Shown here: in pieces, positions 1-64,000 of the stretch
Layout: each line of letters begins with the position of its first letter
Position numbering within the stretch: position 1 is the stretch's first letter
Source of the DNA: Sphingobacterium sp. PCS056
Lineage (GTDB): Bacteria > Bacteroidota > Bacteroidia > Sphingobacteriales > Sphingobacteriaceae
DNA length: 64,000 nt
Direction of reading: 5' to 3'
NCBI RefSeq assembly: GCF_023273895.1
Contig: NZ_CP096883.1
Location: 4,898,001-4,962,000, forward strand
Made by a program: the position numbers and the translations under genes
Notes under the pieces: model-generated
Told to the model about the DNA's origin: nothing
Seen by the model: only the letters and a program-made list of their open reading frames with translations
The model's database searches: none

Positions 1-236
1 CTGTGATCGTAGATGCTGGTATCGGCGCACCATCTGATGCTGCAAAAGCAATGGAAATTGGTGCCGATGCCGTACTGGTCAACACTGCAATCGCAACAGC
101 AACTTATCCGGTACAAATGGCTGAAGCATTTAAAGAAGCCGTGATCGCAGGAAGAAAAGCCTATCATGCGGGCTTAGGCGGAGTGGAAAATCGAGCCATG
201 GCATCTAGTCCTCTAACCTCATTTTTAATCGATTAA
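1..236 (+). CDS. thiG: Thiazole synthase ThiG, C-terminal part
   Basis: This is the 3' end of a gene that begins before the window. The protein reads [20 protein letters not shown] and then VLVNTAIA, the conserved phosphate-binding and C-terminal stretch of ThiG's TIM barrel. ThiG builds the thiazole phosphate ring of thiamine from 1-deoxyxylulose 5-phosphate, dehydroglycine and ThiS thiocarboxylate. The reading frame enters at base 3 and stops at 236. thiH follows 6 bp later, so they are one operon. Identity is clear from both motif and context. Confidence 0.93.
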
Positions 237-242
237 ACTATT

Positions 243-1361
243 ATGATGCATACGTTTCAACACTTATTTAGACAATACGACTGGCATGATATTAAGGGAA
301 AAATATACCATAAAACAAGTGAGGATGTCAAAAAAAGTCTTCGGAAGCAAAAAAGAAATCTGGACGATTTTCTGGCCTTGATATCTCCTGCTGCGACTTC
401 CGAATTGGAGGAAATGGCAAGACTGGCACAACAGGTCACACAGCGCAGATTTGGTAAAACAATCCAATTATATGCACCGTTATATCTGAGTAATGAATGT
501 CAAAATATCTGTACGTATTGTGGATTTAGTATGGACAATAAAATCAAACGAAAAACGCTTTCCAATGGCGAATTAATGTTAGAAGCGATGGCACTAAAGT
601 CGATGGGGGTTAATCATGTATTACTCGTGAGCGGAGAAGCAAATAAAACTGTCGAGATCAGCTATTTCAGGAATGCAATTCAGTTATTGAAGCCTTATTT
701 TGCACAGATATCCATTGAAGTACAGCCTTTATTATTAGAGGAATATCGGATTTTACAGAAAGAGGGTGTCCATTCTGTACTTGTCTATCAAGAAACCTAT
801 CATCAAGAGGTCTATAAAACCTATCATCCAAAAGGTAAGAAATCCAACTTTGAATATCGTTTGGATACCCCAGATCGTATCGGTCAAGCAGATATTCATA
901 AAATCGGTTTGGGAGTACTTTTAGGTCTTGAGGATTGGCGCGTGGATAGTTTTTTTAATGCCTTACATATTGACTATCTAGAGAAGCAATATTGGCGTAC
1001 AAAATATTCGGTTTCATTTCCACGACTACGTCCTGCTGAAGGGGTATCAACGCCTAACTTTATCATGGAAGATCGGGATTTGCTTCAATTAATATGCGCA
1101 TATCGTCTATGGAATGAAAATCTTGAAATTTCCATATCAACACGTGAGCGTGAAAAATTTAGGGATCATATCATTCCTATCGGTGTGACGAGCATGAGTG
1201 CGGCTTCCAAAACAAATCCTGGGGGCTATGTTGTCGATCCGCAATCGCTAGAACAATTTGAAATCAGCGATGAGCGAAGCATGGAAACGATCCAAAGTAT
1301 CATTAGGAAAGCCGGTTATGATCCTGTTATGAAAGATTGGGACATAAGCTACTCGGGATAA
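243..1361 (+). CDS. thiH: 2-iminoacetate synthase ThiH (radical SAM)
   Basis: ThiH cleaves tyrosine by S-adenosylmethionine radical chemistry to give dehydroglycine (2-iminoacetate) for ThiG. The 372-residue length is normal for the family. The radical-SAM cysteines are visible as CxxxCxxC at about residues 86-93 (ECQNICTYCGFS), which bind the 4Fe-4S cluster. The C-terminal half carries the family sequences SFPRLRPAEG and GVTSMSAASKTNPGGY. Two ATGs (243 and 246) are adjacent. The gene is co-transcribed with thiG upstream and the thiF-like gene 20 bp downstream. Confidence 0.95.
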   Translation: MMHTFQHLFRQYDWHDIKGKIYHKTSEDVKKSLRKQKRNLDDFLALISPAATSELEEMARLAQQVTQRRFGKTIQLYAPLYLSNECQNICTYCGFSMDNKIKRKTLSNGELMLEAMALKSMGVNHVLLVSGEANKTVEISYFRNAIQLLKPYFAQISIEVQPLLLEEYRILQKEGVHSVLVYQETYHQEVYKTYHPKGKKSNFEYRLDTPDRIGQADIHKIGLGVLLGLEDWRVDSFFNALHIDYLEKQYWRTKYSVSFPRLRPAEGVSTPNFIMEDRDLLQLICAYRLWNENLEISISTREREKFRDHIIPIGVTSMSAASKTNPGGYVVDPQSLEQFEISDERSMETIQSIIRKAGYDPVMKDWDISYSG

Positions 1362-1381
1362 CAATTTAAATTCTCTATTAT

Positions 1382-2092
1382 ATGAAACAGCATAGTCCTT
1401 TTGATCGATACTCCCGCCAAATTTTTATTAATGAAATCGGTATCGAGGGGCAACAAAAAATCATGGAGGCAAAAGTATTGGTCATTGGTGCAGGTGGATT
1501 GGGTTCACCCGTACTTCAATATCTTGCGGCGGCTGGTATTGGAAATATAGGGATTGTTGATTTTGATCATGTCGAAATCCATAATCTCAATAGACAAGTT
1601 ATTCACACCGAAAAAAGCATACATGTAGACAAAGTAAAAAGTGCGTCTGCTTATATTGAAGAACTAAATTCTTCCATCAAGGTGACCGGATTAATGACAA
1701 AAATTAGTACTGACAATGTAGATGGTATCATTGCGGCATATGATGTTGTGGTCGATGGTTCAGATAATTTTAACACTAGATATCTTGTCAATGATGCTTG
1801 CTCACGTACTCAAAAGGCATTAGTTTATGGAAGTATCTTTGCTTTTGAAGGGCAAATGGCGGTTTTTAATTATAAAGGTAGTAAGCAACTTCGAGATTTA
1901 TTTCCTGAGCCTCCGCATCCGGAAGATATACCAACTTGTGACCAATACGGCGTATTAGGTCCGCTTCCAGGTATTATTGGTAGTATGATGGCTATGCAGG
2001 TACTGAAAATAGTAACGGATCTTCCTGTCGATTTCAACAAACTGACACTTGTCGACACCTACCTATGGCGATTCACAACAATTGAATTTTAA
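1382..2092 (+). CDS. thiF: ThiF/MoeB-family adenylyltransferase
   Basis: An E1-like enzyme predicted to adenylate the C-terminal glycine of the sulphur carrier ThiS. The nucleotide-binding motif GAGGLGSPVLQYLAAAGIG lies near residue 37, followed by the DFDHVEIHNLNRQ signature. The conserved CDQYGVLGPLPGIIGS segment carries the only cysteine in that region. At 236 aa the protein is slightly short: it stops before the C-terminal CxxC, and the first CxxC of the usual zinc site is also missing. It is the last gene of the thi operon. Operon context favours ThiF over MoeB. Confidence 0.88.
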   Translation: MKQHSPFDRYSRQIFINEIGIEGQQKIMEAKVLVIGAGGLGSPVLQYLAAAGIGNIGIVDFDHVEIHNLNRQVIHTEKSIHVDKVKSASAYIEELNSSIKVTGLMTKISTDNVDGIIAAYDVVVDGSDNFNTRYLVNDACSRTQKALVYGSIFAFEGQMAVFNYKGSKQLRDLFPEPPHPEDIPTCDQYGVLGPLPGIIGSMMAMQVLKIVTDLPVDFNKLTLVDTYLWRFTTIEF

Positions 2093-2290
2093 AATTTTGG
2101 ACATTAGAAAAATAAGATGGCTATCATAGATTACAGACAGCAATGGGTATTTGATATTAAATTTGAGTCCAAAGGTCTCCTACTTTAAAAACGACTAAAA
2201 TTTATCTCGCTTCATTTGAGGGAATTACGCTTTAGCTATAAAAAAACATTTTGTAGTCTCTATAATCTACCTATATTTGCAGTATCAAAA

Positions 2291-2366
2291 GCGAAAATAG
2301 CTCAGCTGGTAGAGCACAACCTTGCCAAGGTTGGGGTCGCGAGTTCGAATCTCGTTTTTCGCTCCA
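2291..2366 (+). tRNA. tRNA-Gly (anticodon GCC)
   Basis: A full cloverleaf can be drawn. The acceptor GCGAAAA pairs with TTTTCGC. The D arm is GCTC...GAGC. The anticodon stem CAACC/GGTTG holds the loop TTGCCAA with anticodon GCC. The T arm is GCGAG-TTCGAAT-CTCGT. CCA is encoded at 2364-2366. tRNA-Leu follows 13 bp later, so both are probably one transcript. Confidence 0.95.
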
Positions 2367-2379
2367 CTTAATACACCTT

Positions 2380-2464
2380 GCCTAGGTGGTGGAACTGGTA
2401 GACACGCAGGACTTAAAATCCTGTTTCCGTTAAGGAAGTGCGGGTTCGATTCCCGCCCTAGGTA
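2380..2464 (+). tRNA. tRNA-Leu (anticodon UAA)
   Basis: A class II tRNA with a long variable arm. The acceptor GCCTAGG pairs with CCTAGGT. The anticodon stem CAGGA/TCCTG holds the loop CTTAAAA (anticodon TAA). The T arm is GCGGG-TTCGATT-CCCGC. CCA is not encoded; CGG follows. The 3' end overlaps the last codons of a serine recombinase on the other strand, so this tRNA is the apparent chromosome/element junction. Confidence 0.95.
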
Positions 2465-3984
2465 CGGAAGGGGGAAGACCCCGAAAAAGAAGAGGGTTTC
2501 TCAATTTTGAGGAACCCTTTTTCATTGATTCCCAATGCATTGTCAAAAAATAAAGCATTAACATCAGAAGTTCGAAAGCTACCCTCAAAGTATGTGATAT
2601 CAGCTTTGAACAACTCCCTAACCAGTGCATGTTTATCCCTAATATCAGCTTTTTGATAGATCTCTTTTAAATTAGAAAAGTGTGGTAAATACCTTTGTAA
2701 TTCCGCCCATTCTTTTGAACCATTATTATATAAAGTATCATCAATTTCACTTTTTAAAATAGCCTTTTCCTCCATAAACTTTTTATGCCATCTTTTGTAT
2801 GTATAGCCCTCAATTTCTTCATTAATTAAACGCTCTTCTAGCTTATCGATCTTTTTATCAACCTCCTCAAGGTTTTTAATTCTGGTTTGAAGCAATAACT
2901 TACTAGATTCATTTTTTTTCTCGAGCATCGCTTTACAGTTCTTTTTTACAAATGCCAACTGTCTCTCCGAAAGACTGATCTCCGATAAGATATCCTCGAA
3001 CTGCGCATGCAGTTTTTCACCGGGATAATTCTTATCTCCGTGATCAAGACACCTGTAATACATATAGTACTTGTATTTACCTTTTGAATACCCAGCAGTC
3101 ATTTTTCTACCACACCAACAATTAACTATACCTCTTAAAGGGAAGTCATCTTTTGGCTGCACTTTACAGGGCTTTCTATTCCCTAATTTTTCCTGCACTC
3201 TCCAATAATCCAACTCACGAATAATGGGTTGATGAAGAGATTTTACGAATTTCTCCGGATTATGCTTATCTGCCTTCACGCGAACCAAGCCTGCATAGGT
3301 ACATTTTTCAAGTATTCGAGGAATGGCGCTTTTTCCCTTTAACGCAAAACCTTTTGATCTTGCCATTTCGACAATCCCTGACAACGGAGTACCTTTTAGA
3401 AATTCCTCGAAAATCATACGTACAATTTCTGCTTCATCAGAATCAACAACAATAATTCCTTTACCTGAACGATCTGTGGAGTTACGGTATCCATACGGAG
3501 CCTTATTGATAAATCTTCCACTTTCAGTAGCCATGCGTATTCCCTTACGGGTTCTTTGCCGAATCCTCAACAGCTCTTGATTAGCCATTAGATATTTAAA
3601 GGCTCGCTGTAAAAAAACATCAGGATCTTCAATGTCAAGATCAATTGGCTCATCAACTGCCAAAACCTTTATTTTATACTTATTCTCTAATGATTTGATT
3701 TTAGCTAAGGCTTCCGATAAGTCCCGACTGAAGCGATCATGCGCAAATATGATCAGATAACGGGCTTTACCCTTTTGGTTTTTAATGTAATCTTCCAATG
3801 CTATAAAGTCAGCCCGATCAAAAGTATCACTACATTCCCCGTTATCGGTAAACATAGTTAACAGTTCGAGATTATAGCGATTACAATAATCCTTTATTGC
3901 CTTTTCCTGATATTCCAATGAATAATTGGATTGATCGCGACTACTTAGTCTCCGATACCCCAGGGCGTACGCTGTTTTTTCCAT
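2458..3984 (-). CDS. Large serine recombinase (site-specific integrase)
   Basis: Probably catalyses integration and excision of the element. The 508 residues start with a resolvase catalytic domain: YRRLSSRDQ near residue 10 (candidate nucleophile Ser14) and DRFSRDL. A recombinase domain follows (KAPYGYRNSTDRSG), then a zinc ribbon (CWCGRKM with a later cysteine) and a long coiled-coil typical of large serine recombinases. The stop codon (2458-2460) and last residues SSPFRT lie in and against the 3' end of tRNA-Leu, placing the gene at the element's edge. The start overlaps the upstream small gene by 44 bp. No tyrosine integrase was seen in the window. Confidence 0.93.
   Translation of the reverse strand: MEKTAYALGYRRLSSRDQSNYSLEYQEKAIKDYCNRYNLELLTMFTDNGECSDTFDRADFIALEDYIKNQKGKARYLIIFAHDRFSRDLSEALAKIKSLENKYKIKVLAVDEPIDLDIEDPDVFLQRAFKYLMANQELLRIRQRTRKGIRMATESGRFINKAPYGYRNSTDRSGKGIIVVDSDEAEIVRMIFEEFLKGTPLSGIVEMARSKGFALKGKSAIPRILEKCTYAGLVRVKADKHNPEKFVKSLHQPIIRELDYWRVQEKLGNRKPCKVQPKDDFPLRGIVNCWCGRKMTAGYSKGKYKYYMYYRCLDHGDKNYPGEKLHAQFEDILSEISLSERQLAFVKKNCKAMLEKKNESSKLLLQTRIKNLEEVDKKIDKLEERLINEEIEGYTYKRWHKKFMEEKAILKSEIDDTLYNNGSKEWAELQRYLPHFSNLKEIYQKADIRDKHALVRELFKADITYFEGSFRTSDVNALFFDNALGINEKGFLKIEKPSSFSGSSPFRT
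2493..2522 (+). terminator. Intrinsic terminator after tRNA-Leu
   Basis: The inverted repeat AGGGTTTCTC / GAGGAACCCT with loop AATTTT is followed by a T-run. It lies 28 bp after tRNA-Leu and would end the tRNA transcript. It is also inside the C-terminal coding part of the opposite-strand recombinase, so one stretch does two jobs. Confidence 0.7.
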
Positions 3985-4129
3985 AGTCTTCTGTTGTGAT
4001 AAATTTTACAAGAATTTCTGCTATTAAAATTAGTAATTTTTCTTCTTCTTTACTAATATTAAAAGGACTATTTTCAGATGTACACAACTGATCTTCAACA
4101 CTATTACTATTATCCCCTCTTCTTTTCAT
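3941..4129 (-). CDS. Small conserved-type protein upstream of the recombinase
   Basis: About 62 residues from the ATG at 4127-4129 (MKRRGDNSNS). An upstream in-frame start at 4171 is possible but adds a low-complexity, Cys/Phe-rich head. The core EEEKLLILIAEILVKFITTED is a single amphipathic helix resembling the short proteins that accompany serine recombinases in Bacteroidota elements; that comparison is from memory. The gene overlaps the recombinase by 44 bp, so the two are translationally coupled. A helper or regulator of recombination is plausible, but nothing in the sequence proves it. Confidence 0.6.
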   Translation of the reverse strand: MKRRGDNSNSVEDQLCTSENSPFNISKEEEKLLILIAEILVKFITTEDYGKNSVRPGVSETK

Positions 4130-4199
4130 CCTTCTCACGTTAAATAAAAAAAGGCACTTATGACAACTCAAAAGTACCTTTCCCTAAATTGATAAACAT

Positions 4200-4493
4200 C
4201 TAACTTCCTGTAGCCTGAAAATATATCTGACTTCCTACCGCACTATTAAACGATGCTACATAATCAATATACCCGAACTTATGAAGATCTCTTACACATC
4301 GATGATATGTCGTTGAAGCCGAAATTTTGGCTAGCTCCATAATCTCATAACTATAAACCCGGATGGGATTTAAAAGTCCACAGCGATTACGGTACTCCAA
4401 TAGAGCAGCAAAGACACCGATATGAGTTGAACTAATCCTAGCATCTTTAGAAATAGCTGCAAAAAAATCTGATAAGAGCTTATTATTTTCCAT
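4200..4493 (-). CDS. Small winged-helix DNA-binding protein
   Basis: 97 residues. The order of helices (ISSTHIGVFAALLEYRNR, then YSYEIMELAKISASTTYHR, then CVRDLHKFGYIDY) fits a winged helix-turn-helix, with AKISASTTYHR as the likely recognition segment. Proteins of this size are common near the integrase end of Bacteroidota conjugative elements and are presumed regulators. It follows the DUF3945 gene by 8 bp on the same strand, so it is probably in that operon. Its operator is not known. Confidence 0.65.
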   Translation of the reverse strand: MENNKLLSDFFAAISKDARISSTHIGVFAALLEYRNRCGLLNPIRVYSYEIMELAKISASTTYHRCVRDLHKFGYIDYVASFNSAVGSQIYFQATGS

Positions 4494-4501
4494 GTCACTA
4501 C

Positions 4502-5566
4502 CTAATTTAATTTCATGCCGTTACGCCTTTTTGTGTTTTGCAACTTATTATCTTGCTGCATATCCACCTTCTTTGCCGCTTTTAGGGCTTCAGAAACATC
4601 TCCTTCCTTCAATGAGTTCAGTGTTATTTTTTTGGAGTGCTCATCATAGATATTCAATGTCTTAAACTGTGGATTCGCTTCAATATAGAAACGCTTTTCA
4701 TTTCCGTCTTTAAGAAAAGAAACTTCCTGTCTACCACCTCGCTTTAAGGCTGCTTTGATGTCCTCTCTTTCTGTGTGATGCAATCCATCCTTAATAGGCA
4801 GTTCATTCAATACCTTATCAAGGTCGTAACCATACATATTACCAAACTCCTTAACCCGGTACTCTCCCTTAGTATTCACATCATTTAGATCTAATTGCAA
4901 CCAACTATCACCCTTTTTGATTGCTCTACCGGACAACAGATGATAAGCTTCCGATTCTCTAATATTTTTTGAGTTGTCAACAGAAAAAAAATGTTCCCGT
5001 ATTTCTGCTGGCTTATTATTATTTATTAAAGCAGTTCGGTGTCCTTCAAATTGATACTGGCCCGTATTATCTTTCTCAAATTTTAGTTTATGATCTAATC
5101 TTTCGTTCTCATTCACATAGGTACTAATTTCAATGTTGAACTGAGGAGTGCCATTTTTAAGATGACTATCAATTTTTTCAGCGGGCACTTTAAATCCTAA
5201 ATGACTAATTTGATCTAACAAATGTGCCTTTTGTACCGCCAGTTCTCGTGATCCTTCCTTTCTACTCAGCTGTTGCCTTACAGGTACCACAACCCAACGC
5301 CGGAGCAAACGGAGAATGCGGCTCGAATACAATTGTTTTTCGATTTTTCTACGTTCATCTTTCATTAGACGTAGCGCAAACTTCTCATCAAGATTTTTTG
5401 TACCTGAATAATTCGCCGCAACACGGTCAAAATAACGCAGCTTTTCTCTTAACAGTGTTTTATTACTTCCCATATTTGTTGAGAATATGCTGCTATATCT
5501 GTCCTCTCGTTTGTTCCATTCCGCAATCGCAGCTTCGACTCTGTTTGCTCCTAGTTGGTTTTCCAT
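4502..5566 (-). CDS. DUF3945 domain protein (copy 1)
   Basis: 354 residues. The C-terminal half holds the DUF3945 pattern: YHLLSGRAIKKG, LDLNDVN, then GNMYGYDLDKVLNELPI and NPQFKTLNIYDEHSKK. The family is widespread in conjugative transposons of Bacteroidota. Its function is not established; it often sits with topoisomerase or DNA-processing genes. The N-terminal part is basic and helical (RILRLLRRWVVVPVRQQLSR). The upstream gene (5590-6975) has the same domain, so the two are paralogues. No signal peptide or membrane segment is visible, so a cytoplasmic role is likely. Confidence 0.8.
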   Translation of the reverse strand: MENQLGANRVEAAIAEWNKREDRYSSIFSTNMGSNKTLLREKLRYFDRVAANYSGTKNLDEKFALRLMKDERRKIEKQLYSSRILRLLRRWVVVPVRQQLSRKEGSRELAVQKAHLLDQISHLGFKVPAEKIDSHLKNGTPQFNIEISTYVNENERLDHKLKFEKDNTGQYQFEGHRTALINNNKPAEIREHFFSVDNSKNIRESEAYHLLSGRAIKKGDSWLQLDLNDVNTKGEYRVKEFGNMYGYDLDKVLNELPIKDGLHHTEREDIKAALKRGGRQEVSFLKDGNEKRFYIEANPQFKTLNIYDEHSKKITLNSLKEGDVSEALKAAKKVDMQQDNKLQNTKRRNGMKLN

Positions 5567-5589
5567 GACTTCACCCTCCTTTTACCTTC

Positions 5590-6975
5590 TTAAATAGATT
5601 TTGACTTGCCCCTTCTCTTTTTTTGCTCAGGCACATCAGGTGCCTCTATCTCTGGTGCCTGCGATTGCTTTTCAGCGTGAGATTTTGTCGATTCTTTAGC
5701 ATTTTTACCCGTATCTCCCACCTCCTTACTTGCATCCACATGATTGTTTACTGAATCATTCGTAACGCCTTGCGATTCTGGTTCTACAACATTTATGTCA
5801 TTAGTCGTTGTTCCTTCCGGAACTACTTTGTTTGTAGACTCCACAGTCTCCGGAGCTGGGCTACTTTCGCTTTGTCCAACCGAAGTTTCCGCTTTTGCAT
5901 CTTCCCGCTCTCCCGCACCTGTTTGGACTGCTTCTCCTTCTGTATTGCTTTGAGCCTGTCCAGTGGATCGGTTAGCTCCAACTTTCTTACCATCGACATC
6001 ATATACATTTATGTTTTTAAATTGTGGATTTGCGGTTATGAACCTTTCCACTTCTGAGTCCCCTTTTTTAAACGTAGCAACCGCAACATTACCTCTTTTC
6101 AACGAAGACAATAAGTTCGCTTTAAGCTCATCACTTTCAAGTTCTTTAATCGGGAATCTACCTAGCGCGGATTCCAGATCATACCCATAATTATCGTTAA
6201 ACTGTTTGAGTTTGAAATTTCCGGAGTTATCTGTCTGTTTAAAATCAAGTTCAATCCAGGCACTATACGCATTACCGTCTTTTGTCGAGAGCTTTTTATA
6301 AACCGATCTGCCCGAAAGCAGATTATATGCTTCTTTAAGCGTTATATTATTCTTCTTGTTGATGTAAAAAGTCTGATTGGTACTTTTTTCCTCTTTTTGC
6401 TTTTGAAGGTTGACCTCATAAGAATTAAAGAAATACATATCACTTTCTTTGCTTTTACTGAAATTCAAATTAACTGATACCGAGTCTTTTCCAAACTCCT
6501 TATCATAGGGAATGGCAAATTTTTCGGGCGTATTTTCAACCTCCTTTGCTATTTTATCTGTAAGCTCATCACCAAACCCGGTGAACTTAACTTGCTCCTG
6601 TAGATATTCTAAATTACTCATATTCATAGTTTCCTTTTCTTGTTTTACATATAGTGTTTCGTTTAGAAAAAGCTTATAATCTAATGCAGCAATATCTACC
6701 ACACCATCTACCGCCGGAGCCAAATCTGGCTGTTCGAGTGCGGTTTCAATCAGACTGCACAAGCTCTTGACGCTCCATGCATGTAAAGATTCTTCGGCAA
6801 TATCCGATTGGTTATCATATCCATACTGAAGAGAATCCCATTCGTTTTTTAAAACTTCCAATTTACGGATAGTGGTAATCGGAAATGCTGACTCACCGAT
6901 ATAGTAGAATTTATTTTTTAACAACCCCTTCAGTTCATCCAGAACACTTTCTAAACTTTCTAAATAAATTTTCAT
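5590..6975 (-). CDS. DUF3945 domain protein (copy 2) with disordered tail
   Basis: 461 residues. The middle contains the same block as the next gene: AYNLLSGRSVYKKL, IELDFKQTDNSG, NDNYGYDLESALGRFPI and NPQFKNINVYDVDGKK. After about residue 325 the protein becomes a long low-complexity tail rich in Glu, Ser, Thr and Val that ends in a basic patch (KKRRGKSKSI), which may bind nucleic acid. The N-terminal 130 residues are acidic and helical and have no counterpart in copy 1. The gene lies directly downstream of traN and is probably the end of the transfer operon. Function unknown. Confidence 0.78.
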   Translation of the reverse strand: MKIYLESLESVLDELKGLLKNKFYYIGESAFPITTIRKLEVLKNEWDSLQYGYDNQSDIAEESLHAWSVKSLCSLIETALEQPDLAPAVDGVVDIAALDYKLFLNETLYVKQEKETMNMSNLEYLQEQVKFTGFGDELTDKIAKEVENTPEKFAIPYDKEFGKDSVSVNLNFSKSKESDMYFFNSYEVNLQKQKEEKSTNQTFYINKKNNITLKEAYNLLSGRSVYKKLSTKDGNAYSAWIELDFKQTDNSGNFKLKQFNDNYGYDLESALGRFPIKELESDELKANLLSSLKRGNVAVATFKKGDSEVERFITANPQFKNINVYDVDGKKVGANRSTGQAQSNTEGEAVQTGAGEREDAKAETSVGQSESSPAPETVESTNKVVPEGTTTNDINVVEPESQGVTNDSVNNHVDASKEVGDTGKNAKESTKSHAEKQSQAPEIEAPDVPEQKKRRGKSKSI

Positions 6976-7007
6976 TCTATTTTTCTGTATTGATCAAACT
7001 GACCAAG

Positions 7008-7859
7008 CTATTTCAAAGGGATAGCATTAATGATACTTTTATTCTTTACCGCTAACTCCAAGTGTCGCCCACCATTTTTTTCCATTAATTGGATATTCAG
7101 ATACTTTTTGTCAGGAATTGTAAATTTGGGGACAGCGAAAATCATAATCTGAATGGAGCGAGCTTTTATTTTGTCAACTTGGTTATGTACATATACCGGC
7201 TCAATCTCTACTTCCTGAGAAGCTGTACGTTTAGCTTTTTTCTGATCCCGGATAAACAGCCGGAACTGATCAATATCATAACCTATATTGGAACGATTCT
7301 CAATTTTCGCCTTGAAATACATAATATCCTGATGAATAAAAATCCCATTGAGATCAAGCATAATACTATTACTCTCGCTTTTTACACCGCTTCTACCGTG
7401 CTTTGTGTACAGCGCATAGTCGGCATATTTTTTCACTTCGGACTCATTGATCGATTCCGGTGTCAGATATACCGTGTTGCTCTTGCTCGTACTCATTAAG
7501 GAGAAATTAAGCACATTCGGATCTTTTGCATAGGCTACAATGAAAGAACATAGTTTCCCATCGGCAAGTACGACACTTAGGTTCGTTTCCGAAAAACCTT
7601 CCTTTCCTGCTTTGACCTGTAAAATATTTTCTACACCAGCGGCTTTTTGAACCAATAAATCTTTACTACCCCGATCCACACTAACAATGGCATGAGGGAA
7701 CACAATATTACTTGTCTTAAAATAGCCGACCTCGATACGATGCGGCACGGCATCGTTAGTCTTTAAAGACATTCCGTTTTGAGCAAACGCACCTACAACT
7801 CCTGAAATGAACAGGATTAATCCCATTATCATTTCCGCACTTCTCTTTTTCATCTTCAT
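7008..7859 (-). CDS. traN: Conjugative transposon protein TraN (VirB9-like)
   Basis: TraN is the VirB9-type outer core component of the CTnDOT-family mating channel. The 283-residue protein begins with a signal peptide (MKMKKRSAEMIMGLILFISG, cleavage near AFAQ). It continues with beta-rich sequence matching DUF4138, including FPHAIVSVDRGSKDLLVQKA near residue 53 and QDIMYFKAKIENRSNIGYDI in the second half. It follows traM by 16 bp, as expected in the K-L-M-N order. Periplasmic or outer-membrane location is expected. Length is close to the family norm. Confidence 0.9.
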   Translation of the reverse strand: MKMKKRSAEMIMGLILFISGVVGAFAQNGMSLKTNDAVPHRIEVGYFKTSNIVFPHAIVSVDRGSKDLLVQKAAGVENILQVKAGKEGFSETNLSVVLADGKLCSFIVAYAKDPNVLNFSLMSTSKSNTVYLTPESINESEVKKYADYALYTKHGRSGVKSESNSIMLDLNGIFIHQDIMYFKAKIENRSNIGYDIDQFRLFIRDQKKAKRTASQEVEIEPVYVHNQVDKIKARSIQIMIFAVPKFTIPDKKYLNIQLMEKNGGRHLELAVKNKSIINAIPLK

Positions 7860-7875
7860 GGAATTTTAATTATGT

Positions 7876-9174
7876 TTAATTTGTTAAACTTTGCTTTTGC
7901 TTTTCATCACGCAACAAGACCAAATAACCTGCCTTTACAGTGACTTTCACTAACTTCACTTTCTTGCTCGTTAGACTTTTTACTGCCTCAATTCCGAACC
8001 CCGCCGCCTGCATTCCGATTGACGGATCTAAACTGGTTAAACCTATATTCTGTAGTGAACGATCAGCTGATTCTTTGGCTACATCACGGGATATCGCTCC
8101 GGGAATATATATCCCGTCCAATCCGTCAATGTCAAATACTGTTAATTCAACGGGGTAAATAGAATTACCGTAACGGATATTATCGATACCTATACCAAGG
8201 CGTTCTCCGTTTAGCGAAGCTATACCAAACAAAAAATTGCCCTTTGGTATAACCACGCCATTGATCTGTACATCCTCGGTTAACCTTAGTTTTACTGTTG
8301 AACCATTGACAAGTACCTGGTTATCGTGAATAACTGCCGGAATTGCATTCTGATCAACAGAATCATTTGAAGATTTATCTAATGAATAGAATCCATTTTC
8401 CCCGGTATTTGTATTACGGACCGCTTGCAGCAAACTGATGTTGTTTCCGTTTACCACCTTTCTCACGGGATAAACCTGTCCTTTTTTTTGCTGAGACTTT
8501 TGCTTTAACTTATCCTGTACACGGTCTGGATGTTGTATATCCAGTATTTTTTCTAACATCCCGTTCAATTGGGTAATCTCCTGATCTTCTCCCCCGGATT
8601 GCCCCATCATCCCCATCATCTGTTCCAATCGATCAATGTCACTGCTATTTACGCCAGAATACCCTGATAACGGGGCACTTCGATATGTAGTTAGCCCGGA
8701 AACATCACCTCCCGGCACAGCAGGTCGGTTGATCTCATTATTTAATTCTGCTAGCTTCCGATAAATGTTTTCTTCGTTCGGATTATTGAAATTACCCCGA
8801 CCATTAAGCGATCTATTCAACCCACTATAATTTTGAGGATTACCAAAATAGTCATAAGGTTTCCCGGCTATTTCGTCTTGATACATTTGATAGTTTGGAT
8901 CGTTTTTCATCAATTCCTCAAACTTTGCAGAATCCTTATGAGCCTGATCGTAATAACCCATTTTATCCAGCACTCTATCCTCTTTAAGATTTGCATCCGG
9001 TAGCATACTGTTTAGTCCCGCTTGTTTAGCATCTTCACCCTTTGTTACTTCACCATCCCTACCTCCACCTAACGCCCAAAAGAAAGCGGTTAGAAATGGT
9101 AACACAAGAATGGGCAACATAAGCAGGAATTTACGCTTCTTAATTTCTTTTGCTGTTTTTACTTGTTTTTCCAT
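7876..9174 (-). CDS. traM: Conjugative transposon protein TraM (VirB10-like)
   Basis: TraM spans inner and outer membranes in the channel. The 432-residue protein has a basic N-terminus, one membrane segment (FLLMLPILVLPFLTAFFWAL, about residues 16-35), and a long Asn/Gly/Asp-rich periplasmic linker. It ends with a C-terminal beta domain (VKLRLTEDVQINGVVIPKGN, YPVELTVFDIDGLDGIYIPG) typical of VirB10-like proteins. Its start overlaps the end of the upstream traL-like gene by 16 bp, suggesting coupled translation. traN follows directly. Confidence 0.9.
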   Translation of the reverse strand: MEKQVKTAKEIKKRKFLLMLPILVLPFLTAFFWALGGGRDGEVTKGEDAKQAGLNSMLPDANLKEDRVLDKMGYYDQAHKDSAKFEELMKNDPNYQMYQDEIAGKPYDYFGNPQNYSGLNRSLNGRGNFNNPNEENIYRKLAELNNEINRPAVPGGDVSGLTTYRSAPLSGYSGVNSSDIDRLEQMMGMMGQSGGEDQEITQLNGMLEKILDIQHPDRVQDKLKQKSQQKKGQVYPVRKVVNGNNISLLQAVRNTNTGENGFYSLDKSSNDSVDQNAIPAVIHDNQVLVNGSTVKLRLTEDVQINGVVIPKGNFLFGIASLNGERLGIGIDNIRYGNSIYPVELTVFDIDGLDGIYIPGAISRDVAKESADRSLQNIGLTSLDPSIGMQAAGFGIEAVKSLTSKKVKLVKVTVKAGYLVLLRDEKQKQSLTN

Positions 9175-9530
9175 AATTCACTTTTTTTATTAAATTCATT
9201 TTCATCCCTATATATAGTTAGACTATCCCTTTTTATACGGATATCCGGCTCTCCCGTTTCTGAAAAATGATCAGGCGGTTTTATCTTCTGTACCTTGAAG
9301 GTGCTTTTATCTGAAGGTTCAAAAGCTTTAAAAATAATAAGCCCATTATAGAGAGAACCGCCCAGAACCAGTACCGACAGTAATACAATCCAGTTCGATT
9401 TTGAAAAAGAAGATGTCCTGGCATTCATCCAATTCACCCAGCCACTTCTCAAATAATCAAACCCTCTCTTTAATCCTTCAGATGCAGCCTTATCGTCCAC
9501 ATTACTTTTTCGCTTTTTAAATACACTCAT
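9159..9530 (-). CDS. traL: TraL-like small inner-membrane protein
   Basis: 123 residues with one membrane helix (NWIVLLSVLVLGGSLYNGLI, about residues 47-66) after a basic N-terminus, and a hydrophilic periplasmic tail. It occupies the TraL position between TraK and TraM in the CTnDOT-type order. The sequence itself is poorly conserved in this family, so the name depends largely on position, size and topology. It overlaps traM by 16 bp and begins 1 bp after the traK stop. Confidence 0.75.
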   Translation of the reverse strand: MSVFKKRKSNVDDKAASEGLKRGFDYLRSGWVNWMNARTSSFSKSNWIVLLSVLVLGGSLYNGLIIFKAFEPSDKSTFKVQKIKPPDHFSETGEPDIRIKRDSLTIYRDENEFNKKSELWKNK

Positions 9531-9531
9531 A

Positions 9532-10152
9532 TTATCGCCTGTTTTCCGTTTTCAAATCCCTATTCTCAATCGTATTCCAGCGTTCGATCAGAAATCCATG
9601 CGGATTATTGTCACTCCTGCCGACATTTCGCAGTGAACCCTCTGTAATAAGATTACGTGAGGTTATACTGGTTGGTCTAACAATATTCTGCCTTGCGTAA
9701 CACCGGAAGCGATAGGGATAATCATTTATATCGACGACCACGCTATCAACACTGATTGTCTGATTAACATTACCAGATATGAGCGAGGAATAATATCCCG
9801 TCTCTTTTAAATCATCATAAATACGCTTCGCTGTTCCATCCGCGAGATAGAGCGCTTTTGTGATACTGGCTTGTATAGCTTTATCGTCGGGGTCAAGGGT
9901 AAAGAACAGTGTATGAAATGTCTTTACGTGATCTCTGGCTTCTACCGGAATATTGTCTTTCCGTTCGGAAGCAAATGCTTCCAACGCCTTTCCGTTTGCC
10001 AGTATATAGATCTTTTCCTGCATCTGACTTACTAGATTGACACTTTTAAAAATGGCAAAACAGCTGATCAGTGTACAGGCAACCACCATGAAAATTGTAA
10101 AACTGCGCACGTGACGAAAGGCGGTATCGATATTTTTCATCTTCTTAAACAT
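9532..10152 (-). CDS. traK: Conjugative transposon protein TraK (VirB8-like)
   Basis: An inner-membrane assembly factor of the mating channel. 206 residues: a short cytoplasmic start, a membrane helix (FTIFMVVACTLISCFAIF, about residues 18-35), then a periplasmic NTF2-like domain. Family sequences include ANGKALEAFASERKDNIPVE, ARDHVKTFHTLFFTLDPDD and YARQNIVRPTSITSRNLITE, all characteristic of Bacteroidota TraK. It sits between traJ and traL as in CTnDOT. Identity is strong from sequence as well as order. Confidence 0.93.
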   Translation of the reverse strand: MFKKMKNIDTAFRHVRSFTIFMVVACTLISCFAIFKSVNLVSQMQEKIYILANGKALEAFASERKDNIPVEARDHVKTFHTLFFTLDPDDKAIQASITKALYLADGTAKRIYDDLKETGYYSSLISGNVNQTISVDSVVVDINDYPYRFRCYARQNIVRPTSITSRNLITEGSLRNVGRSDNNPHGFLIERWNTIENRDLKTENRR

Positions 10153-10163
10153 AATCCCTCCCG

Positions 10164-11351
10164 TTAAGAATTGCCCTTAATTTTATTCCCCATGTAATCA
10201 TTCCCTTTACTACCGAAATATGGTGAAGATGCTTTATACGAGCTTAGATCATTTTTCATCTTATTCGCTTCATCCCCTAAAGAATCTGCAACCATATCCG
10301 TTTTATTCAATGCAGTGGTAGCAGAACTACCAAAGACCGAAGTAACCTTTTGACCAAGCGCACTACCTCCGGCATGAACAATGTAATTTGCCACGGAAGG
10401 AACGGTGAAATAACCTACAATTCCTATTATCATAAAAATTAAGTAGCCCATATCGGTACGGCTGAAAAAGGTATCGCCTTGTTGTTGGATCTGACTGAGG
10501 TCGATCTGCAACATATTTTCCTGAATCTTTCCGATAATGGAGCCGAAGATATTAGCCACAGGCAACCAAAGAAAGATATTAATGTACCGGGCTAACCAGA
10601 CGGTAAGGGTATGTTGAAAACCGTCAAAAACTGCTAAACCAAAAACCAACGGTCCCAGAATAGCCAGTACGACCAATTGGAACGTACGCAGTGTATTGAT
10701 ACACAATGCAGCTGCTTCGAATATAATCCGCAAAACTTCACTCATCCATTCTTTAACTGAATTCCTGAAATTATACGAAGCTTTATCCATTGCAAACTTT
10801 AAGTCATTCCCTATACGCGACCACATACCCTCACTACCTCCATTTCCATTTCCCTGCTTGGTATATTTATACCACAGATCACGATCTCCTACACCGGTCT
10901 CTCCTACATACATCTGCCAGGCATTCGTTTCTTTAATTGCTCTTTCTTTTTCCAGAAGCAAGGATGCAATGCTCTTGTTTGATCCTTCAACCATTGATGC
11001 TGTAGCTGTTACCGTAGGCTTCATAACGCCGTTGATCAACCCTAACACGGACGGAAAAATAGCGATACAGAAACCCAGGACAAACGGTCTGAATAACGGG
11101 TAAAAGTCTATCGGTTCCGCGTTGGCAAGATGTCTCCACACACGTACGGCGATATAAAACAATGCGCCAAATCCTGCTAACCCCTGCCCTACACCGATAA
11201 GCTGGCTACACATGGGCATCATTTCGTCATAAAGCTGGTCCAAAACTCCATGAAGCGAGTGCATATCATCTTCGAGATTCTGAGCAGTACTGAATAAAGG
11301 AACCAACAGGTTCAACAACAGTATAGATATACTTACTTTATCTCTTTTCAT
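10164..11351 (-). CDS. traJ: Conjugative transposon protein TraJ (VirB6-like)
   Basis: A polytopic inner-membrane channel protein, 395 residues. A signal-like N-terminus (SISILLLNLLVPLFSTAQN) is followed by several hydrophobic segments: GVGQGLAGFGALFYIAVRVW, FVLGFCIAIFPSVLGLING, LVVLAILGPLVFGLAVFDGF and YLIFMIIGIVGYFTVPSVAN. The tail is soluble and Gly/Ser-rich. The YPLFRPFVLGFCIAIFPSV and GPLVFGLAVFDGFQHTL stretches are family hallmarks. It lies between the TraI-like genes and traK. Confidence 0.92.
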   Translation of the reverse strand: MKRDKVSISILLLNLLVPLFSTAQNLEDDMHSLHGVLDQLYDEMMPMCSQLIGVGQGLAGFGALFYIAVRVWRHLANAEPIDFYPLFRPFVLGFCIAIFPSVLGLINGVMKPTVTATASMVEGSNKSIASLLLEKERAIKETNAWQMYVGETGVGDRDLWYKYTKQGNGNGGSEGMWSRIGNDLKFAMDKASYNFRNSVKEWMSEVLRIIFEAAALCINTLRTFQLVVLAILGPLVFGLAVFDGFQHTLTVWLARYINIFLWLPVANIFGSIIGKIQENMLQIDLSQIQQQGDTFFSRTDMGYLIFMIIGIVGYFTVPSVANYIVHAGGSALGQKVTSVFGSSATTALNKTDMVADSLGDEANKMKNDLSSYKASSPYFGSKGNDYMGNKIKGNS

Positions 11352-11355
11352 TTCC

Positions 11356-11985
11356 CTAGTGATTAATTCCGTAAATCCTTGCTATGGTCTGTGCATCTTT
11401 ACGTTCTTTTGCACGTTGCAGCGCCATTACACCCGTCTTATTATTGAAATGGCGTAAAAACAAGATTTTTTGTTCCATTTCATTGTAAATCCCATCTATC
11501 GCCTTTAATCGTTCGTCATCACTCATCCTCATCTTACCGGACGTGATGATGTTGGTCAGCTCATCAAGATTCATTATACTTTCTTTTAAAAGATTGTTGT
11601 AGACGGTAGCCAAATATTCAATTTCGTTAGCCGTGAAATTTTGATCGCTCCTGAAACGCTCATATGCGCCACGATACTCATTAACCAATGTTACTTGATA
11701 ATTGACGATCTCCCCGACCTTTCTATAGTTTCTTACGGTCGGGCTTACCTGCATTAAGCCATCAAGAAAAGCTTGATGCAGTTTGAAATTGCCCTGAGAG
11801 ATTCCCTTTATCGTATTGTATCCTCCTGACAAGGCTTCATATCCCTTTTTCATGTTGCTTAAAATCTGCTTGAATTGAGCAAGTTTTTCAATATTTAATG
11901 CCAACTGCATACTTTCTTGAACCTGTCCCTGTGTGCTGGTTATCCCGATACTGATCAGGAATAACACTACTAATATTTTTTTCAT
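11356..11985 (-). CDS. TraI-like conjugal transfer protein (copy 1)
   Basis: 209 residues with a signal peptide (MKKILVVLFLISIGITSTQG) and an all-helical mature part. It shares a layout with two other genes here: MKKGYEALSGGYNTIKGISQ, then a middle region around FTANEIEYLATVY, then MSDDERLKAIDGIYNEM and RHFNNKT...LQRAKERKD. Such proteins are annotated in Bacteroidota elements either as TraI or as TerB-family; I favour a periplasmic, VirB5-like transfer protein from position. It sits 4 bp upstream of traJ. Confidence 0.75.
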   Translation of the reverse strand: MKKILVVLFLISIGITSTQGQVQESMQLALNIEKLAQFKQILSNMKKGYEALSGGYNTIKGISQGNFKLHQAFLDGLMQVSPTVRNYRKVGEIVNYQVTLVNEYRGAYERFRSDQNFTANEIEYLATVYNNLLKESIMNLDELTNIITSGKMRMSDDERLKAIDGIYNEMEQKILFLRHFNNKTGVMALQRAKERKDAQTIARIYGINH

Positions 11986-11987
11986 AG

Positions 11988-12635
11988 CTATCTGTTTAAA
12001 CCTTGTTGAATCCTACTACGCTCTACTTCCCTTTTCTCCTTTAGCCGGGCAATGGCGAACATCTTATTTTCGGCGGAGAAACTTTCGCAGAACATAAATT
12101 TCTCCTGCATATCCTCATGGATTTTATCTATTCGTTCAATACGTTCCTCATCTTTCATTTCCAGTTTATGATCTGTTATTACGCTTATAAGTTCATCGAG
12201 CGTTTTTTCACAATCAGTAATAAGTCGGGAATACACCTCATTTATACTTCTTTTCTCCTCATCCGAAAACACTTCATTGGCAAATAACTCACCTCTTGTT
12301 ATGCTGTATCGGTTAATGATCCGTTTTTGCAACTGCATTATAGAAGATACCTTCGGGTATACCTTAATTTTGGGGTTTACCAGTTTTAAAGACTCGAAAT
12401 AGTCACCGTGAATATCAAATTCTCCTTTGGATAGGTCTCCGACTGTTTTTAAACCTTTCTTTGCTATGTTGTAACCATCTTTTGTGTATTTGATATAAAC
12501 CTGCAGTGCCGCGATCTGTTGAAGTAGATACTTCGTTTGGGTTGACTTTTGGTTAAACCATTCATCCCAGGTCTGTGCTTTTAAGCCACTCCAAGTGAGT
12601 AAAAGCGCAATCAACATGATTAAATTCCTTTTCAT
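11988..12635 (-). CDS. TraI-like conjugal transfer protein (copy 2)
   Basis: 215 residues, a paralogue of both neighbours. It has a signal peptide (LIMLIALLLTWSGLKAQ), the KDGYNIAKKGLKTVGDLSKG segment that matches KKGYEALSGGYNTIKGISQG of copy 1, and the closing MKDEERIERIDKIHEDMQEK. Predicted secreted to the periplasm and all-helical. The order suggests tandem duplication and divergence within the tra operon. Whether the copies form a complex or replace one another at the pilus tip cannot be told from sequence. Confidence 0.72.
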   Translation of the reverse strand: MKRNLIMLIALLLTWSGLKAQTWDEWFNQKSTQTKYLLQQIAALQVYIKYTKDGYNIAKKGLKTVGDLSKGEFDIHGDYFESLKLVNPKIKVYPKVSSIMQLQKRIINRYSITRGELFANEVFSDEEKRSINEVYSRLITDCEKTLDELISVITDHKLEMKDEERIERIDKIHEDMQEKFMFCESFSAENKMFAIARLKEKREVERSRIQQGLNR

Positions 12636-12637
12636 AC

Positions 12638-13066
12638 TTAAAATTTGAATCTTTTACTTTTTATATTTCTAGGATTTTCAACTTTCTGAATAACTTCTTC
12701 ACAAGTGGGTAACGTTGCTGTAGTAAGATTCTTTAGTTCAACATTTCTTATCCAAATACCCGCATTTCGATAAACTAAGTTCATCCCATATATCTCAAAT
12801 TTTCCAATTATACCGGGTTCATACTTCACAAACATGCAACCGCATATACTTTCTTTGTCGTCTCCTTCAAACTTGAGATAGGTAGCTAACCTAAGCTCCT
12901 CCTTTAGCCCATCTTCCAGACCTAACAGAGAATCATACAAATACTGTTTCACACTTTTCTCAAGAGTTTCACTGTAACAAGCATTGGTTTGAAATGCTTT
13001 AGTATCATAACCCTTTCCTTCAAGTTCATCGACCAAATTTTTCAATGCCTTTTCGATCCTTTCCAT
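12638..13066 (-). CDS. Hypothetical protein between TraI-like genes
   Basis: 142 residues, not recognised. No signal peptide or membrane segment is visible, unlike its neighbours. The sequence is mixed alpha/beta with an acidic, helical first half (LEKSVKQYLYDSLLGLEDGL) and beta segments later (CMFVKYEPGIIGKFEIYGMN). It is packed into the tra operon with 2-bp and 7-bp gaps, so it is almost certainly translated with it. A cytoplasmic accessory role in transfer is possible but unproven. Confidence 0.65.
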   Translation of the reverse strand: MERIEKALKNLVDELEGKGYDTKAFQTNACYSETLEKSVKQYLYDSLLGLEDGLKEELRLATYLKFEGDDKESICGCMFVKYEPGIIGKFEIYGMNLVYRNAGIWIRNVELKNLTTATLPTCEEVIQKVENPRNIKSKRFKF

Positions 13067-13073
13067 AATAGTC

Positions 13074-13775
13074 CTATTGTTGAATTCCGTAATATCTTTT
13101 TACACTTTCGACCTCAGATAGTGATTTTGACCGCTGTACACTCAACAGAATATTTTGGTTATTAAACTGGCGTAAACGATTATAACTTTTATCGATCTGA
13201 TTGGAAGCTTCGTTGATAAGCTCCAATCTTTTTGCATCACTCATTTTTGTGGTAAAGGACTGTACGATCAAACTGATATGATCAATGTTCTGTAAGCTCT
13301 CGCCAAGTATGCCGGAATACACGTCCTCCATATAGTCCAATTCATCTGCCGTAAAATTGGCATCCTGTCTTAACAGATTCCAGAACCGACCATATTCCTG
13401 TACCATCAAACCTTGCTTTTCGATAACATCCCTGATCCGTTGATAATAACTGATGATACTTTTTACTTTAGTGAGTTCTTCATAATAACTCTCATATTGT
13501 TTTTTTTGCTTATCCGTCCATTCCCCGATCTCCTTCAACTTTAGCTTTGTTAATGTGTTTTCTAATGTCTTCTGCGCATTTTGCAACCAGATAACTTTGT
13601 TCTGCTCACGCTGGATTTTCAGATCAATTGCTTTAATAGCTTTATTGATCGCAGAAGTAACTAAACTGAAAATACCGAACGCCGCCGTTGCTCCCTGTAC
13701 CGGTTGTACCGGAACCATCACCGTTGCCATCATTAAGCTGATGATCAACATTTTTACATACTTTCTCATACGCAT
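13074..13775 (-). CDS. traI: TraI-like conjugal transfer protein (copy 3)
   Basis: 233 residues with a signal peptide (MLIISLMMATVMVPVQPVQG) and a long helical mature domain. It contains NKVIWLQNAQKTLENTLTKL, DELDYMEDVYSGILGESLQN and MSDAKRLELINEASNQIDKS, which resemble proteins annotated as TraI in Sphingobacteriales elements. The same MSD-x-x-R-L core and closing RQFNNQN...VQRSKS pattern occur in the two downstream paralogues. It starts 4 bp after traG. Periplasmic location is expected. Confidence 0.8.
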   Translation of the reverse strand: MRMRKYVKMLIISLMMATVMVPVQPVQGATAAFGIFSLVTSAINKAIKAIDLKIQREQNKVIWLQNAQKTLENTLTKLKLKEIGEWTDKQKKQYESYYEELTKVKSIISYYQRIRDVIEKQGLMVQEYGRFWNLLRQDANFTADELDYMEDVYSGILGESLQNIDHISLIVQSFTTKMSDAKRLELINEASNQIDKSYNRLRQFNNQNILLSVQRSKSLSEVESVKRYYGIQQ

Positions 13776-13779
13776 AATT

Positions 13780-16263
13780 TTAAATTTTACTCCTTAACTC
13801 ATCTGCCATAGCTTTAATACCTTTGACCAGATCACCCCCAAACTTATCCGCATACTGCATTAGCTTGACCTTCTCCGTCTGTTCGGTCGTATATACCAGA
13901 TACTCCTCCAGACTAACCTCGGTACGATAAACTTTGGATAGGACGCCACCAAGGGAGATAAAAACCTCTTTATACTTTTTCAAGGGATCATTCGCCTTAT
14001 TGACGGATAGCACCTGCGCCTTTTCTTTCTCGGTCAAGCCTAACAGTTCCTGGATCTGGTCAAACTTGTTCTGGTATTTAGATTGATCAAGTAGGATTTT
14101 ACAATCGGAGTTATTAATAATTGCCTGTTTCACCACAGGGGATGAAATGATATCTTCGACTTCTTGCGTCACGACGATAGCTTCACCGAAGAATTTTCGA
14201 ACCGTTTTAAACAGGTATTTAATATATTCCGCGAACCCCTCTTTCATTAAGGCTTTCCAAGCCTCCTCAATCAGGATCATTTTGCGAATCCCTTTCATTT
14301 TCCGCATTTTGTTGATGAATACCTCCATTATTATAATGGTGACAGTCGGAAAAAGAATAGGATGATCTTTAATGTTATCCAACTCAAAAACGATAAATCG
14401 CTCTTGAAGGAGATTCAGATTTTCGCTAGCATTTAATAAATAATCAAATTCGCCGCCTTTGTAATATGGCCGAAGCACATACAGGAAATTGTTAACATCA
14501 AAATCCTTTTCCTTCACTTTATCATCGGTTAACACTCCGACATAATGTTCACGCAAAAAATCATAAAAGGTATTAAAACAGGGAAATACCTCTATATTAC
14601 TTTCCAGATAGGCATAATATCCGCCAATGGCGTTAGACATTGCTACGTATTCCGATCGTTTAAATTCTTCGTCGTCTTTTTTCCATAATGCAAGTAACAA
14701 AGTCTTGATACTTTCTTTTTTCTCTGTATCCAGGCTATCTCCTTCACCGATGTAGAACGGATTAAACCGGATTGGATTTTCTTCACTGTATGTGAAGTAG
14801 TACCCCTTAACCATATCACACAGACCTTTGTAAGAGTGCCCAACATCGACCAATACAATATGCGTCCCCTGTTCATAGTAACTACGCACCATATGATTTG
14901 TAAAGAAAGACTTGCCGCTACCGGAAGGACCGAGAATAAACTTGTTGCGGTTGGTGCAGATACCCATCTTCATCGGCTCATCTGAAATGTCAACATGAAC
15001 AGGCTTTCCGGTCAGCCTATCTCCCAGCCTTATTCCCATCGGGCTGATCGAAGAGCGATAACCGGTTTCAAGGTTCAGAAAACAGGTAGCTTGTTCCGCG
15101 AAAGTGTCGAACGTATCATTCATGGGGAAGTCGGCAGCATTACCGGGAATTCCCGCCCAATATATCTGTGGTGCGCCAACTGTCTCCTGTTTAACAACAG
15201 CATCCATCTGCGCAAGAGCCGAAGAAACTTTATTTTTGAGTTCTTTCAATTCTTCCTTCTCATCACTCCACACCAATACATTAAAGTGTGCTTTTACGGG
15301 GAGCCGTTGCTGACTGATGGCTTCATTTAAAAAATCATTGGTAGCATCCCTGGCAATACTGTTTTCCCGGCTATAAGCCGACAGTGACTGTAACCGCAAA
15401 CGCTTACTTTCCAGCTTTTGCAACGTTTTTGCCGATTCCTCAATAAAGATGTACTGGCTATATACATGGTTGCATGAAAGTAATTGTCCCAATGTACTGG
15501 CAAATCCGATACTGAACTTTGTCCGGTCGGTGGAGTATTTATCATAGTTTATCCGGCTACCACATAAAGCAGGAAGATCGGCGGCATCAGCAAGTGTAAA
15601 GAGCTGTGCGGTTTGTCCTCCGACACGGATTCCATCACTAAAATCAATGTCTTTAATAAAGATGGATTCCCGATCCGATGTAAGATTGCAGTAGCGTTCA
15701 ATTACACCGACATTTCTTTTGCTGCTTCTCAAATCGGCTTCTACAAGTCGTATTAATTTGACAAAGCCACTTTCTTCCAAAATATGTTTGAACTGACCGC
15801 AGGAATCAACAAAATCCTGTAGATGATTTACATTCAGGTTTTCGTCGGGAACTATCGTCTTTCGGATCAGATTCGAAAACATCGAGTTACCTACTTTTCT
15901 ATCCTTTGGTTTCTTTGTCAGAAAGATGTAACAACTATGATCCAGAAATGGACGTTCGTTAAAGAAACGATCACTGCTCCTCGATAAAAAACTGGTATCA
16001 TCCGCGGTAAAGTCTGGTTTATATTTGGTGTCTAAAAACCAGTCCTGCTTATACAATACAGTAAACTTTGGAAGTACCTTGATTGCCTTTATCCAGATTT
16101 GGTGAAACGCTTCATATTCATTATTTGACAAGGTGAAAATTTCTGGCAACTCAACCCGAAACCCAATTGTCATATCTCCCTGTTTGCTTAATATACAATC
16201 ATGCTCAATGCCCATGATCGGCATAATATCATCTATCCACTTCTCCATCGCACTTTCTCCCAT
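13780..16263 (-). CDS. traG: Conjugation ATPase TraG (VirB4 family)
   Basis: The main energy-supplying ATPase of the secretion channel, at the cytoplasmic face of the inner membrane. 827 residues, close to the CTnDOT family length. Walker A is FILGPSGSGKSFFTNHM; Walker B is MILIEEAWKALMKEGFAEYI, followed by VTQEVEDIISSPVVKQAIIN, typical of VirB4 proteins. The N-terminal half carries the TraG region (IMGIEHDCILSKQGDMTIGF). Either the first Met or the Met at residue 6 may be the start. It leads the traG-traI-traJ-traK-traL-traM-traN run. Confidence 0.96.
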   Translation of the reverse strand: MGESAMEKWIDDIMPIMGIEHDCILSKQGDMTIGFRVELPEIFTLSNNEYEAFHQIWIKAIKVLPKFTVLYKQDWFLDTKYKPDFTADDTSFLSRSSDRFFNERPFLDHSCYIFLTKKPKDRKVGNSMFSNLIRKTIVPDENLNVNHLQDFVDSCGQFKHILEESGFVKLIRLVEADLRSSKRNVGVIERYCNLTSDRESIFIKDIDFSDGIRVGGQTAQLFTLADAADLPALCGSRINYDKYSTDRTKFSIGFASTLGQLLSCNHVYSQYIFIEESAKTLQKLESKRLRLQSLSAYSRENSIARDATNDFLNEAISQQRLPVKAHFNVLVWSDEKEELKELKNKVSSALAQMDAVVKQETVGAPQIYWAGIPGNAADFPMNDTFDTFAEQATCFLNLETGYRSSISPMGIRLGDRLTGKPVHVDISDEPMKMGICTNRNKFILGPSGSGKSFFTNHMVRSYYEQGTHIVLVDVGHSYKGLCDMVKGYYFTYSEENPIRFNPFYIGEGDSLDTEKKESIKTLLLALWKKDDEEFKRSEYVAMSNAIGGYYAYLESNIEVFPCFNTFYDFLREHYVGVLTDDKVKEKDFDVNNFLYVLRPYYKGGEFDYLLNASENLNLLQERFIVFELDNIKDHPILFPTVTIIIMEVFINKMRKMKGIRKMILIEEAWKALMKEGFAEYIKYLFKTVRKFFGEAIVVTQEVEDIISSPVVKQAIINNSDCKILLDQSKYQNKFDQIQELLGLTEKEKAQVLSVNKANDPLKKYKEVFISLGGVLSKVYRTEVSLEEYLVYTTEQTEKVKLMQYADKFGGDLVKGIKAMADELRSKI

Positions 16264-16299
16264 TTGGGGATTTCTCCCCGTTCCACACCTTAATCTACC

Positions 16300-16959
16300 T
16301 CAAATGCTTTTTCCCTTTTTTCGTTGTTGCAACTCTATCTCACTTTCGTCTCTAACTTCCTGATTGAATTTTTGATTTTCTTTTGCGGAGTGTAAATCTC
16401 TATATTGTCCGATCTGCAATCCCGCACGATAACCTTTAAGCATCCGGCAAGCAATCTCCCTGTAAAATTTCTTTTTATCTTGATCCGTCTCGTTCAGAAT
16501 ATGATGTCGAACAATCTGACTGGCAATAAGCTTTGCCTCAAATTGTTCTTCAATCCGGTACAGTCCTCCCGTTAATTGGTCCTTAAAAACCAGTGCCAAA
16601 CAGAATTGCCCGTCCGACCGTCTATGTACCGGCTTTTGCATAGCAATTCCTATTTTAGATTCACCCTGTCTATCACACGCTCCAAAGATCTTGTCCCTGA
16701 CCGATTTATTAATAACAATATCAACTGTTCTGTCATGCGGGTCGATAATACGGCCAAACCGCAATCGGTCTTCATCCGGAAAAGGGAATCGGAACAAAAA
16801 ACCTTGTTCTACCTGAAGGTAGATAGGTGTAAATGTTCGCTCACGAATACTATTTTTTTCCCGCTCGTAATCCACATATTTATCGTAACTAACATAGTAT
16901 AAACTCTCGCAGGTCCCGATCTTTACATCCTGTCCTCGATACTTTACGTATTCTCCCAT
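16300..16959 (-). CDS. Hypothetical protein upstream of traG
   Basis: 219 residues with no signal peptide or membrane segment. It begins MGEYVKYRGQDVKIGTCESL, then has a beta-rich middle (FRFPFPDEDRLRFGRIIDPH) and a helical C-terminus ending in basic repeats (QQRKKGKSI). Similar proteins occur in related transfer regions by my recollection, but no function is attached to them. It lies 36 bp before traG on the same strand. A cytoplasmic accessory role in transfer is only an inference. Confidence 0.65.
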   Translation of the reverse strand: MGEYVKYRGQDVKIGTCESLYYVSYDKYVDYEREKNSIRERTFTPIYLQVEQGFLFRFPFPDEDRLRFGRIIDPHDRTVDIVINKSVRDKIFGACDRQGESKIGIAMQKPVHRRSDGQFCLALVFKDQLTGGLYRIEEQFEAKLIASQIVRHHILNETDQDKKKFYREIACRMLKGYRAGLQIGQYRDLHSAKENQKFNQEVRDESEIELQQRKKGKSI

Positions 16960-16993
16960 CGCTAAAACCTCCTATCCATATCCAAACAACCGC

Positions 16994-17602
16994 TTACTTT
17001 CTACGCCCCTGTCGTCCCCTTCTCGATTCTTTCTTAATTTTTTTTTGGCTTTCATCCTTTTGTGAAGGTTTATTTTCGGCTTTAGCTGTAGCTTCACGCG
17101 TCGACTTCGCTTCGGCGTCAATCTGTGCCTCTACCTCGGATTCAATTTTAGCAAGTAGTTCCTTTACGCGGTTTCGTTCAGCAATCGTAATTAGGTTGGT
17201 CATCGTTAACGGAATCGCATCTGCTACGATTCGTTCTGACAACGGATTATCCTTTACAAATTTCTTTTCATCGATCCCATATTCTCTTGCTACCCCCACA
17301 GGGTCAAGCTGCAATCCACCGGGTATTTTTATGATCATAACGTCTTTGGGAAGCATCGTCAGCTTCATATCCAGATCAACAAACTTCTTTTCGACTGTGT
17401 TATAGTAAAAAAAATAGATGTCTGCATAAAAGTTTCGCTTTCGCTCCGATAAGACAAGTGGCGCTACATCGATCCGATCTTTGGCTCGTAGTACTCGCTC
17501 CGGCCAATCCACTACATACACCTGACCTGGTAATTCAATTTCGGGCAGAACGCCCTTTCTTCTTAATTGATAAAGTTTCTCTTGCTCATCACTTAATTTC
17601 AT
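16994..17602 (-). CDS. Hypothetical protein with one copy of a repeat domain, basic tail
   Basis: I place the start at the ATG 17600-17602 (MKLSDEQEKLYQLRRKGVLP) because GGGAGG lies just upstream; an upstream start at 17644 is possible. The single domain opens LPEIELPGQVYVVDWPERVL, has LPKDVMIIKIPGGLQLDPVG in the middle and closes ERIVADAIPLTMTNL. The same pattern recurs three times in the next upstream gene. A Lys/Arg/Glu-rich tail (KKIKKESRRGRQGRRK) suggests nucleic-acid or membrane contact. Not recognised as a named family. Confidence 0.65.
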   Translation of the reverse strand: MKLSDEQEKLYQLRRKGVLPEIELPGQVYVVDWPERVLRAKDRIDVAPLVLSERKRNFYADIYFFYYNTVEKKFVDLDMKLTMLPKDVMIIKIPGGLQLDPVGVAREYGIDEKKFVKDNPLSERIVADAIPLTMTNLITIAERNRVKELLAKIESEVEAQIDAEAKSTREATAKAENKPSQKDESQKKIKKESRRGRQGRRK

Positions 17603-17680
17603 TTTTCCTCCCGCACCAAACTTCCCGCTAATAGAACGAAGCACTTGCTATCATTCCTTAAATACCTGTATTGATCAACC

Positions 17681-18832
17681 TTAGTAGCTCTGTCCCTTAT
17701 TTCGCGTGGTTTTCAAAGCTGTATTTTTATCAAGCTGATCTTTCTGCTCCAACACCGGATTACTAGCCTTTATAAGAGAAGCATACTGTGTCTTTTCGAT
17801 GGGTATAACCCGCGCCTCCATCTTCGCTTGATACGGATATCTATCGAGAAGATGATAAGGATCTCCGTAGATTTCACGTCCTCGACTTATGGGATCTAAC
17901 GTTTCAATATCAGGTACAACGATCATTACTGTATGTGGTGGAAGTTCCTTTAAATCCCCATTGTCCGGAATTATCTTTCTATTCAGATAATCATAGATAT
18001 AAACAAACTTGTCATCGTATTCATCATTACCGCGACCGCCCGTTTCATTCAATTCAATTGTTTTCCAGAACTTGTTGGACGACCTCAATTCTCTTAATCG
18101 GGTATCTACAAAGTAATCTTCATCAACAATCCGGATAACAGGTAGCGTTCCTTCCTTAATTCTTTCATCCACATAGTCTGGATTAGAACGGATTTTCCAA
18201 TCCTTTTTAGGTAGGTTTTCTACAGGAATACCATACACTCTGGAAACTTCTTCAGGAACCTCTTTAACCAGGTGTTTTATTTCTACCAACGTCGCTTTCT
18301 CATCGTCTGTATCAATTATTTTTCCGTTTTCGTCGATAAAAAATCCGTATTTTCCTTTGTAGGGTTCGAGTCCATTAAGATCAATAAATACAAGCGGTTC
18401 ATCTTTTTTTCGTATCTCACGTAACGAAACATCAATCTCGTACTGAAAGCCATTTTTCTCAATAGTTGGGAGTTCCCGGATTGTGCAGGGCATAGGCATA
18501 TTTTCAAGTTCCGCCAACGCATGATTATCAATCAATTTCACACCATAGCTTTTGCTCAGCGTTTTATTAAAATTTTCAGCATAAGCAGATCCTTCGCCAT
18601 AGCCCTCTTCAAAACATATCTTAGGAATCTTAACAGATGGCATTTTTGTATTTTCATTTTCAACAAGCTGCCCCGTTTTAGGATCAATCTTTACCGCATA
18701 GTAATTGTCATATTCTACCATGTCATCGATTGATATGATATTATCCGGATTACCAATCTGGATCAGTTCCTCAAATGTTGTATCAATACGATACATATGT
18801 TCTCCAATAAAACAACGTTCATCCTCTCTCAT
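17681..18832 (-). CDS. Hypothetical protein with three copies of a repeat domain
   Basis: 383 residues. Reading the protein, I see one roughly 100-residue unit three times: about residues 6-105 (opening GEHMYRIDTTFEEL), 121-222 (LPTIEKNGFQYEIDVSLREI) and 229-350 (LPVIRIVDEDYFVDTRLREL). Each unit opens with a similar beta-strand pair, and the third closes with a GREIYGDP...VIPI motif like the end of the shorter downstream paralogue. No signal or membrane segment. Probably an ICE-specific cytoplasmic protein; function unknown. It is encoded in the tra operon. Confidence 0.68.
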   Translation of the reverse strand: MREDERCFIGEHMYRIDTTFEELIQIGNPDNIISIDDMVEYDNYYAVKIDPKTGQLVENENTKMPSVKIPKICFEEGYGEGSAYAENFNKTLSKSYGVKLIDNHALAELENMPMPCTIRELPTIEKNGFQYEIDVSLREIRKKDEPLVFIDLNGLEPYKGKYGFFIDENGKIIDTDDEKATLVEIKHLVKEVPEEVSRVYGIPVENLPKKDWKIRSNPDYVDERIKEGTLPVIRIVDEDYFVDTRLRELRSSNKFWKTIELNETGGRGNDEYDDKFVYIYDYLNRKIIPDNGDLKELPPHTVMIVVPDIETLDPISRGREIYGDPYHLLDRYPYQAKMEARVIPIEKTQYASLIKASNPVLEQKDQLDKNTALKTTRNKGQSY

Positions 18833-18866
18833 ACTCTACCTCCTATCTTTTTATTTTATTAAAACT

Positions 18867-19199
18867 TCACTTTTTCCTTTCCTTACCAAATGCCTGAAAA
18901 ACATTTCTGCTATTACATTTCACAACTTTCGGCACCTGCTTTCGCGCAAGCGCTTTCATCAAACCATGTTCTCCGTATGTATGGCTCATTTTGTATATTT
19001 TTATAACCAGCAATGTGCCGCATCCTCCGATTAGGGTCAGACAAACCACTGTCGGCAAACCCACGATATACATAATCGAATACAGAATCAATAATCCCAC
19101 AACTCCACCGCCCAAATACCAGATGTACTGAGCTTTCAGACCTTTAAATTCGATGCTCTGGTTAATCCCTTTATTTATTTTGTAAACACTATTTGACAT
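18867..19199 (-). CDS. traF: Conjugative transposon protein TraF (VirB3-like)
   Basis: 110 residues, DUF4133 type. Two membrane helices (YIWYLGGGVVGLLILYSIMY and LPTVVCLTLIGGCGTLLVIK) follow a short N-terminus with the family signature YKINKGINQSIEFKGLKAQY. A cytoplasmic tail follows (MSHTYGEHGLMKALARKQVP). It is an inner-membrane channel component expected to work with the TraG ATPase. In CTnDOT, TraF directly follows TraE; here the methylase/helicase genes are inserted between them. Confidence 0.92.
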   Translation of the reverse strand: MSNSVYKINKGINQSIEFKGLKAQYIWYLGGGVVGLLILYSIMYIVGLPTVVCLTLIGGCGTLLVIKIYKMSHTYGEHGLMKALARKQVPKVVKCNSRNVFQAFGKERKK

Positions 19200-19208
19200 A
19201 TTGTAATT

Positions 19209-22064
19209 TTACATTCTTAATCCGCTATTTCTCTGACGCGAAGCCTGTATTACCACCGGTTCGAGTGTCTCCGCATTTTCAGCCTGATGCTGTTCGTTTG
19301 GTCCAATGACAGCTGTCTCTTCGACTACCTCACCTTCATTTAATCTATTTTCTTTGATTTTGAGCGATATTTCCCGCTCAAGACTACTCAATTCGATTCT
19401 AAGCGCCTGTAATTCCTCTTCCTGTGAAAAACCCAGGGAACACAATTCCTCTAATCTTGGAATATTAGAGAAATGCTTCCTTATTTGTCGATCATATGTG
19501 TACAGTAATCCGTCAATTCGTTCCAGCGCATTTAGGAAATAGCGCGCCGCAAGCTTTTCATTGTTTGCATTAGGAAAACCTTGATTCGAGGTATATTTTA
19601 TGCCGTCATTCCTTTGAACATAAAGATTATGACTGTAACCGTAGGCAATTTTTCCGTTATACTCATGTGTCTCGTTAATCCTACGGATGTAAAGATCAAA
19701 TCCATAAAGCGCTCCAATTTTCTGCTCTGTTTCTCCCTCTTTGGGTTTCCAATTTTTGAATAGATCAAGAAGATGCCTACCTATTAGATCCGGTTCCGTA
19801 GATGGGCAACCGATCAGTTTTACAGGATTAGCTTTTGTACCGTCATTTTCGTAATACAAGTTTTTTTCATAAACCAAATAGTCTTCTTTTAACCGGCTAT
19901 AAGTGGCAGTATCTTTTTCCAATTCATGGATAGTCGATTGCAAAAGATTCTTATTCACAAAAGCTTCACGAAAATGACTCGCTTTCAAGCTTTCCAAAAC
20001 AGCTATTTTCTTATGCAACTTCGTCTTTTCAAGTAATGAGGTATCTCCGGACAGGATAGCGATATACTCCGCAAAATTCATCCCGGACTGTTCATCCAAA
20101 GCGCCTTCGTCGATCGTTCTTACATTTAGCTCGCAGTTCTTCATCTGAGAAATGAAGGTCTGCTTATTCTTTAATAAGTTAAACTTATAGTTGTCCAAAC
20201 TCTGTTCTACGGCATAGTAATAGGTCCTCACTTTGTTATCACGATACTGCTTCGCCGCCCAGTTTCCTTGCCTGCTTCCTCGGCCGTTTCGTTGCTCTAA
20301 GTCTTTGGGAGTCCACGGTATATCAACATGGTGCATGGCAATGACCCGCTGTTGCACATTAAGCCCTGTACCGGCTTTTTCCGTGCTACCAATGAGAATA
20401 CGAATCTCCCCATCGTTCATTTTTTTGAACAGATTCGAACGCTTCCAACCCGCCCAGTTATTATCGTGAATGAACGTCACTTCATGCTCAGGTATGTCAA
20501 AGTCCCTGACAAGCTTGGTTTTCAACTCATCATAAAGATTGAATTGATCTGGTTTCGGTGTACCAATATCGGAGAATACAATCTGTGTGCCTTTAAATGG
20601 TGTACTGTCGTGATACTCGGCAACAACCTGGCGGGCTATGGTATTGATCTTATTTTCGGGATGGTCGCAATAAACTATCTCATTAATTAACCGCATATCG
20701 GCCGACATTTTCTTAGCGTAGTTGGTTGCAATCAACATACGCGCTTTATCTTCGGCCTGACTTAACTGCCCTCTTCCGATCAATACGCCATCCCCTGTTT
20801 TAGCAAACTCTATTAAATTTTCAATAAACACCTGCTGTTCGGGTGTCGGTTTAAGATTGATCAGTTTTTCATCTAGTTCCGGCTTATCAAGGCTAATGTG
20901 TTTTGCTGTCTTATAGTCCGTAATCAGATTGTACAACAAAGCCAGTTCAGGAACTTTAATAAAATGCCGGAACCGCTCCTTTGCTATAATTTCATTCGTA
21001 ACCGAGAACTCAAAATCTGTAGATTTTTTTGCATACACAGCAGCCCATCCATCAAAGTTTTCAATCCCGAGGCGCTCCATTTCACGCGGTATAAAATATT
21101 TAAAGATCAGGTACTCCTCCGTTAGGCTATTTGAAATTGGTGTACCCGTCAAGAAAGTCACACAGATATCTGCATTGTACCGTAATTGTAAAGTTCTTAC
21201 GGCAAACAACATATTAAGCGCTTTTTGACTCCCCTCTACATTACCCAGTCCTGCCACCCGTGCATGTCTTGTAGTAAAAGTTAGATTCTTATACTTATGG
21301 CTTTCATCCACAAACATATGATCGAGCCCCATATCATTGAATGTGATACCCCTATCTTTCTTTTTCTCAATATTATATCGTACAGCTTTTAATTTACCAA
21401 TAAGGTTCTTTTTTCTGATCTCAAGACCTTTAAGCACTTTCTTTGAAATATCCCCTCCTTCCTTCTGGGCTGTATCCAGATCCCGCTCGACATTTTCGAG
21501 TTCAACATTAAAGATCTGTTGCTGAATTTCGGGAGACTGTGGTATCTTCCCGAATTGATCGTGCGTCAATATCACACAGTCCCAATCGTTACTTTTTATT
21601 TCATGTAACAGCCTAATCCGGTTCCGCGGTTCAAAGTCTTTCTCACTTGGAAACAACAATTTGCCGGATGGATAAGCTTTCTTGTAGGTCTCGGCTATTT
21701 CTCCCACATTTGCTTTTAGTGCAAGTATGATGGGCTTTTGAATAATTCCCAGCCTTTTCATTTCCATACCGGCAACAATCATCGTCAATGTTTTTCCTAG
21801 TCCCACTTCGTGATCGATCAATGCTCCCCGATTTTGGATAATACGCCAGACTGCATTTTTTTGAGATACGTAAAGATCCTCGATACCGAGTGCCTTTTTA
21901 TCTAACCCCGGAAATGTAAGGTGGCTACCGTCGTACTCGCGGAGTACATAACAATTATAGGTATCGTTGTACAGCTTTTCAATTTCTCTTTTATCTTTTT
22001 CCGGTAACGCCATCATCCAGCTGACAAATCCGTTCCGCATCAACTCAATCTTCTGATGCGCCAA
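19209..22064 (-). CDS. SNF2-type helicase half of a split methylase-helicase
   Basis: 951 residues from a TTG codon, though the open frame runs upstream to about 22096. Superfamily 2 motifs: Walker [12 protein letters not shown] near residue 85, DESHKYKNL (Walker B), [10 protein letters not shown], and motif [22 protein letters not shown]. It represents the C-terminal half of large N6-adenine methylase/helicase proteins of plasmids, phages and ICEs, which can include anti-restriction factors such as DarB. The sequence before the TTG continues the same protein (RVPDNELIQ), so this is the rear half of a frameshifted fusion, not a normal separate gene. Confidence 0.88.
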
Positions 22065-22069
22065 CTGAA

Positions 22070-24712
22070 TCAGTTCATTATCGGGAACCCGTTTTTTTTA
22101 CCGTCCTTTTCAATTTCATAGGTAAAGAAAGGTGCTGTATTTTCCAGCGCATGCTCAAATAGTGTATATCCATATACTTTACTTCCTCTAGCATTTACTA
22201 TCGCATATTCACGGTCTACCTTAATGTTATGATCAACAACAACTTTAAAGCTGTCCATCGAGGGAAAATATCGAACTTTGGTATCGCCTTCAAATAATTC
22301 GGTTCCAAATCGGCTATAATATTTCTGTGGTATCCAACGCTCACCAAGGTTAAAATCCAATAATTCAAATGGAATACGTTGAGGCTGAATAGCAACTATT
22401 GCATCGTAACTACGCTTATATTGAATATTATCCTTACTTCGGGAAAGGGCTGATTCAGCCTTCGTCATTTTTTCTACCACGTTACCACTGAGATAATGAT
22501 CAGCCGTTTCCCAGGTATCACCGTCCGGATTAAGCAGAATTCTATCTCCTAGCAATTCCACAGCTTCATTAGGGCTTACGCCCATTGCCGAACTAATAAA
22601 AGCTATATCTACCCGCCCCAGATCATTAAGGCTATGCGATAAAGCAACGATAGGATCATCTGTGCGGAGCGCTTCCTTTATTTTTTTAGCCGATTTTGTT
22701 AAAACATCCGCTTTGACAAATTGCTCAGCTTCCCGTCGTTCCAACGATGACAAAACGGTCAGACCAAATGCCCGATCTTCCAAGATTAGTTTTTTATTCG
22801 CCAGTCTATTCAATTGACCATATTTCTCGACAAACGACTCATAGGAATTATTGAGCTTATCCCGCAGATCGCTTGCCTCTTCAGGATTATATTTCTCCTG
22901 TTCAGAAAGCGTAATGTAAGAATCCCTTAATGTTATGTAATGCTTATATAGCGAAAGGTTCCTTGTGAGATCCAGATTCTTGAAAAGCGCACGGTCATGA
23001 TCAATATCTACCTGCTCCAGTAACCCCACTTCTCCATTATTCAAAACGAGTGTACCATCTTTATAGAAAGGTTGTAAACGATAATAGTGAGTAGCTTTTT
23101 GCAGGAGTAAACTGAAACGGTTTTCTAATGACGGGTCGCCTTCGTATGTAAAAGTGTGCGCATAGCCCGATAAAAAAATGGACGTACGCACGATTTCCGA
23201 ACCGAAGTCTTTAGCTTTAAGCCAGTCCGACGACAGGTAATCAACTTCTTTTAAATTGGAATACAATTTATATCGGTATTGATTGTTTTTTATTCCCTTT
23301 GCAGCAATTGCCACAATACATTCGTGCGAAGGCTTATCCGTTGTCCGTATTGTAGTTATGATTCTTGCGGATTGCTTATCTACAATTTTCAGATCTTTTT
23401 CCGACAGATAGGCTGCCGCCCGATCCAGGTATTCCACCGAATCAAATAGTCCTATTTGTCCTGAGAAATTACTTTGCGCATTTTCCGGCATTGCCAGATA
23501 GGTAAGTTTCAGTTTGCCGACATCAGAAATATCTACCTGAACAGAAGGAGCTTCGACTGCTTTCTTGGTATAATTATGCTCAAAACCACTTGTAAGAATT
23601 CTTTTCAGCGGTATAGCTATCTGGCTAATATCGCCTTCATGCCATACACTTTTACAGGGCTTCCCGTACTGGTTTAAACCATCTTCTATCTTATCTCCGA
23701 TAACAATTCTATCAATATGTTCACTGATGTACGTATTCTGGTAATAGTCTCCCAAGAGACCTTTTACCTTTTCACTCGCAATCAATTCCTGCTCATGCAT
23801 GGCAAGGGCTTCCTTTTGACTGTTCTTCTGTACAATGAGTAGATGACTGGGAGCTTGCGTATTTCCGGAATCTTTCATTAGATTATCTGGCATCACTGCA
23901 AGCGAAACAAAATCCGCCCTATCAAACAGGTATCTTCGTATCTGAGCATTGGATGGGCTATTAAAAAAAGCATCGGTCGTAATGTAAGCCATTACTCCGC
24001 CTTCTTTTAGTTTATTAAGACCCTTTGCAAAAAAATAATTATGAATACGACCAGTTAATTCTTTGTCCTTAAATTCGGGATCGTAAACAAGAAAATTACC
24101 GAATGGAATATTACTTACAACCAGATCATAACTTCCGTTTTCATCGTTCGAAGTTTCTTCCAATCCGATGATATGGGTATCGGTTTTTATTAAATTATGA
24201 TGGTTAATTGCTGATAGAATACGCCCCGTGAGCAGGTCCTTCTCCACGGCGGTGATATGCTGCAAATCCGGATATGCTCGGATAGCTTCTTCGATAAATA
24301 CACCACTTCCTGCAGACGGTTCATATAACCGCTGGATAGGGACATCATAATTCTTTAGAATTTCAAATAAAGTACGGGGTACGACTTCGGGTGTATAGAA
24401 AGCTGTCAATGTGCTTTCCTTTAGCGAACTTACAGTCTGTTTATAAACTAGACTATCCAAACTATTTAATAACAACTGATGTAAGTCGCAAATACTGTCA
24501 AAGTGTTTAAGATCACTATCCGTTGCACCGAGACTCCGCCATTCTTCAACATTTGTTGGCGGATACAGTATGACCTTAATCCCACCGAATCCAGCATACT
24601 TCCGAAGTAATTGCAGCTCACCATCGGACAAAGACGTAGCGCCATCCCAAGATAAAGCTATCCGTATAGCATTGATATTATTTGCTAATTTTTGTCCAAC
24701 ATTGTAAGCCAT
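22070..24712 (-). CDS. N6-adenine DNA methylase half of a split methylase-helicase
   Basis: 880 residues. SAM-binding motif I is [20 protein letters not shown]; the catalytic motif IV is a variant, [10 protein letters not shown], in place of [24 protein letters not shown] follows, as in the family. The C-terminus ends [18 protein letters not shown] and then leaves frame in an A8 tract at 22092-22099. A one-base shift there joins it to the helicase frame to give one protein of about 1834 residues. Likely role: protection or modification of transferred DNA, which is inference. Confidence 0.87.
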
Positions 24713-24752
24713 TTCCCCCGCACTTTACCTCTCTCACTTAACCAAACAACCT

Positions 24753-25202
24753 CTACAAAAGGTAATTATGAACTTCCGCTATAATGGCATACCGTAGATG
24801 CCTGTTGTCTTCTGTTTCTACCGAAAAATCAAATTGATTGAATGTTTCCGTACAGATTTGCAGAAGATTGATAACCTCATAGGTCAATGTTCCTTCTTCC
24901 TTCAGACGATCAAAATCATCTGGAAATTCCTCCTCGATGACGCTTTTGATATACAAAAACTTCGATGGCTTCAACGCAGCAGTAAGCTCTGCCATACATT
25001 GTTCCTGGACGATGTAATCCGGTTGCCCGGCTTCTAAAAGTTCATCAGCCAGCGGCATAACCGATTTGATCTGTTCATCCAGATAAGAACCAACAGAATA
25101 GTTCTCTTGCAAGTCGAACATAAGTTCCGGATTGTGTTCAATGATATATGCCCACAATTTTTCTTTAAGAATGGTAAACATATGATCTTGATTAAACCCC
25201 AA
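24753..25202 (-). CDS. DUF1896 family protein
   Basis: 149 residues, recognisable as DUF1896 from HNPELMFDLQENYSVGSYLD, PDYIVQEQCMAELTAALKPS and LTYEVINLLQICTETFNQFD. The family is common in Bacteroidota conjugative elements; no activity is established. It is soluble, acidic and mostly helical. Its start overlaps the end of traE by 11 bp, so it is translated with it. The methylase gene follows 40 bp downstream. Confidence 0.85.
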   Translation of the reverse strand: MGFNQDHMFTILKEKLWAYIIEHNPELMFDLQENYSVGSYLDEQIKSVMPLADELLEAGQPDYIVQEQCMAELTAALKPSKFLYIKSVIEEEFPDDFDRLKEEGTLTYEVINLLQICTETFNQFDFSVETEDNRHLRYAIIAEVHNYLL

Positions 25203-25518
25203 AAAAACTTTGGATGACAGTCGCTACCACGACTAAAAAAACACAACTTCCAAACCATGCAGCAGCAACTTTGCCCGTATCCTGATCGCCTGAATTCCAT
25301 TTCTGGTACACTTTGACAGCACCGATAAGTCCTAATAGGGCACCAACTGCGTACATTAAGTTCGTGCCGGCGGCAAAGTAGCTCCGCACCTGCTGATTGG
25401 CAGCATTTATTCCGGCAATTCCGTCTTGAGCATACACTGACGATACGCTAACAATAAGTAGGACTAAGAGCAGCCCTGAACGAATTTTATTCTTCGTTAT
25501 CCATTCACACTTTTCCAT
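25192..25518 (-). CDS. traE: Conjugative transposon protein TraE (VirB2-like pilin)
   Basis: 108 residues, DUF4134 type. A signal peptide (SGLLLVLLIVSVSSVYAQ) is followed by GIAGINAANQQVRSYFAAGT and two hydrophobic segments (LMYAVGALLGLIGAVKVYQK and VAAAWFGSCVFLVVVATVIQ), the topology of a VirB2-like pilin precursor. It should form the extracellular or channel pilus. It is the first gene after a structured intergenic region (25550-25635), so its expression may be controlled there. Confidence 0.92.
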   Translation of the reverse strand: MEKCEWITKNKIRSGLLLVLLIVSVSSVYAQDGIAGINAANQQVRSYFAAGTNLMYAVGALLGLIGAVKVYQKWNSGDQDTGKVAAAWFGSCVFLVVVATVIQSFFGV

Positions 25519-25549
25519 TTCACTCGAAGTTTAATTTTTACATAAGAAA

Positions 25550-25635
25550 AACGAAGTGGCTGCGCTATTACACTACCCGCAAATCCATCACACTTACCAT
25601 ACCGCACCGGGACGAATAGGACAGCCAACTTCGTT
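25550..25635 (-). promoter_or_regulatory. Long-loop hairpin ahead of traE
   Basis: AACGAAGTGGCTG (25550-25562) pairs with CAGCCAACTTCGTT (25622-25635), with one bulge and a loop of about 59 nt. On the minus strand the closing arm is followed by a T-run (CGTTTTTC). It lies between the upstream membrane-protein gene and traE, so it could be an intrinsic terminator or an attenuator in the tra leader. Which, if either, cannot be decided from sequence. Confidence 0.45.
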
Positions 25636-25656
25636 AGGAACCGTCAACCTCACGTT

Positions 25657-26127
25657 CTACCACAACACATCAACCTCTTCCCTGCTCAGTATAACGATTC
25701 CATATTTTTCAGTCTCCGCGACAATCAATTCATTCACAGACTCGCGTAAAGCGGAATCTTTGACTGAGGGGTACTCTTTTAAGACTAATCGTAGATATTC
25801 TTTGAATTCAGCCTTTACCGGCTTAGATTTTGACGTATCAGCAATAACCTTTTTAAGTTTCTGGATGAGAAATTCGATCTCCTCAAAATCACTGTCCAGT
25901 GTATTGAGAATAGCAGTTCCATCCTGCATAACCGAAGCTGGCCTTACCTCTGTCACATCCTGGTACTCATCTTCAAATAGATCAGAACCAAAACGTTCAT
26001 CTGATTTTGATAGAATGGCATGGGTAATGTCGTTTCTAAAATATTTTATCGCCAGCCAGAGGTAGTAAATTACCATGGCAACACAGATTCCGATAAAATA
26101 GTCGATCCAAGTAAATTGATTAAGCAT
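25657..26127 (-). CDS. Membrane-anchored hypothetical protein at head of the tra operon
   Basis: About 156 residues from the ATG 26125-26127 (MLNQFTWIDYFIGICVAMVI); an in-frame upstream start at 26205 would add 26 basic residues. One membrane helix lies near the N-terminus, then a cytoplasmic acidic/helical domain (EFLIQKLKKVIADTSKSKPV, YPSVKDSALRESVNELIVAE). Position just upstream of traE suggests an equivalent of TraA-D, whose sequences vary; I do not recognise the family. The three GGTAGCA repeats lie about 110 bp upstream. Confidence 0.65.
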   Translation of the reverse strand: MLNQFTWIDYFIGICVAMVIYYLWLAIKYFRNDITHAILSKSDERFGSDLFEDEYQDVTEVRPASVMQDGTAILNTLDSDFEEIEFLIQKLKKVIADTSKSKPVKAEFKEYLRLVLKEYPSVKDSALRESVNELIVAETEKYGIVILSREEVDVLW

Positions 26128-26238
26128 AACATCATTGTTTTTTTGTTCAACATTTAACCCAGATCTCCTACCGGGTTTTCCTTTTAAGCTGAAGCAAAGT
26201 TGCAAAGATGATCAAGGCACAACAAGTACGAATTTAGC

Positions 26239-26266
26239 TGCTACCTATACTGCTACCTTTGCTACC
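26239..26266. repeat. Three short direct repeats (TGCTACC)
   Basis: TGCTACC occurs at 26239, 26251 and 26260 (GGTAGCA on the minus strand), spaced 12 and 9 bp. They sit between the divergent tra operon head and the gene at 26387, a natural place for a regulator's binding sites. Which protein binds is unknown. Confidence 0.4.
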
Positions 26267-26283
26267 CTATGTAAAATCAATGC

Positions 26284-26308
26284 TTGGCATAGAAAAAACG
26301 TAGATTTG
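26284..26308 (+). promoter_or_regulatory. Candidate Bacteroidota promoter
   Basis: TTGG at 26284 and TAGATTTG at 26301-26308 (match to the -7 box TAnnTTTG), about 17 bp apart. This fits transcription of the plus-strand gene at 26387 with a leader of roughly 70 nt. The -33 box is a weak match. Confidence 0.4.
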
Positions 26309-26386
26309 TATTTGAATAAATTAAGGCATAGATTATTTCTCTATATTAGAGTCCAATAAAATGTTAATCAATAAATAGCTTACCTA

Positions 26387-27196
26387 ATGACTATTCAAAA
26401 TAAAATCAAACCTTTTCCAAAACACTTAATTCAGGATTGGGAAAAATCAGATGGCGTAAATTTTGCAATCGCACTAGCTCAAATTACAAAATGGATAATA
26501 CATGTAGATTGGTTTAGTACAAACGTCGATGGACCAGAAGAACACATGATTCCTTTACGTGTTTACGTCGGTAGCAATGATGATAGAATCTATGACTTTA
26601 CAGGAATTTATTCAATAAATGAATTCAATGGAAAGATAATACAGGATATAGCAAGACGGAGAGTTCACGGATATGGAAATGTTTTAACACGGTATTATGA
26701 CGAAAAAAAAATTAGAAACTTACCGCTAAGAATAAAACCTAATGACAAGGATATTGCAAAAGCAAAAGAAGCTTTGTTCAATAATACTAGCTTTTTACAA
26801 CGTATTCCGAAAAGACAAAATTTACATGTTCCTGCCGAAATAGCTGCTGATTTCACTTGGGGCAAATGTGCTGTATATGCGCAAGCTTTGGAAGATAATG
26901 TCGATGTCACAGCAATAGCCATTGTAGCAGAAAAGTTTAAATTTGGCAGTGAATTTGAAAGGAATAATCTTGGATACGTACATAGTCTAGCTAAGCATCC
27001 TAATGGTGAATATGAAGATATATGGGGTATTCAACCACTTCAAAAAATACTAGATCGATTTGGTGTCGAGGAATACAAACTTTGTATAGATACCCACAAA
27101 GATGTAACCACAAATCTGAAAACAAACTCACAAGAACTGTATAAAAAGTTCTATGATCAATCTGTTGAATTAATAGAACTAGGTAGCAAAACCTAG
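26387..27196 (+). CDS. Hypothetical protein, ICE cargo
   Basis: 269 residues, not recognised. No signal peptide or membrane segment. The N-terminal region is mixed alpha/beta (ALAQITKWIIHVDWFSTNVD; MIPLRVYVGSNDDRIYDFTG), and the middle holds PAEIAADFTWGKCAVYAQAL. It runs towards the RteC-like gene, and a shared hairpin at 27173-27200 separates them. It is AT-rich like much of the cargo and unlike the tra genes. Being alone on the plus strand beside tra and rteC suggests a self-contained accessory function. Confidence 0.6.
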   Translation: MTIQNKIKPFPKHLIQDWEKSDGVNFAIALAQITKWIIHVDWFSTNVDGPEEHMIPLRVYVGSNDDRIYDFTGIYSINEFNGKIIQDIARRRVHGYGNVLTRYYDEKKIRNLPLRIKPNDKDIAKAKEALFNNTSFLQRIPKRQNLHVPAEIAADFTWGKCAVYAQALEDNVDVTAIAIVAEKFKFGSEFERNNLGYVHSLAKHPNGEYEDIWGIQPLQKILDRFGVEEYKLCIDTHKDVTTNLKTNSQELYKKFYDQSVELIELGSKT

Positions 27197-27200
27197 TTCT
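27173..27200. terminator. Bidirectional hairpin between convergent genes
   Basis: TAGAACTAGGT / ACCTAGTTCTA, an 11-bp perfect inverted repeat with loop AGCAAA. It overlaps the stop of the 26387 gene and precedes the stop of the RteC-like gene. No long T-run is present, so efficiency is uncertain. Confidence 0.55.
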
Positions 27201-27204
27201 ACCA

Positions 27205-28419
27205 TTAATAGCTTTCTATTCGTTTAGCAATTTTTTGTAGTGCTTCAATGGCTAACTGCTTATCGCGGTCTTCCGCAACATAGGATTTCGTTCGCATGGA
27301 TTCATAGGATAGATCCTTTCTATGTGGTGTCGAAAGGTAAGGTACTACCGTTCGAAAAACTTCCGTTATGGAATTTGCAACAAATATTCGCGCTTCATCA
27401 GCACCCCGAAGAATTAAAGCAATCTGATCTGCGGATAGACTGCATAAAATCTTTTGAACCGTATCCGACGAGTCTTTCTTGGTTTCAATTGAATCGATGA
27501 TATCTCCATTAGCTGCAAAAGTGATTTGTTTTTCCCAGTAGCTGATTTCTTCCTCAAACCAATTTTCCATAACCACATCCAAATTATGATAATTAGGATT
27601 GAGAATAAATCCTGGTTTGCGATGCAATTGCCTAAAAATTTTTCGAAAATAATACAGACGTTCTATCTTTTTTTGGGGATTTTCGAACGTGCTAATCTGA
27701 TGATATAATCGAAGAGTTAAATCATCGATATAGGATTTACTGTTATAATTCAGGTAGATAAGTAATTTATCGATCTCCCTAAAAGTGGAATCTAAAGTCG
27801 TTCCTTCTTTCTGTAAATTAATCTCGTGCAAACCTTTCACAAGTTCTCGCTTATAGAAGAGCGTCCGAAAAGTAATCTCAAAATCAGAATCACTTTTTTT
27901 TATAAAACGCTCGAGCCGGCTTATGAGTAATTTGTAAGGATATTGATGAATTACTTGATCAAGCTTTAATCGCGCTTTAAATTCTTCCAATTTTTGCCGT
28001 AATCGTTGCCTTGACATTAAAAGATAAGTACTGGCAACCCGCTCATCCTGACTTAAAAACTCTGGATAGCGATTCTCAATAAATTGTAAAATATCGCTTA
28101 AAACGTTGAACAAACTTTCATATACCTTTACCAAATCCGAATGATCGTCTGGAAGCTTTGATCGGTTAGCAAACACGATATCAATGATATTAATAGTAGA
28201 AATATAATACTTACGTATGATGATTTCTATCTCTTTTCTCTTTGTTGCGCCGAACACATGGCTTTTTATTAAAGACTGAATACGGATGCATTCTTCCCGT
28301 AAAAAGTTATCAAGATTACGACATTGTTCACCACTCAAATCATTAAGATCTACGACATTAGGATTAAGCGATATAGTAGCCAGTACATCAATCGACTCCA
28401 AAGGATAACTATTCTGCAT
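27205..28419 (-). CDS. rteC: RteC-like regulatory protein
   Basis: 404 residues, helical throughout. The C-terminal part carries FREIDKLLIYLNYNSKSYID and, near the end, AEDRDKQLAIEALQKIAKRI, resembling RteC-family proteins of Bacteroides conjugative transposons. In CTnDOT, RteC activates excision genes. RteA and RteB partners are not present here, so regulation must differ. It is oriented towards the transfer genes and ends near the convergent hairpin. Homology is recognised from pattern only; the assignment is moderate. Confidence 0.65.
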   Translation of the reverse strand: MQNSYPLESIDVLATISLNPNVVDLNDLSGEQCRNLDNFLREECIRIQSLIKSHVFGATKRKEIEIIIRKYYISTINIIDIVFANRSKLPDDHSDLVKVYESLFNVLSDILQFIENRYPEFLSQDERVASTYLLMSRQRLRQKLEEFKARLKLDQVIHQYPYKLLISRLERFIKKSDSDFEITFRTLFYKRELVKGLHEINLQKEGTTLDSTFREIDKLLIYLNYNSKSYIDDLTLRLYHQISTFENPQKKIERLYYFRKIFRQLHRKPGFILNPNYHNLDVVMENWFEEEISYWEKQITFAANGDIIDSIETKKDSSDTVQKILCSLSADQIALILRGADEARIFVANSITEVFRTVVPYLSTPHRKDLSYESMRTKSYVAEDRDKQLAIEALQKIAKRIESY

Positions 28420-28477
28420 AATTCATAGATAAATTAATTAGACAAAAAGCTAACAATCTTTCATTTACATTTTACAG

Positions 28478-28487
28478 TAGGTACGGA
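28478..28487. repeat. 10-bp match to the tRNA-Leu/recombinase junction
   Basis: TAGGTACGGA here repeats 2459-2468, the last bases of tRNA-Leu plus the next four. It lies just beyond the RteC-like gene. It could be the right attachment core of a 26-kb element, or chance: a 10-mer is expected by accident in roughly one of sixteen 64-kb windows per strand. See findings. Confidence 0.3.
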
Positions 28488-28757
28488 TTTATTGAGTTTC
28501 GTTACAAAAAAAATAAAAAAATTCTTTCAGAATAGTAAAATCGCCTGTAAGGTATATCCCAGATGAATAATACTTAGAAAGCAGAACAAACATTTTTCAA
28601 AGTTCCACCACGTTTATTTTTTTGACCTGCAACATATTTTAAGGATAGGATATTTTGAGACTCTAAAAAATATTTTATAGAATTATCATTGAATTTCAGT
28701 TTTTATTTGCGTTATTGACTTATAGTTTTTAGTTCAAAATCCAATTAGAAAACTACC

Positions 28758-29270
28758 GTGTTTTTAAGGAAATCAGACGAAGATGCTTTTCTACAACGTT
28801 TAAAACGACATTCCGGAATTATCATCCGCGTGAGTCGTATTTATTTTGATTTTGAAGAAGACCGAAAAGATTTAAAACAAGAGATCATTTATCAGCTATG
28901 GAAGTCTTTTCCATCTTTTCGTGAGGAAAGTTCCTTTTCTACTTGGATGTATAGAGTAGCTGTAAATACAGCACTGACATATCTTCAGCAGAAAAAAAAG
29001 GCATCAATCATTCACTCTTACGAAAAATTACCCGAAATTGGTGAAGAAAACGATACGGATATTAAAGAATTACAGACTAAAATATTCTATGAGGCGATTT
29101 ACAAACTTACACCAGTCGAAAAAGCGTTAATCTTTTATCATTTAGAAGGACTTCCTCATAAAGAGATAGGAGAACAGCTGGGTATAAGTGAAGTGAACGC
29201 TAGAGTAAAACTAAACAGGATTAAAGAAAAAATTAAGGAAATCATTAAAAAGCAAGGTTATGAATTTTGA
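28758..29270 (+). CDS. ECF sigma factor
   Basis: 170 residues from GTG 28758; an in-frame stop just upstream leaves no earlier start. Region 2 is seen as DLKQEIIYQLWKSFPSFREE with STWMYRVAVNTALTYLQQKK, and region 4 as LEGLPHKEIGEQLGISEVNA. It is an extracytoplasmic-function type sigma-70. It overlaps the following membrane-protein gene by 11 bp, the usual arrangement for a sigma and its membrane partner. The target promoters are unknown; genes at 29860-31530 follow closely and may be read from the same promoter. Confidence 0.9.
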   Translation: MFLRKSDEDAFLQRLKRHSGIIIRVSRIYFDFEEDRKDLKQEIIYQLWKSFPSFREESSFSTWMYRVAVNTALTYLQQKKKASIIHSYEKLPEIGEENDTDIKELQTKIFYEAIYKLTPVEKALIFYHLEGLPHKEIGEQLGISEVNARVKLNRIKEKIKEIIKKQGYEF

Positions 29271-29856
29271 CGATTTTAAAAATAACTGGAAGTCGGAACA
29301 GGATGAAATAGAAATACAATTCTCCAAATCATCAAATCACCCGTTGAGAAGGTTACAAAAGACTTTGTACCGTGAAATAATTGCACAAATCGTAGGTGTT
29401 ATTTTTTTAGCATTTTTTCCTTTTCTATTTTCCTTTTCGGAAATACTGACAAAAGTATACTTTATAGTTTACGCCATGATTTTTGTCTCTGCCTGTTATT
29501 ATATTCTTTCTTTCAGAAAGTTTTACCAGAGCCTTAATGTACTACACTATTCTTCCTATCAAGGACTCTATGAAGTTTATGTGCGCTTGCAAATATTTAT
29601 TGAAAGATATAAATCATTCAGTTTATTTATAGTTCCTTACGCCCTATTAGCGCTTCTAATTTCATTTTTGGACAACTATTATGATCAGGAACTTCACCAG
29701 TTTATTGTTTCTCAGAATAAGTTGATCACAATAATTGTCATCTTAACATTCACAACGATTTTATTTTTATTATTGATAAATATCTATTGTCGCATTGTGT
29801 ATGGAAGATATGTTAAAGAATTGAAAAAGCTAATTGACGAATTTGACAACAATTGA
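29260..29856 (+). CDS. Membrane protein paired with the ECF sigma (possible anti-sigma)
   Basis: 198 residues. An N-terminal cytoplasmic part of about 45 residues (FDDFKNNWKSEQDEIEIQFS) is followed by four hydrophobic segments (IIAQIVGVIFLAFFPFLFSF, VYAMIFVSACYYILSF, LFIVPYALLALLISF, LITIIVILTFTTILFLLLIN). The sigma gene overlaps it. A short soluble head on a membrane anchor fits an anti-sigma factor, but no classical ZAS or FecR motif is seen, so this is inference. Confidence 0.75.
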   Translation: MNFDDFKNNWKSEQDEIEIQFSKSSNHPLRRLQKTLYREIIAQIVGVIFLAFFPFLFSFSEILTKVYFIVYAMIFVSACYYILSFRKFYQSLNVLHYSSYQGLYEVYVRLQIFIERYKSFSLFIVPYALLALLISFLDNYYDQELHQFIVSQNKLITIIVILTFTTILFLLLINIYCRIVYGRYVKELKKLIDEFDNN

Positions 29857-29859
29857 TTC

Positions 29860-30450
29860 ATGGAAGAAATATCAAACACGCTATTCAGCGAACTAAATAA
29901 TGCTATTCAAATACTAGAAGTAGCTAAAAACTTCAAACATATTATAATTCCCGAATACGATTGCTCCAGACTGCCCGAAATTGGGACAAACGGTAAAAAT
30001 CTTCCCGAAAATCTAAAACACGAGTTCTTTTCTCATTTGCACCAATTTGATCAAGTCGACGGAAACATAAATGATTTTCCATGTATTTATGCCTTTGAAT
30101 TGATTGACATATTGGATGGTGATAGAGTACTACAGGCTTTTACACAGGTTGACAAAGTATTGATCCAGCGTACTATTCCAGCGCTAAAATCACAACCACC
30201 AAAAGATTCAAAATATTTATACTTGGGAAAAGTGGAAACAGCAGTTGGAAACAGGCTAGTTACACATTTAGGATATTACGTCCAGCCGGGCAATCACGGT
30301 CTACAATTAGCATATTGGATGAAAGATATTTTACCGGCAATTAAAATAAGAGTTCACATATTTAGATTTGAAAAAAAATTCAAACCTTATTTAACTGCAT
30401 TTGAAGTTATCATGGCTAAAGAACTAAAACCGATTATAGGTAAGCATTAA
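29860..30450 (+). CDS. GIY-YIG-like nuclease fold protein
   Basis: 196 residues. The C-terminal 125 residues show the spacing of a GIY-YIG domain: CIYAFEL (75-81) as the first motif, YLGKV (121-125) as the second, Arg132 and His136 in GNRLVTHLGYY, Glu182 in TAFEVIMAKEL, and P191-IIGKH at the end. Catalytic Tyr, Arg and Glu are therefore plausible. The match is divergent (the GIY glycine is replaced). It begins 3 bp after the membrane-protein gene, and a PLD-like nuclease gene follows 18 bp later, so the three are probably one operon. Function is otherwise unknown. Confidence 0.6.
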   Translation: MEEISNTLFSELNNAIQILEVAKNFKHIIIPEYDCSRLPEIGTNGKNLPENLKHEFFSHLHQFDQVDGNINDFPCIYAFELIDILDGDRVLQAFTQVDKVLIQRTIPALKSQPPKDSKYLYLGKVETAVGNRLVTHLGYYVQPGNHGLQLAYWMKDILPAIKIRVHIFRFEKKFKPYLTAFEVIMAKELKPIIGKH

Positions 30451-30468
30451 CGACACAAACTAAAAAAC

Positions 30469-31530
30469 ATGATAGAATCATTTTCATCTGGAATTGAAGA
30501 TAAAATACTTGAAAAAATATCTAGCGCACGTAGTCATATTACAATTATGTCAGCATGGTTCACCAATGAACAAATAATAAATGCACTAATTTCTCGAAAA
30601 AGACGAGTACCTAATCTCGACATTGAAATTCTTGTTACAAATGATCACGTAAACCGTACTTATTTTCTAAAGCATAGCGCAGCGATGTCGAAAGTTGGAA
30701 TAAAGACAACACTTTATAGGAAATCACAATTGATGCATAATAAGGTTATATTAATTGACAACCTTACTTACATTACTGGATCTTACAACCTGTCCGCAAA
30801 CGCAAATAAAAATATTGAAAACATTATTGTCTTGGAATCAGAGAAATTTTGCAAATACTACAAACGTATTTTCTTATTTCTGACTAACGCTAACTACATT
30901 GATAACAACATTGCACTACTCTATAAATATCCGGATTTTTGTCGTGAATTATTAAGTACGTATTATCCATTCACGAAAACAGACCTTAAAAAATACCACA
31001 ATAAAATATTATTGGGAGATTGCTTTTCGCACGACGTTGGCGACTATAACAATATTTCTTATACCCCCGGACTGATATTCAATAAAAGTATCAGTCTAGT
31101 CGAGTTTAACGATTCTAATTTCTTTGAGAAGGATTTTTATCAATGTGAATACACTTTACCCGTATCAAGACAATTAATTATGAATGTGATGGAATCAGAA
31201 AGCCACAATCACATATTGTCATCTTTTAGGGAGCATGAAGACTTATGGCATTTAATTGGAGATTCTTTAGACCAGGCAACAACTGACATAGAAGAACTTT
31301 TTAAAAGAAAAATTGAAAACTGCTTTTCATCGGAGGAAACAGAGCAAAAAATAATAGATGGGATAGATATTATCAAAGAAGATGATTTATGGAAAGTCCA
31401 ATTCCAGCCCTTCTTAACTAAGGCAACCGCACAAGATCTACTGCAAAAGCTTCCCATAATTGAAAAATCGACTCTTCTATCAAAGAACATTCTTCGGAAA
31501 AATCCAATCCCCGATCCACCAAGTTTTTGA
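30469..31530 (+). CDS. Phospholipase D-like domain protein, probable nuclease
   Basis: 353 residues. The first 130 residues form a PLD domain: a strand ITIMSAWFTNEQIINAL, then LMHNKVILIDNLTYITGSYN with His90, Lys92 and Asp97 as the HxK...D motif and GSYNLSANAN as its closing part. Only one HKD motif is present, so a dimer is expected, as in Nuc-type nucleases. The remaining 220 residues have no recognised domain. It is immediately downstream of the GIY-YIG-like gene. Confidence 0.78.
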   Translation: MIESFSSGIEDKILEKISSARSHITIMSAWFTNEQIINALISRKRRVPNLDIEILVTNDHVNRTYFLKHSAAMSKVGIKTTLYRKSQLMHNKVILIDNLTYITGSYNLSANANKNIENIIVLESEKFCKYYKRIFLFLTNANYIDNNIALLYKYPDFCRELLSTYYPFTKTDLKKYHNKILLGDCFSHDVGDYNNISYTPGLIFNKSISLVEFNDSNFFEKDFYQCEYTLPVSRQLIMNVMESESHNHILSSFREHEDLWHLIGDSLDQATTDIEELFKRKIENCFSSEETEQKIIDGIDIIKEDDLWKVQFQPFLTKATAQDLLQKLPIIEKSTLLSKNILRKNPIPDPPSF

Positions 31531-31596
31531 TCCTTTTACTAAAGAAGGTGATCCAAGAAATCGCCAAAAGGAAATGGACAAATCTTAAACACAATA

Positions 31597-31616
31597 AATG
31601 CCCCTTCAGGGGCATT
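31597..31616. terminator. Bidirectional intrinsic terminator
   Basis: AATGCCCC / GGGGCATT with a TTCA loop, between the convergent PLD and MUG113-type genes. Compact GC stem with short AT runs on both sides. Confidence 0.7.
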
Positions 31617-31619
31617 AAA

Positions 31620-32426
31620 TCAATTTTTTACGTTCGATTGTAAGTATTCTTGTACAAATCTTTCCAAATCATTCAACTGCTTAAATGTCAATCTAAACCA
31701 CTCTCCTCTTACCCTATTTTTTGCGTATCTATCGTGAAGCAATTTTTCCAGCTCCTTATCTGCTTTCCAGAAAGCCACACGATGAACCGCAGGTTCTTTG
31801 GAATGCAGTGTTCCTTCTCTATATTTAGGGTTTTTACTTCTACCAATTTTAATCAAACCTGTTTCTTCATTAACCATTAAATATACATATTCCGCGTTCT
31901 CAACGATCTCACCATCATGAATGTTACCAAACCAATCTCTATAATAATCTCTATGTCTTATAAATTTCATTTTAAAGATGCCTCTTTCCGCATTAGAAAA
32001 CAATACAGCACCTTGTCCTAAATATGGTTCAATCTCATGATTTGAGACAGTAAAAAATCCACTTTTTTCTATAAACCCACGTAACTTAGTTTGGTAAGTA
32101 TTCACAGCAGCAATAGCATCTACATTTTCATAACTTTCAGCCAGCAAATTACAAAACTTCATTAAAAGCAAATTATAATCATCATCCATCAAATTCAATA
32201 TAATTATATCTCCCCGCAAACCTTGTCGATTATCAACAAAGAACATCCTAACATCTAATCCATGTTCGTCATCACAAAGTTCAACGCCGTAACAATGATC
32301 TTCCAAATTAACAATCACGTTATTTAATGGCCCGTTGTCAGCCTTATTCAATTCATAAATATCTTCTACTGCCAACGTAAAACAGCAATCGAAAAATTTG
32401 TCTTCGGTAATTTCTGGTTTATCCAT
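31620..32426 (-). CDS. Protein with C-terminal GIY-YIG (MUG113/T5orf172-type) domain
   Basis: 268 residues. The C-terminal part reads EYVYLMVNEETGLIKIGRSK (about residues 179-198), then Arg203, and KLLHDRYAKNRVRGEWFRLT, the pattern of MUG113/T5orf172 GIY-YIG domains found in phage and mobile elements. The first 170 residues are acidic and of unknown fold; YDGEIVENAE-like joints precede the nuclease part. Such domains are thought to cut DNA. It faces the PLD gene and follows the HExxH gene by about 100 bp on the same strand. Confidence 0.82.
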   Translation of the reverse strand: MDKPEITEDKFFDCCFTLAVEDIYELNKADNGPLNNVIVNLEDHCYGVELCDDEHGLDVRMFFVDNRQGLRGDIIILNLMDDDYNLLLMKFCNLLAESYENVDAIAAVNTYQTKLRGFIEKSGFFTVSNHEIEPYLGQGAVLFSNAERGIFKMKFIRHRDYYRDWFGNIHDGEIVENAEYVYLMVNEETGLIKIGRSKNPKYREGTLHSKEPAVHRVAFWKADKELEKLLHDRYAKNRVRGEWFRLTFKQLNDLERFVQEYLQSNVKN

Positions 32427-32525
32427 ATGGTTTTATTGGTTATATATAATCCTTTTCTAGTAGTAGAAAAATTAGTTCAGCGTCAACCAACATAGCAGTA
32501 TTAATCTAAACTGATTATGTTCATT

Positions 32526-33836
32526 TTAGCGTTGCAAATTTAACGCACTTAGTCCCCATGTTTTCGTTAATTGACCAAACGGACATAGTTCGCTATCATT
32601 CATTTTCAGAAACGGATTTTTTTGACAATTATCATCCGTTAAGTCCTTACTTTCATTGGATTTTTTACAAAATTCGTACATAGAACATCGTCCGCTATCT
32701 CCATAAATTTGTTCCAAAACAATTGAGGCAGTGTACAGTAAATATGGCTGATCTGGAGGGTCTTGCAACATATCAGTTGGTGGAACTAATCCGGCTTCTT
32801 TTTTGATGTTTAAAAAAAAAGGAGTTCCCATATTTTCAAATATCCTCTTAAATTCCCATGTCAAATTCCCATCCCCATCAACCAGATCCAATAGAAAAGT
32901 AGGATTTTCCAATCTAATCTTTCTCGCTTCAGTAAGAATGTGTTTGATCCACTTCAACTCCTTTTCAAAAATGTAACTCCCGAACAAATTATCATAATCC
33001 TTTTCCGCCGAATCAAAAGTTTCACTAAAAAGATCATTAACATTATCAAAATCTCCCATCAGCCCACTCAATGATACACCTTCAAACAGGAAATCATAAA
33101 ACTCTTTTGGATCTTTCGGATACATATCACCAACTTGCTGTAATTTGTCTATAATTCCAAAAAATAATTCCCCAGGATGGTAGTGCATTAAACACGCGTC
33201 ACATAATACAATCTTTAATTTTTCGTCAGTAAAATTTGGCAATTCCTTATTAATAATCAAGTCAACTAGTAAATAGGGAGCATCAGGATGCTCTATCTCT
33301 AAAAACTTATTTTGAATGGTATGAGCTACAAATTCTTTTAAAGCAGTTATTCCAAAATTATAATTTATTTGTTTTCGTGTATCAACACAAGTTAAATTAA
33401 CTACATACCTAAATGGTCGAATAGGCTCTCCTACTTTAGGAGTAATAGTTTCTTGAAAACTATATTTATCATTATAAATCACTCGCCTTATAGGTTGAGA
33501 ATCGCCTCGATAAATTACGTTTAATTTATGAATAGCTAATCTATTGTGATTATGATCAACTTTCAACGGCAATTGAATCGAAGTTGCCACATTATTTTTC
33601 ACTTGATCAACTGCATATTTTACTAATTGGGTGTAGTGGCCAGACGAATAAAGTCCACTAGTACTTGTAAAATTTTGCAAATAATGGATGTACTCATGTA
33701 AGAATGTAGACATTACTCTTTTATTGTCACGAAGTACAATATTTAAGTCATTCAGGCTTTCGTCTGTATTTATAGTCATACACATAAAACCAAGCAAATA
33801 ACTACCCGCTGCCTGAGCATTTTCGTCTGTAAACAT
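32526..33836 (-). CDS. Putative zinc metallopeptidase-like protein (HExxH)
   Basis: 436 residues without a signal peptide, so probably cytoplasmic. HEYIHYLQNF at residues 47-56 is a clear HExxH zinc motif on a helix; a third ligand could not be assigned. The C-terminus has a cysteine cluster (CSMYEFCKKSNESKDL, DNCQKNP, ELCPFGQL) that may bind a second metal. The family is not one I can name. It may be co-transcribed with the GIY-YIG gene downstream. A role in a conflict system is possible but only by location. Confidence 0.6.
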   Translation of the reverse strand: MFTDENAQAAGSYLLGFMCMTINTDESLNDLNIVLRDNKRVMSTFLHEYIHYLQNFTSTSGLYSSGHYTQLVKYAVDQVKNNVATSIQLPLKVDHNHNRLAIHKLNVIYRGDSQPIRRVIYNDKYSFQETITPKVGEPIRPFRYVVNLTCVDTRKQINYNFGITALKEFVAHTIQNKFLEIEHPDAPYLLVDLIINKELPNFTDEKLKIVLCDACLMHYHPGELFFGIIDKLQQVGDMYPKDPKEFYDFLFEGVSLSGLMGDFDNVNDLFSETFDSAEKDYDNLFGSYIFEKELKWIKHILTEARKIRLENPTFLLDLVDGDGNLTWEFKRIFENMGTPFFLNIKKEAGLVPPTDMLQDPPDQPYLLYTASIVLEQIYGDSGRCSMYEFCKKSNESKDLTDDNCQKNPFLKMNDSELCPFGQLTKTWGLSALNLQR

Positions 33837-33978
33837 ATATGCTTTAAAAATTAAGAATTCAAAATTTTAATAAAATACTACCATTAATTTGTCATTATTA
33901 CCACCTACTCGGAATGGGTGATATAAAACTCTAAACTAATAATTTTTTCGACATGATATTCTTTTACCAATAAATTCC

Positions 33979-33986
33979 TAACTTTG
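33979..33986 (+). promoter_or_regulatory. -7 box (TAACTTTG) before the FecI-like sigma gene
   Basis: TAACTTTG exactly fits the Bacteroidota -7 consensus TAnnTTTG, 25 bp before the ATG at 34011. No clear -33 TTTG was seen at the expected distance. A housekeeping promoter for the sigma gene is likely. Confidence 0.45.
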
Positions 33987-34010
33987 ATTTACTACAAGCC
34001 TAATTTTTAG

Positions 34011-34592
34011 ATGAAACGCCTAAATTCCATGGATGAAAAGGCACTGCTTAATTCCTTCAAAAGCGGTGATAGGCGAAGTATTGAACAATTATACAGACTG
34101 TACCAACCCGCACTACTATTTTTTTCTAAGAGGATCTTATATAATTACGAAACTTTAGATGCGCAAAGCATAGTACAGGATTCTTTTTTAAAAGTGATCG
34201 AACACAAAGAAGAGTTCACCTCAATAGGAGGAATAAAAGCTTTCTTATACACCGCTACAAAAAACAATTGCTTCAAAGCCATTGAAAAGGAGAAGGTACG
34301 CCTTAAACGGTTTGATAAGTATATTGTCGACTTTGATGAGTCTGAAGATGTAATAGTCTCCCAGATCATATACACCGAAGTTATTTCAGAACTCCATTCC
34401 GCGATTGAGTTACTTCCCGAACAATGTCGCATTATTATGCAGAAATTTATGGAAGGAAAAACTGCAAATGAAATATCCGCAGAAATGGATATAACGGTTA
34501 GCACAATCAATAACCAGAAATCGCGCGCGGTATCCCTACTTAGAAAACGGCTTTCAAACGCTGGATTCTCACTTCTTACTTTTTTTCTTTAA
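34011..34592 (+). CDS. FecI-type ECF sigma factor
   Basis: 193 residues. Region 2 covers LYRLYQPALLFFSKRILYNY with SIVQDSFLKVIEHKEEFTS, and region 4 is LPEQCRIIMQKFMEGKTANE with ISAEMDITVSTINNQKSRAV. The FecR gene follows 61 bp later, then SusC and SusD. This is the standard trans-envelope signalling arrangement in which a SusC-type receptor with an STN domain signals to FecR, which releases the sigma to activate susC/susD. Confidence 0.93.
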   Translation: MKRLNSMDEKALLNSFKSGDRRSIEQLYRLYQPALLFFSKRILYNYETLDAQSIVQDSFLKVIEHKEEFTSIGGIKAFLYTATKNNCFKAIEKEKVRLKRFDKYIVDFDESEDVIVSQIIYTEVISELHSAIELLPEQCRIIMQKFMEGKTANEISAEMDITVSTINNQKSRAVSLLRKRLSNAGFSLLTFFL

Positions 34593-34653
34593 AATTTTCA
34601 TTTTCCTTTAGAGAGCCGATCAACCTTTCCGGTCTTATATAAAAAGGATAGGA

Positions 34654-35820
34654 ATGGAAGATCATAACACGTTTGAAAATTCAGAAATAAAAAGGTTACT
34701 CACACAGTATGCACGAGGCATTGAACTTTCGGCAAACGAGCGAGCAATGCTTGAATCTTGGACAAAAAAAAGCGCAATTAATCAGCAAATTTTTGACAGG
34801 ATTTCTGATACAAACCTACTATCATCTGATCTAATCAACTATGATCAATCCGCGACAGAGGAAGGGCTAAAGGATCTAAATTCAATTCTGGATAAACAAG
34901 TATCTACTCGTAAGTACAAAACTTGGTTCCTACCCGCAGCAGCGGTGCTAATCATTGCCCTCTCAATTTCATACTTCCTTATTCAACATAACAGAATATT
35001 GGATACAGAGAGAATCAATACAAGTCAAATATCGAACGATATTCTTCCCGGAACCAACAGAGCGACCTTAATTCTATCTAATGGAAAAACAATAAATCTC
35101 GATGAACAAAAACAAGGAATCGTATTAACTGATTCCAGCTTTAGCTATGAGGATGGTGAGGCGTTGGCAAACTTAGCCAACGTCGAAACCGCAACATTAA
35201 AAACCCCACGTGCCGGACAATATGATATTGTTCTACCGGACGGAACAAAAGTGTCACTAAATGCCGAATCATCACTTGAATACCCGGTCAAGTTTACGGG
35301 ATCAGAAAGGCGAGTTAAATTAAGTGGTGAAGGCTATTTTGAGGTTGCGCACGACAAAACGAAGCCTTTCCATGTATTAACTTCCAAACAAGACATTCAA
35401 GTACTCGGTACAGTCTTCAATGTGCGCACATATGACAACAGTGAAGCAACAACCCTTGTTTCAGGAAAAGTTTCCATAAGAAATTCGATAACTAAAGAAC
35501 TCGCTATACTTAATCCAAAGCAGAATGCTACGGTAAGCTCAAAAATTATCCGAATTGAAAATGTCGATACCGATGCCTATACTGGATGGAAAGAAGGTAT
35601 GATTGTAGCCAATGGATCTACTTTAAAAGAAGTAGTATCTGATTTAGAAAGATGGTATGATGTAACGTTTAAATTCCAAAGCAACTATACAGGCAACGAA
35701 GAAAGTTTTATCAATATAAATAGGAAAGAAAGATTATCATCTGTGCTTAAATCACTGGAACACATTTACGGTGTAAAATTCCAAATAGCTGGGAAGGAGG
35801 TTTACGTCAGGCAAAAATAG
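34654..35820 (+). CDS. FecR-type anti-sigma factor
   Basis: 388 residues: a cytoplasmic N-terminus (about 1-85), one membrane helix (FLPAAAVLIIALSISYFLI), then a periplasmic FecR domain with PRAGQYDIVLPDGTKVSLNA, SGEGYFEVAHDKTKPFHVLT and GTVFNVRTYDN. A C-terminal DUF4974-like module (TLKEVVSDLERWYDVTFKFQ...LEHIYGVKFQI) completes it. It controls the adjacent sigma in response to the SusC receptor. Confidence 0.92.
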   Translation: MEDHNTFENSEIKRLLTQYARGIELSANERAMLESWTKKSAINQQIFDRISDTNLLSSDLINYDQSATEEGLKDLNSILDKQVSTRKYKTWFLPAAAVLIIALSISYFLIQHNRILDTERINTSQISNDILPGTNRATLILSNGKTINLDEQKQGIVLTDSSFSYEDGEALANLANVETATLKTPRAGQYDIVLPDGTKVSLNAESSLEYPVKFTGSERRVKLSGEGYFEVAHDKTKPFHVLTSKQDIQVLGTVFNVRTYDNSEATTLVSGKVSIRNSITKELAILNPKQNATVSSKIIRIENVDTDAYTGWKEGMIVANGSTLKEVVSDLERWYDVTFKFQSNYTGNEESFININRKERLSSVLKSLEHIYGVKFQIAGKEVYVRQK

Positions 35821-35851
35821 TTTCTATGTTTATTCTCAGTGACTTAAAAAT

Positions 35852-35879
35852 GCCGTCCCTTTTGGCGAATCGGGACGGC
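35852..35879. terminator. GC hairpin between fecR and susC
   Basis: GCCGTCCC / GGGACGGC with a 12-nt loop. No immediate T-run follows, so it may attenuate read-through rather than end transcription fully. Its place separates the regulatory pair from the regulated susCD genes. Confidence 0.45.
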
Positions 35880-35943
35880 GGTTACTGGGTGATTTTTTAG
35901 ATTTCAAGTTCACAAAAAAACATTAACCAGATAAACAAATATA

Positions 35944-38900
35944 ATGATTAATACCGATTATGAAAATGGTAGGTTGGTGTATGCTCTATTTCGGCAGAAC
36001 CACCTGATCAAAAGACAAACATTGTCCTGGTATCGGAGTTACCCACTCCTATTACTATTAACACTGCTATGCTCATCGTTTGCCTCGCAATTGATCGCAC
36101 AGGAAGTTTCTTTAAATGTCAATCGTGGATCTTTTCAATCCGTAATGAAAGATGTACAAAAGCAAAGCGGATATTCAACCACTTTCGCACGACGTCACTT
36201 GCAGCAAGCTAAACCTGTAACCGTAAACTTTAAAAATAAGAGACTATCAGAAGCGTTGAATCTTATCTTTCAAGAGCAGCCTTTTAGTTATGTAATAGAA
36301 GGAAAAATAATTACGACCGTTGACAAATCAAAAGACAATCCAAAACCGGCAGAAAAACAAAATCCGGTTCGAGGTAGAGTTGTTGACGAAACAGGTTCTC
36401 CCCTTGCCGGAGCATCCATCAAAGTTAAAGATCAAGATATTCAAACATCCACAAATCAATCCGGAACATTTCTAATCAAAAATGCACCGGAAGGAGCAAC
36501 GCTAATCATCGGTTATATGGGCTTTGAATCTCGCGAAATTGAAAGTAACAGTGATATTGGAACAATTGTACTATCTCGCACGTTTGCAACCCTTGATGTA
36601 GTCGATGTTACCGTTTCTACGGGCTATCAAAATCTCCCAAGAGAACGAGCAACAGGTTCCTTTGCTTTTGTGGATCAAAAAACAATCGAAAGATCAGTTA
36701 CACCAAATATACTTGACAGGCTTGAAGGCGTGGTTAGCGGTATGATCTTCAATAAAAACAGACCTACGGATTTACCAAACAATTCGCCTATTACCGTGCG
36801 CGGTCGCAGTACACTTTTTGCAAATGCTGAACCGTTAATCATCGTTGATAATTTTCCATACGAAGGTGATCTAACGAACATCAATCCTAATGACATTGAA
36901 ACGATCAGCGTTTTGAAAGATGCGGCCGCAGCATCGGCTTGGGGTTCCCGAAGTGGGAACGGAGTTATCGTAATCACAACAAAGAAAGGTGCTTTAGAAA
37001 GTAAGCCGACTGTCTCGTTAACATCAAACCTGACAGTATCGTCAAAACCGGATTTATACTACTCTCCACAGATAAGCACAGCGCAATACTTGGAAGTAGA
37101 ACAGTTTTTGTTCAATAAAGGCGCTTTTGACTCCCGGATAAATAACGGTTACGATTACCTTACTCCAGCAATGGATATTTTCTTAGGTCGTAGAAATGGT
37201 ACCATTTCAGTAGCGGATTCTTTAGCTCGCATCAATCAATTAAAATCTTATGATGTTCGTGATGATCTATCTAAGTACTTATATAGAAATGCCTTTAATC
37301 AGCAATATCAAGCTAGTATTGCCGGAGGTGGGGCGACAAACAAGTACTACTTTTCAACCGGATTCGATCAAAATAAGGGCTCAAAAGTAAACGATCAGAT
37401 TGATCGTTTTACCTTAAACATGAGCAATACATGGCTTTTGCTTAACAAGCGATTGGAACTTTTTTCCAATATCACCTACACTTCAAACACAGGTAATCGT
37501 GGCGATAATATTCAGCAATCAACACCATATACTATGCTCGCTGACTCAAGTGGAAACGCAATCAATGTACCGATCAAAATTAGGGATAGTTTCAATATGG
37601 AAATGATGACCAAAGGATTGTTGGATTGGAACTACCGACCATTGGACGAAATAAGAAATGGTTGGGGAGTACGTAAAGAAACATTATCCGATTACAGAAT
37701 AAATTCGTCGGCATCCTACAAAATTGTCGATGGTCTAAAGGCATCTGCTCTTTATAGTTTCCAGAACGGGATATATCATAATCAAACCCTCAATCCAGTC
37801 GAATCTTTTTTCGCACGAGACCTGATAAATACGTACACACAAATTGATCCTGTAACAAAACTTCTAACCTATCCCGTTCCGGTCGGGGGAATATTGGACT
37901 ATACCAATTCCAAATTAACAAGCCATAATGGTCGCTTTCAGATTAACTTGGACAAGAAATGGAACCTTCATTCCATAAATGCCATTGGAGGTACGGAGAT
38001 CAGAACCGTTACAAATGAGAGAAGCAGTGATCGCTTTTATGGCTACAATGATGAAACCAAATTGAACCAAAACAATAGTGTAAATTACAATGTAGATTAT
38101 ACAAACTCATATGATGGTGGCAGTGATCGCGTCCCAAATGCTTCAATAATTGAAAGCGGAATTAATAACTATATATCCTATTATACAAATATCGGATACG
38201 CTTATAACGATCGGTACCTCGCTTCCTTTAGTGCACGAAAAGATGAATCTAATATTTTTGGTGTCAATAGTAACCAAAAAGGCGTGCCATTATGGAGTAC
38301 GGGATTAGGCTGGATAATATCGAAAGAAAGTTTTTTCAAAGTTGATGCGATTCTATACCTAAAACTCCGCGGAACTTTCGGCTACACGGGTAATGTCAAC
38401 AATTCACTTTCCGCCTTATTAACCACAAATCGAACTGGTAGCAACAATTTTAATGCCCCTTTCAATACTGTAATTAATCCCCCAAACCCGTCGTTAAAAT
38501 GGGAAAAAATAAAGAACATAAACATCGGTCTTGATTTTAGTTTAATAAACAATCGTATTTCCGGTAGTGTGGACTATTGGAGAAAAACCGGACTGGATCT
38601 TATTGGTAACAGCACAATAGCCCCGCAAACAGGTATTGTACAATATACCGGTAATTCGGCTAATACGATTACCAAGGGAGTTGACTTACAGCTTAATTCC
38701 ATTAATCTAAATGGGGCATTCTCGTGGTACACCACATTACTGTACAACTATACCGATAGTAAAGTAACGAAATACCTAGTTACTAATGGATCAAACTTAA
38801 ATGTAATCACGGCTAATTACAACAATCCAATAGAAGGTTATCCCTACTATTCCCTATTTAGTTTTAGGTACGCTGGATTAGACAACGTAGGTGATCCGCA

Positions 38901-39477
38901 AGGCTACATCAATGGAGAAGTAAGTAAAAATTTCAATGGAATTGCCAACTCATTAAACCGTGATGATCTGGTTTACCACGGAAGCCTATCGCCTACACAT
39001 TTCGGAAGTTTACGAAACACTTTTGCATATAAGCAATTTGACATTTCTTTTATCCTGAACTACAAATTTGGCTACTACTTCCGAAGAGTATCCTTAAATA
39101 ATTCTAGCTTGTACACAACTTCAGTTCCAGCCTACAATAGCAATACAGATTACGATCTTCGTTGGCAAAAAACAGGTGACGAACTTATAACTGACGTTCC
39201 CTCGCTAATATATCCAGCTAATTTTAACCGGACTAATCTATACAGGTATTCAGATCGTCTGGTTGAAAAAGCGGATAACTTAAGACTTCAAGATATTCGG
39301 ATCGGCTATAATCTTAATATAAACAAACAGAGCATTATAAAGCGATTAAATATTTACGGATATGCGAGCAATTTAGGTTTTGTATGGCGGGCAAATAAAC
39401 AAAACCTTGATCCGGATTATCCGGCAGGAATACCACTTATGCGCAATTTTTCACTTGGTTTAAGGGCAGACTTTTAA
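35944..39477 (+). CDS. SusC/RagA-family TonB-dependent receptor with STN domain
   Basis: 1177 residues, outer membrane. After a signal region (SYPLLLLLTLLCSSFASQLI) comes an STN domain (VSLNVNRGSFQSVMKDVQKQ), which links to FecR. A carboxypeptidase-regulatory-like domain follows (VRGRVVDETGSPLAGASIKV), then the plug with VRGRSTLFANAEPLIIVDNF and the SusC signature ETISVLKDAAAASAWGSRSG, then the beta-barrel ending in SLGLRADF. It should import a ligand with the next gene's SusD protein; the substrate cannot be read from sequence. Absence of nearby glycosidases argues against a glycan locus. A later Met could be the true start. Confidence 0.95.
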   Translation: MINTDYENGRLVYALFRQNHLIKRQTLSWYRSYPLLLLLTLLCSSFASQLIAQEVSLNVNRGSFQSVMKDVQKQSGYSTTFARRHLQQAKPVTVNFKNKRLSEALNLIFQEQPFSYVIEGKIITTVDKSKDNPKPAEKQNPVRGRVVDETGSPLAGASIKVKDQDIQTSTNQSGTFLIKNAPEGATLIIGYMGFESREIESNSDIGTIVLSRTFATLDVVDVTVSTGYQNLPRERATGSFAFVDQKTIERSVTPNILDRLEGVVSGMIFNKNRPTDLPNNSPITVRGRSTLFANAEPLIIVDNFPYEGDLTNINPNDIETISVLKDAAAASAWGSRSGNGVIVITTKKGALESKPTVSLTSNLTVSSKPDLYYSPQISTAQYLEVEQFLFNKGAFDSRINNGYDYLTPAMDIFLGRRNGTISVADSLARINQLKSYDVRDDLSKYLYRNAFNQQYQASIAGGGATNKYYFSTGFDQNKGSKVNDQIDRFTLNMSNTWLLLNKRLELFSNITYTSNTGNRGDNIQQSTPYTMLADSSGNAINVPIKIRDSFNMEMMTKGLLDWNYRPLDEIRNGWGVRKETLSDYRINSSASYKIVDGLKASALYSFQNGIYHNQTLNPVESFFARDLINTYTQIDPVTKLLTYPVPVGGILDYTNSKLTSHNGRFQINLDKKWNLHSINAIGGTEIRTVTNERSSDRFYGYNDETKLNQNNSVNYNVDYTNSYDGGSDRVPNASIIESGINNYISYYTNIGYAYNDRYLASFSARKDESNIFGVNSNQKGVPLWSTGLGWIISKESFFKVDAILYLKLRGTFGYTGNVNNSLSALLTTNRTGSNNFNAPFNTVINPPNPSLKWEKIKNINIGLDFSLINNRISGSVDYWRKTGLDLIGNSTIAPQTGIVQYTGNSANTITKGVDLQLNSINLNGAFSWYTTLLYNYTDSKVTKYLVTNGSNLNVITANYNNPIEGYPYYSLFSFRYAGLDNVGDPQGYINGEVSKNFNGIANSLNRDDLVYHGSLSPTHFGSLRNTFAYKQFDISFILNYKFGYYFRRVSLNNSSLYTTSVPAYNSNTDYDLRWQKTGDELITDVPSLIYPANFNRTNLYRYSDRLVEKADNLRLQDIRIGYNLNINKQSIIKRLNIYGYASNLGFVWRANKQNLDPDYPAGIPLMRNFSLGLRADF

Positions 39478-39487
39478 CGTTAACAAT

Positions 39488-40879
39488 ATGAACAAAAACA
39501 TATACATACTTATACTTTTGGTTTGCATATTAGTCGGATGTAGCAAAAAGGACTTTTTGAACGAAAAGCCCACTTCCAGCATAGCGCAGCCAACAAAAAT
39601 ATCGGATTTTCAGGATTTACTTGAGAATACGACTATTTTCAACTTGACTGGAGCATTAACCCAAATAGGTGCAGATGATCTTTACCTGACCGATGCAAAC
39701 TGGGAAACCGCAACAGCAACAGAACGAAATGCCTATATATGGAATGACATCATTTACGATGGCGATCAGAACGTAAGCGACTGGAACATCCCCTACTCAG
39801 CAATTTTTCATGCAAATGTAGTTTTGGAGGGATTGGAAAAAAACAATCATTCAGAGACGGAAACCGGAAAATATACGCGCGCATGGGCACTTTACGCTAG
39901 GGCGTTTGCGTATTACGATCTAATTCGAACCTTTTGCCCAGTCTACAATGAAACCACAGCATCCACCGATCTTGGGGTACCTATTAGGCTCTCCCCAAAC
40001 ATCGATTATCTTGCAGAGAGATCGTCGCTCAAAGACTGTATGGATTTAATTATAAATGATCTGCAAACCAGTCTTACTGATCTACCTAAAGAAAGGCCAG
40101 GCAATAACTTAAATCGCCCTTGGAAAAATGCTGTCTATGCCCTATTATCTCGAATCTATCTCGACCTAAGAAATTACGAAAAAGCCGAGTTCTATGCTGA
40201 TCAATCGTTAACAACCTATAAAAAATTAATGGATTATAAAACTCTTAACAAAAGCGCATCCAATCCGTTTACATTTAATAATGAAGAAATAATTTACTTT
40301 TCTCGACAAGTAATAAAATACCCAACAACAACAATAAATACATCAACTACCAAAGCATTTATCGCACCGGAATTGATAGCACTCTATAAGCCAAACGATA
40401 CTCGAAAACCACTATACTTCAGACTACTTACCGGAGGCTATTATGGAAAAAAAATCGGTTATCAAGGTTCTGGAAATTATCACTTTTCAGGTTTGGCAAC
40501 TGATGAAATTTTTCTGATCAAAGCCGAATGCCTAGCAAGACGTAACGAAGTTAATTCTGCAATGAATGTTCTAAACGAACTTTTGGTCAATAGATGGGAT
40601 GCCACAATGACGAATCCAGCATTGCAATTTACACCTCTTACTGCAACAAATAAAGAAGATGCCCTTAATGTAATATTGGAAGAACGTCGAAAAGAATTAG
40701 TTTGGCGCGCACTACGTTGGCAAGATCTTCGTCGGTTAAATGCCGAAGGTTATAATAAAACTTTGACACGTAATGTAAAAGGTATATCATATTCAATTGC
40801 ACCAAATTCACTACGATACATAATGCCAATTCCGGACGAAGAAATCATTTTAAGTGGAATTAAACAGAATCAACGATAA
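39488..40879 (+). CDS. SusD/RagB-family surface lipoprotein
   Basis: 463 residues. Lipoprotein signal peptide with lipobox LVGC near residue 18, then SusD features: AWALYARAFAYYDLIRTFCP in the TPR region, and the closing LNVILEERRKELVWRALRWQ and MPIPDEEIILSG. It caps the SusC barrel and gives substrate specificity. It lies 10 bp downstream of susC, and the thioredoxin-like gene overlaps its stop codon. Confidence 0.94.
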   Translation: MNKNIYILILLVCILVGCSKKDFLNEKPTSSIAQPTKISDFQDLLENTTIFNLTGALTQIGADDLYLTDANWETATATERNAYIWNDIIYDGDQNVSDWNIPYSAIFHANVVLEGLEKNNHSETETGKYTRAWALYARAFAYYDLIRTFCPVYNETTASTDLGVPIRLSPNIDYLAERSSLKDCMDLIINDLQTSLTDLPKERPGNNLNRPWKNAVYALLSRIYLDLRNYEKAEFYADQSLTTYKKLMDYKTLNKSASNPFTFNNEEIIYFSRQVIKYPTTTINTSTTKAFIAPELIALYKPNDTRKPLYFRLLTGGYYGKKIGYQGSGNYHFSGLATDEIFLIKAECLARRNEVNSAMNVLNELLVNRWDATMTNPALQFTPLTATNKEDALNVILEERRKELVWRALRWQDLRRLNAEGYNKTLTRNVKGISYSIAPNSLRYIMPIPDEEIILSGIKQNQR

Positions 40880-42336
40880 TGAAAACTACTATTTCAATAA
40901 TCATACTTCAACTTTTCGCATTGACTTTAGTATCACAAACGAAAAAATATAAGGACATTACCATATCTGGACATTTCTCAAAAAAGGCACAAAGCGAAAT
41001 ATTTCGCGATACGGAATTCTGGTATTATAACGAAGCACCATTACATGACTTCATAATTACCTCGAACCATAAATTTACAATGGATAATGGAAATTTTAAT
41101 GTAAAAATTAAAAACAATGACAAGTATGGTTTCTTCAGGTGCAGAGCAACACAAATACCGTCCTTGTGTATTGATTATTTCCTTGTACAGCAAGGTGATA
41201 GCATATATATGGATATTAAAGAAAAAACGAATGTTTCCTTCAGCGGCAGAGGAAGCGAAAAATTAAATTATCAACATTTTGCCGGTAAATTAATTCAACA
41301 ATATCAATTCATCACTCACGAAGATAGTTTAGAATATAAAGAGAATCCGCTAGACTTTAGGCTGCTAAAATATCAGGAATCACTTAAAATTTGTCTTGAT
41401 TCACTTGAGAAGCTCAAATCAACAACAGATCCGACAATTATCGAAATTCTTAGAATAAATACAATATCGTTGATCTCAAATAATTATCAAGACATACTTG
41501 CACTTGATTTTTATTTCACAGATGATCAAAAACAAAAATCACGGACAATTAACTTTTTAAGATGGACTCTACAACAGCAACATCTTTATCCTGTGTCAGA
41601 TACTACAATCATAAAATACGCCATAAACTATGCAGACTACTTGAAATCAACACAAGTAAACTTTAGTAAAATAATAAATGGTGTTAATAAGTATGAAAAG
41701 ATTTCTTTAGAAAAAACTTTCAAAGAATTTCAAAATAACTACTCAGGACTTTTGAGAGATAAACTTATCACATCCTTACTGTTACAGCTTCATTTAGATC
41801 CTGAACTCCAACAATTCGCAAAAGAAAGTCTCGAATTCGTTAAAACTCAGCCAAGCGTAGATGAAATACTAAAAATCATAAATAGAAAAAGTAAAGGTTC
41901 ACCAGCGTTTAATTTTACATTTGAAACTGCCGAAGGAAAGGAAATACAACTTTCTGACTTTCGCGGCTCGATAATAATTGTCGATACTTGGTATAATGGA
42001 TGTACAAATTGCGTTACACTTGCAAAACTATTGGCACCATTGGTAGAAAAGTACAGCAAAACTAAAACGGTCACATTTCTAAGTGTCAACGTAGATTATA
42101 AAAGGGAAAGATTCTTATCAGGAGTCAAAAGTGGCTTATATGGAAATAAAAATGTTATCCATTCCTGGACACGCGGTAAAGGTCAATTAGATCCGTTCAT
42201 TTCACATTATCAATATTATTCTTATCCAAATATTTTGATAATTGATAAGATGGGAAATGTTATAACAGCAAACCCCTATAAAAATCAAAGTGAAGTAATA
42301 CCCAATATTGAAAGATACATTCAACTATATAAATAA
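40879..42336 (+). CDS. TlpA-like thioredoxin-fold protein, periplasmic
   Basis: 485 residues with a signal peptide (TISIIILQLFALTLVSQT). The first 330 residues are a long mixed domain of the kind found before TlpA folds in Sphingobacteriales. The thioredoxin part starts at SPAFNFTFETAEGKEIQLSD and has WYNGCTNC with the redox pair at about Cys375 and Cys378, followed by cis-Pro YPNILIIDK. It overlaps the susD stop (TAATG) and so belongs to the locus. It may reduce or rearrange disulphides of something imported or exported. Confidence 0.85.
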   Translation: MKTTISIIILQLFALTLVSQTKKYKDITISGHFSKKAQSEIFRDTEFWYYNEAPLHDFIITSNHKFTMDNGNFNVKIKNNDKYGFFRCRATQIPSLCIDYFLVQQGDSIYMDIKEKTNVSFSGRGSEKLNYQHFAGKLIQQYQFITHEDSLEYKENPLDFRLLKYQESLKICLDSLEKLKSTTDPTIIEILRINTISLISNNYQDILALDFYFTDDQKQKSRTINFLRWTLQQQHLYPVSDTTIIKYAINYADYLKSTQVNFSKIINGVNKYEKISLEKTFKEFQNNYSGLLRDKLITSLLLQLHLDPELQQFAKESLEFVKTQPSVDEILKIINRKSKGSPAFNFTFETAEGKEIQLSDFRGSIIIVDTWYNGCTNCVTLAKLLAPLVEKYSKTKTVTFLSVNVDYKRERFLSGVKSGLYGNKNVIHSWTRGKGQLDPFISHYQYYSYPNILIIDKMGNVITANPYKNQSEVIPNIERYIQLYK

Positions 42337-42337
42337 T

Positions 42338-42370
42338 TTATACAAGGTTGTCGATGACAACCTTGTATAA
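42338..42370. terminator. Strong bidirectional terminator
   Basis: A 15-bp perfect inverted repeat, TTATACAAGGTTGTC, with a 3-nt loop between the convergent thioredoxin-like and DUF6520 genes. A stretch ending CTTTT follows on the plus side. Confidence 0.7.
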
Positions 42371-42383
42371 TAGAATCTTTTAA

Positions 42384-42692
42384 TTAAGGAGCCCAAACAC
42401 CTTTTTCAGATGATTGAAAGTTTGGTGTGGCCGGTAAACTAGTAGGATTTAAATTGCTAGGCCCAGGATCGGATGCAAAAGATATTACACAAGGATGATC
42501 AGCAGTTTCCCGACATCCCTCTAAGTTAGGCATTTGTGAACCAGACACTTTTTGATAGTTGGTGTTTGAAGATAAAATGTAATACGTGTTTGCTAACGCA
42601 TCCGCTTTTTTATCAGAAGTTCTAAATGCACTGAAACCTACGGCTAATCCTGCAACAAGCAGGCTTAAAGCCACTTTTTTGAAATTGTTCAT
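42384..42692 (-). CDS. DUF6520-type small secreted protein
   Basis: 102 residues. Signal peptide VALSLLVAGLAVGFSAF, then a short mature part with two cysteines, Cys60 and Cys68, in LEGCRETADHPCVISF, and a Pro/Ser-rich tail. This matches DUF6520, a small Bacteroidota family often next to MauE-like membrane proteins. The cysteine pair suggests a disulphide. No function is established. It is downstream of the MauE-like gene on the same strand. Confidence 0.75.
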   Translation of the reverse strand: MNNFKKVALSLLVAGLAVGFSAFRTSDKKADALANTYYILSSNTNYQKVSGSQMPNLEGCRETADHPCVISFASDPGPSNLNPTSLPATPNFQSSEKGVWAP

Positions 42693-42713
42693 AGTATTAA
42701 AATTTAAAATTGG

Positions 42714-43169
42714 TTACTGATTTTTTGTAGCCCCGGCATAGTATATCCCAATGAGACCTAAAATGATAAAGGCAAGATTGAACCAAGAATGTTGCACCCA
42801 ATTGAGCGATTCGATCACTCCACCACAATAGCACGGCAGCTTACTTCCGGAAATAAGTAAGTACAGTATAAATACCGTAAATCCGGTGATCATTGCTGTG
42901 AAAGCGTAGAGCCCCCACAGAATTGTTCTTTGAAACATTAACATAACAGCGATCACAAACTCGCTGACAATAATGAATGCTGCTAAAAATGTGCTGTATG
43001 GTCGCAAGATAGCAAGCCTGGCTAGACCGCGTTGAAATCGGTCAAATTCGACCGCTTTCGTATAAGCAGTATAAACGAACAGGAAAATTGCTAACCAGGA
43101 AATAATCAAGACAATGGCTTTACCGTATCGCTCACTGAACGACACAGTACGGGATCTTACGTCGTACAT
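42714..43169 (-). CDS. MauE/DoxX-type redox-associated membrane protein
   Basis: 151 residues with four membrane helices (IVLIISWLAIFLFVYTAYTK, TFLAAFIIVSEFVIAVMLMF, WGLYAFTAMITGFTVFILYL and the last LAFIILGLIGIYYAG). A CYCGG motif (about residues 112-116) faces the membrane edge, as in MauE-like proteins that support disulphide chemistry. It directly precedes the DUF6520 gene, which carries two cysteines. A thiol-redox partnership between the two is inferred. Confidence 0.75.
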   Translation of the reverse strand: MYDVRSRTVSFSERYGKAIVLIISWLAIFLFVYTAYTKAVEFDRFQRGLARLAILRPYSTFLAAFIIVSEFVIAVMLMFQRTILWGLYAFTAMITGFTVFILYLLISGSKLPCYCGGVIESLNWVQHSWFNLAFIILGLIGIYYAGATKNQ

Positions 43170-43460
43170 AGTAGGTAATAATTTGGAAATACAATTCGGG
43201 CTTAATATGGGATTGATAAATTCAGATTATCGATCCCTTACTTCACTTTCCATACGGAAAGAGTTAATGATCAATCAAAGTGGTAAGACACTCACTTTCA
43301 AAACATAACAGTTAACTGATTTTGATAATGGTAAACTTAGTACAAATTGCAATATAGCGCAATACGGAAAGTCGTAAAATGCGACACACAAACACTTTAA
43401 CTGCCGAAAAAGCAAATTTTCACTACCCAAATCGCAAATTTACCCCCCGAAATAGCACAG

Positions 43461-44339
43461 CTATTTTCGAAAAAAAGACTCAATTGAGGGAATATTCTCT
43501 TTGGTCACGACCAAATATGTTGAATTCGGAATCAAATTAAGTTTGTTTTCATCTAAAATAAGTTCCAAAGTATCTCTTTTTTCACCAGTTTGATAGGAAG
43601 AAACAACGGACATATTAATAATTACTCCCCTACTGATCTGGTAAAAATTTAGGAGCGCATATTTCTCACGAAGGGATGCCAGTGACAAAGCGATTGGATA
43701 AGATTTATTAGCCATCGTAAAGACACGTACCTGCTTATTTACGGTTGCAAACATGATGATGTCTTTCCGCACGTCTAGTTCATAAAGCCGCCCATAATAT
43801 TCAACTGAAAGTGATGTCTCCTCTTTTTCCTGTTCTACTTTTTTGATGGAAGCATCATTACTTTCTATCTCTATAGTCAATTCTGACGCGATAACTTCTA
43901 ATGCACGCTTATGTTGATGCCTATAAAATAGAAGCACATAAAACATATTCATCAAAGCTACAAAAGATACTACCATGGGGTAATCAATAAGCAAAAAATC
44001 ACCGAAGATATTTGCACGGCCAGTACTGGCAAAAATTACGTAGAAAACAAACATATCCAACAGTGATGGCAAGATAAAACCCAGCACAATTTGCAAAATA
44101 AATCGCGGCCAAAACTTCTCCGTCCAAAGTACAATTTGGTCTAGCCAAATAGTAAAATATTGGACAATCCAAACCATGGCATAAGCCACACCCAAACTGG
44201 GTAAAAATGCACTATAAAAGTCCAAGCATAAAATTGCTTCACCAAAATTAAGTGGTCTGCCATGAAAAGTGATGTAAAGTGCGGCAACAAATGATATAGC
44301 GAGTTGGGAACTACGCTTTAAGTAGGTCGGTAACGGCAT
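43461..44339 (-). CDS. Membrane LytTR-domain transcriptional regulator
   Basis: 292 residues. Four hydrophobic segments occupy the first 140 residues (LAISFVAALYITF, LGVAYAMVWIVQYFTIW, FILQIVLGFILPSLLDMF, VVSFVALMNMFYVLLFYR). A helical linker leads to a C-terminal LytTR DNA-binding domain (LREKYALLNFYQISRGVIIN, then MSVVSSYQTGEKRDTLELIL). No histidine kinase is adjacent, so it probably senses its own signal. It is transcribed divergently from the 127-aa gene 70 bp away and may control it through the palindrome at 44358-44376. Confidence 0.85.
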   Translation of the reverse strand: MPLPTYLKRSSQLAISFVAALYITFHGRPLNFGEAILCLDFYSAFLPSLGVAYAMVWIVQYFTIWLDQIVLWTEKFWPRFILQIVLGFILPSLLDMFVFYVIFASTGRANIFGDFLLIDYPMVVSFVALMNMFYVLLFYRHQHKRALEVIASELTIEIESNDASIKKVEQEKEETSLSVEYYGRLYELDVRKDIIMFATVNKQVRVFTMANKSYPIALSLASLREKYALLNFYQISRGVIINMSVVSSYQTGEKRDTLELILDENKLNLIPNSTYLVVTKENIPSIESFFRK

Positions 44340-44357
44340 GCTTAATTAATTAAAGAA

Positions 44358-44376
44358 TTTTAACAAGGAGTTAAAA
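44358..44376. promoter_or_regulatory. Palindrome between divergent LytTR gene and 127-aa gene
   Basis: TTTTAAC / GTTAAAA with spacer AAGGA (44358-44376), a perfect 7-bp inverted repeat placed 18 bp before the LytTR start and 34 bp before the other gene's start. A plausible operator, but LytTR sites are usually direct repeats, so the binder is uncertain. Confidence 0.4.
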
Positions 44377-44409
44377 TACAATAAATTTTTCACATTCAAT
44401 TACATTTTT

Positions 44410-44793
44410 ATGACAAAACAACCAATGACCCCTACTGGAGTCCAAGACAAAGTTGACGAATTGTACCTATTATCGGACACAGCATTAGATGCTGAAGCAG
44501 CAGCAGTACAAGCCGACTTCAAGACTTGGATTAAAGCAAACTTCACGTTGACAAGTAAACAAGAAGATTACTTAGATGAGTTAGGTGGTCAAATTCTGGG
44601 ATTTTTTGGTGCAAGCTGTTCGGTATCTTTTTCAAATAGATTGCCAATCGACTTGATATACCCAGCACCTCCCACAACCGAGTACACAAAGTACACCGGA
44701 TGTAACAATGCTTTAGCTGTTAAATCTGATGGCGGAAAACCGATAGCTACTGGATCAATCTCATTTGAGATTTCTTACGCGGCTAAACCGTAA
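44410..44793 (+). CDS. Unknown 127-aa protein, duplicated pair copy 1
   Basis: 127 residues with no signal peptide or membrane segment, so probably cytoplasmic unless exported by an unusual route. It begins MTKQPMTPTGVQDKVDELYL. The middle holds QEDYLDEL and the C-terminal half LPIDLIYP and LAVKSDG, followed by ATGSISFE beta strands. The adjacent copy (44983-45366) is about 60% identical by eye. It has its own terminator. I do not recognise the family. Confidence 0.75.
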   Translation: MTKQPMTPTGVQDKVDELYLLSDTALDAEAAAVQADFKTWIKANFTLTSKQEDYLDELGGQILGFFGASCSVSFSNRLPIDLIYPAPPTTEYTKYTGCNNALAVKSDGGKPIATGSISFEISYAAKP

Positions 44794-44802
44794 ACAAAAA
44801 AA

Positions 44803-44830
44803 GCCTGTTAGCGAAATGCTAACAGGCTTT
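44803..44830 (+). terminator. Intrinsic terminator after copy 1
   Basis: GCCTGTTAGC / GCTAACAGGC with a GAAAT loop and TTT after it. A perfect 10-bp stem close behind the stop at 44793; it isolates copy 1 from copy 2. Confidence 0.8.
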
Positions 44831-44982
44831 CATAGCGTAATGATAATTATTATAACTCTGGTATCATAATCAATTCTTCGGAATTTCAATTTCTAACTCT
44901 ACATTTTGAAATAGATCTGCCAAACCAAACAGATATACACTTTTTAATTAACAATAATTTTTTCCGCTTAAAATCAAGTAAA

Positions 44983-45366
44983 ATGACAAAACAACCGTTA
45001 ACACCGACCGGTGTTCAAGACAAACTAACTGAACTTTACGAATTGACTTCTACTGCGATTCAGGTTGAAGCATTGGCTATCCAAGCTGATTTTAAGGCAT
45101 GGGTAAAAGACCAATTCACGTTGACCACAAACCAGGAGGACTATCTGGATGATCTGAACCAACAGACATCTGATTATTTCGGTTCACAATGTTCAGTTTG
45201 CTTTACAAATAAACTACCGATCGATTTGATATACCCCACTCCACATACGGGACAGTATTTAAAATGGACAGGCTCATCGAACAATCTGGCTGTGAAGTCG
45301 GATGGGGAAGGTAAACCTACAGCAACCGGTTCTTTGACTTTTGAGTTTACTTATACTACTGTATAA
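44983..45366 (+). CDS. Unknown 127-aa protein, duplicated pair copy 2
   Basis: 127 residues, the diverged duplicate of the gene 190 bp upstream: MTKQPLTPTGVQDKLTELYE, then QEDYLDDL, LPIDLIYPTP, NLAVKSDG and ATGSLTFEFTYT. Conservation is strongest at the N-terminal 14 residues and in the C-terminal half, so these should hold the function. The upstream 150 bp differ from copy 1, so regulation may differ. The 45380-45420 region has an imperfect hairpin that may terminate it. Confidence 0.75.
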   Translation: MTKQPLTPTGVQDKLTELYELTSTAIQVEALAIQADFKAWVKDQFTLTTNQEDYLDDLNQQTSDYFGSQCSVCFTNKLPIDLIYPTPHTGQYLKWTGSSNNLAVKSDGEGKPTATGSLTFEFTYTTV

Positions 45367-45379
45367 AGATAACCAAAAA

Positions 45380-45420
45380 AATAACCCAGCAAGTCGTTAA
45401 GTCGCCTTGTCGGGTTTATT
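45380..45420 (+). terminator. Imperfect hairpin after copy 2
   Basis: AACCCAGCAAG pairs imperfectly with CTTGTCGGGTT, and TTATT follows. Weaker than the copy 1 terminator because of two mismatches. Confidence 0.45.
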
Positions 45421-45600
45421 GGTTAATCACATTTAAAGAGTTAATTGAAGTTAAGAACTCGCTTATTGAAAATTAAAAAACAAAAATTAGAGGACTTGGA
45501 TATTTTTTGATTTTATAACATGACATCTCTCTAAAAGAAATGCTTAGATATATTGCGAATATTGCATTTCTTTATATATTTACGTTATATATTATCCTAA

Positions 45601-46545
45601 ATGAGCAGATCAAATTTTGAGATTATAACAGAGGCTTTGTCTCATATTGCGAACAAAGTTGCTATTCATAATCATTTGAATTTACAAGACATCAACATTT
45701 ATCTTGAGAACTTTTTCAGAGATATATTGAATATAATTTACTCCGATAGAACTTTTGAAAACCTCAATAATCAAGAAGCCAACTTTACTGCAATTGATTT
45801 AGGTGATGATAAAAAAGATTTAGCCATTCAAGTGACTTCTACAACAACGCTGCAAAAAGTTAGAAAAACCATCACAAAGTACCAAACAGAATACGGTTAT
45901 AACAAAATTATAATGCTTTATGCAAAAGTTGACAAACCTACTCGTTCAGTTGATCTAAATTTAGAGAACAGTATTGAAGTTGAAGAATGGTCAATCAAAG
46001 ATTTATGTAAAAAAATTGAAAATTTAGGTGATGAAAAGATCTTAGAAATTCAGAAGATCGTGCTAAATCAAATCACTCCCTCTTTATACGATAATTATTC
46101 CAAAACCAAGGATATTTCGGCATCGGAGCAATATGATAATTTAGAACAAAAAGATATTAGAAATATCACAGATAAATTATTAGACGTTTGTCCAACAATT
46201 AGTACACACCGCCTACAAAAATATTCGAGAGACATCGCTTCCGGAGAAGCTGAATTAAGTAAATTTTCCGACAGAGAGATAACCTCAATGAAATACAGAA
46301 TTTTTGAAGTATGCCAAGAAGAATTAATTGATTTTTGTGAACTTAATGACACAACGCAAGAAGTTGATTTTATTACTATTAACACATTAATAGAAAAATA
46401 TACTGATCGGGCATCTTTAATTATCCAACAAAAGTCTAAAGACTATAGTTATCCTTTAAAGAATGAAGACCTTCTTAAAAAGGTCGTACTTGCACTTATT
46501 AATGACTGCTATCTATCATTTGACGAAAAAGGCATTTACTCATGA
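45601..46545 (+). CDS. ABC-3C system SMEK-domain protein
   Basis: 314 residues. The first 150 residues match the SMEK domain: NIYLENFFRDILNIIYSDRT, then NFTAIDLGDDKKDLAIQVTS and KVRKTITKYQ. These form a restriction-endonuclease-like fold in the ABC three-component (ABC-3C) conflict systems defined by comparative genomics. The remainder is helical and unassigned. The stop overlaps the next start (ATGA), and an ABC-type ATPase is third, which is the complete ABC-3C order. Confidence 0.82.
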   Translation: MSRSNFEIITEALSHIANKVAIHNHLNLQDINIYLENFFRDILNIIYSDRTFENLNNQEANFTAIDLGDDKKDLAIQVTSTTTLQKVRKTITKYQTEYGYNKIIMLYAKVDKPTRSVDLNLENSIEVEEWSIKDLCKKIENLGDEKILEIQKIVLNQITPSLYDNYSKTKDISASEQYDNLEQKDIRNITDKLLDVCPTISTHRLQKYSRDIASGEAELSKFSDREITSMKYRIFEVCQEELIDFCELNDTTQEVDFITINTLIEKYTDRASLIIQQKSKDYSYPLKNEDLLKKVVLALINDCYLSFDEKGIYS

Positions 46546-47045
46546 ACAATACAAAACAAGAAGCTAAAAAGCGCCTTATGTTTATTCAAAAAGAGGATTA
46601 TAACTTTTTGACATATCACATTTTAATCTTATTAAAAATACTTGGTGCCACTTCTATTGAGAGTAAATTCCAAGATTATAAAAAAATAGCATATTTAATT
46701 CAGTTTTTGTCCACCAAACCAAGATTCAATGAATATTCGAAGGTCGAATTAAGTCAAGCTTACAATCGAAGCCATTTAAAGAAGCAACTAATATCACATC
46801 TTGTCCTCATATTAAAAAATAAAAACTATATCGGAGTACATTTCAATCTACAACGTAACTCACTAGACATATGGCTAATAGAAGAAAATATACCAGAATC
46901 ATTTTTTGATACTAGCCTATTCGTAAGAGAAATAGACAATACCAAAATATTAAAATCGGAATTACCAAGATTAAAGGTACTAACATTAAAAACGATGGTC
47001 GATACCATATTTACAAAAAATAATATTATTACATGGGAAGTTTAA
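46542..47045 (+). CDS. ABC-3C system middle component
   Basis: 167 residues, with no signal or membrane segment. It sits between the SMEK protein and the ABC ATPase, overlapping the first by 4 bp and the second by 13 bp. Helical N-terminal half (YNFLTYHILILLKILGA; KIAYLIQFLSTKP) and a wing-like hairpin (KNKNYIGVHFNLQRNSLDIW) suggest a winged-helix fold, as described for ABC-3C middle components. Function in the family is not experimentally fixed; it probably links ATPase and effector. Confidence 0.7.
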   Translation: MNNTKQEAKKRLMFIQKEDYNFLTYHILILLKILGATSIESKFQDYKKIAYLIQFLSTKPRFNEYSKVELSQAYNRSHLKKQLISHLVLILKNKNYIGVHFNLQRNSLDIWLIEENIPESFFDTSLFVREIDNTKILKSELPRLKVLTLKTMVDTIFTKNNIITWEV

Positions 47046-48949
47046 TAATAAAAAGAGTAAGATATGAGGGTGATCACTATGTCTATGAATCACCTGAACT
47101 AAATAGTGGAATTAACATTATAATAGGTGATAACGGTTCTGGAAAAAGCACTTTCACTTATTTAATAGAATATTGTTTAGGAGGTTATCTAAAGTATTTC
47201 AATGTAGATAATAAAACCGAAAAATACATTGAGATTGTAAGTGACACTAATAATTATGCTGAAATAGAAGTTCTACTAAATGGTGAACTCTATGGTTTCA
47301 AGAGATTTATTGGAGGAAACGTTGTTTATGTCAACTCTGGCGAGGAATACAACTCTTTTCCAATTTATCGGCAACAGTTGGAAGGTACAGTAGAGTCCGA
47401 GATTTTTTCGGACTGGATGTTAGATAAGCTTAGTATAACAAAGCAAGAATTAAACCTAGGAACAAAAACCTGGAAATTAAATATAAACGATCTACTTAGG
47501 TTAATCATTTATGATCAGGACACCCCGTCAAAAAAAATTTATAAAGAACCAACCAACCTTAATTTCGTCACAGACTCACTTCTGATTAGAAAAACGATCT
47601 TTGAGGTATTACTGGGAATATCATCTGATGAATATTTTAGAAAGTTCGAAGAATTCAAAAACATTGAAATTCTTCGAGATAAAGAACATCTAAAAATCGA
47701 AGCATTTAATGAAAGGTATTCTGGAATCGACTTAGATATCGAAAAAATTGAAAAGGATCTAACATCCCAAAATATTGAACTGGAAACCCTTTATAATCAA
47801 AGAGATCTATTTCTTAGCTCTAATAAAAAAGTTGATAAGAAAACACACTTAATATCGGAGATTCAAGAACAAATCATTCAAGACGAGATCGAATTATCAA
47901 CAATAAGTCTTAATATTCAAGCTAACCAAATTGAATTTGAAAAGATATCGAAGTATTTTCAAGCACAGACAAGTGAAATAAATGAAATAGAGAAAATTAT
48001 TTTCACAAATGAAAAATTAAACTTATTCTCTTTTAGATTATGTCCATTTTGTATGAATGAACATGACCCTAAGGAAAATCATTGTCTATGTGGAGCAGAA
48101 ATCAAGGATGAAGATTATGAAAAATTCATTTATTCTTCAAAGGAATATGAGAACATCCTTAAACATAAAAAGAAAAGCCTTGAAACAATCCAGACAGCCT
48201 TAGATTCGTATAGTAGCGATATAAATAAAGGCATTTTAAAAAGAGATTATATCCAAAGCAAAATTAAAGACGCTACGGAAAAACTCAAAGCCCTTATTAA
48301 TTCTACTGATGTAAATAAAAATAATGAAGCAATCGATCATTTGCATGCAGAAATACTGGAGCTAATGAAGAGAATCGAAAGTTATTCTTATAGGAGGAAG
48401 ATTGCCATTGAAAAACAGAAATTAGAAGAGAACTTTAAAAAAGTTACTGAAACATATAAGACGATCAAAACAGAATTGGATGACCTCCAGAAAATTTTCG
48501 ATAAAAATAATCGTGAAATAATTTCAAATTTCAATTCAATTTACCACGATCTAATTACGAAGTCCTCTGCTGATGCAAACGCAGCCGAAATCAATGAAGA
48601 CTATATGCCTATAATTGATCAGGGTATCTATAAAAATAAAAGTGCTGGTGTTCCGGTTAGATTAATATACTATTACACAATATTAGCTTTAGCAATCAAA
48701 TATAAAACGGTTAAACACCCCAGACTTTTAATAATTGATACTCCTGAAGACTCAGGAATTGATGACGATAATCTTAAAAACGATCTCTTATTACTTCAAA
48801 AAGTACTAAGTAATGTAAATGCAGATAGTGAATCATACCAGGTAATATTGACCACAGGACTTGAAAAATACCCTTCTGAATTTGGTCCGTACATTATCGA
48901 ACGATTCAACAAGAAGGATGAAGGGAAGTTTATATTAAACGAGAAATAA
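47033..48949 (+). CDS. ABC-3C system SMC/Rad50-like ATPase
   Basis: 638 residues. Walker A is IIIGDNGSGKSTFTYLIEYC near residue 28. Two long coiled-coil arms flank a cysteine cluster (CPFCMNEHD and CLCGAEI, about residues 337-357) that should bind zinc at the hinge. Walker B is HPRLLIIDTPEDSGIDDDNL. Such ATPases act with SMEK-type effectors in conflict systems. The two short overlaps upstream imply tight stoichiometry. Confidence 0.85.
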   Translation: MGSLIIKRVRYEGDHYVYESPELNSGINIIIGDNGSGKSTFTYLIEYCLGGYLKYFNVDNKTEKYIEIVSDTNNYAEIEVLLNGELYGFKRFIGGNVVYVNSGEEYNSFPIYRQQLEGTVESEIFSDWMLDKLSITKQELNLGTKTWKLNINDLLRLIIYDQDTPSKKIYKEPTNLNFVTDSLLIRKTIFEVLLGISSDEYFRKFEEFKNIEILRDKEHLKIEAFNERYSGIDLDIEKIEKDLTSQNIELETLYNQRDLFLSSNKKVDKKTHLISEIQEQIIQDEIELSTISLNIQANQIEFEKISKYFQAQTSEINEIEKIIFTNEKLNLFSFRLCPFCMNEHDPKENHCLCGAEIKDEDYEKFIYSSKEYENILKHKKKSLETIQTALDSYSSDINKGILKRDYIQSKIKDATEKLKALINSTDVNKNNEAIDHLHAEILELMKRIESYSYRRKIAIEKQKLEENFKKVTETYKTIKTELDDLQKIFDKNNREIISNFNSIYHDLITKSSADANAAEINEDYMPIIDQGIYKNKSAGVPVRLIYYYTILALAIKYKTVKHPRLLIIDTPEDSGIDDDNLKNDLLLLQKVLSNVNADSESYQVILTTGLEKYPSEFGPYIIERFNKKDEGKFILNEK

Positions 48950-49026
48950 AACATCAATTGGTATGTAATAGCTTATGTTTTTTCAACAACTAGTATATGC
49001 GTAAAACCCGCGATTTTAAGTATAAA

Positions 49027-49052
49027 AAAGGTTGAATTTTACTTCAACCTTT
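49027..49052. terminator. Bidirectional terminator
   Basis: AAAGGTTGAA / TTCAACCTTT with a 6-nt loop. A T-run on the minus strand makes it strong for the 49060-49347 gene, and it also lies 78 bp after the ABC ATPase stop. Confidence 0.7.
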
Positions 49053-49059
49053 CTTTGCT

Positions 49060-49347
49060 TTATTTAGCTCCCAATAACTTTAACTTTTCACTGAGGTCGG
49101 TCAGCCCTGCTTTGGTCAGGCAATCTACCGATAAGGATTTAAGCTCTTTTAAATCGTCTTCCGGAATAGTACTGAGCAATCCGGTTTTATCCTGCTCTTT
49201 GGCTTCTAGCCCCAACTCAATAACCTGATTGAGTAATAATACATTTTTTCGGGAAATCCTTAAATCGATCTTCACGACCTCCCCCATGCCTGGAATACTT
49301 AAAATTGTATCAAACACCTTCGCTACATCATTCGTCGTCATATCCAT
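49060..49347 (-). CDS. Small conserved-type ICE protein
   Basis: About 95 residues from ATG 49345-49347 (MDMTTNDVAKVFDTILSIPG). ATG at 49341 is also possible, and an upstream in-frame start at 49377 seems less likely. The first half (VKIDLRISRKNVLLLNQVIE) is the most conserved-looking part and predicts helix. No signal or membrane segment. Similar short proteins occur beside transfer genes in related elements by recollection. It is preceded by the repeat at 49402 and separated from traQ by a terminator. Confidence 0.65.
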   Translation of the reverse strand: MDMTTNDVAKVFDTILSIPGMGEVVKIDLRISRKNVLLLNQVIELGLEAKEQDKTGLLSTIPEDDLKELKSLSVDCLTKAGLTDLSEKLKLLGAK

Positions 49348-49401
49348 TCGGTTTTTATACATTAAACATTTATACAAAAATACGGCTAAAAAGCGTAGGA
49401 C

Positions 49402-49424
49402 ACCTACTCAAAATATGGGGAGGT
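49402..49424 (-). repeat. Shared promoter-region motif, copy a
   Basis: On the minus strand this reads ACCTCCCCATATTTTGAGTA followed by GG. Copy b (50761-50782) agrees at about 20 of 22 positions, and a looser copy c is at 52920. It lies upstream of the 49347 gene start. Confidence 0.5.
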
Positions 49425-49439
49425 CATGTGTAAAAAAAA

Positions 49440-49459
49440 CCGCTTCAAAAATGAAGCGG
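49440..49459 (-). terminator. Intrinsic terminator after traQ
   Basis: CCGCTTCA / TGAAGCGG with loop AAAA. On the minus strand a run of T follows. It ends the traO-traQ transcript, so the 49347 gene must have its own promoter. Confidence 0.75.
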
Positions 49460-49482
49460 CTTTCATACGAATTAAAATCCAT

Positions 49483-49932
49483 TTACTTACCTTGAGCGAC
49501 TTCGTTCTCCGGCATAAATTTTACGATCTTCTTTTTGATATGTCCGAAGTTATCTTTGACCGTAACCTCAAAAAAATGATCCGTATCACTGTGGGACGTG
49601 TACTTTAATTTAAAAGTTCTATCATTAAGTACATAATCAATATTCTGACCTAAGAAATCTCCATTTTCATCCTGTACAGTTCCCGTACCCATAAACTGAA
49701 TAAAGCTAACTTTATACGTTGTACTTGGTTCCTGTCCAAGTGGAACGATACGGAACTTTAAATCCTGCGTTCCGTACTTGGCGATAATAGAAGTTCCCAC
49801 TTCCATCGTAAGATTGAAATCGAACCCGGTAACAACAGGTTCTTCCGGTCTATAAATACTAAGTTCATTTTTGTCACAGCCTGTTAATGCTAAAGCCATC
49901 AAAATCACCAATCCTAAAAATAAATTTTTCAT
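49483..49932 (-). CDS. traQ: Conjugative transposon protein TraQ (DUF3872 lipoprotein)
   Basis: About 149 residues from ATG 49930-49932, chosen because GGAGGG lies just upstream; the TTG 6 bp earlier is less likely. A lipobox is seen at LALTGC, so the mature protein is probably a lipoprotein. EVGTSIIAKYGTQDLKFRIV and TTYKVSFIQFMGTGTVQDEN are DUF3872 features. TraQ is a required part of the CTnDOT-type channel. It is encoded after traO but before the accessory block, not behind traN as in CTnDOT. Confidence 0.85.
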   Translation of the reverse strand: MKNLFLGLVILMALALTGCDKNELSIYRPEEPVVTGFDFNLTMEVGTSIIAKYGTQDLKFRIVPLGQEPSTTYKVSFIQFMGTGTVQDENGDFLGQNIDYVLNDRTFKLKYTSHSDTDHFFEVTVKDNFGHIKKKIVKFMPENEVAQGK

Positions 49933-49944
49933 ACCCAAACCCTC

Positions 49945-50523
49945 CTATCTATTAATCAAAAACCTGACACCTATTCCTACTTGACCATTAAATTTATCAA
50001 GCGCTTTGAACAACACCCGCTCTCGCCCGGTCGCGAAAACGATTATCTTGTCTGAAGGGAAAAACTCAACTTCTAATGTAGCTGCGCCTCCAAAAATAAA
50101 ATGGTCCTGGTTCAACAGAATAGCCTGGTCATATAAAGTATGTCTTCCCCAGTTGATCCGTTCATACCCGGCAATACCGCTTAAACCAGCGGAGATCACA
50201 AGGTCCTGCTTACAGTCGTAAACCAATGGAAAATAATGACCGATCTCACCAGTAAACTGCGCCAGCTTAATAGAACCGTCTTGATAATCATACTTCTTGT
50301 GGTAGAACTCGCCTCCCGCCACCCATTTGCTGTCAATTCCAGTATAGATATTAGCAGCAACTCCACCAAAAAATGTCGGGTTCTGCTGCTTACCAAAAAA
50401 ATACCCGTTTGCCAGACCTCCCCTGACTTCAAGAGCGACTTCACCCTTTTCAAAACGTTGCGCACGAACAACGTTTGCCACCAGCATAAATGCCAGCACA
50501 AAATACATCATGTACTTTTTCAT
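49945..50523 (-). CDS. traO: Conjugative transposon protein TraO
   Basis: 192 residues from ATG 50521-50523 (MKKYMMYFVLAFMLVANVVR, signal peptide). The long upstream open frame to 50676 is treated as leader. The mature part reads EVALEVRGGLANGYFFGKQQ and KIIVFATGRERVLFKALDKF, giving a beta-barrel-like alternation with closing GQVGIGVRFLI. It should be an outer-membrane or periplasmic channel part. It is separated from the other tra genes by 24 kb. Confidence 0.86.
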   Translation of the reverse strand: MKKYMMYFVLAFMLVANVVRAQRFEKGEVALEVRGGLANGYFFGKQQNPTFFGGVAANIYTGIDSKWVAGGEFYHKKYDYQDGSIKLAQFTGEIGHYFPLVYDCKQDLVISAGLSGIAGYERINWGRHTLYDQAILLNQDHFIFGGAATLEVEFFPSDKIIVFATGRERVLFKALDKFNGQVGIGVRFLINR

Positions 50524-50731
50524 TCGATTTGTTTTTATGAATTTGTTAATAGACCTTTTGGGTTGATTAACGTGTTGTGGTAACTGGGAAACAAAAGAGG
50601 TGAAATGAAAAAGATGATGTTGACCCGGAATGAAGTGCATTCCATAAAGTAAATAAAGAAAATAACCAAACCCCATCTTAACCTCCTACGCTATACTTTC
50701 TCTAATGAGCTGTCCTACTCAAAAACTTATA

Positions 50732-50739
50732 CAAAGTTA
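50732..50739 (-). promoter_or_regulatory. -7 box (TAACTTTG) upstream of traO
   Basis: Minus-strand TAACTTTG, the same octamer as before the FecI-like gene. It implies a leader of about 200 nt before traO. The shared motif copy b lies just upstream of it. The rest of 50524-50864 holds no gene that I can support. Confidence 0.45.
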
Positions 50740-50760
50740 TATACCGGAAATGAATTTATC

Positions 50761-50782
50761 CTAATCAAAATATGGGGAGGTG
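50761..50782 (-). repeat. Shared promoter-region motif, copy b
   Basis: On the minus strand this reads ACCTCCCCATATTTTGATTA followed by GG, next to the -7 box used for traO. It also marks the left edge of the CD-NTase/SLATT cassette. Confidence 0.5.
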
Positions 50783-50810
50783 TTATTAAGTCTTTCCTAT
50801 TTTGCAACCA

Positions 50811-50839
50811 CAAAAAAAGCCAATGCTATTGCACTGGCT
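50811..50839 (-). terminator. Terminator after the CD-NTase gene
   Basis: AGCCAATGC / GCACTGGCT with a TATT loop and one mismatch; on the minus strand it is followed by seven T. It lies 26 bp beyond the CD-NTase stop. Confidence 0.65.
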
Positions 50840-50864
50840 TAAAGTTGTATGATACTACTTTTCG

Positions 50865-52154
50865 TTAAACGTTACTGATTGGAACATCAATTCGATCCCT
50901 TGCTACGCAATATCCATCTTTTATAATGTAACACTCAACAAAATGCCCCCCTTCAAAGTCTGAACTTTCTTTTCTCATATTGCCTGATAAGTTACTTTCG
51001 AGGATTTCACCCCGAAGAGTATTTCTCTGTTTAGCAATCCAACCTTCATTTTTTACTTTCCATAATACGTTATACGGTTCCTCAACATCCGTTGATTCAA
51101 TAAAAAATTTAAGCTTTTTGTTCTTCCGTAAAAATTTCACTGTACGTAAAAGTTCTGTTCTGAACCCAGCTTGTTGGACTTCACAGTTTATCCGCAACAT
51201 ATTGCTAATATCCATCGGATACCGCTCTTCAATATATTGTTCATTCGCAACATAGTTATAGCTTCTTTCTTTGATAACTTGAGGATACGGAAAGACTTTT
51301 CCAAAGACCAGACGCCATATCTCGTAAACCGTATCTTCATCATTTTTGGATATGGCATTCTCTATATTTTTAACAGCCTTCTTTGCCTTTGATTTAAAAT
51401 TTGAATTCTTCTTCTTATAAACATGCTGATTACTTCCTGGAGCGAACCAGTAGGCGCGATTGTCATTAAGTTCACTTAAATACGCAAAGAAATCTTTAAC
51501 CAAAACGTCATAATCAGCATAGCCGTAATCGGCGTATTCCTTATTAGCAGAAAAAAAATTGTAAACAAATGTATCAATTAAAAGACCTCCAATTTTCACA
51601 CCACATTTGTTTTTCCATGCTCTTACAATCCGACATAAATTGACAACATTACCATTGCATTGATCGTCCAATTCTTTTAAGCTGGCTGCTTCTGGCGAAG
51701 GATCAGTTTTTTTCCAACGACCTCCATTATTTGAATCTGCGTAAGTGTAGCTTCCGTCTGCCTCAAGAAATGCAGGACAGACTTCAATAAAGTCGTTGGT
51801 AAATTGTATTACAACAACCTGACCGTCTCCCCTAATCTTTGATGAAGAATATGTTTTCAAAAGTGACTTTTTTACGTCCTGTAACAATTGACTTTGCCCA
51901 TTTCCTTCTCGATTATTGTACGTATAATAGAGTTCATCCGGTAGAACAAATAAAAGATCAAGGTCGCTGACACCATTAATCGCAGTGTCACGACCATAAC
52001 TCCCCACATAGATACCATTATCTACTTTAGATTCAATATCGCGGAAATCTCTGTTAAGTCTTTGGGTTATTAAACCGAATCTATTTTCTATACTACTTTG
52101 GTTTTGGACGATAAGGTTACTGGCAAAATCTTGGAAGGTTTGGTATACATCCAT
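50865..52154 (-). CDS. CBASS-type CD-NTase (SMODS/AGS-C) nucleotidyltransferase
   Basis: 429 residues. The nucleotidyltransferase motif is GSYGRDTAINGVSDLDLLFV with Gly51-Ser52 and the metal ligands Asp64 and Asp66; the third carboxylate appears to be Glu124 in FIEVCPAF, a conservative change from Asp. The C-terminal 90 residues look like the AGS-C sensor found after such enzymes (LRINCEVQQAGFRTELLRTV, GGHFVECYI). It should make a cyclic or linear oligonucleotide upon infection. Its start overlaps the SLATT gene by 38 bp. The nucleotide product cannot be read from sequence. Confidence 0.85.
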   Translation of the reverse strand: MDVYQTFQDFASNLIVQNQSSIENRFGLITQRLNRDFRDIESKVDNGIYVGSYGRDTAINGVSDLDLLFVLPDELYYTYNNREGNGQSQLLQDVKKSLLKTYSSSKIRGDGQVVVIQFTNDFIEVCPAFLEADGSYTYADSNNGGRWKKTDPSPEAASLKELDDQCNGNVVNLCRIVRAWKNKCGVKIGGLLIDTFVYNFFSANKEYADYGYADYDVLVKDFFAYLSELNDNRAYWFAPGSNQHVYKKKNSNFKSKAKKAVKNIENAISKNDEDTVYEIWRLVFGKVFPYPQVIKERSYNYVANEQYIEERYPMDISNMLRINCEVQQAGFRTELLRTVKFLRKNKKLKFFIESTDVEEPYNVLWKVKNEGWIAKQRNTLRGEILESNLSGNMRKESSDFEGGHFVECYIIKDGYCVARDRIDVPISNV

Positions 52155-52725
52155 AAAATAAATAAATCAAAATTATAATGATAATAAGTAACAGCACGCT
52201 TGCAAGTGATCTCGGTAGTTTATCTTTAAAAAATGTAAGTTTTAATTCTTTTACAACCCAGTCTGGTTGTGATTCATAAAAGAATTTAAAATGCGCATAC
52301 CATTGAGAAAGGAACACCTGCTTACTGATTGTGTTTGAATAGAAATCGTTAAGAATATCTTTATACTCATTTTCGTAGTTTTTATAATCGAAATTATTAT
52401 CCCCACTAACTTTATAGTACAGATCTCTAGTTTGATTAAATAGTTTTGTCAATCGTATCCCTTCATTATTATAATCGTCGACCTTCCCTTTGAAAACATC
52501 GATATACATTATACCGATCCCGACAAAAATCAAGATAATTGATAGCTCTTTATCAAAAGGTATATTGTTATATGCAATCTGAATAATACCGATGGCTAAA
52601 GAAACAAATCCGATCCAACTTGGCAACTTATTTATAATATCGTAAGATGCAAAATTTTTCTTTGCCCCGAAACCAATATCATACCCTTTTTGAGCTAACG
52701 TATTTAAAAACTTATCTTGATTCAT
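52117..52725 (-). CDS. SLATT-domain membrane effector of the CBASS system
   Basis: 202 residues. Two membrane helices lie near residues 36-53 (SWIGFVSLAIGIIQIAY) and 60-77 (LSIILIFVGIGIMYIDVF), with a third at 173-194 (SLASVLLLIIIIILIYLFYG). The start AKKNFASYDIINKLPSWIGF suits the SLATT family, which are thought to be pore-forming effectors in nucleotide-signalling conflict systems. It is upstream of and overlaps the CD-NTase. Expected action: membrane damage after activation by the nucleotide, from family knowledge. Confidence 0.8.
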   Translation of the reverse strand: MNQDKFLNTLAQKGYDIGFGAKKNFASYDIINKLPSWIGFVSLAIGIIQIAYNNIPFDKELSIILIFVGIGIMYIDVFKGKVDDYNNEGIRLTKLFNQTRDLYYKVSGDNNFDYKNYENEYKDILNDFYSNTISKQVFLSQWYAHFKFFYESQPDWVVKELKLTFFKDKLPRSLASVLLLIIIIILIYLFYGCIPNLPRFCQ

Positions 52726-52916
52726 TATTCTTTCACTTTGGCTAATAGTTCTTTTGAAAACATCAAAAAATCGATGTTTTTCGATTACACTAACATACGA
52801 AAATTAACTGATGAAATTCTTCTTATTGATATTACATATTAACAATTCTACGTTCTATATTTCTTACCAATTTTTCGATTCTCTCCAACATTATTATTAA
52901 TTACGTAAATATGAAC

Positions 52917-52940
52917 CACCACCTCAAAATATAATGAGGT
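52917..52940 (-). repeat. Shared promoter-region motif, copy c (diverged)
   Basis: On the minus strand this reads ACCTCATTATATTTTGAGGT, related to copies a and b (ACCTC, ATATTTTGA and GG shared). It marks the right edge of the CBASS cassette, about 190 bp before the SLATT start. The rest of 52726-53040 holds no gene I can support. Confidence 0.4.
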
Positions 52941-53042
52941 AACAATGATCAGAAAATCAATCATTAACTTTGACCTTCTACTACGCACAAAAAACCTTCC
53001 CATTTTAAAAGTATCCTGAAACCTTTAAGTAAAACTTAGGGA

Positions 53043-53090
53043 GTTTGCAACGTTCCTGCAAACGGCCAGATGTCCGGTTGTATCACAACC
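53043..53090. other. Candidate origin of transfer (oriT)
   Basis: Two perfect inverted repeats in 48 bp: GTTTGCA-ACGTTCC-TGCAAAC (53043-53063) and GGTTGT-ATC-ACAACC (53076-53090). They lie about 90 bp before the mob genes, where Bacteroidota oriT sites are usually found. The second hairpin is followed by CCTTTTTT, so it could instead be a terminator. The nick site cannot be named. Confidence 0.45.
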
Positions 53091-53178
53091 GCCTTTTTTG
53101 ATCTTATACTCGGAACTCGTAGATCAGGACAAAATAACGTTAAAATGAAGCTTGAACGATTAAAAATGATAGGTGAAG

Positions 53179-53562
53179 ATGGAAAATCAAGCAAAAACAA
53201 AATGGTTGCATGTACGGCTATCAGAGGAAGAATACCGTACAGTAAATAAACATTTCGGCACTTCGACAAGCCGAAAATTAAGTCAATATGTTCGCGACAA
53301 ACTACTCGAACGACCCATAGTAAAAGCTTACCGGGATAAATCCAATGACGATTTAATGGCAGAACTAATCCCTTTGCGCTTGGAGTTAAACCGCATCGGA
53401 AACAACTACAATCAGGCTGTAAAAAAACTTCATACGCTTAAAACGATTGGAGAGTTTAAAGCCTGGATCATGCAGCATGATATCGAAAAACAGACACTGT
53501 TTAACAAGATCGAGGAGATAAAAAACCTGATCCAAAAGTATGCGGAAAGATGGTTGCAATAA
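53179..53562 (+). CDS. MobC-like relaxosome accessory protein
   Basis: About 127 residues from ATG 53179; a GTG 6 bp earlier is also open. WLHVRLSEEEYRTVNKHFGT followed by SRKLSQYVRDKLLER fits a ribbon-helix-helix DNA-binding protein, and the later LELNRIGNNYNQAVKKLHTL is the conserved MobC helix. It should bind oriT and help the relaxase. It overlaps the relaxase gene by 13 bp. Confidence 0.85.
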   Translation: MENQAKTKWLHVRLSEEEYRTVNKHFGTSTSRKLSQYVRDKLLERPIVKAYRDKSNDDLMAELIPLRLELNRIGNNYNQAVKKLHTLKTIGEFKAWIMQHDIEKQTLFNKIEEIKNLIQKYAERWLQ

Positions 53563-54857
53563 TCAAAACAGGTCATTCTATTCATCGGATTTTCAATTAC
53601 AATGAGAACAAAGTTAAGGAGGGCGTTGCACAATGTATTGGAGAAGGAAATTACCCTGTGGACCTAGAGAATTTAACGCTCCCCATGAAGCTTAACCGTT
53701 TGTTGAAACAGGCTGAACTGAATGAAAATTGCAAACGTAATAGCGTACACATCTCATTAAATTTTGACCCATCTGAAGCAAACTTATCAAAAGAAAAGAT
53801 GATGGATATCGCTCACGAGTATATGGAACGGATCGGTTTTGGAAGTCAACCGTATTTAGTCTATCAACACTTTGATGCGGGGCATCCGCACATTCACTTA
53901 GTATCAGTCAAAGTAAGGTCGGATGGTAGTCGTATTGATATGCAGAATATAGGTAAAAACCAGTCCGAAGAAGCCCGTAAAGCAATCGAAAAAAAGTTTG
54001 ATTTGGTGGTAGCTGAAGGTCGAAGTAATAATCTAAATAATAAACTGGAACCGATCGCTTTAGGTAAAGTGAATTATGGAAAAATACAGTCAAAGAAAGC
54101 TATCGCTAACGTACTAAATCAGATCCTTACGAATTACAACTTTACCAGCTTAAAAGAACTTAATGCTGTTCTCAGCCAATATAATGTTTTAGCCGATAGA
54201 GGCAGTGAAAACTCAAGAGTCTTTAAAGCAAATGGTATGGTGTATAGAATATTGGATCAGGCAGGTAATCCGACAGGAGTACCCATTAAAGCCAGTGATT
54301 TTTATAACAGACCCACGATGAAATTTCTGGAAGAAAGATTTCAGGAGAATGCTAAAAAACGGACTCCTTTTAAGAGCAGGATCAAGAACGCTACGGATAA
54401 GATTTTGACGAACTCACGTATTTCGATTGATGAGTTTATAAATCTAATGTCAAAACAGGGAATCGCTATCGTCAAAAGAACAAGTGAAGATGGCAGACTC
54501 TACGGTATCACCTATGTGGATCATACTTCCAAATGTGTATTTAATGGTAGTGACCTCGGTAAAAATTACAGTGCAAAAGCGATTCTCGAACGATGTACTG
54601 CAAAAGATAACCGAGCCACTGAACAGATTCGTACAAAAGAGCCGGAAACAGAAATCCCAACGGATCAAAATGCAGCTCCACTTACGCAACCAATACCGGA
54701 TACAAACGCTGTATCCGACACTTCCATAACCGATGACAAAGGACTAATTGACACCTTATTTGAAATCGAAAATGCATGCGACTTTATTCCAAACCAACTT
54801 AGGAGAAAGAAAAAGAGAAGAAAACGCAGGAGACGGGATAATAACAATAACTTTTAA
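53550..54857 (+). CDS. Relaxase (MobA/VirD2 type)
   Basis: 435 residues. The relaxase domain occupies about the first 130 residues: GHSIHRIFNYNENKV at the start and the metal-binding HxH motif in YQHFDAGHPHIHLVSVKV (near residue 112). A central helical region follows, and a C-terminal tail that is acidic then ends in a basic run (RRKKKRRKRRRRDNNNNF). It nicks oriT and pilots the strand into the recipient. It is coupled by overlap to the MobC-like gene and followed by the coupling protein. Confidence 0.93.
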   Translation: MVAIIKTGHSIHRIFNYNENKVKEGVAQCIGEGNYPVDLENLTLPMKLNRLLKQAELNENCKRNSVHISLNFDPSEANLSKEKMMDIAHEYMERIGFGSQPYLVYQHFDAGHPHIHLVSVKVRSDGSRIDMQNIGKNQSEEARKAIEKKFDLVVAEGRSNNLNNKLEPIALGKVNYGKIQSKKAIANVLNQILTNYNFTSLKELNAVLSQYNVLADRGSENSRVFKANGMVYRILDQAGNPTGVPIKASDFYNRPTMKFLEERFQENAKKRTPFKSRIKNATDKILTNSRISIDEFINLMSKQGIAIVKRTSEDGRLYGITYVDHTSKCVFNGSDLGKNYSAKAILERCTAKDNRATEQIRTKEPETEIPTDQNAAPLTQPIPDTNAVSDTSITDDKGLIDTLFEIENACDFIPNQLRRKKKRRKRRRRDNNNNF

Positions 54858-54869
54858 AATCATAAAGCT

Positions 54870-56861
54870 ATGGCACACGAGACAGGAGAGAATGAACAGG
54901 CGCTGAGGAAAATTCTGGATATGACACGGTTAATTAGTGTAGTAATATTAGTAATACACGTTTATTACGCATGCTACTCGGCGTTCAAGAAATGGGAATT
55001 AGTCAATCCCTTTTCCGATAAAATACTGAGCAATATCATTAAAACGGGATTGCTGACTGATTTTCATAAACCGAAGTTTATCGCTTTAGGTTTCTTAATT
55101 ATTTCTTTGATCGGAGCGCGAGGTAAAAAGGATCAAAAGTTAAATCACAAAATAGCGTTTACCTATATAGTTTGTGGGTTGCTGATTTACTTTATTAGCT
55201 ACTTTTCACTTTATGTAGGCACAGATATTACTACCATAGCGGTGGTATATATAATGTTAACGGCAATAGGCTACTTGTTTATTCTTTCCGGAGGCACTTT
55301 GCTTTCCAGAATTATTAAAAGTAGCTTCAATAACAATGATATTTTCAATGCGGAGGCCGAGACATTCCCACAGGAAGAACGCCTACTTGAAAACGAACTA
55401 TCGATTAATCTACCTGCTCGGTACAGGCTCAAAAACAAATTTAGGGACTCGTGGATAAATATTATCTCGCCTGTCCGCGCGACGATTGTGTCAGGCTCCC
55501 CTGGTGCCGGAAAATCGGCATTTGTGATCCGACACTTTATCACGCAAGCATTAGCTAAGTCCGATCCTTATACACTTTTTGTTTATGATTTTAAATTTCC
55601 TGATCTATCGCTCATCGCCTACAACCACTGGCTAAAAAATAAACATAGGTACAAAAGTAAATCGGAATGCATTTTCATCAATTTTGATGATCTGTCTCGC
55701 TCGCATAGAGGTAATGTTTTCGATCCTTTAGGAATGACCGATATTACGGATGCTACTGAAAGTGCAAGAACAATATTGCTCGGATTAAATCGCGAGTGGC
55801 AGAAAAAAACCGGGGAATTTTTTGTCGAAAGTGCCATCAACTTTGTAACGGCAATTATCTGGTTTTTACGAAGGTATCAGGACGGGTTATTCTGCACACT
55901 TCCCCACGTGATCGAATTAATACAACTGCCATATGACGACCTATTTACGCTCTTACGAACGGAAAAAGAAATCGAGGTGTTGATCAATCCGTTTGTGAAC
56001 GCTTATCTCAATGATGTCATGGAACAGTTGGAAGGACAGATCGCGAGTGCAAAAATCGCATTGGCAAGATTGGCTTCTCCGCAACTTTATTATGTTTTAT
56101 CGGGAAACGATTTTACGATTGACCTGAACAATCCGGATAACCCAAAGGTCATCTGCATGGGGAACAACCCACAAAAGATACAGACTTATGGTGCTGTACT
56201 TTCGCTTTACGTCAACCGTATGCTAAAGGTTGTAAACCAGAAGAACAAACTTAAAAGCATGTTGGTATTTGACGAGTTCCCTACCCTCACAACAGACATA
56301 ATACCAACGATCGTAACTGGTCGATCAAATTTAATCTCGGTATGCCTGGGCATTCAGGATGCAAGTCAGTTACGCAAGGACTATGGCAGAGAACAAGCTG
56401 ATGTGATAACCAATACGGTTGGAAATATAATCTCAGGTCAGGTCACGGGTGACAGCGCAAAACAACTGTCCGAGCGCATCGGAAAAATAATGCAGGAGCG
56501 AGAGAGTCTTTCTATTAACAGCGGCGATACATCCATAAGCAAAAGTAAACAGTTAGACTACGCTGTACCAGCTTCAAAAATTGCCGCGCTGAGTTCCGGT
56601 GAATTCGTCGGAATGGTAGCGGATACACCAAGTCAGAAGATAGAACTGAAAGCCTTTCACTGCGAAATACAGAACGATTTTGAATCGATACAAAGAGAGG
56701 AGAAAGCGTACAAAGAAATACCTGTTATCAGAAAGATCAATGCCGATATGGTACAGCGTAATTATATGCAGATCAAACAGGATGTACAGAATATTATAGA
56801 TGCAGAAATACATCGAATGCTCAACGATCCGGCGCTCTCACATTTGATTATCAAGAAGTAA
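54870..56861 (+). CDS. Type IV coupling protein (VirD4/TraG-like)
   Basis: 663 residues. Four N-terminal membrane helices occupy about residues 19-145 (LISVVILVIHVYYACYSAF, FIALGFLIISLIGA, AFTYIVCGLLIYFISYFSLY, TAIGYLFILSGGTLLS). Walker A is IVSGSPGAGKSAFVIRHF at about 206-223, and Walker B is MLVFDEFPTLT. It connects the relaxosome to the secretion channel. It lies 12 bp after the relaxase gene, as in CTnDOT-like mobilisation units (mobC there). Confidence 0.93.
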   Translation: MAHETGENEQALRKILDMTRLISVVILVIHVYYACYSAFKKWELVNPFSDKILSNIIKTGLLTDFHKPKFIALGFLIISLIGARGKKDQKLNHKIAFTYIVCGLLIYFISYFSLYVGTDITTIAVVYIMLTAIGYLFILSGGTLLSRIIKSSFNNNDIFNAEAETFPQEERLLENELSINLPARYRLKNKFRDSWINIISPVRATIVSGSPGAGKSAFVIRHFITQALAKSDPYTLFVYDFKFPDLSLIAYNHWLKNKHRYKSKSECIFINFDDLSRSHRGNVFDPLGMTDITDATESARTILLGLNREWQKKTGEFFVESAINFVTAIIWFLRRYQDGLFCTLPHVIELIQLPYDDLFTLLRTEKEIEVLINPFVNAYLNDVMEQLEGQIASAKIALARLASPQLYYVLSGNDFTIDLNNPDNPKVICMGNNPQKIQTYGAVLSLYVNRMLKVVNQKNKLKSMLVFDEFPTLTTDIIPTIVTGRSNLISVCLGIQDASQLRKDYGREQADVITNTVGNIISGQVTGDSAKQLSERIGKIMQERESLSINSGDTSISKSKQLDYAVPASKIAALSSGEFVGMVADTPSQKIELKAFHCEIQNDFESIQREEKAYKEIPVIRKINADMVQRNYMQIKQDVQNIIDAEIHRMLNDPALSHLIIKK

Positions 56862-56890
56862 TTTTTCAATTGATATTAAAGACAAAAAAG

Positions 56891-57199
56891 ATGAATTCGA
56901 AAATCAGAAAAAACGTTGAAAACGTTACCAAACAAGAAATAACAGAAATCGACCATGTTCGTAGATTTATAAACAATTGCTTTCATACACTCAAAGTGAA
57001 CTTTCACCCTGACACATCATTTGAAGATTATGTGGATTCAGAAAGTAAAAGCTCTTTTTCAGTAGATGAACAAAAAATACTAAATTGGAGGTTAGACGAA
57101 TGCTTTGAAGTATGTAGCAAGGACAAAGAGGATATTTATAAAATATCATTTGAAGAATTAAACAGTCCACGGTCTAAACGAAAACGTTTGGGATTATAA
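56891..57199 (+). CDS. Hypothetical protein after the coupling-protein gene
   Basis: About 102 residues from ATG 56891 (MNSKIRKNVENVTKQEITEI); the longer frame to 56870 lacks an ATG. Acidic and helical, with FHPDTSFEDYVDSESKSSFS in the middle and a basic C-terminus (RSKRKRLGL). No signal or membrane segment. It is 29 bp behind the coupling-protein gene and could be the last gene of the mob operon. Not recognised. Confidence 0.6.
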   Translation: MNSKIRKNVENVTKQEITEIDHVRRFINNCFHTLKVNFHPDTSFEDYVDSESKSSFSVDEQKILNWRLDECFEVCSKDKEDIYKISFEELNSPRSKRKRLGL

Positions 57200-57212
57200 A
57201 CTATACCATCTT

Positions 57213-57374
57213 CTATTTTGGTAGAAGCTTAGATATACAAATTTTACTGCTACTGGTTTTTATATGAAATACATTTGTCGGTAAACTTGCGACAACAACG
57301 CCACAACATAATAAAAAAAGAATGGTAATGACTAAAATCGTAACGGAAGCTTCGATCAGTTTTTTTCTGCTCAT
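57213..57374 (-). CDS. Possible small membrane protein
   Basis: A 53-residue open frame starting MSRKKLIEASVTILVITILF and continuing LLCCGVVVASL, a basic start and one strongly hydrophobic helix. It ends with a short polar tail. It is shorter than usual annotation limits. It is preceded by a terminator, so it would need its own promoter. Reality is unproven. Confidence 0.35.
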   Translation of the reverse strand: MSRKKLIEASVTILVITILFLLCCGVVVASLPTNVFHIKTSSSKICISKLLPK

Positions 57375-57386
57375 AAAAATTTAGTT

Positions 57387-57417
57387 TAAAAAGAACAGGG
57401 CCAAATTGCCCTGTTCT
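57387..57417 (-). terminator. Intrinsic terminator for the immunity-like array
   Basis: AGAACAGGGC / GCCCTGTTCT with a CAAATT loop; the minus-strand side is followed by TTTTTAAA. It would end the transcript that includes the genes at 57492-60355. Two weaker hairpins (around 57435 and 57465) precede it on the minus strand. Confidence 0.75.
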
Positions 57418-57491
57418 CAACCATAAAAAATCTGCTTTCAGGAAGCAAACAAAGCATCCACCCCAACCAAAAGGTGGATGTACCAAAATAA

Positions 57492-57827
57492 CTAAATAAG
57501 GCTTTCTAATTCATCAGAATCACAGTCCCATTCTACAATAATAAGGATGCGTATATAGTAACTTCTGACAACAAATAAATCACCTGAACTCAAATTAAAG
57601 CTATCAAAACTACGTAAGCCTTGATTTAGAATTTCGATGAGTTCCCATCTAACGAGACCAAGATCTACCTTGGAGTACACTTCAAAAATTGTTTTGTTTA
57701 CGATTGACGTCAGAGCCGCTTGGAGATCGAAATTATCCAATCCCGGATAATATAACTCTAAAGGCTGCTGGAACTTTACTTCATTATGTAAGGTCATCAA
57801 TCTTTCTTTAACGATACGGTTCGGCAT
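57492..57827 (-). CDS. Hypothetical protein, immunity-array member
   Basis: 111 residues with no signal or membrane segment. ELYYPGLDNFDLQAALTSIV and RSYYIRILIIVEWDCDSDEL give an alternating alpha/beta layout and an acidic C-terminus, as is common in small immunity proteins. Acidic composition and place downstream of an Rhs toxin support an immunity role; sequence alone does not. I could not assign a family. Confidence 0.55.
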   Translation of the reverse strand: MPNRIVKERLMTLHNEVKFQQPLELYYPGLDNFDLQAALTSIVNKTIFEVYSKVDLGLVRWELIEILNQGLRSFDSFNLSSGDLFVVRSYYIRILIIVEWDCDSDELESLI

Positions 57828-57925
57828 AATCTTTTCAGTTAAAATTAGGCTGTAGATATCTAATGGCTAAATTGTTTAATCATAGTCGAATTGTAAATAT
57901 TTAAACCAATACCTTGAAACTAAGA

Positions 57926-58216
57926 TTAGGTGTAAAGAAAAAATCTAATCATTTTTAAACACGATATCCCGACCATGAAGTATAGCCATATCATCACAGA
58001 AATAAGTAATGCTAAGATCGGCATCATAATAATCGTAATAATTAGTCCGGCTATACCAAAATGAATATCTACATCAAGATTCTCAGGGTAGACACCACAT
58101 AAATGCAGTATCATATTGAATAATACGAAAATGATATTTGCAAATAAAACCATTATATAGATTCTCTTAAAAAAATCATTCGGTCTCTCCGAATATCGAT
58201 AGATCAATTCCTTCAT
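57926..58216 (-). CDS. Small two-or-three-helix membrane protein, immunity array
   Basis: 96 residues with hydrophobic segments IYIMVLFANIIFVLFNMILH, IHFGIAGLIITIIMMPILAL and LLISVMIWLYFMVGISCLKM. No cleavable signal. Membrane proteins of this size appear in Rhs and polymorphic-toxin immunity arrays, but I cannot assign a family. It lies on the same strand as its neighbours with a gap of 34 bp to the next gene upstream. Confidence 0.55.
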   Translation of the reverse strand: MKELIYRYSERPNDFFKRIYIMVLFANIIFVLFNMILHLCGVYPENLDVDIHFGIAGLIITIIMMPILALLISVMIWLYFMVGISCLKMIRFFLYT

Positions 58217-58250
58217 ATTGAATATTTTTTGTTTAGGCTAACAATCGCTT

Positions 58251-58781
58251 TTAAACACTATTTTTACTATGAAAGCGAATTACATTGTTGTTTCGTTCCC
58301 ATACGGCTTCTCCTTGCTCGAACGAATTAATTATGCTTTGGGTCAAGTACCATCCCTTACTGAATTTTGTCTTCTTTAAAAATCGTCGTTTGAACAAAGT
58401 ATAAAGACGGTTTGAAGCCTTCACAAAATCATCGCTTTTGTGAAGTAGGCTTTGACTGGTAAAGATCTTCTCGGTATAATACAACCGACCTGCTTCGATG
58501 CTTTTTCCATCTTCACGCTGTGCAGAGATTAAAAAATCAATTGCTTCTGAGTTTTCAGGATTTAAAAGATAATAGCCCTGCTTCTCAATATACTCGTATT
58601 CTAATTTTTTCGAATCACGAAATATTATTATCCTTCTATCATGGGCGAAATTGATTTCTCTTAGTTTATTTAGGTCATCTACCTTATGAGGATATAGTTT
58701 GTACACATTACTTCTAAAAAAATCTAAAAACTCTTTAATATCTGATTCCGTATGGAAAAAGTTTATCTGCTTGGACATCAT
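58251..58781 (-). CDS. Hypothetical protein, immunity-array member
   Basis: 176 residues, soluble. It opens INFFHTESDIKEFLDFFRSN and continues KLEYEYIEKQGYYLLNPENS. Charged and mixed alpha/beta, with a closing RRFLKKTKFSKGWYLTQSII. The layout is like small cytoplasmic immunity proteins in Rhs downstream arrays, but no family was recognised. A strong hairpin upstream (58908-58941) ends the preceding gene's transcript. Confidence 0.55.
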   Translation of the reverse strand: MMSKQINFFHTESDIKEFLDFFRSNVYKLYPHKVDDLNKLREINFAHDRRIIIFRDSKKLEYEYIEKQGYYLLNPENSEAIDFLISAQREDGKSIEAGRLYYTEKIFTSQSLLHKSDDFVKASNRLYTLFKRRFLKKTKFSKGWYLTQSIINSFEQGEAVWERNNNVIRFHSKNSV

Positions 58782-58907
58782 AATTTATTTTTTACAAATG
58801 TGGATTCTGAAACTCAAATGCCAACGAACATTAATTCTTTCAGTTTACACAATAGCGAGCCAATGGTTAATTTAACCATGACACAGGAAATTCATAAAAT
58901 AAAGGGA

Positions 58908-58941
58908 GATATTGCAGTACATAAATTTATACTGCAATATC
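58908..58941. terminator. 12-bp perfect hairpin
   Basis: GATATTGCAGTA / TACTGCAATATC with a 10-nt loop. It lies downstream of the 59051-59242 gene and upstream of the 58781 start. It probably separates their transcripts, and a smaller palindrome (58863-58879) is nearby. No T-run, so efficiency is uncertain. 58782-59050 holds no gene I would call. Confidence 0.5.
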
Positions 58942-59050
58942 ATAAGGAAAAATTATTTAGCCATTAATTAGGCGGTTACTGATGCAAAATGAAGAACTAC
59001 AAACAAGCATCTGGATATTTAAAATTGTCATAATTCTATTCATATTCTAT

Positions 59051-59242
59051 TTACCTTGTATTGATATAAATAATTAAAAGCACAATTCCACCTAATATTG
59101 CGATTGACAATGTAGCATTTATATACGGATCGTCTTTTAACAACGATTCAAATGTTCTTCGCTTACGAAGAAATACCCATCTTATGAATGCGCCTGGATA
59201 CGTAAAAAGCAATACAATTAAGACTTCTAATATGATTTCCAT
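59051..59242 (-). CDS. Small membrane protein, immunity array
   Basis: 63 residues with two hydrophobic segments (MEIILEVLIVLLFTYPGAFI and ATLSIAILGGIVLLIIYI) separated by a basic loop (RWVFLRKRRTFESLLKDDP). Positive-inside placement puts the loop in the cytoplasm. A member of the array between Imm33-like genes and the unknowns; function unknown. Confidence 0.55.
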   Translation of the reverse strand: MEIILEVLIVLLFTYPGAFIRWVFLRKRRTFESLLKDDPYINATLSIAILGGIVLLIIYINTR

Positions 59243-59306
59243 AGAAAGAAATATTACTTTTTTACTTGTGACTATATTAATTCTATAATTTAATTATTCA
59301 TATGAT

Positions 59307-59669
59307 CTAAACATTCAACAATGTGCTATCCTCCCAAACATCCACATAATTACCATTTTCCGCAATCAAGACACGGCAACCTGCTGGAAGTCCCAAGTAC
59401 GGTAAAATTAATGGGCACCAGTTTAACAAATGAACTGTGTGAAGAGGTTGAAAAAAATCATCTTGTTCTGAGTATTCACCAGCCCAAATGTACCATCCTG
59501 TCGTATCATCTTTTCCAGGATGTCTTAAGGCATGAATAGGTTGTTCGTTATCTTTTACATTTACAGAAATCCCCACCTTAAAATTCAAAGCGGATGGTTC
59601 AAACTCAAAACCATATTTATCACAGATTTCTTTTTGTCGCTTGATCAAACTTGTTTGGTTATTTTCCAT
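59307..59669 (-). CDS. Imm33-like immunity protein
   Basis: 120 residues. WYIWAGEYSEQDDFFQPLHT followed by VHLLNWCPLILPYLGLPAGC and VWEDSTLL resembles the Imm33 family of immunity proteins, which protect against polymorphic toxins. The assignment rests on this pattern from memory. A truncated relative lies just upstream (59697-59792). Cytoplasmic, with no signal peptide. Confidence 0.65.
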   Translation of the reverse strand: MENNQTSLIKRQKEICDKYGFEFEPSALNFKVGISVNVKDNEQPIHALRHPGKDDTTGWYIWAGEYSEQDDFFQPLHTVHLLNWCPLILPYLGLPAGCRVLIAENGNYVDVWEDSTLLNV

Positions 59670-59696
59670 TACATCCCATAATCTAAGAAGTACATA

Positions 59697-59792
59697 TCAT
59701 TCTTCATCTTTCCAAACTTCTGCACCTAATGAATCATGGAAAAATCTATAGCCAGGTGGCAAGGCCAAGAATTTCACTATATCTGGTCTCAT
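59697..59792 (-). pseudogene. Truncated relic of a second Imm33-like gene
   Basis: Only the last 31 residues can start at ATG 59790-59792: MRPDIVKFLALPPGYRFFHD, then SLGAEVWKDEE and a stop. The same frame continues upstream for eight residues (DHLYHLIK) and a few more before a TAG. The order HL..PDIVKFLALPPGYRF matches LLNWCPLILPYLGLPAGCRV of the neighbour, so this is a broken duplicate. It is too short to be a normal gene. Confidence 0.6.
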
Positions 59793-59842
59793 TTTAATTA
59801 GATGATAAAGATGATCTATGATTAACTACTTTTAGAATTCAT

Positions 59843-60355
59843 TTAACTCTTTTCAGTTCCATCATAGTTGTAGTCTTCCAAAGTCCATCCAATCATTACT
59901 TCATGAACCCATGAAACAAAATTGTCATTACATTCCTCAACATCTGAAATGTCCTGATAATCGCAATCAGATTGCCAAAATACAACTGGACAAATACCAT
60001 CTTCTAATTTATCTAAATTTAAGCAATAATGATTTCCTCTTCCATCAGGTGAAAACGGCACAAAATATTTTGGCATACCATTTCTTGATGAACTGATCTC
60101 AAAATCGTAAACATTATCCAAAGAACTACCTCTTAATTCATTATCAAGTCCAAGAACCTCAGTTCCTTCTAAAGAAAACCCATTATGGATCGTCATTAAA
60201 TACTTAAAGTCTTCTGGTAAGGAAAACCCATTTTTTTCCTCAAATACCTTCAATCTATCATCTAAAATATGGGGGCCTAGATAAACCATTGATTTATCAA
60301 ATTTAGACAACTCATTCACCGCCCTTTCACATTCTTTTATTACACTTTCTTCCAT
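59843..60355 (-). CDS. SMI1/KNR4 (SUKH) family immunity protein
   Basis: 170 residues. ILDDRLKVFEEKNGFSLPED followed by FKYLMTIHNGFSLEGTEVLG is the SUKH opening signature, with FVPFSPDGRGNHYCLNLDKL and VVFWQSDCDYQDISDVEECN typical of the SMI1 fold. It starts 9 bp after the Rhs toxin stop and on the same strand, the usual place for the cognate immunity protein. Probably neutralises the toxin tail in the cytoplasm. Confidence 0.88.
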   Translation of the reverse strand: MEESVIKECERAVNELSKFDKSMVYLGPHILDDRLKVFEEKNGFSLPEDFKYLMTIHNGFSLEGTEVLGLDNELRGSSLDNVYDFEISSSRNGMPKYFVPFSPDGRGNHYCLNLDKLEDGICPVVFWQSDCDYQDISDVEECNDNFVSWVHEVMIGWTLEDYNYDGTEKS

Positions 60356-60364
60356 AATTTACTT

Positions 60365-62977
60365 CTATTTAGTTGGAAATTCTTTTTTCCAGTACTCCTT
60401 TCTAGCACTGTTAAACTCCTTTCGCTCTTGTTTTGTCAATGGCGTTTGTCCTTTAGGATGGTTCTTAAGATAATTTTCACCTAATCTATGATCTTTTTTA
60501 CTCATTTCCTTAAATGGTCCTTTTGGATTTTGTCCAACATGATGTATTTCAACAGGTTGTCCATCGCTTTTAAATGTTGGTGCATTTCCTGGTTTAGTAG
60601 GAGGATCTAATAATTTTCGATCAACTTTATATTTACTTTCAACTTCTACAACAATCTTTTCTGCAACCTTTTCTGAATTCTTTTCGGCAATCTTCACTCC
60701 TGCCTTCTCGGTCGCTATAATTGCACCTTTAGCCTCTGCTTTTAATGGTGTTACGGTCAAGAAAATCATTCCCGCAGCCTGCCCCCTACTTACTTGTCTA
60801 CCATCAAAATCTTTGCCGGTCCACAGGCTATATACATCCTCAATTGGGGAGGCAATTCTCACTGCTGTTTCAAATGCGGCCTGGTTTGCTCTTCCATTAT
60901 CAATTTCAGCTTTAGCTTGAATGCCTCCTTTAGCAATCATAGCTTGTCTAAAACGAAAATCATAAGGTTCTAAACCTTCAAGTTCTACAGCATCTACGAC
61001 TCTATTCCCACTAAATGCATAAGGTGACCAAGTATTATACTCCTCTGTTAAAGGATCGATATTCATAAATCGTCCTATTGCAACATCATAGTTTCGCCAT
61101 TTAAAGCTATCCCAGTTAAGCCCTAAATCCTCCTGCCTTTCCTGACCTTGAAATCTATATTTATAGTAATTTGTCGGGGTTCTGGTACCTTCCTGAACCA
61201 GTTCAGCACGGTAGTATGAAGGACCACTTTCGCTTGGTACAAAAACATAGGATTGATTGTTATAGGATTTATGTCGTTCTCCAAACGGGTAAAAATGATT
61301 TTCAGTTATCGCCTGTACAACCTCTAACTTATCATTCCATACCCAGGAACTACGAATGTTACCAACGTGATCGACATAGTTAAATACATAATTAAAGAAC
61401 GTATTTTCGGTTACGTTTACATAACCTTCTGAATGAGGGAAAAACTTTAAGGACTGATCCAAATATTGGAAACCTTGCTGGTAATCCGTAACAATGTTAC
61501 TTTCCGAAGTAATTACCCTTTTTTGTACCTTAATACCTTCAGCATTGTAAAGATATGCAATTTTACCTCCGTCACTAAAGATAATTTCAGTAGGTAGATT
61601 CGCTTGATTGTAGGTTACACTAATGATCCCTTTGTTTAGGTCTTTGGTCATGTTACCCCAAGCGTCGTATACATAATCATCATAAGTATTTCCATATCCA
61701 TTGTCCTTAAAGCCCTCCGGATTATTGGTCGCATCGTCTACCCGAAGTAACTTATTTCCGTTATAGGTATAGGTTAAATCGTCGATTTCAATAGCAAACA
61801 ATGGATTATCAAGATTTCCATTTCTTTTTAGACTGATAATGTTTCCGTTTTTATCGTACTTAACTTCTTCGTCATACGACCTCGGAACAGGGACAATATT
61901 TAAAGGCTTTTGATAGTATGCTTTTCGCAGTCTGTTTAAAGGGTCGTATTTATAACCGTACTTTCTGATTTGGTTATCTGTTGATGATAGCCAATAGGTT
62001 TCTGCAATATTTCCATTATATAGCGGTTTGACCTCACCGTTAGCACTTGATCCCGAAAAAACGATCCGTGCAGTTTCCGTTTCAGTTACCTGATTGTAAT
62101 TGATCTTAAAACCGAACAAATCACCACTTCCTAATTCAAACTCAGCACTTCCAAGTGGTGCATTGTTATTGATATCGGTCATCCAACCCCTTATGTTGTA
62201 GCGGTAGTCAACTTTTTGTAATCCTACGGCTCCGGTTATATCAGTACCACCAACATTTTTAGAAACAAGCTGTCCTAATTCATCATAGGTATTTTTAGCT
62301 AGTAGCTGTTCGGCTCCGCCATTAATCTTATGCTTGTGCAATAGCAAACGATCTTCTTCAGTATAAGTATACGTATCTAGTACATTAAGCTCCGTTGCAC
62401 TGCTGTTTAGCTTATGAAAGGTTAGGGTTTGCAACACCTTTCCCGCAAAATCGAGCTTACTATCCACTCGGGTGTAACCACCCAAATGGTTTTTAGTATA
62501 TGCTCGAATTGGGCGATATTTCGCATCGTATAGCGTATAACTTTGTTCGTTTAACGTTTCCGATGCGATGGTCAGTACACGCACCCAACCTCCCGTTTCT
62601 TGACCGGTTACCGAAGTAGCTACCGTTTGCCCTTCGACAAGCGATGGCGGTGTAACACCATTTACATACTTATAATCATCATAATAACTTACTGTAAGTA
62701 GTTTCATCCCACTGGTTGGTATAACCCGATTGGTATAACTGATCGCGATGTTATCCACGTTTTCCGTAACACCAACTTTTAGTCGTTCTTCCGATAAATT
62801 AAATGTAGTATTGTATTGCCCTTGTAGAGTTGTCCGAGTAGAGGAAGTCTGCATCCATCCAGTGTAAACGGCTCTGTTCAAGGCATCATATTTGGTGATC
62901 AAATAACCAGTTTGTGTACCACCAAAAGGTGATAAAGTCGGCCCGGTGGCCACTACACGGTCGATTTTATCATACAC
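60365..62977 (-). CDS. Rhs-type toxin, C-terminal part with HNH/LHH-type nuclease tail
   Basis: 870 residues from GTG 62975-62977, but the frame is open to about 63012, so this is the rear of a frameshifted Rhs gene. YD-type repeats fill most of the length. The Rhs core ends with FMNIDPLTEEYNTWSPYAFS and NRVVDAVELEGLEP. The last 80 residues are a variable tail with IHHVGQNPKGPFKEMSKKDH, the LHH-type HNH nuclease pattern. The toxin is expected to be a DNase or RNase acting in rivals; a SUKH gene follows. Confidence 0.85.
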   Translation of the reverse strand: MYDKIDRVVATGPTLSPFGGTQTGYLITKYDALNRAVYTGWMQTSSTRTTLQGQYNTTFNLSEERLKVGVTENVDNIAISYTNRVIPTSGMKLLTVSYYDDYKYVNGVTPPSLVEGQTVATSVTGQETGGWVRVLTIASETLNEQSYTLYDAKYRPIRAYTKNHLGGYTRVDSKLDFAGKVLQTLTFHKLNSSATELNVLDTYTYTEEDRLLLHKHKINGGAEQLLAKNTYDELGQLVSKNVGGTDITGAVGLQKVDYRYNIRGWMTDINNNAPLGSAEFELGSGDLFGFKINYNQVTETETARIVFSGSSANGEVKPLYNGNIAETYWLSSTDNQIRKYGYKYDPLNRLRKAYYQKPLNIVPVPRSYDEEVKYDKNGNIISLKRNGNLDNPLFAIEIDDLTYTYNGNKLLRVDDATNNPEGFKDNGYGNTYDDYVYDAWGNMTKDLNKGIISVTYNQANLPTEIIFSDGGKIAYLYNAEGIKVQKRVITSESNIVTDYQQGFQYLDQSLKFFPHSEGYVNVTENTFFNYVFNYVDHVGNIRSSWVWNDKLEVVQAITENHFYPFGERHKSYNNQSYVFVPSESGPSYYRAELVQEGTRTPTNYYKYRFQGQERQEDLGLNWDSFKWRNYDVAIGRFMNIDPLTEEYNTWSPYAFSGNRVVDAVELEGLEPYDFRFRQAMIAKGGIQAKAEIDNGRANQAAFETAVRIASPIEDVYSLWTGKDFDGRQVSRGQAAGMIFLTVTPLKAEAKGAIIATEKAGVKIAEKNSEKVAEKIVVEVESKYKVDRKLLDPPTKPGNAPTFKSDGQPVEIHHVGQNPKGPFKEMSKKDHRLGENYLKNHPKGQTPLTKQERKEFNSARKEYWKKEFPTK

Positions 62978-63831
62978 GATAAACTCCCATTGTTTGCCCG
63001 GTAGCTTTTTTCAACCATACGGTTACGGGAATCGTATTTATACTGGTAACACAAATCGTCTAACTGTGAAGCCGGATTGGTTACCAGTGGCGGAATTACG
63101 TAGGTCAGATTCCCATACAGGTCGTAAACATAATAGGTATCGTGTGCGCCTTCGTTGTAGGTACGCTTTAAAATCAAACGGCCATTTTTATCGGTAAATT
63201 CTTCCGTCGTATTATTGCTTCCCGACTTCCAGTTTTCGTCTTTGGTTACTGTTTTATACAAACGGTTTGCGGCATAATAGCCCTTATCCTGTAACTGTAT
63301 CGTGTAAACACCATTGGCATTATCCCAGGTAGTTGCGGCAAAATAGTTTTTGACTTCATTGGCACTATTGGTCTGATAGTCCATTTTTATGGTATGGTCG
63401 GTATCCGCATTCGGATTGACCTGCCAATCCGTCCCGGGCGCACCTTGTTTTAAGGTACGCGCCAGTGGGGATGCTTCTACAATCTTTTCGCTAAAGGGAT
63501 ATTGTCCGCTATATTGGGAATAGCTTAAAGTGGCCGACTGCGCTCCGGTCTGATAACTCATATCGTTGGTTGAAGCCGGATACGGCAGGTATTCTTTTAA
63601 CTGGCGCCCTAAATCGTATTCGATATGGGTGATCAAATCTTTTCCGTTTCCGGATTGTTTGTTTATATTTTGCTGTACTGGTCGACCTAAACCATCGTAG
63701 TAGGTCACCGTCGAAGCCGGTCGGCCGCTATTGGCTTCCCGATAGGTCGTTTTCTTGGTCCAGTTTTGCGTATTGGTTTGTGCCACCATTAAAACCGGCG
63801 CACACATCAAGGCTATAAGTAATTTTTTCAT
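62953..63831 (-). CDS. Rhs-type toxin, N-terminal part (DUF6443-like)
   Basis: 292 residues from ATG 63829-63831, which begins a signal peptide (MKKLLIALMCAPVLMVAQTN); the longer open frame to 63891 is leader. GRPASTVTYYDGLGRPVQQN is the DUF6443-type head of Bacteroidota Rhs proteins. The frame is lost at an A6 tract (63006-63011) and ends with an unrelated tail, KSYRANNGSLSCMIKSTV. One added A restores EKKLPGKQWEFIVYDKIDRV and gives one protein of 1155 residues. Confidence 0.85.
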   Translation of the reverse strand: MKKLLIALMCAPVLMVAQTNTQNWTKKTTYREANSGRPASTVTYYDGLGRPVQQNINKQSGNGKDLITHIEYDLGRQLKEYLPYPASTNDMSYQTGAQSATLSYSQYSGQYPFSEKIVEASPLARTLKQGAPGTDWQVNPNADTDHTIKMDYQTNSANEVKNYFAATTWDNANGVYTIQLQDKGYYAANRLYKTVTKDENWKSGSNNTTEEFTDKNGRLILKRTYNEGAHDTYYVYDLYGNLTYVIPPLVTNPASQLDDLCYQYKYDSRNRMVEKSYRANNGSLSCMIKSTV

Positions 63832-63841
63832 ACGACTGGTT

Positions 63842-64000
63842 TTAGTTGGTTCGGTAATTATTATCATACTCTTCGATAATATTGCCATCATGATCTTTAA
63901 TACGCTTTAAACGCATCAGACTATCATACTCATAGTAGGTATTTCTACAGTTAGTATCCAGTATTCGGCTTAACAAATACGTCGTGGAATCATAGTAATA
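63842..64000 (-). CDS. C-terminal end of an Rhs-partner protein (partial)
   Basis: The last 52 residues of a protein that enters from beyond the window and stops at 63842-63844: YYYDSTTYLLSRILDTNCRN, TYYEYDSLMRLKRIKDHDGN, IIEEYDNNYRTN. The YxYD...RI.D..GN pattern is of the YD-repeat kind. It ends 10 bp before the Rhs ATG, so it belongs to the same operon. No start is visible in the window. Confidence 0.7.
   Translation of the reverse strand, partial: YYYDSTTYLLSRILDTNCRNTYYEYDSLMRLKRIKDHDGNIIEEYDNNYRTN

Follow-up and report, generated by a model that had tools for sequence, protein, structure and literature searches.

The four adjacent genes at positions 28758-31530 of the window, i.e., of the 64,000-nucleotide stretch of DNA analyzed here (bases 4898001-4962000 of one 5.2-Mb chromosome), are probably best explained as a transplanted sigma/anti-sigma switch located beside two stand-alone cargo nucleases, which are probably defensive and are perhaps expressed from the transcript of the switch. 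According to this explanation, the cargo of an integrative conjugative element (ICE) would have been assembled from pieces that live separately elsewhere. A sequence-only reading of the same DNA had proposed that the sigma switch and the two nucleases form one unit; its nuclease folds were recovered in the analyses described below, the joining of the switch to the nucleases was not, and the sequence comparisons do not support a conserved system in which the nucleases are under sigma control.

Organization of the four-gene string

The features of the region are listed in Table 1. The arrangement of four plus-strand genes with overlaps or gaps of 3-18 bp, as initially described, is borne out by the positions of the open reading frames: genes 1 and 2 overlap by 11 bp, genes 2 and 3 are separated by 3 bp and genes 3 and 4 by 18 bp. 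The residues named as catalytic candidates, Glu182 in gene 3 and His90/Lys92 in gene 4, were also correctly placed. Genes in bacterial operons are commonly separated by same-strand gaps of such length, so the tight spacing taken alone carries little information. Beyond gene 4, at a distance of 90 bp and facing it, a further gene of GIY-YIG type is encoded, which differs from gene 3 and matches the Pfam families MUG113 (48.2 bits) and T5orf172 (36.1 bits), both over the cut-off.

Table 1. Features of the four-gene string and its surroundings, in window positions.
Feature	Position	Strand	Basis
Gene 1: ECF sigma factor, 170 aa, GTG start	28758..29270	+	Pfam Sigma70_r2 and r4_2, TIGR02937
Gene 2: membrane partner, putative anti-sigma, 198 aa	29260..29856	+	sigma neighbor, hydropathy
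Gene 3: GIY-YIG nuclease-fold protein (predicted), 196 aa	29860..30450	+	alignment, predicted model
Gene 4: Nuc-like PLD nuclease domain and C-terminal tail	30469..31530	+	PLDc_2 match
Second GIY-YIG-type gene (MUG113/T5orf172), outside the string	31620..32426	-	Pfam
p404: divergent 404-aa gene, family without name	27205..28419	-	predicted promoter faces it
Predicted ECF-type promoter TGTAAC-N17-TACCTAC, reading leftwards	28477..28506	-	matrix score 19.8 bits
SMEK-domain gene, LmuC-like and LmuB-like genes in a row	45601-48949		PADLOC
CBASS-type cyclase (AGS_C sensor) and 2TM effector	50865-52725	-	
C-terminal LHH nuclease domain, weak RHS-repeat match, polymorphic-toxin type	60365-62977	-	

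The sigma factor and its membrane partner

The assignment of gene 1 as an ECF sigma factor holds, as in its about 170 amino acids both region 2 (39.9 bits, cut-off 24) and region 4 (37.6 bits, cut-off 25.7) score over the curated Pfam cut-offs; in NCBIfam it matches TIGR02937 with 91.7 bits. Its closest paralogues in the same genome show 55, 54, 49, and 42% identity. The GTG start of the gene is plausible, since a GTG also occurs in 14 of 33 relatives, there three codons further downstream. Gene 2 has no above-cut-off match in Pfam or NCBIfam, its hydropathy peaks indicate about four hydrophobic segments, and its short N-terminus is conserved, with Asn2 and Trp10 present in all rows (25/25) of the alignment. 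Of 93 genomes searched within the genus, 53 contain a match to it, the own genome counted, and no relative was found in viral contigs. The earlier proposal that gene 2 is the membrane partner of the sigma factor is substantiated by these hydropathy peaks and by the pairing of the two genes: among 29 loci fetched outside the own genome, which are best matches, one per genome, with about 1.5 kb on either side, a sigma relative adjoins the membrane gene in 28. The own genome encodes four further copies of gene 2, three with a sigma relative alongside and one without (1692756-1693241). Just 5' of the lone relative (L164, G000:C1:1691500-1694500), for which no sigma relative is present in the 3 kb, a TGTAAC-type site is found. 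Genes 1 and 2 thereby show the pattern of a sigma/anti-sigma pair, and gene 2 would be expected to bind the sigma factor. Judging from how such pairs work, the sigma factor would stay bound to its membrane partner and be freed in response to an envelope signal.

Upstream of the sigma relatives a conserved site was identified. The pattern TGTAAC-N15-18-(T/G)AC(A/C/T)(A/C/T)A(T/C) is present within 160 bases 5' of 24/33 relatives, a count that overstates the independent evidence because many of these loci are from near species. The spacer is 16 or 17 bases in all 24, and TGTAAC is absent from the 160 bases checked in seven of the 33. The site presumably acts as a promoter, and from its position the sigma relatives seem to be autoregulated. 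The freed sigma factor would accordingly read promoters of the form TGTAAC-N16/17-KACYWAY. A matrix was constructed from 19 distinct sites, which derive only from the upstream regions of sigma relatives and none of them from the window. Its top score in the window is 19.8, on the minus strand at 28506 and directed toward the divergent gene p404 starting at 28419; 30 Markov-shuffled versions of the window have top scores from 9.2 to 18.6, so the value of 19.8 lies only just above the best shuffle. The second window site (18.5) is antisense within tra genes at 11652 and a score of 15.0 is reached by the third, at 61619. Genome-wide, the pattern occurs 12 times and its reversed control six times; one of the 12 sites precedes a sigma paralogue and another the membrane-gene copy without a sigma neighbor. 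The control rate predicts about 0.0004 chance matches for the 340 bp that precede the sigma gene, a value estimated after the site had been seen. No such site was found before the sigma gene of the window itself (best plus-strand score 2.4) or before the nuclease genes (best score 1.2). Housekeeping promoters of Bacteroidota consist of TTTG and TAnnTTTG, and the strict pattern has no match on either strand at 28301-31600.

The divergent gene p404 is the likely target of the predicted promoter, i.e., the recognizable site next to the sigma gene would drive it. The gene was matched in 17/93 genomes, the own genome counted, and in 11 of the 16 others it is less than 50 kb away from a sequence matching the traE-like stretch of the window; tra homologues are located beside p404 relatives in the loci L169, L171, and L150 and not in L170. 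When the upstream regions of 18 p404 relatives were inspected, none contained a TGTAAC site and a single one a loose match, TGAAAC; a link between the sigma factor and p404 would therefore be specific to this element. Neither a sigma nor a membrane relative is present in the loci of the p404 relatives, about 1.5 kb on either side. Several identities for p404 were considered and rejected. RteC would suit the place near tra genes, yet no PF09357 row was obtained among 16 family members and no PF09357 match at E<=1 genome-wide, in a search in which none of 14 control genomes passed the cut-off either. A Pfam match to ZFYVE21_C (20.1 bits, below the cut-off of 25), three single-member NCBIfam rows and 11 PDB sequence rows, the best of them FlhA with E 0.0074, were not taken as meaningful.

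Two predicted nucleases of different fold

Gene 3 was matched by no family of Pfam or NCBIfam, the GIY-YIG families included. A PHROG match is weak (21.5 bits), and the two rows obtained among PDB sequences are not GIY-YIG proteins (best E 0.009). All 22 rows of an alignment share the residues Y77, Y121, R132, and H136, and 21 of them also E182, the exception being L077, which has a gap there. The AlphaFold model has a mean pLDDT of 80.7. Plain Foldseek with this model gave no row at E<=0.001, and the first GIY-YIG row, T4 EndoII, appeared at rank 13 with E 0.78. In a structural second look, the top nine rows are all GIY-YIG nucleases (Z 7.6-5.4, rmsd 3.1-4.4), including EndoII (Z 7.6, rmsd 3.1 over 110 residues), UvrC (Z 6.2-5.5), and R.Eco29kI (Z 5.4), and unrelated folds begin at Z 3.9 and below. 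Taken alone, Z values below 8 are modest; the GIY-YIG fold was accepted because the structural ranking and the conserved motif occur together. Prediction thus assigns a GIY-YIG nuclease fold to gene 3, for which nuclease activity is predicted, and the GIY-YIG residues claimed from the sequence turn out to be conserved in the alignment and to agree with the predicted structure. A single-sequence scan of genome contigs returned 55 candidate stretches with no relative among them, and a three-row profile found 21 loci. By profile search, relatives occur in 10/395 genomes of the class and in 16/400 genomes of the order, the own genome counted in both, with some rows of the latter weak and partial, and in one viral contig. 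No match was found in plasmids or phages.

Gene 4 matches PLDc_2 in Pfam with 67.0 bits (cut-off 27; E 1.9e-18), and its best PDB sequence is 1byr, described as 'endonuclease.' The HxK...D motif of PLD type, which had been noticed from the sequence, lies in this above-cut-off domain, and H90, K92, D97, S105, and N107 are invariant in 14 rows. That gene 4 carries a Nuc-like PLD nuclease domain holds on sequence grounds, and catalytic activity is predicted. The protein consists of one Nuc-type PLD domain at about residues 1-137, the only part over which its model is confident, followed by a C-terminal tail of about 200 residues. Most matches end by about residue 140 and a few weak ones extend to residue 247; a SPOR match in the tail scores 20.8 bits and thus just below the cut-off of 21. 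Matches to gene 4 are found in 1782 plasmid and 2 phage records, none of them with 80% query coverage, and no relative was found in viral contigs.

An assignment of gene 4 to DISARM was considered and rejected. DrmC is matched with 22.9 bits, compared to an NCBI cut-off of 133, and with 28.2 bits in PADLOC. For the helicase at 19209-22064, the similarity to DrmD (41.5 bits) and DrmA (22.1 bits) is confined to 64 and 52 residues, respectively, and among 20 window proteins analyzed in PADLOC there is no DrmB row and no full-length DrmA.

The conjugative element and its defense genes

The string is surrounded by ICE genes, i.e., TraG, TraJ, a relaxase, a coupling protein and a serine recombinase, which together with two adjacent tRNA genes mark an integrative conjugative element. 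At 2291-3984 the two tRNA genes, arranged in tandem, adjoin the large serine recombinase; this is the probable left end of the element. An exact 18-base repeat of the region 2281-2520 was not found elsewhere in the window. The gene at 25192-25518, which we take to be traE-like, shows 81 and 89% identity to genes of two relatives that are likewise located near traG homologues. The genes at 27205-33836 have a GC content of 29.8-35.4%, compared to 38.4-41.8% for traG, traJ, and relaxase, 36.2% for the CBASS cyclase and 37.1% for the whole window, and at the DNA level no plasmid was matched by the region 27205-33836. The four-gene string is most likely low-GC cargo of the conjugative element.

The element carries further genes of defense type. 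The three genes at 45601-48949 are probably a Lamassu-type defense operon, with an LmuB-like match of 159.1 bits, an LmuC-like match of 34.7 bits and a SMEK-domain gene that corresponds to Aga REase-PNTD of PADLOC (79.1 bits). Relatives of the SMEK-domain gene are found near a sigma paralogue in one locus (L168) and adjoining a gene-3 relative in another (L190). Among the neighbors of gene-3 relatives, of which ten were classified after being picked by eye in five loci (two were without family), are type I restriction (L063), AbiEii (L067, L069), a PLD-helicase (L072), and RadC (L002). As the element carries Lamassu-like and CBASS genes and gene-3 relatives lie near defense genes, this context makes a defensive role of both nucleases likely.

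Linkage in relatives and alternative explanations

Neither half of the string accompanies the other in the loci examined, and a conserved four-gene unit was rejected. Near the sigma/membrane pair, neither gene 3 nor gene 4 was found in any of the 29 fetched loci, about 1.5 kb on either side. In none of 30 loci of gene-3 relatives was a gene for the sigma factor, the membrane protein or a close PLD relative found; these comprise 22 loci that extend up to 5-6 kb to either side, searched by tblastn at E 0.01, and eight further loci from 13 stretches, five of which repeated earlier loci, and several are cut by contig ends, three of the 30 (L198-L200) were recognized by profile only and L199 and L200 share DNA. 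Near gene-4 relatives, no sigma, membrane or gene-3 relative was found in 48 loci, about 1.5 kb on either side. The claim of a unit of sigma switch and two nucleases fails at this point: the search of neighborhoods finds no such string, and the separate location of nucleases and sigma pair (0/29, 0/30, 0/48 loci) is the outcome named beforehand as refuting it. No description of the four-gene string was found in the literature, judged by titles and opening lines of abstracts. Because relatives carry the halves apart, the arrangement of sigma pair and nucleases is most likely a chance arrangement of cargo.

An unlikely alternative is that the string is nevertheless a signal-triggered system, in which envelope disturbance by phage entry or incoming conjugation would free the sigma factor and thereby raise the expression of its own operon together with the nucleases. 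The tight spacing of all four genes, the apparent autoregulation of the sigma relatives (24/33) and the defense genes on the same element fit this explanation, which is set against the lack of a site before the sigma gene of the window (2.4) or before the nucleases (1.2) and against the absence of the string from every relative examined.

It is quite unlikely that genes 3 and 4 alone constitute a two-gene defense pair of GIY-YIG and PLD nuclease, with the sigma pair as a bystander. Besides the 18-bp gap between the two genes, this is suggested by the locus L072, in which a gene encoding a PLD domain and an SNF2-helicase ends 5 bp ahead of the gene-3 relative, a hint of a link between GIY and PLD nucleases. 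The L072 PLD gene was missed by tblastn with the window PLD, which misses remote PLD genes, and was recovered by Pfam. However, it is the only PLD gene beside a gene-3 relative among 30 neighborhoods, of whose neighbors a minority was Pfam-scanned, and it is of a different kind; moreover, all 48 loci of close PLD relatives are without a gene-3 relative within about 1.5 kb.

Very unlikely, too, is that the element captured a host envelope-stress switch, with the promoter directed leftwards to an ICE-linked gene and the nucleases located rightwards on the sigma transcript. If this were true, membrane disturbance by phage or mating would couple the behavior of the element to an attack on DNA. The least probable explanation, that the sigma pair regulates the element by switching p404 and hence transfer while the nucleases process or protect element DNA, fits the orientation of the predicted site toward p404 and the proximity of p404 relatives to the traE-like stretch (11/16), but p404 is without known function or RteC match, its relatives are without TGTAAC upstream (0/18) and their loci are without sigma or membrane relatives.

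For the preferred explanation, a transplanted switch beside independent cargo, genes 3 and 4 would be two independent DNA-cutting enzymes, most likely acting against other incoming DNA, and the spacing suggests that they may share the transcript of the sigma pair. Among the points against it are that selection for co-expression would also produce the 3- and 18-bp gaps after the pair, that the L072 locus hints at a GIY/PLD link and that the promoter argument rests on a single site. The striking adjacency does not represent a recurring system in the relatives examined, and the surprise is smaller than it first looked. The gene-3 family gains a predicted fold and a set of relatives, some of them in defense-type neighborhoods, and the genus-wide ECF sigma/membrane pair gains a testable promoter. 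If the sigma copy truly steers the element, a mobile element would time its cargo by a stress switch.

Comparison with known systems

Genes 1 and 2 resemble the ECF sigma/membrane anti-sigma pairs of Bacteroidota in the presence of regions 2 and 4, in the overlapping membrane gene and in the upstream site found in relatives. In contrast to these, the copy in the window is located on a conjugative element, has no recognizable site of its own and is followed by nuclease genes, and its partner is without an above-cut-off match in Pfam or NCBIfam. PMC13088901 refers to the Dma anti-sigma factors of Bacteroides as proteins that span both membranes.

Like the Nuc endonuclease (1byr) and other single-HKD PLD nucleases, gene 4 contains one PLD domain with the motif HxKx4Dx6GSxN, and it differs from Nuc by its C-terminal tail, which comprises about 200 residues and lies beyond the end of most matches. 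Its similarity to DISARM DrmC is confined to the PLD domain and lies far under the DrmC cut-off. Gene 3 differs from T4 EndoII, R.Eco29kI, and the N-terminal domain of UvrC by an extra N-terminal part and shows 13-15% identity to them in structural alignments, whereas it shares with them the predicted fold and the positions of Tyr, Tyr, Arg, and Glu; R132 and H136 are presumably spaced in a similar way to the Arg and His in R.Eco29kI.
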